Source: a virus. From it: a stretch of DNA of 39,898 nt. The notes under the pieces were generated by a model. That model ran no database searches, had not been told where the DNA came from, and saw only the letters and a program-made list of their open reading frames with translations. Each line of letters opens with the position of its first letter. The stretch's first letter is position 1. The position numbers and the translations under genes were made by a program. The stretch spans positions 1 through 39,898 of IMG/VR virus record IMGVR_UViG_3300032296_000754, one strand, 5' to 3'. This document shows, in pieces, positions 1 through 39,898 of the stretch.

Positions 1-14
1 CGCTCTTCCGATCT
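1..14. other. Illumina adapter remnant
   Basis: The first 14 bases, CGCTCTTCCGATCT, match the 3' end of the standard TruSeq sequencing adapter. They are not phage DNA. They directly abut the 12-base sequence that is repeated at the other end of the window, which suggests that the adapter was ligated to the physical end of the virion DNA. Confidence 0.95.
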
Positions 15-26
15 GCCGCTATTACC
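15..26. other. Left copy of putative cos end
   Basis: GCCGCTATTACC here is identical to the last 12 bases of the window, and the match does not extend outward because the adapter begins on one side. A filled-in 12-nt 5' overhang, the same length as in lambda, would give exactly this. Bases 27-261 hold no gene that I can support. They are GC-rich and contain a phased CACAGG-type array, short GGGCCAA direct repeats near 211-234 and an inverted repeat at 244-260. Confidence 0.75.
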
Positions 27-59
27 CCCGACGGCCACCCTGCCCAAAGGACCCGCTTT

Positions 60-100
60 CCACAGGACCGCCACAGGGGCCGCTACAGGGCCGCTACAGG
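60..100. repeat. Phased CACAGG/CTACAGG array near cos
   Basis: Four copies of C(C/T)ACAGG end at 66, 77, 89 and 100, so they are spaced 11, 12 and 11 bp, about one helical turn. The last two sit in identical GGCCGCTACAGG contexts. The array starts about 35 bp inside the cos end. Its position and spacing suit a terminase or host-factor binding site of the cosB kind, which is inference. Confidence 0.55.
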
Positions 101-243
101 CACGAAATCAAACGCCCTGCCACCTAGGTAGCGGACGGTATAAGGCGCGGCCTTAAACGGCTTGTACGGGGCTTGTATTGGGAAGGATTGCAAAGGCCGC
201 TTGCCATAGGGCAGGGCCAAGGGCCAAGGGCAAGGGCTGGCAA

Positions 244-260
244 TGCCTATGCGATAGGCA
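244..260. repeat. Perfect inverted repeat, 7-bp arms
   Basis: TGCCTAT and ATAGGCA flank a 3-base centre (GCG). The element lies just beyond the terminator of the left operon on the cos side. It could be a protein-binding site or part of the transcript end; nothing in the sequence decides between these. Confidence 0.5.
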
Positions 261-261
261 C

Positions 262-285
262 AAAAAAACCCGCGCAAGGCGGGCT
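262..285 (-). terminator. Intrinsic terminator of the left operon
   Basis: Read on the minus strand there is a stem GCCCGC/GCGGGT with a short CTTGC loop, followed directly by seven T residues (262-268 on the plus strand are A). It lies 27 bp beyond the stop of the last gene of the left operon (312-461), so it should end early leftward transcripts before they reach cos. Confidence 0.8.
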
Positions 286-311
286 TGATTGTTTCGATTG
301 TATGGTTGCGG

Positions 312-461
312 CTAGTTCAACTCCAGCAACCGCGCTAACATTGGGGTGAGCGGCCTATGTCCAACTTCAACCCGTTGGTAATGTCGGGGGCAGATAGCCA
401 GCAAGGTTGCGGCTTGCTCTTGCGTTAGGTTACGCGCCTTGCGCCAAGCCTTGACGTTCAC
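312..461 (-). CDS. Mini helix-turn-helix protein (XRE-like)
   Basis: This 49-residue protein starts at a GTG that overlaps the stop of the preceding gene (GTGA), so translation is probably coupled. Residues 6-47 read like a single Cro/XRE helix-turn-helix: WRKARNLTQEQAATLLAI, then a second helix with YQRVEVGHRPL, then MLARLLEL. There is almost nothing outside the DNA-binding fold. It is the last gene before the terminator of the left operon. A role as a small repressor or anti-repressor is likely but its target is unknown. No ATG is available in frame, which lowers confidence in the start slightly. Confidence 0.7.
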   Translation of the reverse strand: MNVKAWRKARNLTQEQAATLLAICPRHYQRVEVGHRPLTPMLARLLELN

Positions 462-646
462 AGTTTGACGCCCTTCGCCTTAGCAATGAACAAGCGGCGA
501 TAGGCTTGGGCGTTGCGGTAATCATCGCAACGTATGTTGTCGTGAACCTCACCCCTAGCGTCGCGAATTAGCACTTCATACCAGCCGTTGCACTTGCCGA
601 AAAACACTGTCCAGCCGTTGCGTAAAATGGTTACCTTGTCTGTCAT
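458..646 (-). CDS. Hypothetical protein, 62 aa
   Basis: I do not recognise this small basic protein. It has a good ribosome site (AAGGA nine bases before ATG) and overlaps the next gene by GTGA. Residues 10-36 (NGWTVFFGKCNGWYEVLIRDA) alternate aromatic and hydrophobic residues in a way that suggests a small beta-rich fold, followed by a helix rich in Arg, Ala and Tyr. It belongs to a run of small accessory genes at the end of the left operon. Confidence 0.7.
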   Translation of the reverse strand: MTDKVTILRNGWTVFFGKCNGWYEVLIRDARGEVHDNIRCDDYRNAQAYRRLFIAKAKGVKL

Positions 647-657
647 ATCATCAATCC

Positions 658-867
658 TTATTCAAAAGCCGCCCACGGTTGGGGGCAATGGTTAGGCTTG
701 CCAGTATTAGCCAGCCACTCATTCGTATGTGCAAGGCTTGCGCCCTTGCGATATATCCGCCCCGCCACATACCAGCGCAAACTTAAGCCGTTGCGTGATT
801 GCACATATCGCGCCGAACGCTTGCCCGTGGGCGTTAGGTCAAGGGCCGTCTGTATTGTTAATTGCAC
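658..867 (-). CDS. Hypothetical protein, 69 aa
   Basis: I do not recognise the family. I chose the GTG at 867 because GGGGAG lies eight bases upstream and the start overlaps the preceding stop by only ten bases; an earlier GTG at 897 would add ten residues. The protein is basic, with a central RSARYVQSRNGLSLRWYVAGRIYRK-like segment, and ends in Pro and Trp. It is packed tightly in the run of small accessory genes. Confidence 0.65.
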   Translation of the reverse strand: MQLTIQTALDLTPTGKRSARYVQSRNGLSLRWYVAGRIYRKGASLAHTNEWLANTGKPNHCPQPWAAFE

Positions 868-1142
868 GTTTCGATCTCCCCAACGGTTGCCAGCCACTTA
901 TTCGACGGCCCTATGTAAGCGGTTGCGGCGTTACTGTAGCAAGCGACATAAACGCGCCGCCAGCGCCCTTCCCATTTAATCATGTAAGGTGAGGGGGTCC
1001 GTGGGCCGTAACCCGTGGGCGTATAGGTCAAGCCGCGCCGTTGCCAAGGCAACAGACGTTCCTTTGCCTCAACCTTGACGGTTAAAAACGGGCCTTTTGG
1101 ATAGCCGCAAGCGGCCCCGCCGAAATGTAAATATGTAAACAT
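858..1142 (-). CDS. Hypothetical basic protein, 94 aa
   Basis: Start chosen at ATG 1142, with AGGGGAAG about six bases upstream. The protein is rich in Gly, Pro, Tyr and Arg (for example LLPWQRRGLTYTPTGYGPR). It carries three cysteines without a clear zinc pattern. I do not recognise it. It overlaps the 69-aa gene by ten bases, consistent with one transcript. Confidence 0.65.
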   Translation of the reverse strand: MFTYLHFGGAACGYPKGPFLTVKVEAKERLLPWQRRGLTYTPTGYGPRTPSPYMIKWEGRWRRVYVACYSNAATAYIGPSNKWLATVGEIETCN

Positions 1143-1153
1143 CAATCTTCCCC

Positions 1154-1507
1154 TTAAATTACACTTAAGACGCGATAGCCCGCGTCTTCGATCACATGTT
1201 GCCACCGCTTGCCGTCGCTACTGTTATTGATCGCGCTTGCAATGTTAGCGCCATGTGCGGACTTTTCCGCCCCATTGGAATAAGCCAAGCAAGCGGCCTC
1301 AATAGCGGCGTGGGCCTTGTCGTAACCATAGCCACTGGCGCAACCCGTAACCATATGCGAGCCGAACGCTTGAAAGTAGCAACGCAAGCGGCCTGCCCCG
1401 TCCTTTGGATATTTGATCACAACGCGGGCGACATACTCACCGGACGGTGAAAGGATAGCAAAGGCGCTCATATGTGCGGTTGCCTTGTCGTATTGTTCAT
1501 AAACCAT
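1154..1507 (-). CDS. Conserved phage hypothetical protein, 117 aa
   Basis: ATG 1507 has AGGAG nine bases upstream. The protein has a central TGCASGYGYDKAHAAIEAA segment, a pattern that I associate with small unnamed proteins in many phage early regions. N-terminal residues 13-35 look like beta strands (FAILSPSGEYVARVVIKY). I can give no function. It lies in the accessory run of the left operon. Confidence 0.7.
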   Translation of the reverse strand: MVYEQYDKATAHMSAFAILSPSGEYVARVVIKYPKDGAGRLRCYFQAFGSHMVTGCASGYGYDKAHAAIEAACLAYSNGAEKSAHGANIASAINNSSDGKRWQHVIEDAGYRVLSVI

Positions 1508-1532
1508 TATCGTATACTCCTATTGTTAAACG

Positions 1533-1634
1533 TTAAACTTGCGGCCCAAAAACGGCATAATCCAAAACAAGGGCCGCGAATATGTAAATGCAAAGCAAGG
1601 CAACGTGGCTTGCGGCTAGTTTGTGCGGGTTCAT
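1533..1634 (-). CDS. Small membrane peptide, 33 aa
   Basis: ATG 1634 overlaps the stop of the upstream gene (ATGA), giving a coupled start. The product is about 33 residues, with an uncharged stretch from residue 10 to 26 (VALLCIYIFAALVLDYA) long enough to cross a membrane once. Its size and coupling suggest a real small membrane peptide, but an ORF this short could arise by chance. Confidence 0.5.
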   Translation of the reverse strand: MNPHKLAASHVALLCIYIFAALVLDYAVFGPQV

Positions 1635-1981
1635 GCCATATCCCCCAACGCTTGATTCCAAAGGCTTTCGCAAATGTCATTTGCGGTGAAGTCAGAAATC
1701 AATTCGCTACCGTCTTCAGCGTTGCCCCATACCAGATAGAAGCGGCCAGCGCCGTGCCAACCGACAGTCTTCGAAGGGTCGGCGGCGTATAGTTGCAACG
1801 TATCTTCGCCGGTTGTGCAAAGGGCATCTTCTATTGTCTTCAGCTTGCTTGCGCGCTTCACTGTCATTTCTTCGCCGTCGTCAACGCCGATAGTGTAACC
1901 GGCGGCTAGGGCGGCCTTGATTAAACGCCGCGCTACCTTGCGTTCACCGGCTGTCGCGTATTGCTGGAAAGATGTCGTCAT
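1631..1981 (-). CDS. Conserved phage hypothetical protein, 116 aa
   Basis: ATG 1981 has AAGGAG eight bases upstream. The first 60 residues are helical and basic; the second half contains TIEDALCTTGEDTLQLY and FYLVWGNAEDGSELISDF, a pattern seen in small unnamed phage early proteins. It is the first gene after the repeat-rich non-coding stretch (1982-2285), so it may have its own promoter there. Function unknown. Confidence 0.7.
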   Translation of the reverse strand: MTTSFQQYATAGERKVARRLIKAALAAGYTIGVDDGEEMTVKRASKLKTIEDALCTTGEDTLQLYAADPSKTVGWHGAGRFYLVWGNAEDGSELISDFTANDICESLWNQALGDMA

Positions 1982-2131
1982 TTGTTAAACTCCTTATTCT
2001 CATTGTTAATGAAACCGCCCCTAGCACGGCCAGTGGACGTATAAAAGTAAACAATTGTAAATTCGGATAGCCCAACCGCTGGCCGTGGCCCCCCTATATA
2101 TAAGGTGTAAAATCGCGGGATTGAGCCGATA

Positions 2132-2146
2132 TGTCCGGACCGGACA
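2132..2146. promoter_or_regulatory. Operator-like palindrome
   Basis: TGTCCGGACCGGACA has perfect 7-bp arms around one central base. It lies in the 1982-2285 non-coding stretch, 30 bp from a four-copy direct repeat and upstream (in the minus direction) of the 1631-1981 gene. It resembles a dimer binding site for a regulator; the protein is unknown. Confidence 0.5.
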
Positions 2147-2175
2147 CAAATCGACCGATACGGCGGAACCGGACC

Positions 2176-2280
2176 AAAAATTAGCCCATACGATTCATGA
2201 GCCAAAAAATTAGGGCATACGATTTCTGGGGCAAAAATTAGGGCATACGATTTCTGGGCCAAAATTAGCCCATACGATTT
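2176..2280. repeat. Four iteron-like direct repeats
   Basis: The core ATTAGNNNCATACGATT occurs four times, starting at 2180, 2209, 2237 and 2264, so the spacing is 29, 28 and 27 bp. The variable triplet is CCC, GGG, GGG, CCC. An A-tract precedes each core. The block fills the only sizeable non-coding stretch of the left operon. It could be an origin, a partition-like or a regulator array. It is too short and too regular in phase for a CRISPR array. Confidence 0.75.
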
Positions 2281-2285
2281 ACGGG

Positions 2286-2477
2286 CTAAATTTTCTTTAC
2301 GCCCAGCGCCTTTGCGCATTCACGGGACCAGAAGGCCCAATCGTAAATCAAGCCATCTTCATCACGCCGATCTAGGCCTTCACTTGCGGCTCTATCCAAT
2401 AGGACCATCAGATCGTTTAGTACGCCACAGGCATACAGGTGCTTTGGGCCTTCGTGTTCAATGTTATCGTTAATCAT
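2286..2477 (-). CDS. Hypothetical protein, 63 aa
   Basis: I do not recognise this acidic protein of 63 residues. It starts three bases beyond the stop of the Z-like gene without a clear ribosome site, so translation is probably coupled. Residues 16-50 form a likely helix pair (ACGVLNDLMVLLDRAASEG) with two further cysteines. It ends just before the four-repeat block, whose last copy begins within ten bases of the stop. Confidence 0.6.
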   Translation of the reverse strand: MINDNIEHEGPKHLYACGVLNDLMVLLDRAASEGLDRRDEDGLIYDWAFWSRECAKALGVKKI

Positions 2478-2480
2478 ATG

Positions 2481-3203
2481 TTATAGCTTACTCATATATC
2501 TCATTAAGATACGATCCATATGGCGGGGTAATGAATAAGCCAATTGCTTATCACCAGCGCCCATGTAATCATATTTCTCACGATAATTAGTGTTTCTTAC
2601 AAACACCAGCATAATCTTCACATCCTCGCCCTTGCGCTCTGCAATGGCAAAGGGCTGTCCGCCGCGTTTAATAACAAAGAAACTTACGCTTTTACGGTCC
2701 TTCTGCCCGCTCTTTGGAAATTTGGCGCGATCCTCCTTGGAAATTGCACCAAGAGCATCAAGCATCTGGCTATAACGACCACGAGTAATATTTCCTTTAG
2801 AATCCCGTGGGTAATCTTTACCTTCAACGGTAAAATATCCCGCTGGCAATATACCTTTCGCCTGTAGCGCCTTAGCCGACGCCTTGTTCCCACGAGCGCC
2901 ACCCTTAATGTTTGGTCCAATAATTGCCGCTGGCGTACCGCGTGGCCCAACATTGTTAAAACGAGTCCCGGCTGAGGCAATGTCCCGCCCCTTACCATAA
3001 GGCTGCACCATCCAAAGACCGCGCTTTAAGAAAGCCGAATCCTTGGCCATGCTCATCTTTAATTCTTCAAGCTGCGCGGTGTGAACGTCTTTGACCGTTT
3101 CAGCCACTGCACCAACAACAGCCTTCTCAATTGTTCGAGGCAGTTCAAGCAAGGCCGCGAATTGACGGTCCAGTTCAGCCTTGTCAACTTTGATCGATAA
3201 CAT
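2481..3203 (-). CDS. Virion-type protein, minor tail protein Z-like
   Basis: The 240-residue product starts IKVDKAELDRQFAALLELP and continues with AVAETVKDVHTAQLEELK, then LPAGYFTVEGKDYPRDSKGNI and an SFFVIKRGG segment. This layout resembles phage minor tail/tail-completion proteins of the lambda Z type, which are normally encoded between the head-tail connector and tail terminator genes. Here it lies in the early left operon, and no equivalent is present in the late operon. The start abuts the preceding stop (shared base at 3203). The assignment rests on remembered family patterns, so it is moderate; its strange position is what the sequence shows directly. Confidence 0.55.
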   Translation of the reverse strand: MLSIKVDKAELDRQFAALLELPRTIEKAVVGAVAETVKDVHTAQLEELKMSMAKDSAFLKRGLWMVQPYGKGRDIASAGTRFNNVGPRGTPAAIIGPNIKGGARGNKASAKALQAKGILPAGYFTVEGKDYPRDSKGNITRGRYSQMLDALGAISKEDRAKFPKSGQKDRKSVSFFVIKRGGQPFAIAERKGEDVKIMLVFVRNTNYREKYDYMGAGDKQLAYSLPRHMDRILMRYMSKL

Positions 3204-3388
3204 TATTCTGCGGCCTCAAATTCACCGCACCAATTGAACGGTGATGTCACTGGATTAAAAAACTTTGCTCGACCATCATTGTCCATGTGGGTGAACACGG
3301 GTGGGAAGCGTTTGCAAAAGCCGTGGCTGCCAGTGGGACTGCCCTGATAGAATAAGCACTGCCCACAAACATCATCATTCTTAGTCAT
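3203..3388 (-). CDS. Small cysteine-rich (zinc-binding?) protein, 61 aa
   Basis: ATG 3388 overlaps the upstream stop (ATGA). The protein has CGQC near residue 8, GFCKRFPP around residue 24 and NWCGEFE near the C-terminus. The four cysteines in a C-x2-C ... C ... C pattern and the final WCGEF motif are typical of a widespread class of small phage proteins that probably bind one metal ion. Function unknown. Confidence 0.7.
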   Translation of the reverse strand: MTKNDDVCGQCLFYQGSPTGSHGFCKRFPPVFTHMDNDGRAKFFNPVTSPFNWCGEFEAAE

Positions 3389-3540
3389 ATCATTTCTTTC
3401 CACTGCCAGTTCGCCCAGTGCCGCATTTCGTCATTCGACCATTGATGCTTCTGCCACTTTTTTAACAGTTCTGCTTTGTTTATGCTACCATGTTTGTGTC
3501 GCATCAGATCAGTTAAAAAATCTGTGGCAGTTAGCTTCAT
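3385..3540 (-). CDS. Hypothetical protein, 51 aa
   Basis: ATG 3540 overlaps the stop of the DnaA-like gene (ATGA), and the gene ends with the same kind of overlap. The product is basic and strikingly rich in Trp, His and Lys (ELLKKWQKHQWSNDEMRHW). It may be a small nucleic-acid-binding protein. I do not recognise the family. Confidence 0.65.
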   Translation of the reverse strand: MKLTATDFLTDLMRHKHGSINKAELLKKWQKHQWSNDEMRHWANWQWKEMI

Positions 3541-3833
3541 TGCTTTTGCGCCATTATCTTTAACGAGTGAACAATGGTGCTGTGGTCGCGGTTCATAATA
3601 CGGCCAATTTCGGTGGTGGAATATCCCTTTTCGCGCAGCATTACAGCGCACTTGCGGCGGATTTCGACCAACTTTCTGCAACGATTTTTGCCTATTATGT
3701 CTTCAGCGGTATAGTCATATTCTTTAGCAATATCATTCATAGCGATCATATTGGCTTGCCTAGGCGTCATGCCACGGCTGTCAAAAAGCACTACTTGATC
3801 TTCTTCATCCCACATAAAATCATCATCAAACAT
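3537..3833 (-). CDS. DnaA domain IV-like DNA-binding protein, 98 aa
   Basis: Residues 28-95 match the C-terminal DNA-binding domain of bacterial DnaA: IAKEYDYTAEDIIGKNRCRKLVEIR, then a helix-turn-helix ending in the signature GRIMNRDHSTIVHSLK at 77-92. DnaA uses this RDHST loop to contact DnaA boxes. The ATPase domain is absent and the first 25 residues are acidic. It lies in the replication segment beside MazG-like and P-like genes, with AAGGAAG before ATG 3833. It may mark the phage origin or compete with host DnaA; which of these is inference. Confidence 0.8.
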   Translation of the reverse strand: MFDDDFMWDEEDQVVLFDSRGMTPRQANMIAMNDIAKEYDYTAEDIIGKNRCRKLVEIRRKCAVMLREKGYSTTEIGRIMNRDHSTIVHSLKIMAQKQ

Positions 3834-4128
3834 CGTTTTCTTCCTTTACAAAAATACCGTCTACCATGCGGCCCTTACGGTCTTTGATCTGATGCCAAGC
3901 GTGAACGACGCATTCCTCAATCTCCAAATCCTTTTGCGCAGCCATAATGGTAAGCACCACAAAGGCATCTCCGATGCTGTCCATGAATTGCTCATCCTTG
4001 CCCTTGGCGATGGCTTCGGCCAGTTCACCTATCTCTTCAATCAGCTTTACGAATTGGGCTTGCACAGTGCTGCCAGCAATCAGGTTGCGTTCTTCTGCCC
4101 ATTGGCGAATTGAGTTTCCGTAAATCAT
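3826..4128 (-). CDS. MazG-like nucleotide pyrophosphohydrolase
   Basis: The 100-residue protein carries the MazG-type metal-binding pattern: EEIGELAEA at 31-39 (E-E-x2-E) and DSIGDAF at 50-56 (D-x3-D). This all-alpha family hydrolyses nucleoside triphosphates, including abnormal or regulatory nucleotides, to monophosphates and pyrophosphate. Phage versions are thought to protect nucleotide pools or lower stress nucleotides. The start shares bases with the P-like gene stop (TAATG), so the two are co-translated. Length fits the short single-domain form. Confidence 0.8.
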   Translation of the reverse strand: MIYGNSIRQWAEERNLIAGSTVQAQFVKLIEEIGELAEAIAKGKDEQFMDSIGDAFVVLTIMAAQKDLEIEECVVHAWHQIKDRKGRMVDGIFVKEENDV

Positions 4129-4670
4129 TAGTTCATTTCCTCTTTGGTTTTGAGTGATTGTATTAATTCAGCATTCAGTGCGGCCAACTCCTCAGCCGTC
4201 ACATATTCCTGTGGTGGCTTGTAATCTCGGCGGTGTATCATCAAAAGGTATTCCGCCCTGGCTAACTTGCGTCTGCGGTCCCTGCCTTCTTCCTGTAAAA
4301 CCGAATCTATCTCCGCAGGGGTCGGCATAAACTTGCAAGTCCGAAGCAGTTTGAGAAACGCACTGCGTAGATCGACCACTGGGTAAATGCGAAGGGTCAT
4401 CCAGTAAAGTTCCAGCCGCTCTGCCTCTTCGTCCTGACTGCGCTTTTGGCTGGCAGTGGCAAGTGCCAGTTTCGCAATCATTACCTCGACCTGTTCGCGC
4501 TCAGGCATTGGTGGCCGTGGGGCATCCACATACTGTTGCAAGATTTCAGCAGACTTAGGACCAATCGTCGGCAAATCGCTCCCCATCAGCAGATCGTTTA
4601 GCTTGGCTGGCAAGGACGGCTCTGACCATTGGGTTAGTTGGCTCTGCTGCGTTTTGGCTATTTCCTGCAC
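4128..4670 (-). CDS. Lambda P-like replication protein (helicase loader role)
   Basis: The 180-residue product follows the O-like gene and overlaps its 3' end by 116 bases in another frame. GTG 4670 has AAAGG nine bases upstream. The N-terminal part (LTQWSEPSLPAKLNDLLMG) is flexible; residues 90-125 include LRIYPVVDLRSAFLKLLRTCKFMPTPAEI, a pattern typical of phage P-like replication proteins, followed by basic helices. By position and pattern it should bring the host replicative helicase to the origin. No ATPase motif is visible, so it is P-like rather than DnaC-like. Confidence 0.65.
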   Translation of the reverse strand: MQEIAKTQQSQLTQWSEPSLPAKLNDLLMGSDLPTIGPKSAEILQQYVDAPRPPMPEREQVEVMIAKLALATASQKRSQDEEAERLELYWMTLRIYPVVDLRSAFLKLLRTCKFMPTPAEIDSVLQEEGRDRRRKLARAEYLLMIHRRDYKPPQEYVTAEELAALNAELIQSLKTKEEMN

Positions 4671-5250
4671 TCGTATTACCTTTCGGTTCGTAAATATCCA
4701 GCCAGCCGTTTATCGTTGATCGGTCTAGTAGGTCTTCAATGTCATGGCCTTTGGATCGTATGGCATCCAGTTTATTGATAGCCCTTGCGGTTGCCCTGTC
4801 AGTTAATGGTCGCTTGCGTTTCTTACGCATCTCCACCCATCCGTTCCAAGCATCCATTGGCAGCCAATCTGGAAGGCCTATTATATCATTGGTGGTTAAT
4901 TGATGTGTAATTGATGTATTGGGTGCATCTGATGCACGGGTCCCATGCACTTCATGCACGGGGGGGGTGTCTTTAATGCACGGGTGCATATGATGCACGG
5001 GTATCTGTATCCAATACTTATTGCCCTTACCGATAACTTCTTCACGGCGAATAAATTGCATTTCCTCAAGCGACCTAATCGCCAGTTGGACTGCCCTTTT
5101 TTTCAATGATGATTTTTTTGCGACGCGCTCAATAGAAGGCCAACACAAGCCTTCGTCATTTGCCCAATCAGCCAAAGCCAGCAAAACAAGTTTTTGCGTC
5201 GATGATAGGTCTTCCCTATCCCATACTGCTGTCATGATTTTAATGCTCAT
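4555..5250 (-). CDS. Lambda O-like replication initiator
   Basis: Residues 1-80 form a winged helix-turn-helix of the HTH_36 kind (LSSTQKLVLLALADWANDEG, then SIERVAKKSSLKKRAVQLAIR). A His-rich hinge follows, and then a C-terminal domain with WNGWVEMRKKRKRPLT and DLLDRSTINGWLDIYEP, typical of phage O-like or DnaD-like replication proteins. The hinge is encoded by the iteron block at 4921-5005, as in lambda O and its origin. The gene starts from ATG 5250, coupled to a 16-residue leader. Its probable job is to bind the iterons and recruit the P-like protein. Confidence 0.8.
   Translation of the reverse strand: MSIKIMTAVWDREDLSSTQKLVLLALADWANDEGLCWPSIERVAKKSSLKKRAVQLAIRSLEEMQFIRREEVIGKGNKYWIQIPVHHMHPCIKDTPPVHEVHGTRASDAPNTSITHQLTTNDIIGLPDWLPMDAWNGWVEMRKKRKRPLTDRATARAINKLDAIRSKGHDIEDLLDRSTINGWLDIYEPKGNTSAGNSQNAAEPTNPMVRAVLASQAKRSADGERFADDWS
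4921..5005. repeat. Iterons inside the O-like gene: candidate replication origin
   Basis: ATGCACGGG occurs at 4932, 4954, 4976 and 4993, spaced 22, 22 and 17 bp. Two copies are extended into inverted repeats: GTGCATC-T-GATGCAC at 4924-4938 and GTGCAT-ATG-ATGCAC at 4985-4999. The block encodes the hinge of the O-like protein. Lambda carries its origin iterons at this same place in O, so origin function is a well-founded inference. Confidence 0.75.
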
Positions 5251-5297
5251 AACACAAAGCCTTGCGCTATGGTTCTATGGCGTATATAATTCATCAT
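5247..5297 (-). CDS. 16-residue leader peptide coupled to the O-like gene
   Basis: ATG 5297 (followed by a second ATG) has AGGAG eight bases upstream, the best ribosome site in this stretch. The peptide MMNYIRHRTIAQGFVL ends with a TGA that overlaps the ATG of the O-like gene (ATGA). The O-like gene itself has only a weak AAGG. The arrangement suggests that ribosomes reach the replication gene by way of this leader. Confidence 0.55.
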   Translation of the reverse strand: MMNYIRHRTIAQGFVL

Positions 5298-5322
5298 ATG
5301 CGGTGCTCCTCTATAGCATTGC

Positions 5323-5358
5323 GGCCAGCGAAAATTGTCTCCCCTTTTTTCGCTGGCC
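5323..5358. promoter_or_regulatory. Long perfect hairpin upstream of the replication genes
   Basis: GGCCAGCGAAAA at 5323-5334 pairs perfectly with TTTTCGCTGGCC at 5347-5358 across a 12-base loop. There is no U-tract on either strand after the stem, so it is not a standard terminator. On the minus strand it lies between the DUF1064 gene stop and the leader peptide, so it would sit in the mRNA just before the replication genes. It may be an RNA processing site, a mRNA stabiliser or an attenuator. Confidence 0.65.
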
Positions 5359-5390
5359 CCCTCCTACATCAATACCAGCGTTTTATAAAG

Positions 5391-5744
5391 CTACTTTGTT
5401 TGCCGAAAGTCGATTGTCGGAAACAGGGCTTTGAACAATGCCTTGCGTAACGTGAAGTCTGGGGTAATCATGCCCTTTACATCTTCGACGCAATCCTGGC
5501 CGTTTTGTGTGTAGGAAAAGTCTGGCTTATATCCAACGCGCCGCCCGTTATCGTGCTTCATCTGACTGCCATTTACGACAAACCAGAATTGCGGGTGGAT
5601 CACTAAGTCAGCAATCACACCAGCAGCCCATAAAACGTGCAGTTCATCACACCTTGCAGCTTCGCGCTTGCTGTCGTGCTTGTGGCACTGGGTGCAATAC
5701 GCTTTCTTGGCATTGAACTTTGACCGACGATTAAACAGCGCCAT
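5391..5744 (-). CDS. DUF1064 family nuclease
   Basis: The 117-residue protein shows the DUF1064 layout: FNAKKA near the N-terminus, HDSKREAARCDEL at about 28-40, VGYKPDFSYTQNGQDCVEDVKG at about 72-93 and then LRKALFKALFP. The acidic D ... E-D-V-K-G pattern is that of a PD-(D/E)xK-like nuclease fold. Phage members are thought to cut DNA during recombination or packaging. ATG 5744 is preferred to an upstream TTG; it overlaps the regulator gene by 14 bases. Confidence 0.8.
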   Translation of the reverse strand: MALFNRRSKFNAKKAYCTQCHKHDSKREAARCDELHVLWAAGVIADLVIHPQFWFVVNGSQMKHDNGRRVGYKPDFSYTQNGQDCVEDVKGMITPDFTLRKALFKALFPTIDFRQTK

Positions 5745-5943
5745 TGGTCTTGGCCGCAATCAATGCTTCCAATGCCTGTTGAACAGCAAGGTATGGCTCC
5801 AACATTGGTGTGGATCGTTGGCACTTCCAGTTGCTTAACGTAACCCGACTAATGCCAGCGGCAGCGGCAAGTTTGCCAGCCGAAATATTATGTTCCGCAG
5901 CGCGTCCATATATACGCATTATGGCTTGGTAGCTTAACGTCAT
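5731..5943 (-). CDS. Cro-like helix-turn-helix regulator, 70 aa
   Basis: ATG 5943 has AAAGGA seven bases upstream. Residues 21-43 (SAGKLAAAAGISRVTLSNWK) are a clear Cro/XRE helix-turn-helix. It is the first gene of the left operon and is divergent from the ERF gene, facing the palindrome TTTACATATGTAAA at 5989-6002. This matches the position of a lambdoid Cro or repressor. No second, larger CI-type repressor with a protease or oligomerisation domain is found, and no integrase, so a lytic control switch is at least as likely as lysogeny. Confidence 0.8.
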   Translation of the reverse strand: MTLSYQAIMRIYGRAAEHNISAGKLAAAAGISRVTLSNWKCQRSTPMLEPYLAVQQALEALIAAKTNGAV

Positions 5944-5973
5944 TTTATGTCCTTTTTTGCTTAATGCACAACG

Positions 5974-6017
5974 CATATAAAAAAATGCTTTACATATGTA
6001 AATGGGTCTTGCATAAA
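5974..6017. promoter_or_regulatory. Divergent early promoters sharing a palindromic operator
   Basis: The perfect palindrome TTTACATATGTAAA at 5989-6002 contains a -35 box (TTTACA) on each strand. Rightward, TTTACA at 5989 is 17 bp from CATAAA at 6012-6017. Leftward, TTTACA (6002-5997) is 17 bp from TATATG (5979-5974). A dimeric repressor bound to the palindrome would block both promoters at once. The Cro-like protein encoded next door is the obvious candidate. Confidence 0.7.
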
Positions 6018-6063
6018 AAAAGCAAGACATCGAGTTATTGCGTTTATTATAAGGAGACAATCA

Positions 6064-6636
6064 GTGAGCGACGACAAAATCTGCGCTGCGTATGTTGCAG
6101 CATTTGCAGAGTTGGAGGCGGCAACAAAAACCGCCAACAACCCACATTTCAAATCTAAATACGCTGATCTCCCGACAGTGATTGATGCTATCAAGCCGCA
6201 CCTGTCAAAGCATGGCCTTGCATTTATGCAGATGCCCAAGCCAAGCGAAGGCGGCATATCAATCGAAACTGTCCTGATACACAGTAGCGGCGACAAGTTG
6301 TCGATGGGTGTATTGTTTGTGCCAGCTAATAAGCACGATGCACATGGTTATGGATCGGCTTTAACTTATGCGCGTCGATATGCACTGCAAACTTGCTTTG
6401 GTTTGCCAACAGAAGATGACGATGGCAACGCAGCGGTCAAATCGCAGCAGCCAGCAGCAGCAAAGCCTATCACGCAGGAACAGTTTGCTGTGTTGCAAGA
6501 CCTTATCGACCGCACAGGCACTGACGTAGCTGTCATGGCAGCGCATTACAAAGTGCCAGCAATAGCAATGCTTCCATCCACTGCATTTGAAACAGCAAAG
6601 TCGGCATTGGAAAGGAAGCTGCAAAATGCGAGTTGA
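6064..6636 (+). CDS. erf: ERF family single-strand annealing protein
   Basis: The 190-residue protein has the ERF pattern: AYVAAFAELEAATKTANNPHF, KYADLPTVIDAIKPHLSKHGL, then HAHGYGSALTYARRYAL-like residues at about 100-115. ERF proteins pair complementary single strands in phage recombination and help circularise or concatenate the genome. GTG 6064 has AAGGAGA seven to eight bases upstream. It is the first gene of the right operon and is followed by the exonuclease that would supply its single-stranded substrate. Confidence 0.85.
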   Translation: MSDDKICAAYVAAFAELEAATKTANNPHFKSKYADLPTVIDAIKPHLSKHGLAFMQMPKPSEGGISIETVLIHSSGDKLSMGVLFVPANKHDAHGYGSALTYARRYALQTCFGLPTEDDDGNAAVKSQQPAAAKPITQEQFAVLQDLIDRTGTDVAVMAAHYKVPAIAMLPSTAFETAKSALERKLQNAS

Positions 6637-7282
6637 TGTCGAACAGCGCAGTGAAGATTGGTATACTGCGCGATGCGGTTCTCTGGGGGCGTCACAGGTT
6701 GCTGACGCCCTATCCCGCACCAAAAGCGGTTACAGCGCCACCAGAACAAACTTGCGTGTCAAGCTGGCTCTGGAGCGGCTCACAGGCAAGCAAGCGGCTG
6801 GGTTCACCAGTGCAGCAATGCAGCATGGCATAGACACCGAAGCTGAAGCCAAAATAGCCTATTCGTTTGAACAGAACGTAACGGTTACCGAAACAGGGCT
6901 TGTCAGACATTCAAGCATCCCGTGGACGCACTGTTCGCCTGATGGTCTTGTTGGTGATGATGGGCTTGTAGAAATCAAGTGCCGCCAACCAGCGGGTCAC
7001 CTTGAAACGCTAACGTCAGGCGAAATACCATCGCAGTATGTTACGCAAATCAACTGGCAACTTGCTTGTATGCCAGAACGCCAATGGGTTGATTACGTTT
7101 GTTACAACCCAGACTTTCCTGAAGAACTGAAACTTTTCATCAAAAGGCACTATCGAAATGACGAACAAATCTTGGAATTGGAAAAATCTGTTTGCGAATT
7201 TCTTTCAGAAGTCGAAGCCGATCTCGAAACCATTAACGGCATTAGAAGAAGGGTACAGACTGGCGAAACTATCATCCGATAA
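6626..7282 (+). CDS. YqaJ-like viral recombination exonuclease
   Basis: Start ATG 6626 overlaps the ERF stop by eleven bases. The 218-residue protein begins with RSEDWYTARCGSLGASQVAD (a YqaJ hallmark) and has HGIDTEAEA at 68-76, CSPDGLV at 103-109 and LVEIKCR at 114-120, giving the D ... E-x-K metal site at D106, E116 and K118, then YVTQINWQLA at 138-147. Family members resemble lambda exonuclease and degrade dsDNA ends 5' to 3'. With ERF it forms a two-component recombinase. Confidence 0.9.
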   Translation: MRVDVEQRSEDWYTARCGSLGASQVADALSRTKSGYSATRTNLRVKLALERLTGKQAAGFTSAAMQHGIDTEAEAKIAYSFEQNVTVTETGLVRHSSIPWTHCSPDGLVGDDGLVEIKCRQPAGHLETLTSGEIPSQYVTQINWQLACMPERQWVDYVCYNPDFPEELKLFIKRHYRNDEQILELEKSVCEFLSEVEADLETINGIRRRVQTGETIIR

Positions 7283-7538
7283 ACAAGGCCTGGAATGGAA
7301 TGCGTTGGCTTACCAAGCCTATGTAGAACACGCCCGTCGGCATAGGTTCTTTACTACCGAAGATGTGCGCAGAGAGGCAAAGAACGTCCCTGCGGCCACA
7401 AACAACAGCGCCTGGGGGCATATAGCAAAGACGGCTAGTAACAATGGTATTATGATGGAATTTGAAACCATGCGGTCAAAAAGCCCATCTACGCACGGAC
7501 GGCATATTATCATCTGGAAATCGATGTTGCTGCCATGA
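7158..7538 (+). CDS. Hypothetical phage protein, up to 126 aa
   Basis: The well-behaved part begins near residue 29 (LEEGYRLAKLSSDKQG) and continues with FTTEDVRREA, NNSAWGHIAKTA and SPSTHGRHIIIW. This resembles a recurrent small phage protein next to recombination genes that I cannot name. The first 28 residues overlap the exonuclease C-terminus in another frame. ATG 7158 is the only ordinary start before the conserved part, with a weak AAAAGG site, so the true start is uncertain. Confidence 0.6.
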   Translation: MTNKSWNWKNLFANFFQKSKPISKPLTALEEGYRLAKLSSDKQGLEWNALAYQAYVEHARRHRFFTTEDVRREAKNVPAATNNSAWGHIAKTASNNGIMMEFETMRSKSPSTHGRHIIIWKSMLLP

Positions 7539-7876
7539 TGTTACCGCGCAAGATACCAAAAGAGGCAAAGCGTCAGAGCAGATGGAAGTCGCCAGCGCAT
7601 TGCAATTTTGTCAGGGGCCATGCCTGTTCCATATGCGATAGCATGGCAGGGATCGAAGTTGCCCATATCCGCTATGGCAGCGGTGCTGGCATGGGGCAAA
7701 AGCCGCACGATTGGTTTACTGTAAGCCTGTGCAAACAATGCCATACGAACCAGCACAGCGTCGGTGAGCGCACGTTCTGGGCAACCTATAACATCAACCC
7801 GTTTGCACTGGCTGAAGCGTTTGCAAAGGCCAGCCCAAAGGCAGCGGAGATCGCCGCCAAGAAAAAGGAGATATAG
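7535..7876 (+). CDS. HNH-like nuclease, DUF968-type, 113 aa
   Basis: The protein has CSIC at 31-34, AHIRYG at about 43-48, GMGQKPHDWFTVSLC and CKQCHTNQHSVGERTFW. The paired cysteines plus A-H-I-R and C-H ... Q-H positions match the zinc-bound HNH nucleases of the DUF968/recombination class found in phage ninR-like regions. It starts at ATGATG overlapping the previous stop (ATGA) and lies among recombination genes. A role in trimming recombination intermediates is inferred. Confidence 0.75.
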   Translation: MMLPRKIPKEAKRQSRWKSPAHCNFVRGHACSICDSMAGIEVAHIRYGSGAGMGQKPHDWFTVSLCKQCHTNQHSVGERTFWATYNINPFALAEAFAKASPKAAEIAAKKKEI

Positions 7877-7878
7877 TT

Positions 7879-8523
7879 ATGCAAACTAATGTTATGACCG
7901 AGAAAAAACAACGCAAGCCAATGTCTGCTGAACATAAAGCCAAAATTGCGGCTGCTCATCGCGCAAAGTTTGCTGATCCAGAATATGGAGCAATGCACAA
8001 AGCAAGGATGGTTGCGGGAATTAAAAAGTGGCATTCTAATCCTAAAAATGCGGCAAAATTTGCACAGCGTGTAAGTGAGCGGATGAAAAAGCGCCACGCC
8101 GAAGATGATTGGAAAGCAGAAGGTGGAAGGTCTGGAATTTCAAGCCGAGCTATCAAGAAAACACTGGAAGCGCATAAGGAAATGTTTAGAAAATTAGCCA
8201 AAGACCGATATGACGCTGGCCTTGGTATAAACTCCGATGCAGCAAAATCTGCCAAGGTAGCTGCTGGCAAATGGATAATGAAAGCGGCCCTTGCTGCCTT
8301 GCATTCGGAAACAAATTACAATGAAGTCTACAGAGATACACATCTTAGGTTACGCCGCGAAATGCCATACGACGGCCCTAGTGATCATGCTGATTATTAC
8401 GAATACATAAAAAAGCTAGGAACTGCGACAGTCAATAGCCCCGAATGTAGGAAACTGTCAGATGAGTTCATGCGGGTTGCAATACCTAGATTTGCAAAAA
8501 AATGGCATGAGCAAAAAATATGA
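7879..8523 (+). CDS. NUMOD3-like DNA-binding protein lacking a nuclease domain
   Basis: The first 80 residues hold NUMOD3-type segments (PMSAEHKAKIAAAHRAKF, then MVAGIKKWHSNPKNAAK and VSERMKKRHAED) as found in the DNA-binding tails of phage homing endonucleases. I see no GIY-YIG, HNH or LAGLIDADG motif in the rest, which is helical and basic. AAGGAG lies eight bases before ATG 7879. It could be the remnant of a homing endonuclease or a domesticated DNA-binding protein. It sits between the HNH and NinB genes with ATGA coupling to NinB. Confidence 0.6.
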   Translation: MQTNVMTEKKQRKPMSAEHKAKIAAAHRAKFADPEYGAMHKARMVAGIKKWHSNPKNAAKFAQRVSERMKKRHAEDDWKAEGGRSGISSRAIKKTLEAHKEMFRKLAKDRYDAGLGINSDAAKSAKVAAGKWIMKAALAALHSETNYNEVYRDTHLRLRREMPYDGPSDHADYYEYIKKLGTATVNSPECRKLSDEFMRVAIPRFAKKWHEQKI

Positions 8524-8900
8524 CGCAGACCGTCTGGCTTCGCGGCGAACATCAAAGGCGATTGGCTCACCAGTTAATCGACAAAGCGCCACAGGATGCA
8601 GTCGTTAAGATCAGCGCAGCCAAGCGCAGTGACGATCAAAATGCAAAAATGTGGGCCATGCTGTCCGACATCAGTCGGGCTGCACCAGAGGATCGGCATC
8701 ACATACCAGAAGTCTGGAAGTGCATATTTATGGCAGCATTGGGGCATGAAGTTATGTTCACAATGGGCTTAAACAATCAGCCTTTCCCCATAGGCTTTAA
8801 GACATCGAAGCTAAACAAGACCCAGATGTCGGACCTGATTGAATTTATATATGCGTATGGGGCGCAAAATAATGTGAAATGGAGTGAGAAATATGAGTGA
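8520..8900 (+). CDS. ninB: NinB-like recombination protein
   Basis: The 126-residue product has the NinB order: a short basic N-terminus (RGEHQRRLAHQLID), KISAAKRSDDQNAKMWAMLSDIS, then EVWKCIFMAALGHEVMF and LIEFIYAYGAQNNVKW. NinB (lambda Orf) is a recombination mediator that binds single-stranded DNA and SSB and helps load annealing proteins. ATG 8520 overlaps the upstream stop (ATGA). The SSB gene lies two genes downstream. Confidence 0.85.
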   Translation: MTQTVWLRGEHQRRLAHQLIDKAPQDAVVKISAAKRSDDQNAKMWAMLSDISRAAPEDRHHIPEVWKCIFMAALGHEVMFTMGLNNQPFPIGFKTSKLNKTQMSDLIEFIYAYGAQNNVKWSEKYE

Positions 8901-9126
8901 ACCACACAGCGAACAGCTTCGTCTTTTGATTGAGCGTATCGAACGGCTGAACGAAGATAAAAAAGGCATCCAGGATGACATCCGCGATGTTTATAATGAA
9001 GCTAAGGCGCATGGTTACGACACCAAAATTGTTCGCGCAGTGATCCGCCTTCGTGCAATGGAAGCAAATGACCGCGCAGAATATCAGGCAGTACTAGACA
9101 CATACATGACCGCTCTTGGTCTATAA
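8893..9126 (+). CDS. DUF2312/GapR-like nucleoid protein
   Basis: ATG 8893 has GGAG eight bases upstream and overlaps the NinB stop. The 77-residue protein has the family signature: EQLRLLIERIERLNEDKKGIQDDIRDVYNEAKAHGYD, then VIRLRAMEANDRAEYQAVLDTYMTALG. In Caulobacter, GapR binds overtwisted AT-rich DNA and supports replication forks. The family is characteristic of Alphaproteobacteria, which is the main host clue here. In the phage it may relieve or mark supercoiling during replication or recombination. Confidence 0.85.
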   Translation: MSEPHSEQLRLLIERIERLNEDKKGIQDDIRDVYNEAKAHGYDTKIVRAVIRLRAMEANDRAEYQAVLDTYMTALGL

Positions 9127-9138
9127 AAGGAAACAGCA

Positions 9139-9519
9139 ATGCAGAATATCACAATATCAGGAAACGTCGGCAAGGATGCTGAATTGCGCACAGTGCGAGA
9201 TACCCAAGTCCTCAGCTTCAACGTCGGCGTCAAGAACGGATTTGGCAGAGATGCTGGCAGCGTTTGGTATCGTTGCAGCTTGTGGGGCAAGGCAGCGGAA
9301 GCGTTTTCTGGCAGCATCAAGAAAGGCACTAAGGTCTTTATCACAGGCGAACTGACGCACGACGAATATGAAGGCAAGCCGCAGTTCAATGTGCGCGTTG
9401 GCAGCATCGATACAGGCCCACGCCCACAAGGCCAATCTGATGATGATTCACAAGTCCAAGCTGATGGCGGTTCGCATACCACTTGGGACAATGACCTTGA
9501 GGATGATTGTCCATTTTAG
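9139..9519 (+). CDS. ssb: Single-stranded DNA-binding protein
   Basis: This 126-residue protein has a classic OB-fold SSB domain: ISGNVGKDAELR, VLSFNVGVKN, WYRCSLWGKAAEAF and VFITGELTHDEYEGKPQFNVRV. A short acidic tail ends in DDCPF, close to the usual DDDIPF partner-docking tip. AAGGA lies eight bases before ATG 9139. It should coat single strands and recruit replication and recombination partners. Confidence 0.92.
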   Translation: MQNITISGNVGKDAELRTVRDTQVLSFNVGVKNGFGRDAGSVWYRCSLWGKAAEAFSGSIKKGTKVFITGELTHDEYEGKPQFNVRVGSIDTGPRPQGQSDDDSQVQADGGSHTTWDNDLEDDCPF

Positions 9520-9533
9520 GCCGGAGATATAAA

Positions 9534-9767
9534 ATGGCAGTAGGATCAAGACTTAACTTAGATCACCGACGCAAAGCACCTCCAATGAGTAGCCGCCAAG
9601 AATGGCTGGCACGAGAATATCAGCAAGCAATAGCAGAATCCAGCAAGGCACTTTTGAAGGCGCAACTGACAACAGGTCAACACGCATTAGACAAGGATCG
9701 CTTTGTGCAGACAGCTATTAATCATGGTTGGATATTGCAAATCCCAGATCGTTTACTGCTTCAATGA
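9534..9767 (+). CDS. Hypothetical protein, 77 aa
   Basis: ATG 9534 has GGAG seven bases upstream, 14 bases after the SSB stop. The product is basic at the N-terminus and helical in the middle (EWLAREYQQAIAESSKALLKAQ), ending WILQIPDRLLLQ. I do not recognise the family. It is the last gene before a second promoter-like site. Confidence 0.65.
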   Translation: MAVGSRLNLDHRRKAPPMSSRQEWLAREYQQAIAESSKALLKAQLTTGQHALDKDRFVQTAINHGWILQIPDRLLLQ

Positions 9768-9776
9768 AAAAAGGTG

Positions 9777-9805
9777 TTTACATATATAAAAAGCAGCTTT
9801 ATATG
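9777..9805 (+). promoter_or_regulatory. Second copy of the early promoter/operator pattern
   Basis: TTTACA at 9777-9782 and TATATG at 9800-9805 are 17 bp apart, exactly the boxes and spacing of the leftward early promoter at 5974-6002. The sequence continues TTTACATATATAAA, differing from the early palindrome at one position. It would drive the small genes at 9848-10238 and may be bound by the same regulator. Confidence 0.6.
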
Positions 9806-9847
9806 AATGGTTAGGGGCAGCCGCCCCGCCATTTAAGGATTCTAACC

Positions 9848-9982
9848 ATGATTAAACCAGCACAAGCAGCACCATTGGGCAAAAAACACCGTGTCTCATC
9901 AGATTCCGCGTGGCCGCTTCGTGGCGTAGACGGCCTTACATTCGCAGAGCGTAAGGCTAAGGAACAGGAGCATGGCAAATGA
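9848..9982 (+). CDS. Hypothetical protein, 44 aa
   Basis: ATG 9848 has AAGGA about eight bases upstream and the gene ends with an ATGA overlap into the next. The product is basic, with AWPLRGVDGLTFAERKAKEQE in the second half. It is the first gene after the promoter-like site at 9777. Function unknown. Confidence 0.65.
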   Translation: MIKPAQAAPLGKKHRVSSDSAWPLRGVDGLTFAERKAKEQEHGK

Positions 9983-10164
9983 TCGACGACGATGACATCG
10001 TATTTGACCGATACACGGAACGTGCCGAAGCTACCCTAGCTTATCGCCTAATGGAGTATCTTGAGTTTCTTGGCGTGATAACTGACGAACATGTTTGTTA
10101 TCTGCGTTACCCACCAATTGAACTGATTGAGGATGCTGAAGCTGCGTTAAAGGACAGCAAATGA
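9979..10164 (+). CDS. Hypothetical acidic protein, 61 aa
   Basis: The gene overlaps both neighbours by ATGA. Its product is acidic at the N-terminus (MIDDDDIVFDRYTERAEATLAY) and helical throughout. I do not recognise the family. Being small, acidic and in its own promoter unit, it could be an inhibitor of a host protein, but this is a guess from composition only. Confidence 0.65.
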   Translation: MIDDDDIVFDRYTERAEATLAYRLMEYLEFLGVITDEHVCYLRYPPIELIEDAEAALKDSK

Positions 10165-10238
10165 CCCTGCGCCAATTCCTGTACGATAATTTCGGCTGGG
10201 ATATTTACGACTGGGCCGATGATGAGATTAGATTTTAA
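10161..10238 (+). CDS. Very small acidic protein, 25 aa
   Basis: ATG 10161 overlaps the previous stop (ATGA). The peptide MTLRQFLYDNFGWDIYDWAD is aromatic and acidic and ends DEIRF. The stop lies three bases before the terminator stem. It is short, so chance is possible, but the coupled start and its exact fit between stop and terminator favour a real gene. Confidence 0.5.
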   Translation: MTLRQFLYDNFGWDIYDWADDEIRF

Positions 10239-10240
10239 AG

Positions 10241-10275
10241 AAACGGGCCACTCCACAACGAGCGGCCCGTTTTTT
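10241..10275. terminator. Bidirectional terminator between early and late operons
   Basis: AAACGGGCC at 10241-10249 pairs with GGCCCGTTT at 10264-10272 (9 bp, 14-base loop with an inner CTC/GAG pair). Six T residues run from 10270 for the rightward transcript. On the minus strand the stem is followed by TTTCTTTAAAA. It lies between the convergent stops at 10238 and 10278. Confidence 0.9.
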
Positions 10276-10277
10276 AT

Positions 10278-10484
10278 TTAGCCGTTGATGATTTGCAACA
10301 GGCCAGCAGCGGCGGCAGCAACAAACGCCAGCGCGGCGGCAACCGTTGTTTTCCAACCCAGCTTCTTTTCAGATTCATCGACCATAGGCAGAAGTTTGCC
10401 CGTGGCCTTCTTGATGATGGCTTTTTCGGCTTCTTTCTTCAAAGCCTTGGTAGCTTCTTTCTTCAATGTGCTTTTAATATCCAT
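10278..10484 (-). CDS. Small membrane protein, holin candidate, 68 aa
   Basis: ATG 10484 has AGGAG seven bases upstream. Residues 1-45 are a Lys/Glu/Ala-rich amphipathic helix (STLKKEATKALKKEAEKA). Residues 45-66 are a single hydrophobic segment (TTVAAALAFVAAAAAGLLQI). It lies directly after the endolysin gene at the end of the late operon. Position and size suit a holin or a holin regulator, though the soluble part is long for a class III holin. Confidence 0.65.
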   Translation of the reverse strand: MDIKSTLKKEATKALKKEAEKAIIKKATGKLLPMVDESEKKLGWKTTVAAALAFVAAAAAGLLQIING

Positions 10485-10494
10485 GTTTATTCTC

Positions 10495-11109
10495 CTATAA
10501 CCAAGTTGCGTATTTCTTGGTCTTTTGTTTGCGGTCATCTAGGCCGTGGGTTCCGCCATTGATGCGCTTAGTAAGTGCAAGGATAGCAGCGTCGTTGATG
10601 CCCTGATCGCAGATGCTCCACAACTTGTTTGCGTCAAAGAACCACAAGGCACTTTCAAAGCCCAGTTCAGTAGCCACAAGGTCTGGATTGTCCAAAATCT
10701 CCTGTTCGCGACCAATGTATTTACCGAATGCGCGGTAGTTGTTCTTGCCCGTCAATTGTAAGGGGCCGCGTCCTTTGTACAGCCACCCTTCGCCTGACGC
10801 TTCGTCACCATTACCCATGCGGTTGGCATAGACGCGGTTAGCAATCTTCTGCGGCTGGCGCTCATAGGCACGGGCCATAGCATCCGTGGGAAAATACTTC
10901 CCAAAGATGCTGCGCAGCCCCTTTGCGCTATAGTTCAGGTTTTCGCTGAACGCTTTGAAATTGCCCGATTCATGCGCCGTTTGAGCAAAGAAATGCGCAG
11001 CCCGATTAGGTGATAGTTTATAAAAAGCCGCAGCTTTCTTACATGTACCTGGACCGAACGCACCATCTGCATGACACCCACATTTGCTTTGAAGATTAAT
11101 TAAGCTCAT
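10495..11109 (-). CDS. GH19 family endolysin (chitinase-like muramidase)
   Basis: ATG 11109 overlaps the preceding stop (ATGA), giving 204 residues. The GH19 signatures are present: HFFAQTAHESGNF at 39-51 with catalytic E47, FSENLNYSA at 54-62 with the second acid E56, and GRGPLQLTGKNNY at 113-125. Phage GH19 enzymes cleave the peptidoglycan glycan backbone. The first 30 residues (LQSKCGCHADGAFGPGTCKKA) resemble part of a small wall-binding repeat. No signal peptide is visible, so release should need a holin. Confidence 0.9.
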   Translation of the reverse strand: MSLINLQSKCGCHADGAFGPGTCKKAAAFYKLSPNRAAHFFAQTAHESGNFKAFSENLNYSAKGLRSIFGKYFPTDAMARAYERQPQKIANRVYANRMGNGDEASGEGWLYKGRGPLQLTGKNNYRAFGKYIGREQEILDNPDLVATELGFESALWFFDANKLWSICDQGINDAAILALTKRINGGTHGLDDRKQKTKKYATWL

Positions 11110-11615
11110 TTGCCAGCACTCCGCCAATCAGGGAAATCAAGTTCATCGACTACGCCGTCACCGTTGGCATCGTAACGCAGATCACCGCGATACTTTTCCC
11201 AAGGCTCCATTTCGTCATCGTCATCATCGATTTCTGGTTCATCAATAAACACAGTCGCGGCTGGATCATCATAACGTGGCGCAGGAGCAACCATGTCAGG
11301 TGTAAGCGGCAGCGGGTCTGGTTGTGGCGCTACAGGGGCCATAGGCTCTGGTTCTGGGTCATCACGGTCTTCTGGTGGTGGTGGGGCCAATTCGCCCTTC
11401 ATGCCCATCAGGGTAGCGTAGGAGCCAGCCACAGCGCCGACAACTGAAGTCATGACGTATGACAGCAAACCGAATACATCTTTATTGTCAATAATCTCAT
11501 TCGATACGAATAGGCCGACAATCATTGCGCAAGTGATGGCGATAATGACAAATGCCATTGTTTTTGCCGCCAGCAGCAACGCTTTGATCCGTGCCTCTAA
11601 TAATTTATCATCCAT
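11106..11615 (-). CDS. Two-helix membrane protein with an EF-hand loop
   Basis: Residues 17-38 and about 48-67 are hydrophobic membrane segments. A Pro/Glu/Asp-rich linker follows (78-135), and near the C-terminus DANGDGVVDELD is a textbook 12-residue calcium-binding EF-hand/dockerin loop. AAAGGA precedes ATG 11615. The gene lies between the coiled-coil membrane protein and the endolysin. The two-helix N-terminus could be a holin or antiholin; the calcium-binding tail is unusual for one. The tail's location relative to the membrane is not decided by the sequence. Confidence 0.65.
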   Translation of the reverse strand: MDDKLLEARIKALLLAAKTMAFVIIAITCAMIVGLFVSNEIIDNKDVFGLLSYVMTSVVGAVAGSYATLMGMKGELAPPPPEDRDDPEPEPMAPVAPQPDPLPLTPDMVAPAPRYDDPAATVFIDEPEIDDDDDEMEPWEKYRGDLRYDANGDGVVDELDFPDWRSAGK

Positions 11616-11618
11616 ATA

Positions 11619-12149
11619 TTAGTCCTTTCCTGCCAGCGGATTTGCCAGCGTCTTTTGAATGCGCTCATTAGTTTGCGCCTCCAACTCTTTGATGCGACGT
11701 TGCTGTTCCTGATCTTGCTGACGCAACTGATCGATCACTGCACGTTGCATTGCCATGTTTTGAGCATCGCTGCTCCTGACGCTACTGGAGACAGCATCAA
11801 CGGTCTGGCGCGTTCCACTGACGCTGCTGCTGATGCTGCCCGTCATGTAATTTAAGGCTTCGCTGTTGATCTTGGTAAGCCGCTCAACGCTTGTGACGCG
11901 CTCATCAAGAACCGAAATGCGGCCTTCAATGCCAGACAAGTCTGGCGGAACATATGCCGCCGTCACTTCCTGCATGGTCAGGAATTGCTGATACACTTGG
12001 AATCCAGCCCACAAGCCACCAAGGATTGTGGAGAATGCAGCAAAGATGATTGCGATCTTGCCGCTGCTCAGGCCACCAATGTTGAAGCTGAAACCGCTTT
12101 CATCAAAGGATACCTTTGGCTCTTCTTTTTCATCATTTGTATTGCTCAT
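11619..12149 (-). CDS. Membrane-anchored coiled-coil protein, 176 aa
   Basis: A hydrophilic N-terminus of about 28 residues precedes one membrane segment (residues 30-52, GKIAIIFAAFSTILGGLWAG). After this come two heptad-rich regions, including RISVLDERVTSVERLTKI and AVIDQLRQQDQEQQRRIKELE. AGGAG lies about seven bases before ATG 12149. The layout resembles an inner-membrane spanin (one anchor and a periplasmic coiled coil), and its position in the lysis region agrees, but I cannot identify a matching outer-membrane lipoprotein. Confidence 0.6.
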   Translation of the reverse strand: MSNTNDEKEEPKVSFDESGFSFNIGGLSSGKIAIIFAAFSTILGGLWAGFQVYQQFLTMQEVTAAYVPPDLSGIEGRISVLDERVTSVERLTKINSEALNYMTGSISSSVSGTRQTVDAVSSSVRSSDAQNMAMQRAVIDQLRQQDQEQQRRIKELEAQTNERIQKTLANPLAGKD

Positions 12150-14400
12150 CTACCATCTCCTGCCATCTGGCATCGTTTGTCTGCATCAATCGATACAACT
12201 CAAAGTTTGCGTCTTGCAGCCTACGTCTGCGATATATATCACGAACTGCATAAAAGTCAGCCCTATCTTGTAAAGACGCTTGGGTGTACGCCGCAAAGCC
12301 AGGTACTGTGCCGATCTCCGATATTGTTTCGCTTTGCCCTTCGGACATTCCGCTTTCGGTCTGCGTAGTGTTTTCGTTGGAAGATGCCGCAGGGGGTGGG
12401 CCAAGGCTTAGAACCTCAACTGCGTTTGCCATAGATACTGGGCTGGTTACCGATATAGTCGCATCCAATGGCAAAACGCTTTGCGCCGAAGATATACTTG
12501 GCCCTTGCACGAACGACTCGCTAAATGCGCTCTCGAAACGCGCTTGCGCTGAGAAGGTATTTGACGAAGACGTATCCTGCACCTCCTGCATACCACTCTC
12601 TTGCTGTTGTGCGCTTTCTTTAACTTCCGAATTGGCTACAGCCAGTGCGGGGGCTTGATTTAATTCAGGTTGCTCAATCACATCTGCGATGGCAGACGCT
12701 GGAGTCTGATTTACCTCCACCCGCTCAGTTACTTCTGACACAGTTACGGCAAGCGAAGGTGCTTGTTCTTGCTCTACGCGCTCTGTTGCGTCTGGACCAA
12801 TTGAATCTAGTGCAGAGGATTGTTCAGACTCTACCCGCTCGGATATGTCTGGAGTGGTTGGCGACAGCGTAGCGGGTTGTTCTGGCTCCGACTGCTCGAC
12901 TGCATCTTGGTCGGATGCGACAAGCACAGGGGATTGTTCTAATTCCAGCCGCTCAACTACGTCTGGTCCGGTTATGCTCAACGCCGGGTTTTGATCTATT
13001 TCCAGCCGCTCGACTGCGTCTGATTCAATTGCTTCAAACGTGTCAGCCTGTTCCGACTGCTCGGTTATGTCAGAGACAGTCGCCTCAAGCACATTGTCTT
13101 GGCTTATTTCCAGACGCTCGGTTGCATTTAAGTCAATTGTTTCAGGCGCAAAGGGCTGATCCGGCTGCTCCGTTATCTCAGAGACAGTGGCTTCAGACAC
13201 AACTTCTTGACTTAGTTCCAGCCGCTCGGTTGCGTCTAATTCAATTGTTTCAGGCGCAAAGGGCTGATCCGGCTGCTCCGTTATGTCAGAAAGACTTGCC
13301 TCAGACGCAACTTCTTGACTTAGTTCAGACTGCTGGGTTGTGTCTGGATCGTCTGCATTCAACGAATCAACTTGGTCAGATTTCTCCGCTACTTCTGGCT
13401 GATCAACATCCATTGCAGTTGATTGTTCTGATTCCGATCTTTCGGTTGCGTCTGTGCCAGTTGCGGCCAGAGCAGCAACCTGATCTGGATCAAGGCGCTC
13501 AACCGCTTCAACCTCGCGCACACTAACCTCCACATCCGCCTCCGGCTCGTCAGCGATTGTTGCAACCTCCTCGGTTTCCGCGACTTCCTCCATCTGCTCA
13601 ACTTCGACGGCCACTTCGCTTATCTCCTGCACTTGCTCCAGTGCATCTGTGGCTGTCTCTTGCACCTCTTCTATTTGCTCTGTCGTAAGCTCCGCGCTCT
13701 GCTCAACGGCTTCGGCAATCGCAGCCACAGGGTCTGCAATGGTTTCGATACTGGCTGGTGGGCAGCTTGGGTCCATAGGTGTCAGATTGCAGTCAACGGT
13801 CACGATAGGCGTCGGCGCAACCCATGAAAGAATGCCGGACTGGTTCTGAAGATACTGCGCGTTACGCCCGTAAAAAAGCGGAATGTTGTCTTCAGGGTTT
13901 GGGCCTGTGATGCCTGCGGTGAAATCGCGCCAACCTGAGAAACCCAGATTACCGTAATTCAGTTGAATCTTACCGTCCGAAAAAAGACCTATCTCGAAGG
14001 TGCTACTGTTATTTGTGCCGTACTCGTTCGTGCCGTACCAGCCAAATAGGATAGAATTATCGTCGCGACGGTAATATGGGTTGCCAGTATAGCTGATTAA
14101 GTCTGACCAGTAGCCGTATATCGTGTTGCGCTGCGCCCGATCTAGCGGTTCGCCATTGCAGCACAGGTTAGCGGCGCTCTGGAAAGACACGAAGCCGTTG
14201 GATGAAACCCATGCGTCGGTAAACGTCTGCCCCCAATAGTCGAACTCAAAACCAAGGCTGACACGGGCTGTGTTGTCATCGCCTAAATTAAGGGGCGTCA
14301 TTGTCGTTGGAGTGCCATTGATCTGCGGTGGTATTAAGGCAGGCTCATAGACTTGCGCACGAACAGGCGTTGCACAAGTCAGCAGGACAACTACCCGCAA
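12133..14400 (-). CDS. Secreted NIDO-like protein with 19-residue repeats
   Basis: The likely signal peptide is LLRVVVLLTCATPVRA followed by Q. The next 200 residues have the pattern of a NIDO-like beta domain: SLGFEFDYWGQTFTDAWVSSNGFVSF, then YGYWSDLI, FEIGLFSDGKIQLNYG and FTAGITGP. About 16 tandem repeats of 17-19 residues follow (consensus ATER-E--Q---AL-----D), and a conserved-looking C-terminal segment PGFAAYTQASLQDRADFYAV ends the protein. No ATG fits: TTG 14400 gives 755 residues, an upstream TTG at 14472 would overlap the previous gene by 62 bases and give 779. Function unknown; exported or surface-associated by inference. Confidence 0.65.
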   Translation of the reverse strand: MRVVVLLTCATPVRAQVYEPALIPPQINGTPTTMTPLNLGDDNTARVSLGFEFDYWGQTFTDAWVSSNGFVSFQSAANLCCNGEPLDRAQRNTIYGYWSDLISYTGNPYYRRDDNSILFGWYGTNEYGTNNSSTFEIGLFSDGKIQLNYGNLGFSGWRDFTAGITGPNPEDNIPLFYGRNAQYLQNQSGILSWVAPTPIVTVDCNLTPMDPSCPPASIETIADPVAAIAEAVEQSAELTTEQIEEVQETATDALEQVQEISEVAVEVEQMEEVAETEEVATIADEPEADVEVSVREVEAVERLDPDQVAALAATGTDATERSESEQSTAMDVDQPEVAEKSDQVDSLNADDPDTTQQSELSQEVASEASLSDITEQPDQPFAPETIELDATERLELSQEVVSEATVSEITEQPDQPFAPETIDLNATERLEISQDNVLEATVSDITEQSEQADTFEAIESDAVERLEIDQNPALSITGPDVVERLELEQSPVLVASDQDAVEQSEPEQPATLSPTTPDISERVESEQSSALDSIGPDATERVEQEQAPSLAVTVSEVTERVEVNQTPASAIADVIEQPELNQAPALAVANSEVKESAQQQESGMQEVQDTSSSNTFSAQARFESAFSESFVQGPSISSAQSVLPLDATISVTSPVSMANAVEVLSLGPPPAASSNENTTQTESGMSEGQSETISEIGTVPGFAAYTQASLQDRADFYAVRDIYRRRRLQDANFELYRLMQTNDARWQEMVDEQYK

Positions 14401-14410
14401 GAGGTATGTC

Positions 14411-16297
14411 TTAATCCTTGACAGGGCGAAGCTCGACGTTTTCGGTCCACGCGGCGCGGGCTTCCTCACCAATCAAACCCAAGAATGGGCACGGTGTTCC
14501 GGCCATCTCCATTGCCCTAAAGACGCGAAAGTCTTGGCATAGGAGACTGACGGCGGCGACACGCATACCCATATCGTAAAGGGTCTTAGACAGCTTCATC
14601 CGTTCGCAGTTCTGGTCACGCACGGTGCGGCCAGCCGACAAGCCAATGATTTGCGTCTGCACTGCGCCAGACTGGCCAGTGGTGCATAGGTCTTGGCTGT
14701 AGGACATCATGCTTGGCGCGATGGCGCTCGGCGGTGGCGACTTGATGTTCTGGTCGATGACCTGACGCGATACGTTCTCGCTGTAGCTTTTGCTGTCAGA
14801 TACGTTGACGTTATTGTTCTGATTGACGTTGTTGCTGGTCTGGTTGACCGTGCTGTTGCTAGTTTCGTTCGTCGTATTGATGTTATTATTCGTGTTTTTA
14901 CTATCCACCGTGCTGTTTTGGTTGACGGTTTGGTTCACCGTGGATGTGCTGACATCGTTATTGAAATTGCGGTTTGTATTATCAGATGTGCTGTCAGAAG
15001 TGTTCTGGTTAATGTTGTTCATTGTGCCAGAGTTCACGTTGTAGTTCGTGTTGGTGCTGTTATTCGTATTTTGGTTTACGTTCGTAGCGTTTAACGTGTT
15101 CTGATTAATGTTCGTGACAGTACCAGAGTTGATATTCTGATTTACGTTATTGTTCGTATTCACGTTTGTGGCGTTCAACGTATTCTGGTTAATGTTAGTC
15201 ATAGTTCCAGAATTGATGTTCTGATTAACATTTGTGTTTGCGTTTGTGACGTTCGACGTGTTCTGGATGATCGACGTAACGGTTCCAGAGTTAATGTTCT
15301 GGTTGACATTGTTGTTGGTATTTACGTTTGTGGACGTGCTAGTGTTTACGTTCGTATTATTGGCGCTCGACGTGCTTTGATTAATGTTGGTCATTGTGCC
15401 AGAATTGATGTTCTGGTTGACGTTCGTGTTAGTATTATTCGATGTGTTCTGATTAATGTTAGTCATAGTTCCAGAATTAATGTTCTGGTTCACGTTATTG
15501 TTCGTGTTTACATTTGTGGAATTAGACGTGTTCTGATTGATGTTAGTCATCGTCCCAGAATTGATGTTTTGGTTCACGTTTGTATTGGTGTTATTTGATG
15601 TGTTTTGGTTAATATTAGTCATCGTCCCAGAGTTTATATTCTGGTTGACGTTGTTGTTAGTGTTTAAGTTCGTGGAACTTGAAGTATTTTGATTTACGTT
15701 TGTGCTGGTGCTTACGTTTGTGTTGGTGTTGTTCGATGTACTTTGGTTAATATTAGTCATTGTTCCAGAGTTTATATTCTGGTTCACGTTATTGTTAGTA
15801 TTTATGTTAGTGGAACTGGACGTGTTTTGATTGATATTCGTCATCGTTCCAGAGTTGATGTTTGTATTGGTGCTGGTAGAATTTAACGTGTTTTGATTGA
15901 TATTTGTCATTGTCCCAGAATTTATGTTCTGATTGACGTTTGTGCTAGTTGATGTGTTCTGGTTTACGTTCGTACTGGTGTTTACGTTCGTGTTGGTGTT
16001 CACATTAGTAGCGTTGGACGTGTTCTGGTTAATGTTTGTAACCGTTCCAGAATTGATATTCTGGTTTACATTATTGTTAGTGTTTACATTTGTGCTGGTT
16101 GATGTGCTGGTAGACGTGTTATTATTCTGGTTTACGTTCGTGTTAGTGGACGTGCTGGTAGACGTATTAGTATTATCTGTCGTGCTGTTGGTTGTCGTAT
16201 TATATATGTATTCCGTCGGCGCTGTGGATGTGGCCTGTGCCAACACCATCGACGATGACGCAATTAACGAGATAAAACCCAGCACAAATTTTTTCAT
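14411..16297 (-). CDS. Secreted Asn/Thr-repeat protein, 628 aa
   Basis: A clear signal peptide (MKKFVLGFISLIASSSMVLA, cleavage before Q21) is followed by about 430 residues of almost only Asn, Thr, Ser, Val, Ile, Gln and Gly. The motif INSGTMTNINQ recurs twelve times with small changes, in units of about 20-35 residues. A C-terminal domain of about 110 residues has four cysteines (QDLC, QNCERM, LLCQDF, GTPCPF) and looks globular. The composition suggests a repetitive beta structure or an adhesive fibre. ATGA overlap with the upstream gene shows co-translation. I do not recognise the family. Confidence 0.75.
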   Translation of the reverse strand: MKKFVLGFISLIASSSMVLAQATSTAPTEYIYNTTTNSTTDNTNTSTSTSTNTNVNQNNNTSTSTSTSTNVNTNNNVNQNINSGTVTNINQNTSNATNVNTNTNVNTSTNVNQNTSTSTNVNQNINSGTMTNINQNTLNSTSTNTNINSGTMTNINQNTSSSTNINTNNNVNQNINSGTMTNINQSTSNNTNTNVSTSTNVNQNTSSSTNLNTNNNVNQNINSGTMTNINQNTSNNTNTNVNQNINSGTMTNINQNTSNSTNVNTNNNVNQNINSGTMTNINQNTSNNTNTNVNQNINSGTMTNINQSTSSANNTNVNTSTSTNVNTNNNVNQNINSGTVTSIIQNTSNVTNANTNVNQNINSGTMTNINQNTLNATNVNTNNNVNQNINSGTVTNINQNTLNATNVNQNTNNSTNTNYNVNSGTMNNINQNTSDSTSDNTNRNFNNDVSTSTVNQTVNQNSTVDSKNTNNNINTTNETSNSTVNQTSNNVNQNNNVNVSDSKSYSENVSRQVIDQNIKSPPPSAIAPSMMSYSQDLCTTGQSGAVQTQIIGLSAGRTVRDQNCERMKLSKTLYDMGMRVAAVSLLCQDFRVFRAMEMAGTPCPFLGLIGEEARAAWTENVELRPVKD

Positions 16298-16524
16298 GAT
16301 CTGTCAGCCTTGTTATCCAGCTTGTCTTCAATTCTGCGAAGGTGCGTCATTACTTCGTCAAATTTCTTGTCGATGGATTGAAATTTCTCATCGCCAAAGC
16401 CCAGCCGCGCTTCAAGCAGCGTCAGTTTGTTGGTCAGATTTACCCAGACAGTTATCAGCGCCCCAATAAAGCTAAGGGCGGTGATGACAAAGCCAAGGAT
16501 GGTGAAAAGTGTGTTAGTATCCAT
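16294..16524 (-). CDS. Small membrane protein with C-terminal coiled coil, 76 aa
   Basis: Residues 6-28 are a membrane segment (LFTILGFVITALSFIGALIT); residues 33-72 are a heptad-rich helix (KLTLLEARLGFGDEKF, then DEVMTHLRRIEDKLDNK). This resembles small phage proteins often called holin-like or haemolysin XhlA-like. The ribosome site is weak. Its stop overlaps the start of the secreted repeat gene (ATGA). Confidence 0.65.
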   Translation of the reverse strand: MDTNTLFTILGFVITALSFIGALITVWVNLTNKLTLLEARLGFGDEKFQSIDKKFDEVMTHLRRIEDKLDNKADRS

Positions 16525-16553
16525 GAGAAATGATACTCAAAAGATTGACCATG

Positions 16554-17033
16554 TTATTCTCCGGATAATGGCGGAACAGGCCACTCAATGTTGAACGGGT
16601 CACTCTGATTCGTAATATCACGCAAAGCCTGACGATACGATCCCCAATTTGCAGCTTTGGCATCAGTCAATGGCGCATCAGGAAGCTGGGTCCAATCGCA
16701 AGCAATTAGACGGTGATTGCGTTGAGCGCGAACAGCCGCCCACTCTTGCTCTGTGCGAGCAGCAATTTCTTCCTCGTTCATTGGAACGACAATCCGCGTC
16801 TGGTAGTAGACGCCGTTGTCGGGCGACTTAACCGGACCGACTTCTTCCAGCTTCTCAAACACACCGTGTTCTGGTGGCATGGAGAAATCGTAAATACCGT
16901 AGCCGTAAGGCTCAATGTGTTCCGGCAAAAGCGGGAACGGCAAAGATACGCTGGGGTTGACTTGCTTGAAGTTATCAAGAGCTACTGGGTTGCCTGTTGG
17001 CTGACCGTTTTCGAGTGCAATAAGAAACATCAT
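16554..17033 (-). CDS. Tail fibre assembly chaperone-like protein
   Basis: The C-terminal 60 residues (RNHRLIACDWTQLPDAPLTDAKAANWGSYRQALRDIT, then WPVPP) are the classic signature of phage tail (fibre) assembly chaperones. The N-terminal half (PYGYGIYDFSMPPE) is a variable region. The gene follows the last fibre gene with an ATGA overlap, the usual place for a chaperone that folds or protects fibre tips. Confidence 0.8.
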   Translation of the reverse strand: MMFLIALENGQPTGNPVALDNFKQVNPSVSLPFPLLPEHIEPYGYGIYDFSMPPEHGVFEKLEEVGPVKSPDNGVYYQTRIVVPMNEEEIAARTEQEWAAVRAQRNHRLIACDWTQLPDAPLTDAKAANWGSYRQALRDITNQSDPFNIEWPVPPLSGE

Positions 17034-17851
17034 ACATTCCCAGTGTTAGTTGATGGAAAGGAGCGACCTGTGCCCCAAATTATTCGAACAGCGCCGCCTG
17101 ATCCGTCTCCGGGACTAGTATTAGAGCCGGGATAGCCAGAAACCGAAGCGCCACCACCCCCGCCACCGCCGTAGCCACCACCAAACTTTCCGCCCCCTGC
17201 GGTCCCGCCGGAGCCACCTGTACCAGCACCACCGGAATTCTGACTGCTGCTGGGATAACCACCCCCGCTACCTCCAGTACCGTTAGAGCCTTGGCCTAAA
17301 ATACCGACGCCGCCGCCGCCACCTCCTGCGCCTTGTGAGTAGACATAATTTGGCGGGATGTAATCATCAATAAAAGAACCAGAACCGCCCCCGCCGCCGC
17401 CACCGCCTGCGCCGTTATCGCCTGATGCACCATAGAAACCTCTGCTACCACCGTTACCTGTGTAACCACCCGCGCCGCCGCCGCCGTTATAATAGCCATT
17501 GCCGCCATTGCCGCCGCCATCACCAGTATATCCGCCGCCACCGGCTGATCCACCGTTACCTTGCACAGTGCCAGACGATATAAAGTAACTGGGTTGGTTA
17601 CCATTACTAGCAACTACGACAGTGTATGAACTACCTGGCACAACTGAGATATTATTTTTCCATCCGAGGCCAGCACCACCGCCGTTATCGCCACCGCCAT
17701 TGCCGCCTCCGCCGACACAAACAACAGAAACGCTTGTAACACCCGCTGGTGCGACCCACGAAAAAGTCCCAGATGAGGTGTATGCCTGTTGCCCAGGCGC
17801 TGCACCAGTAGCCCCCCCGACCATCAGTAATGCGCGAGATACGTTATCCAT
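17030..17851 (-). CDS. Glycine-rich fibre or adhesin protein, 273 aa
   Basis: Start chosen at ATG 17851, just past the preceding stop; an earlier in-frame start would overlap by about 60 bases. Residues 26-46 (YTSSGTFSWVAPAGVTSVSVV) match the strand that leads many phage glycine-rich tip domains. Residues 47-255 are dominated by Gly with Asn, Ser, Ala and Tyr, a pattern like the polyglycine sandwich of receptor-binding adhesins. The end (GAVRIIWGTGRSFP) is typical of this class. It probably forms a host-binding tip. Confidence 0.7.
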   Translation of the reverse strand: MDNVSRALLMVGGATGAAPGQQAYTSSGTFSWVAPAGVTSVSVVCVGGGGNGGGDNGGGAGLGWKNNISVVPGSSYTVVVASNGNQPSYFISSGTVQGNGGSAGGGGYTGDGGGNGGNGYYNGGGGAGGYTGNGGSRGFYGASGDNGAGGGGGGGGSGSFIDDYIPPNYVYSQGAGGGGGGVGILGQGSNGTGGSGGGYPSSSQNSGGAGTGGSGGTAGGGKFGGGYGGGGGGGASVSGYPGSNTSPGDGSGGAVRIIWGTGRSFPSTNTGNV

Positions 17852-17855
17852 CGCC

Positions 17856-18386
17856 TTACGCCGTGTAGTTCGTCTGAGATGCACCACGCCAGTTAGTACC
17901 AGCGTCATCAGTGACAAATGTGAAAAGGTGTACGCGACTGGTTGTCAGGGTTGGTGCAGTGCCTCCAGGCCAGCGAACAGTAGTCGGCCAAGTGACCGTT
18001 CCACTTGTGTGTGTTAGTTCCAGCGTAAACGCATATGCGCGGCTGGATGGCGGGTTGCTAAACGTGAACGTGCTGTTCCCGTTGATGGTCTTGGTAAAGA
18101 AGTTACCCAAGGAACAGTCAATGTCCAAGGCCGCAACCGCAGTCAAACTACCGCGAACCGGACCAAGCTGATCGGCTGTCGCTATGGTGGATGTTCCTGT
18201 GAAGGTAGGAGTCGCAAGCGAAGTCCCAGAAGGCAGAGTAACCGTGCCAGTAAATGTCGGGGACGCAAGCGGAGCCACTCCGGTCAGCGTGTTACCGGAG
18301 AACGAGATTGTCTTATTGGTCACAGTCTGAGTGTTTACCGCAGTCAAGACGTTTGATGGGACAACAATGTTGGAAAGATTAGCCAT
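17856..18386 (-). CDS. Tail fibre protein, 176 aa
   Basis: ATG 18386 has GGAG five bases upstream, so the longer reading from 18422 is rejected. The product has repeated fibre motifs: NTQTVTNKTISFSGNTLTGV and two PTFTGT segments, followed by a beta-rich domain (FTKTINGNSTFTFSNPP, then YAFTLELTHTSGTVTWP, then WRGASQTNYTA) typical of phage tail fibre tips. It lies inside the fibre gene cluster. Confidence 0.75.
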   Translation of the reverse strand: MANLSNIVVPSNVLTAVNTQTVTNKTISFSGNTLTGVAPLASPTFTGTVTLPSGTSLATPTFTGTSTIATADQLGPVRGSLTAVAALDIDCSLGNFFTKTINGNSTFTFSNPPSSRAYAFTLELTHTSGTVTWPTTVRWPGGTAPTLTTSRVHLFTFVTDDAGTNWRGASQTNYTA

Positions 18387-18394
18387 TAAAACTC

Positions 18395-18556
18395 CTATCG
18401 CTTCCACAGTCCAGCCGGACAAAAACCAGCAGGTACTTTCCGCGCTTTACGTTTGATCGGACAGCCGCATTTACCACACAAAAAGCCCAGCAACAAATGC
18501 TCGCATTCGGAGCATGTCTGCACACGCTCATTTATTATTTCCCGTGTTATATTCAT
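18395..18556 (-). CDS. Small zinc-ribbon-like protein, 53 aa
   Basis: ATG 18556 overlaps the upstream stop (ATGA) and the gene ends nine bases before the next start. The product has CSEC at 15-18, CGKCGC at 27-32 and a last cysteine at 46 (GFCPAGLW), so six or seven cysteines in 53 residues plus a basic stretch KRKARK. This is a recurrent small protein of phage fibre regions. It probably binds zinc; its role is unknown. Confidence 0.7.
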   Translation of the reverse strand: MNITREIINERVQTCSECEHLLLGFLCGKCGCPIKRKARKVPAGFCPAGLWKR

Positions 18557-19202
18557 AACTTAGTCACACGCAGCGTTTGAAAATTTGTAGATGTAGAGCC
18601 TACACTTGCACCGTCGTAATCTGAAGATAGGCCGCAATACACGGGAGTCGCACCGTAGTTGTCACTAATCGACATTTCGTTACCGATTTGAGTCCCAGAC
18701 AAGGTCCAATCATTAAGACCAACAGTTACGCGTGCCCTAGTGCGATTAAGAGATGGTTCATGCCACAAGTGCATAGTTATAAAATAATCTGAGCTTGGGG
18801 ATAATGTACCACTGGAACTGTTTGATGATGATGTTCCGAACAGTCCAGGTGTAGTGCAGTCGCATTGCAGAGAAATGCGACTACCGTTCGCAGACCAAGC
18901 CCAAACTGGTGTAATGCCGTTGGAAGAAAATATCGCTATTGCAGGGTCAGAGCAGTTATTAGTAACTAATACGCTAGTCTGAAATAGATATTCTCCGGCG
19001 TAGGCTCCAGCAGTCTGTAATTCATACACAGAACCACTAGCATCTCCGGCTGTCTGATACCCGTAAGTCGCGCTAAATTGCGTCTGGAGAGATGACTGGC
19101 CTGGGTAATAATTTAACCCTTCTGGGGCCGAGCTAACTTTAAGATCCCATATAGTAGTGGGTGACGGCGCTCCACCCAAAAGTGCCATTTGAATAGCAGT
19201 CA

Positions 19203-19203
<1 letters not shown>
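18553..19203 (-). CDS. Fibre-associated beta-rich (lectin-like) protein, 216 aa
   Basis: ATG 19203 shares bases with the stop of the collagen-like gene (TAATG). The product has jelly-roll-like strands: YEYLFQTS-type segments, SDYFITMHLWHEPSLNRTRARV, LNDWTLSGTQIG and a final NFQTLRVTKL. This resembles concanavalin-like domains in phage fibres, but I cannot name the family. It lies directly after the large fibre gene. Confidence 0.6.
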
Positions 19204-22394
<3,191 letters not shown>

Positions 22395-22448
22395 GCTTAT
22401 CCCTTCGGATTCTTCTTAGCATTTTAAGAGTTAGATGCCAACTCTGTA

Positions 22449-22634
22449 TTATGGCTCAGGCTCTATTGGGACAACATCCAATGTGTCTAGATCAACCTTG
22501 TACTTTGAGTCATCGACGGGCTGGTGTTCCATATAGGCTTCATCCTCACCGCAGTTTATGTCGATGTCCTCAACCAAGCATGAAATGCTGCAACGGATGT
22601 CACCGTCAATTTTCTTGTAAATTATGTAATTCAT
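22449..22634 (-). CDS. Hypothetical protein, 61 aa
   Basis: The gene is coupled to the J-like gene by ATGA. The product is acidic, with KVDLDTLDVVPIEPEP at the end and two Cys near residues 15-19. I do not recognise the family. Its location between the J-like and fibre genes suggests a role in tail tip or fibre assembly. About 54 bases without features separate it from the fibre gene. Confidence 0.65.
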   Translation of the reverse strand: MNYIIYKKIDGDIRCSISCLVEDIDINCGEDEAYMEHQPVDDSKYKVDLDTLDVVPIEPEP

Positions 22635-25633
22635 TTCTTGAACTCCGTAAGAACAAGTGACCGCGTAGCTGTGGATGTAGATGCGCCTGACCCAGCAACG
22701 CTGTCGCCTGTTCGTCTAGCATAAATACGGGCCGTGTATGTTCCCGCAGCCAATCCAGAACGAACAGCGGTTATAGTGACTGGAACGTAATAATAATTTG
22801 TTATTCCAGATATAACTGTCATTTGCGCCCTTGCAACTTGAGTCAAAGCAATGCTTTCCAAATAGAGAGCATATTCAACCCCAAACCTGGCAAAAGTGCT
22901 TGTAGAGCCTTCTTGGCAAAGTGCATTAAAGTTGGCGCTTATAACGACATCCCCACCAGTTGTTGTCACGGCAACTGACTGAACAACCGTCCAATTTGCA
23001 GGATCACCGTCTGTTGTACTCGCGATTGTTACGTTTGTACTCGACGCGACAGTCGTGGTCTTCGTAATAGAATTGTTTAAAACAGACGCGGTGTTTACCT
23101 TATCGGTGTTAACAATGCCATCAGTTTTAATTGTTCCAGCAATTGTGTCCGCATCTCTACCGCCAACGGTAGTGCCAGAAGGTGCGCCATTGGTAGCTGT
23201 ATTAACCCAAGCCGATCCACTCCAACGCTTCAGCAGCAGTGTCGAACTGTCATACCAAAGGTCGCCAATTGCTTCGGCAGTCGGCGTAGTGGTGGCAAAG
23301 AAGGTGACAATCTTGCTGTCAGCCGTAGCCTGTGCGCCAGCCGCAGAGGTAATTGCATCAGCGATCATCCCATCTTGAGCAAGAACCCATGTGCTGCCGC
23401 TGTAGCGATACAACTTGTTTTCATCGTCAGTATCGAACCAGAGGTCACCAACCGAAGCACCTGTTGGCGCGGTGGTTTGGAAAAATGTTTCGATCTTGCT
23501 GTCAGCCAAGGCTAAGGCGTTGTTTGCGTCTTGTTGCGCAGCATCAATCGCAGATATTTGCGCTGATGTAGCGCCAAAGTTTGCGGTATCTTGCCAAGCT
23601 GAACCATTCCACCTTTGCAAGATTAGGGTGCTGGTATTATACCAAAGGTCGCCAATTGCCTCTGCCGTAGGGGCGCTGGCAGCATAGAATGTTGTGACTT
23701 TACCGGCATCCCTGACGCTTACCCAAGATGACCCACTCCAGCGGTACATCTTGTTCTTGTCATCAGAATCCATCCAGAGATCACCGACAGCCTCAGCCGT
23801 TGGGGCGGTGGCTTGGAAAAAGGTTGTAACCTTGCCGTCAGCGGTGGCTTGGGCATTTGATGCCGCACTAATTGCTGTGGTAATTTCAGTATCCTGAGCA
23901 TCTGCCCAAGAAACGCCATTCCAACGATACATTTTATTGCCGTCATCGGTATCAAACCAAATGTCGCCAATGCCGTCAGCAGTTGGCGTTGTTGATTGAT
24001 AGAAGCTGGTAATCTTACCATCCAACACTGCCTCTGCATCTGTGATGGCGAGGATCAATGGGTTGTTCAGCGGGTTGTAGATGGTCGGTGCGGTTGCCGT
24101 TATGGGTGCGCTTTCATTTGAGTCCCAGGCGTAAATGGCAGCATTTTCTTCGATCAATGCCATTGGCACTTGACCGTCAAAGCGAATCTCTTGGCTAACA
24201 ACGCGGAATAGTTTATCCGCCCACCCAAGAGAAGATAAATTAACGCGCACAATATCGCCAACCTGACAGCCAAGAGCTTTGGCGTTAAAGGTTGTGGAGA
24301 ACAACCCGCGATACTGGTTGCGCTGCAATACCTGATTGGCGATGCGCTGCGCCCTGCGCCCATCTTCTACATATGGCAGGTCAAGTGACATAACTCGCTC
24401 TACACCGTCCGGTGAAGCGAAACCGACCTGTGGATAGTCTACCATTTGATAAAGGCTATTATTTGATGGATCAACATAGCGGCCACGGGCAATGTTGTAG
24501 TTGTCGGTCAAGCCACGAGTTTGCTGCCAATCAAACCCACCGATCATGTCGCCTTCATTAAGGTCAAGGACGTAATCAGCAAGATCGTTTTTCATTGCTG
24601 TTACTGTCAACTTACCACCGTTGTCACGGAGTGTGCCATTCATTGAAGCAAGAAGGTTATTGATAATTTCCATGCGGTCATCAGAATCTGAAGCCGTGCC
24701 GCTTGAGCGATAGCGTTTCTGAGTTCCGCCAATTGCTAAAGTGACGTTCTCATCACAAATGTTAGCTGCTGTAATGAACGATTCCATATCAATTCGACCA
24801 TACGGTACTCCGCAGCCTACAGATAATTTGTTATTGATTTCCCAGCCGATTAACCACCAAAGCAATTGCAGCACTGGGTTGTCGGTGTCATCAGCATTTG
24901 TGTAAACACCCCAAGTGCTTTGGTCAGTTGCACGATGCGTACCAGAGCCACCAGGCACAGTGCTGTCTTTGCGTGGATCATAAAGCAAAGCGCCGTCGCC
25001 AATGATTGTTACGCGGCTAGGTAAGCCGTTTACCAGTGGGCTATCTTGCTTCTTATCATTCCCAGTACGCTTAATGCGTAAATGCACATATGCGCAGCCT
25101 GTAAGGCGACGGCTTGCACCCCACTTAGAGCCACCGTTAATGGAAATGTAGTTGGCATCAGTTCCCTCAGTGCGAACTGCAATCGTCAAATAATCAGAGT
25201 AAGTGGCCGTAACACCGCCAGCAAGTGTCCACGCTTGCTTTTCTTCAAACCATATTTCATTAATTGACGCAACTTTATGAGCGGCAACAGCAATAATATA
25301 ATCAACATATTCTTGGTCTGTGCCACTGGATTCGTGATAGCGAAGGTCGAGAGGCATCGCCGTTGTGCCAAACACAACCTTGCGTGGCGTGGATGGATCA
25401 AGGCTGACGTTTAATCGTGACATTTGAGTCTTTGGTACTTTAGGACCAAACAATGCCATCGATGCTGTGGAAAGCGCGATTGAAGCGCCTATGGCCGTAA
25501 TAGTGGCTACCGTTGCGGCTGTTGCTGCCGCAGTTGCCGTGGAACCTAGAAAAATAGGCGCGAGTTGCGGTGCATAAACGATCATCGCGACAGAGGCCGC
25601 AATTATCGCAACAGTTCTTAAAGTCTTACCCAC
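22631..25633 (-). CDS. J-like central tail tip protein
   Basis: GTG 25633 (upstream GGGG, 8-base overlap with the previous stop) is chosen over a start at 25714 that would overlap by 89 bases; this gives 1000 residues. A hydrophobic N-terminus (TVAIIAASVAMIVYAPQLAP) is followed by the J-like core: KVVFGTTAMPLDLRYHESSG, EIWFEEKQAW, and LLWWLIGWEINNKLSVGCG. The C-terminal third has five repeats of about 45 residues (APTAEAVGDLWMDSDDKNKM pattern). J proteins form the tail tip and contact the receptor. Confidence 0.85.
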   Translation of the reverse strand: MGKTLRTVAIIAASVAMIVYAPQLAPIFLGSTATAAATAATVATITAIGASIALSTASMALFGPKVPKTQMSRLNVSLDPSTPRKVVFGTTAMPLDLRYHESSGTDQEYVDYIIAVAAHKVASINEIWFEEKQAWTLAGGVTATYSDYLTIAVRTEGTDANYISINGGSKWGASRRLTGCAYVHLRIKRTGNDKKQDSPLVNGLPSRVTIIGDGALLYDPRKDSTVPGGSGTHRATDQSTWGVYTNADDTDNPVLQLLWWLIGWEINNKLSVGCGVPYGRIDMESFITAANICDENVTLAIGGTQKRYRSSGTASDSDDRMEIINNLLASMNGTLRDNGGKLTVTAMKNDLADYVLDLNEGDMIGGFDWQQTRGLTDNYNIARGRYVDPSNNSLYQMVDYPQVGFASPDGVERVMSLDLPYVEDGRRAQRIANQVLQRNQYRGLFSTTFNAKALGCQVGDIVRVNLSSLGWADKLFRVVSQEIRFDGQVPMALIEENAAIYAWDSNESAPITATAPTIYNPLNNPLILAITDAEAVLDGKITSFYQSTTPTADGIGDIWFDTDDGNKMYRWNGVSWADAQDTEITTAISAASNAQATADGKVTTFFQATAPTAEAVGDLWMDSDDKNKMYRWSGSSWVSVRDAGKVTTFYAASAPTAEAIGDLWYNTSTLILQRWNGSAWQDTANFGATSAQISAIDAAQQDANNALALADSKIETFFQTTAPTGASVGDLWFDTDDENKLYRYSGSTWVLAQDGMIADAITSAAGAQATADSKIVTFFATTTPTAEAIGDLWYDSSTLLLKRWSGSAWVNTATNGAPSGTTVGGRDADTIAGTIKTDGIVNTDKVNTASVLNNSITKTTTVASSTNVTIASTTDGDPANWTVVQSVAVTTTGGDVVISANFNALCQEGSTSTFARFGVEYALYLESIALTQVARAQMTVISGITNYYYVPVTITAVRSGLAAGTYTARIYARRTGDSVAGSGASTSTATRSLVLTEFKK

Positions 25634-26024
25634 GGCCAACACCCCAGCACTTGTCCCATAGGGATCGGTTAATGCGCTCCAGCCCATCGTCGGAAACGAA
25701 ATAAGCGAATCCACCCATTACTACACCAACGCTGTCATCAAAGAAAGCCAAGTCTCCACGCTGGGCATGACCTATTGCAACTTCCGGAAACTTGCTATCC
25801 ATAGTCGCCTCAAGGGTTCCTGCGCCAATGTCCTTAATGGCCTTGAGACTGCCTTTCAGGCTATCGTACTGGCCGCGAAACTCAGGCATAGGGTCTTCGC
25901 CGGTAATAGACTCGACAGCCCCTGCGGCAAACAGGCAGCAGTCATTTACGCCATACTCAAACGGCTCATGCCGCTTAGTGGCGATGTAATTAGATAGAGC
26001 GTCTTCCCAAGCATTTATTCTCAT
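25626..26024 (-). CDS. DUF6950-type tail protein (NlpC/P60-like position)
   Basis: The 132-residue protein starts WEDALSNYIATKRHEPFEYGVNDCCLFAAGAVESITGED and has HAQRGDLAFFDDSVGVVMGGFAYFVS. These are features of the DUF6950 family, found directly before J-like genes where other phages carry an NlpC/P60 endopeptidase (lambda K). The cysteine (residue 28 or 29) and the GD-hxFF segment resemble that fold, but the usual catalytic His in the second motif is not evident. It could be a tail-tip hydrolase or an inactive structural version. Confidence 0.7.
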   Translation of the reverse strand: MRINAWEDALSNYIATKRHEPFEYGVNDCCLFAAGAVESITGEDPMPEFRGQYDSLKGSLKAIKDIGAGTLEATMDSKFPEVAIGHAQRGDLAFFDDSVGVVMGGFAYFVSDDGLERINRSLWDKCWGVGRG

Positions 26025-26671
26025 CTGAAATCCGTATTTTGAGATCCAGGTACACCACCGTCACCAGAACCATTACCGCCACCGGGACCATACATATATG
26101 CGCCAGCGCCAGCCATACCATTGGCCGCAGAGATAGACGCTTCAGCAGATAAATCGCCAGCATCGTAAATGTTTTGAATTAAGTATGTCTTATTCTGTGC
26201 GCCAGCGATGCTGACCAAATAGTTTTCGATTGTAAGGGTTACTGTTTGGCTTTCAGCACTACCCGCGATACTAACCTCGTTCATGTATCCTGTGTAATAA
26301 GGAATTATAGAACCGACTTGGCCTTCATTCTCATTAACGCAATAAAACCAAAGCCGCGCAATGCGTCCCTGCCACTTTGACTTATCGCCAATAATAGCCA
26401 AAAAGTCAGCGTTGTTTACCAGAAGTCCGCTCATGGAAATCGACACAGTATCCGAGCCAGATTCGTTGTGCTTCACAGTCGAAACATTGATCAGATTGTG
26501 GTCAAAACTATCGTAAGTACCATCGAGTTCTGCGTCGCCTGATTCAGAAATAACCTTGTCGTAAAGGCCACTTGTGCCACGCAAGACATCACCAACAAAG
26601 TCAGCGTAAATTAGAACGCGCCAATTAACGACTGTGGCTTCAAGCGCAGCTTGTGTGGTTGGATCAACCAT
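26021..26671 (-). CDS. Tail tip protein (lambda L-like position)
   Basis: The 216-residue product has beta-rich segments (NWRVLIYADFVGDVLRGTSG, VSISMSGLLVN, QTVTLTIENYLVSIAGAQN) and a Gly-rich C-terminal tail. The wording resembles DUF2163-type phage tail proteins that sit after the tape measure protein. Order in the operon (tape measure, this pair, DUF6950, J) matches the lambda H-M-L-K-I-J tail-tip block. It overlaps both neighbours by one to four bases. Confidence 0.6.
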   Translation of the reverse strand: MVDPTTQAALEATVVNWRVLIYADFVGDVLRGTSGLYDKVISESGDAELDGTYDSFDHNLINVSTVKHNESGSDTVSISMSGLLVNNADFLAIIGDKSKWQGRIARLWFYCVNENEGQVGSIIPYYTGYMNEVSIAGSAESQTVTLTIENYLVSIAGAQNKTYLIQNIYDAGDLSAEASISAANGMAGAGAYMYGPGGGNGSGDGGVPGSQNTDFR

Positions 26672-27261
26672 TAGAAGGACTCCCGTAAATTCAGCGAGAG
26701 GTTATATACATAACCCGCCTCAACTGAAAGCGTTGGCTCCTCTACCAGATACATTAGGCAAAACGGATTCTTGTATTCGATTGCAGCGTTATCAGATGGA
26801 GATACGCGGATAGATGGCTCAAAGGTTAGTGTTGCCACGCCAGACCCATTAACCGTTACGTTTTCAGTCAACTGCAAAAGCTGATTATTAATGGTAACGA
26901 ACTGACCAGCCACTAGAGGAGTAGTAGATGGTGTCCAGCCGTCTGTGTTAAGCTGTCGGCCTGTCTGGTTAGCACCATTCACCGAAGGTGTGGCAGATGA
27001 TGTGGACTGCGCAGTCGTATCAACTGGTATCTGGAAATCATTAGCACCGCCACGAGATTTAGCCGTAAACGCCCTCCAAGCATTAATGTTGGTTGTGCCT
27101 ACGATTGGCGGCAGAGTAATTTGGCATTCCCACCAGCCTCGACCTGACGCTATGGTTTGACGCCGACCCGTCCAATCAGATACGTTCGTCTGCGCTGGCA
27201 TAACCAGCCGCCAAGACATACCCTGCGCTTTGGGTGTTGAGGGATATGTGATTGTCGCCAT
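26671..27261 (-). CDS. Tail protein (lambda M-like position)
   Basis: The 196-residue protein begins YPSTPKAQGMSWRLVMPAQTNVS and has GRGWWECQITLPPI, INAWRAFTAKSRGGANDFQIP and FEPSIRVSPSDNAAIEYKNP. It lies directly after the tape measure gene (TAATG junction), where phages encode the distal tail or M-type protein. The FxP ... SRG pattern is common in tail tip proteins of alphaproteobacterial phages. I cannot name the family with certainty. Confidence 0.6.
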   Translation of the reverse strand: MATITYPSTPKAQGMSWRLVMPAQTNVSDWTGRRQTIASGRGWWECQITLPPIVGTTNINAWRAFTAKSRGGANDFQIPVDTTAQSTSSATPSVNGANQTGRQLNTDGWTPSTTPLVAGQFVTINNQLLQLTENVTVNGSGVATLTFEPSIRVSPSDNAAIEYKNPFCLMYLVEEPTLSVEAGYVYNLSLNLRESF

Positions 27262-29465
27262 TACTGCATAACTCCACCAAGGCGCGGTCTGCGCAGCCCT
27301 GCAATTGTGCGTGACTCTGCCGCTGCGATGATTGCCGGAGCAGCCTCAAGGATGCCCTGTTGCACCTGAGCGCGGACTGCTGCTGGATCGCTTGAGCCAC
27401 GGGCGTCTACGTTGATGCTGATAGGGCTTCCGCCACCACCGCCACCGCGCATATTGCCGTTAGGAATGATTGTGCCATTGCCACCAGGAACAAAAAGTTC
27501 TGGTCCACGTTCGCCAACCATGTAGGGCGTATTGCCTGCGACTGAACCACCAAATGCTCTTAATGTAAGAGGCATAAATTTGCCGGGGCTACTCATGCCG
27601 ATGTTTCCACTGGCGCTAGCAGCATTAGGGGACGCAGTTGCGCCACCAAACGCACCAGTAATAAGGCCGACGATCTTCTGCACAACAAACAGTTTCCACA
27701 ACTGGTCTATCACAGAACCAATAAGGCTTCGCATACCATCTTTCCACGACATAGCGCCAGTAAGCATACCTTTGAAGGCTTCGCTGACAGAGTTGCCAAT
27801 TGCTTCAAATGAGTTCTTTATTTCCTCATTCTTTTCTCTGATTCTGGCATCATCCATTGCCTTGGTTAATCTGCCGATAGCTGCGCTAGCAGCATCAGCG
27901 CCCACTCCAGCGGCCTCGCCAGTTTCCGCGCTTAGTGCATCAAGCACAGCCTTTGCCGCAGCCTGGTCCTGCTCAAACTGCGTCATGCCAGTATGAAGGT
28001 TTTCATACTTCTTAATAAGGGTATCTATAGGGCCAGCAGCAGTAGCCTTAATTGCATTCATGAAGCCGATCTGAAGATCGCCCGTCATTTTTTCACTTTT
28101 TTGAATGTTTTCGTATTGCGCTTCTAGGTCACGAAGTTTGCTTATGTAATCTGGCAGCGCCTTTGTCGTTAGGTCGTTTGTTGACTTTTTAAATTTCTCA
28201 ACATTGTCATTGGCTTCTTTGAACTGCTTCAAATAATCTTCTGCCGGATTCTTTGCGTCACCAAATTTGTCTGTAACAGCAACAAGTTTGGTTTCAAATT
28301 CTGCTAAAGTTAAATTTCCAAGTTCAAACTCTTCAACAAGAGCCTTTTGAGCAGCGCGCAGTTTATCAGTCTCAGAAACAACCTTTGGCTTTCGCTCCCT
28401 TTTGTTGTCTGGCTTCAAAAGCCCTGCCGCGACAGAACCTTGATTAACTGATTGCTCCAGCTTTGGAATTAAGGCTTCCAACGCTGCTCCAGACGTTCCA
28501 CTAAGCAGTGCTTGCCGCAATTCTGTCTTGTCACGCCCAGTGCCCCTAACGTCTAACTTATCAACTCTTCGGAAAAGTTTCTCAATTTGCTTATCAGCAC
28601 CAGCCACGCCTTTTTCGGCGTCCGACATTGCCTTTTCAACATCTTTTGAAAACTTAACAAGATCAGCCCTGTTTTTATCAATCTGAGCCATACCGCCTGT
28701 AAGGCCTGGAAATAAACCACCAGCCGAACCCAAGCCCTCTGAGTAGAACCCAGTTCCAATCATTCCAAGCTTGTCCATTACGTTGTTAAAAAATCCAACT
28801 CCTTGGATTCTCTTATTCAAAGAAGTTAGCGTAGCCTTTTGCTCTGCCGCTGTTGCTTTAAGATTTTCAATCTTGGCAAGCGTGTTAAGGCGAGTTTCAA
28901 GTGTGTTACTTTTTATCTTGCCGCTCGTCATGTCGAACATGTCGCCAAGAGCAGACTGCCCTGAACTTAATGCAGAAGAAGCAATTTCCAGTTGGGCGGC
29001 AGCTTTTTCACCAGCCATTAGCTTTTCTACAAAGAAGCTAACAGCCATTGCTGCGCCAATGACAAGAGCACCCCAAGGCCCAGCAAGGAACGAACCAATC
29101 CTACCAGCCACGCCGCCCATCATGGACATAGCATAGCCAATTTGACCTATTTGCTGGTTAAATGCCTGTAGGGGACTTGCACCAGTTGATACACTGGTCG
29201 CAAAGTCATTAAGCTGCATACCAGCTTGCTGGACACCTTGGCGGTGATTACGGATTGCCTTAGAGGCTTCGTCAAGCCCCTTTCCAGATTTTCTGGCTGC
29301 CCCCTCAACTGCGCCCATGCCAGCAGCAAGAGGGCCATTAGCAGCCCTTAGCGCGTCCATTTCCTTGCGAAGACCGTCAACGGCGGCAGTCAGCTTTTTA
29401 AGTTCATTCTGCCCAGTAACCTGAGCGGCAAACAAATACTCAATTTTTTGGTTTTGGGCCGCCAC
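27261..29465 (-). CDS. Tail tape measure protein
   Basis: GTG 29465 has AAAGG about eight bases upstream and the start lies inside the GT extension, as in lambda-type phages. The 734-residue protein has an N-terminal helix set, a hydrophobic segment near residues 130-150 (GPWGALVIGAAMAVSFFVEKL), long Lys/Glu coiled coils, and a tape-measure C-terminus: WKDGMRSLIGSVIDQLWKLF, then RAFGGSVAGNTPYMVGERGP and ELFVPGGNGTIIP. It sets the tail length and passes into the host envelope at infection. Confidence 0.9.
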   Translation of the reverse strand: MAAQNQKIEYLFAAQVTGQNELKKLTAAVDGLRKEMDALRAANGPLAAGMGAVEGAARKSGKGLDEASKAIRNHRQGVQQAGMQLNDFATSVSTGASPLQAFNQQIGQIGYAMSMMGGVAGRIGSFLAGPWGALVIGAAMAVSFFVEKLMAGEKAAAQLEIASSALSSGQSALGDMFDMTSGKIKSNTLETRLNTLAKIENLKATAAEQKATLTSLNKRIQGVGFFNNVMDKLGMIGTGFYSEGLGSAGGLFPGLTGGMAQIDKNRADLVKFSKDVEKAMSDAEKGVAGADKQIEKLFRRVDKLDVRGTGRDKTELRQALLSGTSGAALEALIPKLEQSVNQGSVAAGLLKPDNKRERKPKVVSETDKLRAAQKALVEEFELGNLTLAEFETKLVAVTDKFGDAKNPAEDYLKQFKEANDNVEKFKKSTNDLTTKALPDYISKLRDLEAQYENIQKSEKMTGDLQIGFMNAIKATAAGPIDTLIKKYENLHTGMTQFEQDQAAAKAVLDALSAETGEAAGVGADAASAAIGRLTKAMDDARIREKNEEIKNSFEAIGNSVSEAFKGMLTGAMSWKDGMRSLIGSVIDQLWKLFVVQKIVGLITGAFGGATASPNAASASGNIGMSSPGKFMPLTLRAFGGSVAGNTPYMVGERGPELFVPGGNGTIIPNGNMRGGGGGGSPISINVDARGSSDPAAVRAQVQQGILEAAPAIIAAAESRTIAGLRRPRLGGVMQ

Positions 29466-29942
29466 GCTTTTGCCTTTCTTCGCTCAGGTTAAAATAAGCG
29501 ACCCATTCATTATACTCTTCAATTGAAACAAGTTCAATCTCTGCAATGGTTTTGCCGAGCCGATCCGCTAGGGTAATTAAATTATACCTAAACGGATCGT
29601 CCCTTAGTTTTTTTCCTGCTCCTCAACGCTTTCACCGCTCATAAATGCAGCGGCAACCGTCGAAATCACAGACACTTCTTCGCGCATTAGAACAGCTTTG
29701 TCCTCAAGCGTAAATAGCTTTTCACCCTGACCATTTTCAGCTTTAAGAATGATAAGGTCAACCATTGCATCAAATGATGTGTCGCTCAGAAACTTAGGAT
29801 GCTTGCGCTGAATGCGGTTCAGTTCACCAGCAAGCAGAGGGCCGTAATAGACCTTCTCTGGCTTGCCCTCATCACCCCACTCTGCAACGTCAATGTGACG
29901 CTTATTCGATGTTCGCTCTGCAATACGCTTGGCAATACTCAT
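29440..29942 (-). CDS. Tail assembly chaperone GT, made by -1 frameshift
   Basis: Translation of G (stop at 29604) can slip back one base on A_AAA_AAC at 29607-29613 and continue in the -1 frame for 55 codons to a TGA at 29440, giving 167 residues. The extension reads LITLADRLGKTIAEIELVS, then IEEYNEWVAYFNLSEE, a typical T-domain pattern. It overlaps the tape measure start by 26 bases. In lambda, gpGT binds both the tape measure and tail tube proteins during assembly. The slippery site is in the exact zero-frame phase required. Confidence 0.88.
29604..29942 (-). CDS. Tail assembly chaperone G
   Basis: The 112-residue protein begins SIAKRIAERTSNKRHIDVAEWGDEGKPEKVYYGPL and has TFDAMVDLIILKAENGQGEKL-like wording with ERLFTLEDK near residue 80, common to phage G-type chaperones. 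It ends EEQEKN just at the slippery site. The operon position between tail tube and tape measure is diagnostic. Most ribosomes should make this short form; a fraction makes GT. Confidence 0.85.
   Translation of the reverse strand: MSIAKRIAERTSNKRHIDVAEWGDEGKPEKVYYGPLLAGELNRIQRKHPKFLSDTSFDAMVDLIILKAENGQGEKLFTLEDKAVLMREEVSVISTVAAAFMSGESVEEQEKN
29607..29613 (-). promoter_or_regulatory. Slippery heptamer for programmed -1 frameshift
   Basis: On the minus strand the zero-frame codons are GAA AAA AAC TAA, so the heptamer A_AAA_AAC is in the canonical X_XXY_YYZ phase and the zero-frame stop follows at once. A slip of -1 opens a 55-codon T-like extension. Confidence 0.88.
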
Positions 29943-29958
29943 ATTAATATCCTTCTAA

Positions 29959-30351
29959 TTATACAGCCGCGCTGGTCAAAGCCCCTGTTCCTTGAACAGT
30001 GATAGTGGATTCCACCATACCATCGAAGCTGCCTGTGATGGTCTTGCCAGTAACAATGGCTTGACCTGTGTAATAAACGTCAGTGGAAACTGCACCTTCT
30101 GGGTAAAAGCGGATAGCCACTTCAGCGCCAGGGATTAATGCGCCTTGGCCCGTGGTGTCTGTTTCGTCCCAGAACACATCAACCGAACCAGACCAACCTT
30201 TCAAAGTAGTCTTAAACGTGCGATAGCTATCGCCCATTGAAGTATCTTCAACAGTATCCGCAGTTTCCTCAACCGAGTACGAACGAATTTCAAGCACGTT
30301 GTTGGTCGAGCCAACGCGAACTGTGCCTTCTGAACCAGTATGGGTAGCCAT
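29959..30351 (-). CDS. Tail tube protein, copy 2
   Basis: The 130-residue product is a close paralog of the gene just upstream: both start MATHTGSEGT and share EETADTVEDTSMGDSYR, KTTLKGWSGSVDVFWDETDT and TVTGKTITGSFDGMVESTIT segments (this copy has IVTGK). By eye about three quarters of positions agree. Differences cluster in residues 66-92, likely an exposed loop. The family is that of phage major tail tube proteins. AAGGA lies before ATG 30351. Confidence 0.85.
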   Translation of the reverse strand: MATHTGSEGTVRVGSTNNVLEIRSYSVEETADTVEDTSMGDSYRTFKTTLKGWSGSVDVFWDETDTTGQGALIPGAEVAIRFYPEGAVSTDVYYTGQAIVTGKTITGSFDGMVESTITVQGTGALTSAAV

Positions 30352-30360
30352 GTCTTATCC

Positions 30361-30759
30361 TTACGCCAGTGTTGCTTCAGTCAAAGCACCAGTGCCTTGA
30401 AGCGTGATTGTCGATTCCACCATGCCGTCAAAGCTGCCCGTGATGGTCTTTCCTGTCACAGTCGCTGTTCCGGTATAATACTTTTCAGACACGCCAGCCG
30501 ACGCACCTTCTGGAAATACGCTGATCGTGACCTGAGCACCCACTACAAGAGCAACCTGACCGTTTGTGTCAGTCTCATCCCAGAATACGTCAACAGAGCC
30601 AGACCAGCCCTTCAGAGTCGTTTTAAAGCTACGATAGCTATCACCCATCGAAGTATCTTCAACAGTGTCAGCGGTTTCTTCCAAAGAGTAAGAGCGAATC
30701 TCTGCGATGGTGTTCGCACCAACTTTAAGCGTTCCCTCTGAACCAGTATGCGTAGCCAT
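30361..30759 (-). CDS. Tail tube protein, copy 1
   Basis: The 132-residue product is the first of the two tandem tail tube paralogs. It has the beta-rich tube fold pattern (SGSVDVFWDETDTNGQ, YYTGTATVTGKTITGSFDG). Only nine bases separate it from copy 2. Its start shares a base with the stop of the 48-residue gene (TAATG). Tube proteins stack as hexamers around the tape measure. Which copy dominates in virions cannot be read from sequence. Confidence 0.85.
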   Translation of the reverse strand: MATHTGSEGTLKVGANTIAEIRSYSLEETADTVEDTSMGDSYRSFKTTLKGWSGSVDVFWDETDTNGQVALVVGAQVTISVFPEGASAGVSEKYYTGTATVTGKTITGSFDGMVESTITLQGTGALTEATLA

Positions 30760-30905
30760 TACTCAGACTCCTCGACTTTCTCTGCTTGAACCTTTGGCTT
30801 TGCAGCCTTCTTTACATCCCAACCCTTAGATTGGTAATTTTCCAGATCAACCTCACAAGCGAGTATTTCATCGCCTTGGGCGTTGTAAATTTTGACCATC
30901 TTCAT
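30759..30905 (-). CDS. Small protein between tail terminator and tube genes, 48 aa
   Basis: ATG 30905 has GGAG eight bases upstream, overlaps the previous stop (ATGA) and ends in a TAATG junction with the tube gene. The product reads MKMVKIYNAQGDEILACEVD, then NYQSKGWDVKK and a charged C-terminal tail. The GWxVKK wording resembles small tail proteins that precede tube genes in other phages. Function unknown. Confidence 0.75.
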   Translation of the reverse strand: MKMVKIYNAQGDEILACEVDLENYQSKGWDVKKAAKPKVQAEKVEESE

Positions 30906-31345
30906 CGCGGTGTCTCCAGATCAGCAAGCAGCGTAACATATTGGACTGCGTAAGACAACCGTGCATTAGCAACTGGCTTCTCGCCTTCAACATTAATGTC
31001 AACGTCAGACTCAGATAGAATACAGCTTTTCACTAATCCTGACAACTGGAAATCAGAACCAATCGCATCCTCAATCAAAACACAAGCATCATCTATCTGG
31101 TTTATGATTGTTGAACTTTGGCCCTTAATAAAAATCTCTACAAAAACTTGCAGTGATCCCATAGATGTTTTTGTTCCTATGGTCGCCAGAGAATTAGTTT
31201 GTCTGTTTGTGTATATCACAGCCGCTGGAAGTTTCTCATCATCCAATGCGTAGGATCGCATCTTATACACGCGCCCAGAAAAGAAAGGCAAAGCGCCTAT
31301 GATGTCAGCGATTCGGTCGCGTATCTGATTATTAATGTGCGACAT
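30902..31345 (-). CDS. Tail terminator-like protein, copy 2
   Basis: The 147-residue product is a paralog of the gene upstream: both have YALDD..LPA, LATIG..T and SGLVKSC.L motifs followed by GEK..........Y. This is the layout of lambda U-type tail terminator proteins, which form the ring that stops tube growth and joins the tail to the head. The start is a TAATG junction. Compared with copy 1 it lacks about 20 residues near the N-terminus. Confidence 0.7.
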   Translation of the reverse strand: MSHINNQIRDRIADIIGALPFFSGRVYKMRSYALDDEKLPAAVIYTNRQTNSLATIGTKTSMGSLQVFVEIFIKGQSSTIINQIDDACVLIEDAIGSDFQLSGLVKSCILSESDVDINVEGEKPVANARLSYAVQYVTLLADLETPR

Positions 31346-31860
31346 TAGATAGACACCTGGCAGTTATTGATGGCGGTCATGTACTTAACGTCAAAGATCA
31401 TTTTGCCAGTGCCAATTGCCTTTTCGCCAGTTGTATTGACGCTGAAATCTGATTGCGTCAGCACACAGCTTTTGACAAGTCCTGAAAAGCTATAGTCAGC
31501 TTCGATTGCGCCATTCAATTCAGCGCAGAAAGCCTCTATGTTTTCAAAGATGTCTAGGCTTGATCCTTTGTTAATTACATCAACTCTTAATTCAAGATTG
31601 TGTGACAAAGTGCGACTGCCGATAGTGGCAAGGTTGGTTACATCGTTTGTCGTGTAAACAATCAGTGCCGGAAGCTGTGCATCATCAAGCGCATATTTAC
31701 GAAACTTGTACAATGTTCCTGTGGCAAGCAAACCACCAGATTGCCTAGTAGCAAGTTCAACATTGAATCGGTCCAGAATTACAATCCCGAACCTGTCGTA
31801 GATAAAGTTTACCAGCAGGGTGGCAGCATAATCTCTGATCTGTTGCCGAACGTGGCTCAT
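31345..31860 (-). CDS. Tail terminator-like protein, copy 1
   Basis: The 171-residue product has the U-like pattern KFRKYALDDAQLPALIVYT, NLATIGSRTLSHNLELRVDV and FSGLVKSCVLTQSDFSVN. It is longer at the N-terminus than copy 2 (an extra segment DRFGIVILDRFNVELATRQ). AAGGTG precedes ATG 31860. Position between the head-tail connector and the tube genes supports a tail terminator or completion role. Confidence 0.7.
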   Translation of the reverse strand: MSHVRQQIRDYAATLLVNFIYDRFGIVILDRFNVELATRQSGGLLATGTLYKFRKYALDDAQLPALIVYTTNDVTNLATIGSRTLSHNLELRVDVINKGSSLDIFENIEAFCAELNGAIEADYSFSGLVKSCVLTQSDFSVNTTGEKAIGTGKMIFDVKYMTAINNCQVSI

Positions 31861-31861
31861 G

Positions 31862-32173
31862 CTACACCTTTTCGAGAATAAGGGTACTTACGCCAGTTCC
31901 ATCCGTCAAAACAACCCGCACGTTATAAGTTACAGAGCGAATGATTATTTCATCGCCATCAGCGGCCAAAGGCACATCAGTAGTGCGGCAAACAAACTGC
32001 GGCGATGGGATTGTAATCTCCATCAGGTCTGTTGCGCCACGGCTGGCTTGCGGGGCATCAAATATGCCGTTCACAGAAGCGGCACTGCCACCTACTCTTG
32101 TGTAAGTGGCAGTGTCTGCAAAATCATCGACTTCAAAGAAATCGAGAATATCATCTGCGCTCTCAATCCCCAT
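31862..32173 (-). CDS. Head-tail connector (lambda FII-like)
   Basis: This 103-residue protein has SADDILDFFEVDDFADTATY, VNGIFDAP and IRSVTYNVRVVLTDGTGVSTLIL. The DFAD ... V-x-GIFD ... Y-x-V pattern is typical of the FII/head-tail joining family that caps the connector. It overlaps the upstream gene by eleven bases and directly precedes the tail terminator gene. Confidence 0.75.
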   Translation of the reverse strand: MGIESADDILDFFEVDDFADTATYTRVGGSAASVNGIFDAPQASRGATDLMEITIPSPQFVCRTTDVPLAADGDEIIIRSVTYNVRVVLTDGTGVSTLILEKV

Positions 32174-32399
32174 TCTTGGAACTGCGCTTAATGACAGGAT
32201 CGCGATTTTCTATTTCTGTGGTTACAGGATCACGATGCTCAACCTTTGGTGCTTCAGCCACGCGGACTGCCTCTTCAAAGATTTCGATTTTCTTATGAGC
32301 GATAAGCACCAAAGCCTCGCTATGTGGAAGGGTAGCAACATCACCCACGTTCAGTGGGCCTTGCGATGTTATTACGCCACGAATGCACTTGTATTGCAT
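32163..32399 (-). CDS. Small head/connector-region protein, 78 aa
   Basis: ATG 32399 has GGAG six bases upstream; a longer reading from 32456 would start inside the hairpin and is rejected. The product begins MQYKCIRGVITSQGPLNVGD and has LPHSEALVLIAHKKIEIFEEA, a pattern of small proteins encoded just after major capsid genes in many lambda-like phages. The C-terminal third is charged. Its exact role is not known to me. Confidence 0.7.
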   Translation of the reverse strand: MQYKCIRGVITSQGPLNVGDVATLPHSEALVLIAHKKIEIFEEAVRVAEAPKVEHRDPVTTEIENRDPVIKRSSKNGD

Positions 32400-32418
32400 A
32401 TCATTCTCCGAAGAAGTC

Positions 32419-32451
32419 GAGGGCTGATATGACTTCCAAATATCAGCCCTC
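32419..32451. terminator. Strong hairpin after the capsid gene
   Basis: GAGGGCTGATAT at 32419-32430 pairs perfectly with ATATCAGCCCTC at 32440-32451 across a nine-base loop. It begins nine bases after the capsid stop. There is no U-tract, so it is probably a partial terminator or an mRNA-protecting stem that raises capsid output relative to downstream genes. Confidence 0.7.
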
Positions 32452-32459
32452 AACATTAC

Positions 32460-34349
32460 TTATGCGCCGTCGTTGTTGTACGCGAACGAGACTGCGTTGC
32501 GAAGTGCAACGTCAACAGTCTGAAGCGCAACAATGCGTACAGTACCGCTGGTGGATGCGGTGTATGGATCAACCGTCAGGTCGAGGCCACCCCACATACC
32601 AATCATGCAGTCAGCGAAGTTACCGAAGTAAACGTTACCAGCAGTTGCTTGCTGAGTGCGGATTACGTTGTAACCGTTAGCTTGACCGCCTTCGAGGACG
32701 AACATGCCCGAACCAGCGTCCTTTACCTTCGTCTTCAGACCGCCGTAAGTGGCTGCGTCCGTGATGTAGGCCAAGTTGCCAAACAGAGCATTGTCTTCTG
32801 CGATAGCAGTTTCCAAAGCAACCATTTCAGCAAAAGTTGGAACAGCGGCAGCAAACGAGGTTGGCTTGTTGACACCGGAAGTGTTCAAGATACCTGTTGG
32901 CTGACCGGACGATCCCGAACCTTCCAATGCGCCCTTGTCGATTGCCAAGGCCAGAGCCTGTGTCAAATCGTCACGGACCAACTGCTCAATGGCAGGAGTC
33001 GATTGGAGGATCAACTGACGGGTCATATCGGTGAACGCACCGATGTTCTTTGGTGTCAGCGAAACTGTGCTGAAGGTTGGTTCCGACTCAGAAGCAGCGC
33101 CACCTTCGGTGCTGATCCAGCCAGAAGCAGATGCAGAGGCCTTTTTAGGGATTGCTACGTTGCCTTGCAGACCTGGGAGCATACGCGCACCAGCTTGCAT
33201 TACCGACGAAGAGTTACGCAGAACGTCGATGAACTCGTTAGCAAGCAAATTCGTTGCTACGATTTCGTTGTCATCGCTGGTGTTCAGGTCACGCTTCCAA
33301 ACGCCGAGAACGTCTGTTGGGAGCATAACGCCCTGTGCGCCACGGCCATAACGCTGTGCAGCAGCTTCCGAGACTTCAAACTCGAATGCAGCAGCTTCAC
33401 GGAGGCGACGGTCAGTTGGGTTTGCAAGAGCGGCAATTGCACGAACAACCGAGAACTGACGAATTTCTTTCTTCGTCATGCCGATGTCTTCGTTTGCAAG
33501 TGGCTTGTCCGAACCGATTACGTCAAGCAGTTCACCACGGAATTGCTCAATGCTCTTGCCCGAACGGAGGGCGGCATCGCCAAGGTCACGCTTGTTGTGA
33601 CGGGCGGCGAGTTCGATGATTGCGGAGGCGTTACGAGCGGCAGCTTCAGCAGCTTCGGCCCGAACCGCATCCAAGTTTACTTCGTCAGTCATTTTGACTT
33701 CCTTCTTGATGGATGGTTCAATGGTAGGTTTGGGTTCGAGAGCAGCCGCGCTACGACCCACGCCAACTGACGGGTCAGCAGGGATAGAAACGACAGATAC
33801 CTCAAGGGGCGACCAAGAGCGAACAAGGTACTCGTCCTTATTCGTCGTGGATCGCTCCATTTTGTTGACGCGATAGCCTACCGAAACATTCGACCGGATA
33901 CCATCGACAACGTCCTGAAAAACTTCCTGAGCAAGTGCCGAGCGCCCGAACCTGACTTTGGCTCGAAGAACACGGTCCCCAGAAAGTTCCACGGATTCAA
34001 TAACGCCAATCTGACGCTCTGGATCATGGTCCAGAAGCAGTGGCGCACGGCCCGAAGCGACAAAGCCCATATCAATGGCTTGGCTTTCATGGACCAGTAT
34101 TTCCTTACCAAATGAGCGGTCAACCGCCAGTTCAGAAGAAACAGCTATCTCAACAGTGCGCTTTTTCTCATCAACTGACTTAGCTGACATATCCATAGCG
34201 CGATGCAGAAGTTCGACAGGGGCCTTGCGCTCTTCCTCAGTCGCCTCTTCAGTCGTTTCTTCAACAATTTCAGCTTCTACAGCCTCAACCTCTACGGCGG
34301 TTTCAGCTTCAGCAACCTCTGCTTCTACGACTTCTTCAACTTCTGACAT
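32460..34349 (-). CDS. Prohead protease-major capsid fusion, 629 aa
   Basis: ATG 34349 has GGAG six bases upstream. After an acidic N-terminus (residues 1-42, mostly Glu, Val and Ala), residues 45-200 form an HK97-type S78 protease with H108 (LLLDHDP), S156 (RSNVSVGYR) and E183 (SPLEVSVVSIPADP). Residues 230-290 are a helical scaffold-like delta region. Residues 290-629 are an HK97-fold capsid (QGVMLPTDVLGVWKR, GWISTEGGAASESEP, QPTGILNTSG). A strong internal start at 33692 may also make the capsid part alone. Confidence 0.9.
   Translation of the reverse strand: MSEVEEVVEAEVAEAETAVEVEAVEAEIVEETTEEATEEERKAPVELLHRAMDMSAKSVDEKKRTVEIAVSSELAVDRSFGKEILVHESQAIDMGFVASGRAPLLLDHDPERQIGVIESVELSGDRVLRAKVRFGRSALAQEVFQDVVDGIRSNVSVGYRVNKMERSTTNKDEYLVRSWSPLEVSVVSIPADPSVGVGRSAAALEPKPTIEPSIKKEVKMTDEVNLDAVRAEAAEAAARNASAIIELAARHNKRDLGDAALRSGKSIEQFRGELLDVIGSDKPLANEDIGMTKKEIRQFSVVRAIAALANPTDRRLREAAAFEFEVSEAAAQRYGRGAQGVMLPTDVLGVWKRDLNTSDDNEIVATNLLANEFIDVLRNSSSVMQAGARMLPGLQGNVAIPKKASASASGWISTEGGAASESEPTFSTVSLTPKNIGAFTDMTRQLILQSTPAIEQLVRDDLTQALALAIDKGALEGSGSSGQPTGILNTSGVNKPTSFAAAVPTFAEMVALETAIAEDNALFGNLAYITDAATYGGLKTKVKDAGSGMFVLEGGQANGYNVIRTQQATAGNVYFGNFADCMIGMWGGLDLTVDPYTASTSGTVRIVALQTVDVALRNAVSFAYNNDGA
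33686..33708 (-). promoter_or_regulatory. Internal ribosome site and ATG within the protease-capsid gene
   Basis: On the minus strand AAGAAGGAAG lies directly before AAGTCAAA-type spacing and ATG 33692 in the reading frame of the fusion. The AAGGA core is about seven bases from the ATG, better than many genuine starts in this genome. The product from here would be about 410 residues, beginning MTDEVNLDAVRAEAAEAAA: delta region plus capsid, without the protease. Confidence 0.6.
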
Positions 34350-34402
34350 AAATTGCTCCAAAAAGCGTTTCAGCGAAACAATAACACTAAATTACGAAAG
34401 AA

Positions 34403-35881
34403 TCAAACAATGGGTTCTTCTTCATCTTGACCCTTAACTGCTTCGTTCCCACCAAACGGGAAGAAGGCCAATTCAAGGCCAAAAGCGTCTGCCATTTCCT
34501 TGTCGCGCTGCCACTGGCTAAATGTCTCTTCAACATCGCGGCCATATTGGCCAGCAACGTCTTGCATGGACATAACGCCATTGTGCATGGCCGTGACGGC
34601 TGCGTTGATTTCCTTCTGAGGATCGACCCACTGCCAACCACGGGGACGGAAACTTGACGCAGACGAAAACTTGTCAAAGCGAGATACGGGAAGCGGAATA
34701 AAACCGAACTCCATAACATGCCTGAGCCACGCATTGTAGGCAGGAATGACAAAATGCTCCATCAGGAACTGCTGCATCATCTTGTAGGAGTCACGCTCTT
34801 CCAATGCGCCCTGACGAATGGAACTGTACGATGTCCCCTCCAGATCGTTCGACAGCGCAGCATAGGATACGCCAAGGCCAGACGCGATACCGCGAATGAT
34901 GCCCTTCTGGAAATCACTAAATGCAGTCGCTGGATGCGATGGATCAAATGGCTTGAAGTCAACGCCATTGGGCAACTGGTGGAATGTGCCTGGTTCAGCA
35001 TCAATGATTGGGACAGTGTTGTCGTAATCGTCTGCTGGGGCATCTTCGCCATTATCTGACGTAAAGAAGCCCATCTTGGATGCAGCCATACGCGATGCCA
35101 CCAACTCAGCCTCACGGTGAGCGTTCAGCATCTTCAACTGGCTCATAGCAGGGGCCAGCCAAGGTTCGCCGCGTGTCTGACCAGCGCGAAGCGGATCATA
35201 AACATGGATGATATTTTTCGCGTCAATGCGGTTAGACGAATTGATGGAGATGGACGAGAACTCAGAATCACCAGGGTGACGTTTCTTTACCCAATAAGCA
35301 ACAGGACGCTGGAACTCATCGACCTCAACGCCCATACGGATTTCGCGTCCGTTGCGCAGCTTCTCGTTCTTCTGCTCATCAATCTGGTCAGATTCGATAG
35401 GGTGGAATGCGATGCCGTGAATAAACACACGGTTAGGCACGATCTGGATCAGCGCCTCGCCATCACGCGCAGTCGCTTCTATCACATATTTCTGAAGGTC
35501 GATCCAGCTTAGGCGACCATCTGCCGTGCAGTTGCCTTTAAGGGCAAACTGCGCAAATGCGTCTTCAATGATTTGGTTGCCAATTGCATCCAACGATCCG
35601 TTCGTGTTTCGCGCTTTGACTTGCAGGGTCATACCTTTGTCGCCAACGACGTTGGTCTTCAGCAAGTTCATAAAACGCTTAACGTAGACATCATTCCGCG
35701 CCAGTTCACGCGAACGGTTGCGCATCAGGACAAGATCAGGGCGCAGTTCGCTGTCAGGGCTACGGCTAGATGCCATAAAGTCGGCAAAGAGCCGACCCGT
35801 GTTCGCAGCGTGATAGTTACGCTTCACTACCTTGTTTTGTACCTTTGGTGGTAGGCCCAGTGCTTCACGCCACAAACTCAT
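34403..35881 (-). CDS. Portal protein (lambda B family)
   Basis: The 492-residue protein has lambda-type portal wording: RNRSRELARNDVYVKRFMNLL, NVVGDKGMTLQ, HVYDPLRAGQTRGEPWLAPAM, GVSYAALSNDLEGTSYSSIRQ and PRGWQWVDPQKE. It forms the dodecameric ring through which DNA enters and leaves the head. ATG 35881 overlaps the gpW-like stop (ATGA). Length fits the family. Confidence 0.92.
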   Translation of the reverse strand: MSLWREALGLPPKVQNKVVKRNYHAANTGRLFADFMASSRSPDSELRPDLVLMRNRSRELARNDVYVKRFMNLLKTNVVGDKGMTLQVKARNTNGSLDAIGNQIIEDAFAQFALKGNCTADGRLSWIDLQKYVIEATARDGEALIQIVPNRVFIHGIAFHPIESDQIDEQKNEKLRNGREIRMGVEVDEFQRPVAYWVKKRHPGDSEFSSISINSSNRIDAKNIIHVYDPLRAGQTRGEPWLAPAMSQLKMLNAHREAELVASRMAASKMGFFTSDNGEDAPADDYDNTVPIIDAEPGTFHQLPNGVDFKPFDPSHPATAFSDFQKGIIRGIASGLGVSYAALSNDLEGTSYSSIRQGALEERDSYKMMQQFLMEHFVIPAYNAWLRHVMEFGFIPLPVSRFDKFSSASSFRPRGWQWVDPQKEINAAVTAMHNGVMSMQDVAGQYGRDVEETFSQWQRDKEMADAFGLELAFFPFGGNEAVKGQDEEEPIV

Positions 35882-36468
35882 AGGAAACGCACCTTCATCG
35901 TGGTCTTAGTCGGCTTTCCAAGAGCAATGGCGTTATCGCGCCGCTCCTTTGAAACTTCCTTGCGATAATAATCGCGCCACTGCAACAAGTCCACAATGGA
36001 CATTTTCGCAATAGAGCGACCCTGAATAGAGTAGGAAGACACATCCTTGTCAGCACGACCCTGCAACAAAGACTCAATCTTATTGAGCATAATTTCAGCA
36101 TGGGTGCGTGGATCAGCGCCGCTATTGTCGAGGTCTTGGATGGCCTCGAACTCACCGCGCTCAACAACAACGCGGTTGCCGCTGGATGTTTGTACAACTT
36201 CAAGCTGCCAATGATAAAAGCCAGGGGTAAACGCAGCAGATGTCGCGCTACTTGCCGTAAATAAATAATATCCAGTTCTTTCAACCGCTGCTATTTGTAT
36301 TTCAGCAGTAGTCCCAGCAGCTATCCGCGCAACATAGTTAGCGGAGTAAAGTGCAGGAGGATAAGTCTCTGCAAGAGAAGTCTTTTTCCACTGAATGAAA
36401 TCGCCAACAACGATTTTCAGTGGTTCGCCCTCTGGTGCTTCGTTTTCGTCAAAAAGATTAGCCATCAT
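35878..36468 (-). CDS. gpW-like head-tail joining protein with an N-terminal beta domain
   Basis: The C-terminal 65 residues (SYSIQGRSIAKMSIVDLLQWRDYYRKEVSKER) have the pattern of lambda gpW, normally about 68 residues in all. In front there are about 130 residues of beta-rich sequence (PALYSANYVARIAAGTTAEIQ, then GYYLFTASSATSAAF, then GFYHWQLEVVQ). The position between large terminase and portal is that of W. The extension makes this a fusion-like, longer version. Two ATG codons begin the frame; both follow GAGGG. Confidence 0.65.
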   Translation of the reverse strand: MMANLFDENEAPEGEPLKIVVGDFIQWKKTSLAETYPPALYSANYVARIAAGTTAEIQIAAVERTGYYLFTASSATSAAFTPGFYHWQLEVVQTSSGNRVVVERGEFEAIQDLDNSGADPRTHAEIMLNKIESLLQGRADKDVSSYSIQGRSIAKMSIVDLLQWRDYYRKEVSKERRDNAIALGKPTKTTMKVRFL

Positions 36469-36471
36469 CCC

Positions 36472-38328
36472 TCAGCGCCAGTTGTTAGCGAAACCGCCTC
36501 TACGAACAGCCTTTTTGCCAGCCGTTAAAGGATGGGGTTTATCAGCTTCTTCGACATTTGGCAATTTATGCTTTTCCATGTTAGCATAAAACTTACGGGC
36601 TACGCTATCCATATTTACATTTAGGATTGTAAGTGCAGCAATTGCGTACACTCTAACGTCCAAAGCTTCGTTTCTTGTTCGCGTTTTAACCCAAACTCGC
36701 GACGGAAAACCTTTGTGGTATTTAATCATCTGCTTTTCAGCAGTTAGCTGCTTAAAATACTCGTCATCCCGCTTGGCAGGGAAGTGACAATAGCCTGGGC
36801 CAGCCTCATCCATCTTGAGGCGTGAGTAATGGACCTCTTTTGCCGTATCAACACCAATGGGATAAAGCGGAACCCTGCCAATGTTGTTCTTGGATGGACG
36901 CCCGACAATCGGTTTACCCTCGCCGCCAACACCCTTGATGGCAAAAACCCTATGTCCGGCGCGTGTCTTGGCATAATTGTAAACGGCCCGTGTGTGGTGT
37001 CCGCCAGTATCGATACAGGTGGCACGGACAAGCATTGGCTCACCACACGGATGCTCATAGGTCGCCAGCAAGACCTCATCGACCTTGTGCCATAGCTGTG
37101 TGGTGGACGGGTCGCCGTAAATTACATGGTAATCGATCTGCCAGCTTTCTTCGCCAGCGCCCCAGCCCACAATCTCGACTTCGACGCGGTCATCCTGAAC
37201 GTCGGCTCCAGCCGTCAGCAGCACCACCTCATCAGGGATGCCTTCGTAATCTTCCTTACGCTGCGCCACAGCATAATCATCCACACCCTCGCCAGCATCT
37301 TCCCATGTCTCGCCAAGGAAGGTGTTTACAAAGGTCTTGAGCCGCATTGGGTTCTTCCGCGCCGCCAAAAACTCCTCGATTGCGTCGGATAACACTGACC
37401 ACGGTGAGTAAAGTGCGTTCAGATGGAACCCTGCCACACCGTTGAACGGGGCAAAAGCCACCCATTCACCATTGCGAACAGCCCTGTGCCGATCCGTATC
37501 TGACCAGACAGAGCCACATTCAGCGCAGTGATAAGCGCCAGTGCTGGGATTATCGTCAGTCCAAGTCACGTTCGACCACGCCAAGACCTGTTTGTGTCCG
37601 CATTGATGGCACGGAACCATAAACTTGCGCTGGTCGCTTTCGTTATAGGCCGACTCAATTCGGCTCCCACCCTTATTCGTAGGCGTGGATACTAGAATGA
37701 TCTTCCTGTTCCAGAACGTAGCGGCTCTTCGTTTGGCAAGAGATATAGGATCGCCTTCTTCACCAGCAGAAGGAGGGTATCGATCAACTTCATCGCAAAG
37801 AACAACACGAATCGGGCGAGAAGCAAGGGAACTAGGAGAATTAGCGCCGACAAGAGAAAGAGCGCCACCGGGAAAAACTTTATGAAGCGTAGTGTTGTTT
37901 GCATCTTTGGCCTTACTGTCTTTAACCTTGTCCCGAAGGCAAGGGGTTGAGCGTAACAGACCCGCTGTCACACGGTCCTTACTGAAGCTCTGCGCCATAT
38001 CCACGGTTGGCTGCATCATCAGAATAGGCGCAGGATCGTGGGCCATGTGGTATCCAATGGTGTTTAGCAGCATCTCAGACTTGCCAAGCTGCGCACCGCA
38101 CATCACCACAACCTCTTTGACCAGCGGATCAGAGCAAGCATCCATAATCCCGCGCTGGTACTCAGCCCTTGATGTCACCCATCGACCAGGCTCAGAACTA
38201 CTCTGCGAATCCAGCCGCCGTTCATGGTCGGCCCACTGCGCCACACTCATACGCGGAGGCGGCGTCATCTGCTTCATGGCCTTGGCCATTTGCTCCAGTG
38301 CGGATTCTCTGGTGGCTTGTTCGATCAT
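36472..38328 (-). CDS. Terminase large subunit (lambda GpA type)
   Basis: The 618-residue protein carries an ATPase with a Walker A-like GAQLGKSE at 78-85, Walker B VVLCDEVD at 175-182, and coupling motif STPTNKG at 214-220. A zinc-like pair CHQC (240-243) and CAEC (268-271) follows. The nuclease domain has acidic residues D376 (GADVQDDR) and D440 (CIDTGGHHT). GpA-type terminases cut cos and drive packaging. The start overlaps the small subunit stop (ATGA). Confidence 0.93.
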   Translation of the reverse strand: MIEQATRESALEQMAKAMKQMTPPPRMSVAQWADHERRLDSQSSSEPGRWVTSRAEYQRGIMDACSDPLVKEVVVMCGAQLGKSEMLLNTIGYHMAHDPAPILMMQPTVDMAQSFSKDRVTAGLLRSTPCLRDKVKDSKAKDANNTTLHKVFPGGALSLVGANSPSSLASRPIRVVLCDEVDRYPPSAGEEGDPISLAKRRAATFWNRKIILVSTPTNKGGSRIESAYNESDQRKFMVPCHQCGHKQVLAWSNVTWTDDNPSTGAYHCAECGSVWSDTDRHRAVRNGEWVAFAPFNGVAGFHLNALYSPWSVLSDAIEEFLAARKNPMRLKTFVNTFLGETWEDAGEGVDDYAVAQRKEDYEGIPDEVVLLTAGADVQDDRVEVEIVGWGAGEESWQIDYHVIYGDPSTTQLWHKVDEVLLATYEHPCGEPMLVRATCIDTGGHHTRAVYNYAKTRAGHRVFAIKGVGGEGKPIVGRPSKNNIGRVPLYPIGVDTAKEVHYSRLKMDEAGPGYCHFPAKRDDEYFKQLTAEKQMIKYHKGFPSRVWVKTRTRNEALDVRVYAIAALTILNVNMDSVARKFYANMEKHKLPNVEEADKPHPLTAGKKAVRRGGFANNWR

Positions 38329-38777
38329 ACGATTATCGTCCGACCCTTCTTAGGGCGTCCTACCTTGCGCTTAGGCTGTTCGACCACCGCAGTTTCGGCT
38401 GGAGCCTCTTCTGACACCGATCCAGTGCGGACAGGATCGATGCTGGGCTGGTAGTTGGACAATTCCGCCAGTGCTTCGCGGATCGCATTCTCCAAATGGT
38501 CCTTCGCCACCACAACATCTGTTTCCGTGGCTAAAATTGGCGCGACTTTAGTAGGCAGGGCCAGAAACTTAGCTTTACAGGCGTGAAGAACACTTTCCCA
38601 AGCCGCCACAACATCATTGGTCATGCACAGAGTGCCGCGAATCTTGGCAAGTTCCAGTTCCGCAATTTCAGCTTCGGCACTTATCTTTCTGGTACGGGCC
38701 TCTTCATATGTTTGAAAAGACACCTCCGGCCTAAGCATACTTTCTGAACCAGCTTTTCTTCTGTTTTCATGTGTCAA
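38325..38777 (-). CDS. Terminase small subunit, Nu1-like, with AT-hook tail
   Basis: The body TYEEARTRKISAEAEIAELELAKIRGTL, then VVAAWESVLHACKAKFLALPTKVAP and LENAIREALAELSN, matches the Nu1-type small terminase coiled-coil region. The N-terminal helix-turn-helix of typical members is missing. The C-terminus ends in KRKVGRPKKGR, an AT-hook-like motif that could bind DNA instead. The start is TTG 38777 (150 residues) or ATG 38738 (137 residues); neither has a strong ribosome site. It overlaps the HNH gene by eleven bases. Confidence 0.8.
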   Translation of the reverse strand: MTHENRRKAGSESMLRPEVSFQTYEEARTRKISAEAEIAELELAKIRGTLCMTNDVVAAWESVLHACKAKFLALPTKVAPILATETDVVVAKDHLENAIREALAELSNYQPSIDPVRTGSVSEEAPAETAVVEQPKRKVGRPKKGRTIIV

Positions 38778-39819
38778 AGTTTAAGCCGATCCCATTATAA
38801 TATATTCTCATTCTCTCAGCAGCTTCAGGCTTGAGCATATGCAACCACTTGGATGGGTGGTGGGCATGTTTAGCTGAATTACAGGACCAGCACAACACCA
38901 TGACATTAGAGGCAGTGTGACCACCCCCCAGTTTGAGCGGAACAATGTGGTCAAGCACCTTATCATCGCGTTCCATCCAACCATCACAGCATGGGCAGAC
39001 TTTGACTGAAAACAACTTGTTAATTAGTTCACTTGTGATGGTTCCGTCTGTTCTTTCATTAATCAGGGATTGCCTTCGGGTGTTTCCGTTCCATTCACCA
39101 GAATGAACCTTTGCGGATCGACACGGCTTACATGTTTTTTGGCGTCCGTCCTTCCCTTGCTTGTTTGGAGAAAAGTCGCTGAATGGTTTGCGTAAACCGC
39201 AGTTTGAGCATTCTTTTGTTTGAGTTGCTATATCGTCAGCAATATCAGCCTGTGATCGAATTTTGTTAGAGCAACAATATTTCAATAGTCTATTGGCTAC
39301 ATTTTCCCTGGGCCAATCAGAACGGGGTTTGGATTTCCCGCACTTTTCGCATTTCAGCAACTCTGCTTGGCGCTTTTCCATTCTTTCAATCTTTCTTCTT
39401 TCTGCTTCAGCCGCCAATATAGGGCGTCTTGCATCAGATGCCTTTTTATTAACCTCAGAATAACATGCCTTGCAGTGGCTTGGAGCCGTTCCGTATTTGG
39501 ATTTCATTGCATTGTAATGATCCAAAGGTTTTTCGACTCCGCACTTAGTGCAAGCCCATAGATCACCCCTTTTGCGTAAAGCCCAAGCCATTTCCTTTTG
39601 TTTTTGACCTGTGCCAGCGTATCCGTTTTTGATGTATCTATCGCGGTTAAATTTGCGAAGACAATCGATACAAATTGAGTTCAGTTTTTTCTTGGCCTTT
39701 ACAAATCGGAAGTTTTCTTCCGGCTTAAATGTCCTGCAAAGGGAGCAATGAACCACTGTTTGCCCATCAATAGTCGCAAAACGGTTTTCGTATCTGACCC
39801 CTCTTCTATCTCTTATCAT
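38767..39819 (-). CDS. HNH endonuclease with four zinc-ribbon repeats
   Basis: Four modules of the CxxC...K-P...(D/E)-x-F type come first, at C25/C28, C90/C93, C157/C160 and C204/C207, each with a second cysteine pair (C50/C53, C116/C119, C182/C183, C230/C233). The C-terminal HNH domain has CPCC at 275-278, LDHIVPLKLGGGHTASNVMV at 289-308 (D290, H291, H301, N305) and CWSC at 310-313. HNH proteins next to terminase genes are known to assist cos cleavage in HK97-like phages. It is the first late gene and lies about 70 bp from cos. Confidence 0.85.
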   Translation of the reverse strand: MIRDRRGVRYENRFATIDGQTVVHCSLCRTFKPEENFRFVKAKKKLNSICIDCLRKFNRDRYIKNGYAGTGQKQKEMAWALRKRGDLWACTKCGVEKPLDHYNAMKSKYGTAPSHCKACYSEVNKKASDARRPILAAEAERRKIERMEKRQAELLKCEKCGKSKPRSDWPRENVANRLLKYCCSNKIRSQADIADDIATQTKECSNCGLRKPFSDFSPNKQGKDGRQKTCKPCRSAKVHSGEWNGNTRRQSLINERTDGTITSELINKLFSVKVCPCCDGWMERDDKVLDHIVPLKLGGGHTASNVMVLCWSCNSAKHAHHPSKWLHMLKPEAAERMRIYYNGIGLNFDT

Positions 39820-39842
39820 TTTGCTACTTTGCCATTTTGTGC

Positions 39843-39871
39843 ATTCTTAGTCAACAGCCAGAGCCTGACAA
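39843..39871 (-). promoter_or_regulatory. Candidate late promoter
   Basis: On the minus strand TTGTCA (39871-39866) is 17 bp from AAGAAT (39848-39843), a fair sigma70-like pair, 24 bp before the HNH start. A second weaker pair starting TTGACT overlaps it. The long late operon needs a promoter near here, but a phage- or host-factor-dependent start elsewhere is possible. Confidence 0.35.
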
Positions 39872-39886
39872 TGCTTTTTCTTCGGG

Positions 39887-39898
39887 GCCGCTATTACC
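39887..39898. other. Right copy of putative cos end
   Basis: GCCGCTATTACC ends the window and is identical to 15-26. The two copies should be one 12-nt single-stranded overhang in the virion. The terminase and HNH genes begin within 80 bp, as expected next to cos. Confidence 0.75.

Follow-up and report, generated by a model that had tools for sequence, protein, structure and literature searches.

Filled-in 12-base cohesive ends of lambda type as the probable origin of a terminal repeat in an uncultured phage genome

In the scheme laid out for lambda and its relatives, TerS bound to cosB anchors TerL, TerL nicks cosN at points 12 bp apart, and cosQ serves for termination (as given in the parts of PMC9026076 and PMC4856287 used here). 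Among the lambda-like phages, cosQ and the left half of cosN are conserved and bases 7 to 12 of cosN are variable, according to the part of PMC4669245 used here. The fate of such ends in a sequencing library has also been described: 5' overhangs are filled in and 3' overhangs trimmed back during end repair, and only in phages with 5' cohesive ends do the two contig ends come to carry the same cohesive sequence (PMC5557969, in the portion drawn on here).

The window, by which we mean the whole stretch of DNA analysed, is an IMG/VR virus contig of 39,898 bases (record G000), classed as linear in IMG/VR. The elements at its two ends are as follows.

1 to 14, no strand assigned: leftover adapter CGCTCTTCCGATCT, non-phage DNA, which we take to be the end of the Illumina read-1 adapter.
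15 to 26, minus strand: cosN 12-mer GCCGCTATTACC, putative filled-in copy at the cosQ-side end (the right end of lambda), placed by the terminal match and by homologous contig ends.
48 to 54, minus strand: cosQ-like GGGTCCT, 28 bases from the cut, placed by comparison of the window with lambda and by the relatives.
39820 to 39886, minus strand: flank separating cosN from the first gene, the expected place of a cosB; assigned by position only and partly common to L015 and L027.
39887 to 39898, minus strand: cosN 12-mer, putative filled-in copy at the terminase-side end (the left end of lambda), placed by the terminal match and by homologous contig starts.

An earlier note on this DNA held that the 12 bases behind the adapter recur exactly at the far end, and this is confirmed: the letters at 15-26 and at 39887-39898 are identical, and when suffix-prefix lengths of 8 to 39 were compared, a match was found at 12 only. 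No third copy of GCCGCTATTACC is present on either strand of the window, the remaining matches all having two mismatches. The window thus has at its two ends an identical, short repeat of cohesive-end length. The adapter 14-mer has one exact occurrence in the window, at its edge. Removal of the adapter leaves 39,884 bases of phage DNA, and removal of the second 12-mer copy leaves a unit of 39,872 bp. The earlier note also took the adapter at the repeat boundary as a sign that many reads stopped there, but a few adapter-carrying reads may be all that an assembler needs to run on into adapter.

We read the two 12-mers as the filled-in halves of a single cos site of lambda type with 12-nucleotide 5' ends, and give this reading a probability of about 0.95. 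The events would have been as follows. A terminase of the lambda gpA type, whose action here is taken from homology, would nick the concatemeric phage DNA in cosN at points 12 bases apart, giving virion DNA with complementary 12-nucleotide 5' overhangs. End repair during library preparation would fill both overhangs and so place the 12-mer at either end of the contig; the ligated adapter would have escaped trimming at one end. By analogy with lambda, packaging would begin at window base 39898, the end that carries the terminase genes, and would stop at window base 15, the end that bears cosQ.

The source record, an assembly of metagenome type, still carries uncut adapter, as might be expected if the ends were an accident of assembly, in which a circular or permuted genome was broken arbitrarily, with a chance 12-base overlap and a read tail bearing adapter. 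The 12-mer also lies at a joined junction in 22 relatives, which the same explanation would accommodate. Against it stand the probability of an exact 12-base terminal match by chance, about 6e-8, and the places at which the contigs of relatives stop. The relatives are 79 IMG/VR loci matched by TerL, and 50 of their contigs have an edge within 2 kb of terL on its upstream side. Eighteen of these 50 start exactly at the homologous 12-mer (GGTRAT), where 0.024 would be expected by chance; 3 start one extra base ahead of the 12-mer, and 29 start elsewhere and are fragments. The extra bases are T, T and C, of which T, like A, is a leftover expected from adapter joining and C is not. A collection scan of the terminase (downstream) side covered 28 contigs, with 11 exact starts at the 12-mer, 13 joined junctions and 4 unrelated sequences. 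The corresponding scan of the cosQ (upstream) side covered 38 contigs, with 7 ending exactly after the 12-mer, 14 joined junctions and 17 unrelated sequences. With stops at the homologous base on both sides, an assembly accident is very improbable.

Individual contigs bear on the same point. The 38,579-bp contig of L021 has GGTGATTAGGAG at both its start and its end; that of L019 ends exactly after GGTGATTAGGAG and starts 3 bases inside the 12-mer; that of L037 ends with its 12-mer followed by A. The 12-mers of relatives include GGTGATTAGGAG, GGTGATTAGGAC and others, and that of L017 is GGTAATAGCGGC, the same as the window's own. The claim of the earlier note that the 12-mer is a filled-in 12-nucleotide 5' cohesive end is well supported by these stops, by the 12-bp terminal repeat of the one relative, by the cosQ-like element at a fixed distance and by the gpA-type terminase. 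The homologous contig ends likewise bear out its claims of a complete genome and of a packaging cut placed at a single base, and the record can be taken as such. More generally, comparing homologous contig stops in public assemblies yields the exact ends of uncultured phages. In kind, the cohesive end itself is ordinary and of a well known type.

Two further contigs fit the reading less well, with ends at base 13, just behind the 12-mer. Bases 1-16 of L046 are leftover adapter that ends in the same letters as the window's and meets the phage DNA at base 13, the base at which L059 starts. These ends may represent an unfilled recessed strand, or trimming.

Several other searches led no further. 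The window's exact joined junction has 0 matches in viral_contigs. A scan with the window's 12-mer plus flank gave 72 contigs, in which the sequence is terminal only in L211 (the contig of L017) and the cosQ-like motif is present in none. Seven contigs scanned for other adapter-joined ends (a family 12-mer followed by adapter) were all chance matches. Megablast of window positions 1-20000 against the phage collection found no match, and a search of genome_contigs for a host or prophage relative via TerL gave 6 pattern matches, none of them a relative. The inverted flanks of the window (CGGG, 12-mer, CCCG) were considered as a supporting symmetry and dropped, for relatives show GCG, 12-mer, CCC and other flanks.

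GGGTCCT, which we take to be the cosQ of lambda, lies upstream of cosN at 28 bases in the window and at 30 in lambda (right end). In 22 relatives the distance from GGGTCCT or AGGTTCT to cosN is exactly 28; since an internal site was counted only with such a motif at most 32 bases away, the result is the exact spacing and not the presence of the motif. The window and these relatives thus have a cosQ-like element at a fixed distance ahead of cosN, and by analogy it would act in termination as cosQ does. A text search of the literature found no paper with both GGGTCCT and cosQ. Within the 12-mer, bases 1-6 hold 1.84 bits per position and bases 7-12 hold 0.97 (11 distinct 12-mers, 44 sites), a contrast that is inflated because bases 1-6 were used in part in finding the sites. 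The right half does drift despite this inflation, and a conserved left and variable right half is the lambda-type pattern. Behind cosN, most relatives have a conserved block, from which the flank of the window differs, and R repeats are not established; a cosB role for this flank would rest on its position.

Synthesis of a very short direct terminal repeat, as in T7, would also place a repeat at both ends, and would likewise allow a joined form with a single copy. Here the repeat has 12 bases. The PhageTerm authors draw the line at 20 bases, and the smallest direct terminal repeat known to them has 131 (PMC5557969, in the portion drawn on here). The terminase and the cosQ-like element are, moreover, of lambda type. 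Of the explanations weighed, we hold this one the least probable.

Leftwards from base 39898, on the minus strand, the window encodes an HNH protein, TerS, TerL, a portal of the lambda family and a capsid protein that includes a protease domain. Tail genes come next, and further left are endolysin, replication O-like and Erf-like genes. Those closest to the end are the following.

36472 to 38328, minus strand: large terminase (TerL) of the lambda gpA type, with ATPase and nuclease domains (PF05876, PF20454).
38325 to 38777, minus strand: small terminase (TerS), matching its family profile without the first 80 or so positions.
38767 to 39819, minus strand: endonuclease VII-like HNH gene, situated between cos and terS; most relatives lack it, and the ends do not require it.

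A gpA-type TerL with its TerS therefore adjoins the end of the window, as in lambda. The nearest TerL that a search of the phage collection gave is no more than 62% identical (Roseobacter phage CRP-821, PV211011, the closest named), so that a cos site has been obtained for a clade at that distance. Two other features of the gene map may be recorded. Positions 19203-22394 (minus strand) encode a 1063-residue tail-region protein with collagen-like repeats (PF01391, 3.7e-49), and positions 30902-31860 (minus strand) hold two adjacent genes that both match tail terminator families (phrog_4204), perhaps a duplication.

HK97-like phages have an HNH gene next to cos and terS, as the window does, and a cos site with 3' overhangs, perhaps cut with the help of the neighbouring HNH protein, has to be weighed on that account. 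End repair removes 3' overhangs, so the 12-mer would not then be common to both ends (PMC5557969, in the portion drawn on here). Ends unshared after end repair are seen neither in the window nor in the contig of L021. It is because the ends are shared after end repair that we infer 5' rather than 3' overhangs. The gpA-type TerL has a nuclease domain of its own, and since relatives without any HNH gene at this place have the same ends, the HNH gene is unneeded for making them. A 3' overhang thus appears highly unlikely.

The small terminase departs from the lambda pattern. Its profile match begins at position 80 of 199, which leaves no N-terminal winged helix in the match. The TerS proteins of the window, L004 (182-616) and L056 (975-1412) match phrog_57 from position 76-86 only, and that of CRP-821 matches it from position 12. 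By comparison with lambda TerS, the missing part would correspond to the winged-helix DNA-binding domain, for which the part of PMC4856287 used here serves as the reference. The truncated match bears on TerS and not on the ends.

More unusual than the cos ends is the DNA between them and the terminase core. Window positions 38700-39886 form a block made up of the flank behind cosN, the HNH gene and the start of TerS to about codon 24. The TerL of the window and that of L004 are near-identical (100%, rounded), and their DNA is 93.6% matching from reverse-strand base 1191 (about codon 24 of terS) onward, with no match upstream. The block of the window instead matches carriers of the same HNH family, namely L015, L027, L035, L114, L116 and L117, of which the last three entered the comparison via the HNH protein itself. 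By tblastn, 9 of the 50 cos-to-terL intervals examined carry this HNH family. In 7 of the 9 carriers TerS begins in the form RPEVSxxTYEEARTRK, and in L056 and L063 it has a looser start; no such start occurs in the 41 non-carriers, nearly all of which have TGG ahead of YD.ARTRK. When carriage is plotted on the TerL tree (44 rows, L056 and L063 counted as carriers), the label changes 7 times, against a mean of 7.6 for shuffled labels. Because these changes resemble those of shuffled labels, carriage of the block does not track TerL: it is present in distant relatives and missing from ones whose TerL is near-identical.

The gap between cos and terS also holds other nucleases, with HNH_3 genes in L051 and L058 and another endonuclease VII-like protein in L012 and L017. 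Genes of one or the other kind in L012, L017, L051, L058 and L060 mark the gap as a hot spot for them.

Recombination anchored in the conserved cos and terS sequences can explain the block pattern. That the cos flank and the TerS start vary together is no proof of a binding pair, for two sequences so close to each other could simply be linked. A tentative proposal, which we regard as rather doubtful, is that an exchangeable packaging-specificity cassette, consisting of a cosB-like flank, the HNH gene and the first 24 or so codons of terS, moves as a unit among phages with near-identical TerL; that the HNH enzyme drives the exchange by homing or partners that type of TerS; and that the TerS of this clade has lost the winged-helix part. 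Block exchange beside cos, together with a lambda-type TerS that is without the usual DNA-binding part, raises a testable question, namely what recognises cos here.

Among known systems, roseophage vB_DshS-R4C has a 5' cohesive end region upstream of terS, obtained from reads by PhageTerm, as the part of PMC6836515 used here describes it; it differs in its reported 14 bp, and the likeness is one of description. CRP-821 has AGGTTCT 29 bases before GGTAATCCTGAC, 99 bases upstream of terS, much as in the window, but was deposited as circular, with no ends reported, and its TerS has the full profile. Compared with lambda (NC_001416), the window has a different 12-mer sequence and a spacing of 28 instead of 30, together with no recognised R sites, a TerS without the N-terminal part and an HNH gene between cos and terS. 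With lambda and the lambda-like phages 21, N15 and Gifsy-1 it shares 12-base ends that adjoin terS and a gpA-type TerL, GGGTCCT about 30 bases ahead of the cut and, as in the window's relatives, a 12-mer whose left half is conserved and whose right half varies.

Follow-up and report, generated by a model that had tools for sequence, protein, structure and literature searches.

An origin embedded in the linker of its own initiator is textbook knowledge for phage lambda, and to our knowledge direct evidence for such origins is confined to a few model phages. In lambda, four 18-bp iterons lie inside the O gene, with starts 20, 24 and 23 bp apart. The lambda paradigm assigns DNA binding to the N-terminus of O and P binding to its C-terminus (PMC6022878). 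Repeats have already been noted within the O-like gene of Pseudomonas phage MD8, whose product has an HTH_36 domain (PMC8508860). Outside phages, the RepA_N initiator Rep of plasmid pSK41 has four initiator boxes centrally in rep, which encode the linker behind the N-terminal DNA-binding domain (PMC5703833).

The DNA analysed here, in the following called the window, is the 39,898-bp IMG/VR record IMGVR_UViG_3300032296_000754. Its first 26 positions hold an Illumina adapter remnant, CGCTCTTCCGATCT, and then 12 bases, GCCGCTATTACC, that are also its last 12 (39887–39898). This terminal repeat is compatible with a 12-nt cohesive end (cos) that was filled in, which would suit a gpA-type terminase. 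The terminase large subunit, of the gpA type (36472–38328, minus strand), has its closest counterparts in the Roseobacter phages CRP-8xx (62% identity), a hint that the host may be an alphaproteobacterium. The structural region encodes a 628-aa protein rich in NTN/TST repeats (14411–16297, minus strand) and a 1063-aa collagen-like (G-x-y) protein (19203–22394, minus strand), while a recombination cluster with genes for an Erf-like annealing protein, a YqaJ exonuclease, HNH/DUF968, NinB and SSB lies on the opposite strand (6064–9519, plus strand). In a non-exhaustive look, no ORF of the window resembled a replicative helicase or polymerase.

Judging from the sequence, DNA replication of this bacterial virus very probably begins at four repeats inside the initiator gene. 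We give a probability of about 0.87 to the reading that the array serves a tailed phage as its origin of replication and works like ori-lambda. Origins of this kind are already known; what appears to be new is a proposed family-wide grammar of the repeats and its relation to the recognition helix. The following features are referred to below:

4555–5250, minus strand: O-like replication initiator gene, 231 aa (HTH_36, PHROG 678, AF2 model)
5062–5100, minus strand: recognition helix, residues 51–63 (AF2 model)
4982–5001, minus strand: iteron 1, CCCGTGCATCATATGCACCC, with a perfect dyad core
4965–4984, minus strand: iteron 2, CCCGTGCATTAAAGACACCC, with a degenerate right half and a CCC flank common to iteron 1
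4943–4962, minus strand: iteron 3, CCCGTGCATGAAGTGCATGG, with a degenerate right half
4921–4940, minus strand: iteron 4, CCCGTGCATCAGATGCACCC, with a perfect dyad core
4879–4918, minus strand: putative DNA-unwinding element, the least stable 40 bp of the gene
4128–4586, minus strand: partner gene, 152 aa from the ATG at 4586 (180 aa from the GTG at 4670), the positional analogue of lambda P

The 9-mer ATGCACGGG occurs exactly four times in the window, at 4932, 4954, 4976 and 4993, all inside 4932–5001, and the distances between the starts are 22, 22 and 17 bp, as the first-pass annotation had stated. Dinucleotide shuffles contained a mean of 0.32 copies and never four. On the coding (minus) strand the repeat reads CCCGTGCAT and forms the left halves of four 20-bp units, which are dyads of ~20 bp spanning 4921–5001. 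Two copies had been described as extending to inverted repeats, and these were recovered as the perfect dyads TGCAT-N3-ATGCA of iterons 4 (GTGCATCTGATGCAC, 4923–4937) and 1 (GTGCATATGATGCAC, 4984–4998). The copies occupy codon frames 0, 2, 0 and 1 of the initiator gene, hence all three frames, so that they are repeats of the DNA and not of a peptide. In 20,000 synonymous-codon shuffles of the gene there were never more than three copies of ATGCACGGG, and any 9-mer present four times within 100 bp was found in 0 of 3000 such shuffles.

The initiator matches the HTH_36 profile (PF13730) with 53.2 bits (gathering cut-off 25) and, with its residues 1–202, PHROG 678, “replication initiation O-like” (E 3.3e-32), which lambda O matches too. 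There was no profile match at E 1 to Phage_rep_O (PF04492), for which lambda O itself scores 123 bits, and a PDB sequence search returned nothing useful. An AF2 model, built from an alignment of 19 sequences (mean pLDDT 65), consists of a confident winged helix (~1–83) that contains the recognition helix, a linker predicted to be disordered (86–123, pLDDT <50) and a helical C-terminal domain of moderate confidence (~120–178). Foldseek and VIA-align matched generic winged helices, mostly to residues 2–95; the top PDB row in Foldseek was 4pql, which we take to be the N-terminal domain of a RepA_N initiator, and generic winged helices were equal in score. The iterons encode residues 84–110 and the AT-rich block beside them residues ~111–124. 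Residues 84–103, PVHHMHPCIKDTPPVHEVHG, hold five histidines and fall largely into the predicted linker, which agrees with the His-rich hinge between two domains proposed in the annotation. This histidine content reads as a by-product of the TGCAT repeats, because relatives with other iterons have fewer histidines in the linker.

The AT-rich block starts right behind iteron 4, on the C-terminal side, and contains two copies of ATTGATGT. With 75% A+T and −43.9 kcal/mol it lies at the 99.86th percentile of the window, and the lambda counterpart has −42.95. Ten 40-bp stretches of the window are less stable, hence instability alone does not single out this block, and over 60 bp the flank of the iterons is unexceptional (98.5th percentile). 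The least stable block was found at the same position of the gene in 32 of 36 type-A genes.

Relatives of the initiator are the strongest evidence for reading the array as a candidate origin. We scanned IMG/VR twice, obtaining 58 and then 80 loci with many contigs common to both, and compared ~150 related genes overall; a scan of genome contigs added only one relative, a distant one in Castellaniella (L060). Hinge iterons are present in every type-A relative examined, and the array ends at nucleotide 328 of the gene, with no indel, in the window and in each of the 71 type-A loci whose hinge is complete. Synonymous divergence, counted among codons that keep their amino acid, amounts to 0.26–0.32 in the DNA-binding domain, 0.02–0.13 in the iterons and 0–0.024 in the AT-rich block, a 2- to 12-fold drop across the array, from which it follows that selection acts on the DNA.

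In the mechanism we propose, the winged helix at the N-terminus of the O-like protein would bind as a dimer to every one of the four 20-bp iterons, and its recognition helix would read the TGCAT half-sites. Assembly of an O-some on 4921–5001 would follow, the block at 4879–4918 would then be opened, and the C-terminal domain would recruit the product of the next gene, bringing the host DnaB helicase. With ori-lambda this locus shares four dyad iterons inside the initiator gene that encode its linker, an unstable AT-rich block on their C-terminal side, an N-terminal domain predicted to read the iterons and a C-terminal part matched to the next gene. It differs in the iteron sequence and in the spacing, 17-22-22 instead of 20-24-23. 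The annotation had called this a lambda-like origin in an O-like gene, with lambda's placement but another repeat sequence. The placement in the linker, the four dyads, the unstable block and the covariation support this view, with a qualification on the proteins: the DNA-binding domain is HTH_36 and not Phage_rep_O, and the partner shows no detectable homology to lambda P (PF06992). By anatomy and covariation the array thus reads as a lambda-type origin outside the lambda O and P families.

Several observations speak against a lambda-type reading. The starts of iterons 1 and 2 are 17 bp apart, or ~1.6 helical turns; this spacing is out of helical phase with the two of 22 bp, and none in lambda is as short; one half is degenerate in iterons 2 and 3; and a second repeat array exists at 2175–2291. 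The only feature in the detrended GC skew is a minimum at 5663, near a divergent gene boundary (~5.95–6.06 kb), and it can therefore be explained by gene-strand bias alone. The DnaA box TTWTNCACA is absent from the window (4.6 expected), so that no DnaA-dependent origin is visible with that pattern. Downstream of the initiator, a 98-aa protein with DnaA domain IV (Bac_DnaA_C, 46.9 bits) is encoded at 3537–3833 (minus strand), and it occurs in many relatives.

The Pseudomonas phages MD8 and phi2 have O-like initiators (HTH_36) with a homologous N-terminal domain, but they differ in the C-terminal region; the best PHROG of phi2 O is 391, and phi2 has a partner of the lambda P family. The partner product of the window had no Pfam match to Phage_lambda_P (PF06992) at E 1, and hhalign against the P proteins of lambda and phi2 gave 0.5% probability from shallow alignments. 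Because of this lack of detectable homology, we infer its function as a helicase (DnaB) loader from its position. The array could instead be an initiator-bound origin with another downstream mechanism, in which the partner is no DnaB loader and direct contacts with DnaB or primase may be made by the C-terminal domain itself, in the way that RepA_N plasmid initiators contact primase. We consider this possible though rather unlikely. Besides the missing P homology, the resemblance to RepA_N plasmids favours it, as these combine four Rep boxes centrally in rep with a primase interaction domain in Rep (PMC5703833). Both systems have boxes in the linker-coding part and a similar winged-helix fold, to which the 4pql match may be added. 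The RepA_N initiators belong to plasmids of Gram-positive hosts; the protein described here has no Pfam match to RepA_N, though 4pql is among the many winged-helix structures matched. Against this mechanism stands the covariation of the C-terminal tail with its neighbouring gene, an argument for a partner protein: behind T1 tails of O lies the partner gene of the window, behind T2 tails a different one, and T3 tails have others again, a pairing that mirrors the assignment of the lambda O C-terminus to P. The partner types P1 and P2/P3 may, on balance, be distantly related. Two other families of small partner genes, with a WFPT motif (L025, 4659–5165; L086, 3659–4165; L105, 1145–1636), take the place of the window's partner where O has another C-terminal tail, and are candidates for new helicase loaders.

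It appears improbable that the hinge repeats serve to autoregulate the initiator gene, as an operator or a transcription roadblock, while replication starts elsewhere, for instance at the CATACGATT array. Sites bound by an initiator often regulate its gene as well, as in iteron plasmids, and this counts for an operator. The CATACGATT array consists of four ~28-bp units in an intergenic region (2175–2291); the low-complexity gene at 14–16 kb aside, no further tight array besides this one and the hinge repeats exists in the window. Yet when the flanks of the relatives were searched for 10-mers occurring at least three times within 120 bp, all clusters lay in the O hinge except for the CATACGATT array of L030 (6617–6683), which has the corresponding place and is the only one in a relative, whereas the hinge iterons are found throughout type A. 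The array adjoins a promoter-like TATATATAA, which suggests operators, and the CATACGATT repeats are probably operators of the leftward early genes. An operator within the gene would also leave the conserved unstable block and the fixed register unexplained. The linker is rich in His and Pro and conserved in length, but the idea that selection on the protein favoured a recurring His/Pro peptide, and that the DNA repeats merely follow from it, is contradicted by the three frames and the synonymous shuffles, and both the constrained synonymous sites and a peptide that changes between iteron classes under an unchanged dyad layout speak against it.

Returning to the lambda-type reading, we compared the DNA-binding domains with the iterons they would recognize. 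The 25 distinct type-A N-termini fall into three iteron classes, TGCAT, TGAAC and TGACA (core triplets CAT, AAC and ACA). Residues 50, 51 and 56, which sit around the start of the recognition helix, each carry all information on the triplet class, with no exception among these 25, and residues 47, 53 and 57 track the class closely. The classes are also shared by divergent backgrounds (L092, L105 and L106). These patterns suggest that a few initiator residues decide which letters the repeats carry.

On the same C-terminal domain other N-termini were found, namely a divergent HTH_36 (type B), DUF1376 (type C) and one with no Pfam match (type D). The linker of most of these genes likewise holds repeats, which differ in sequence and are mostly spaced by 17 or 22 bp: GGAACAGTCCC at ~17 bp, CCAGTGG at ~22 bp together with AACCATAAACC, and TTGCC-N6-GGCAA at 22 bp. 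An AT-rich stretch stands behind them, although it is not the least stable of the gene in two of three type-B genes. The strict iteron pattern had no match in five type-D genes, though similar sequence is visible by eye. In a cross-table, C-terminal tail type and iteron class assort independently. This suggests that DNA-binding domain and iterons move as one module and C-terminal tail and partner gene as another, as judged from natural recombinants in a family that is distinct from lambda O and P.

Named phages with HTH_36 initiators (phi2, LESphi3, PotUPM1, CUB19, Itty13, VSN-002 and Microcystis phage Mvi-Yong1342-1) likewise have repeats in the hinge, flanked by C-rich sequence. We fixed the pattern CCC-N-YG-XYZ-N3-Z'Y'X'-CA-CCC before fetching 156 further loci and tested it with one flank letter fewer per side (CCnYG-XYZ-N3-Z'Y'X'-CACC). 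At least one match was present in 83 of 106 held-out genes and at least two in 79, noting that the queries used to retrieve these genes had contributed to the idea of the pattern, so that many of the genes are relatives of those queries. Over all genes, a set dominated by Pseudomonas-type RAVQ proteins, matches reach 10.9/kb in the hinges and 0.033/kb elsewhere in the same loci, a ~330-fold enrichment. By our own count, the R..Q pair of the helix is absent in 18 of the 23 held-out genes with no match and in 2 of the 83 with one. Triplet similarity followed helix similarity when the rest of the domain was held constant (partial Mantel r 0.58, p 0.0005; 25 clusters that are not fully independent) and background similarity given the helix with r 0.16. 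Phi2 follows the same 20-bp grammar with the triplets CAG/CAT.

It is therefore reasonably probable, in our estimate, that HTH_36 phage initiators share one 20-bp grammar in their own linker, in which the conserved R..Q of the helix reads the constant letters and residues 50, 51, 53 and 56 (numbering of this protein) set XYZ. The code proposed jointly with this grammar, and held with the same confidence, assigns mostly CAT/CAG/CAC to RAVQ, AAC to T[SET]R[GA]VQK, ACA/CCA to RSVQR and mostly AAG to SDRTxQ. As the helices SERSVQN and SERTVQM carry CA-type triplets, the code is partial, and many left and right triplets match only in part. In the open-access library searched, we found no report of the grammar or of the helix–triplet relation.

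The apparent helix-to-triplet rule makes initiator specificity accessible to simple binding assays. If it is true, specificity would be predictable from the helix and origins could be called in metagenomic phages, so that for many uncultured phages both the origin and the replication specificity group would be readable straight from the sequence.
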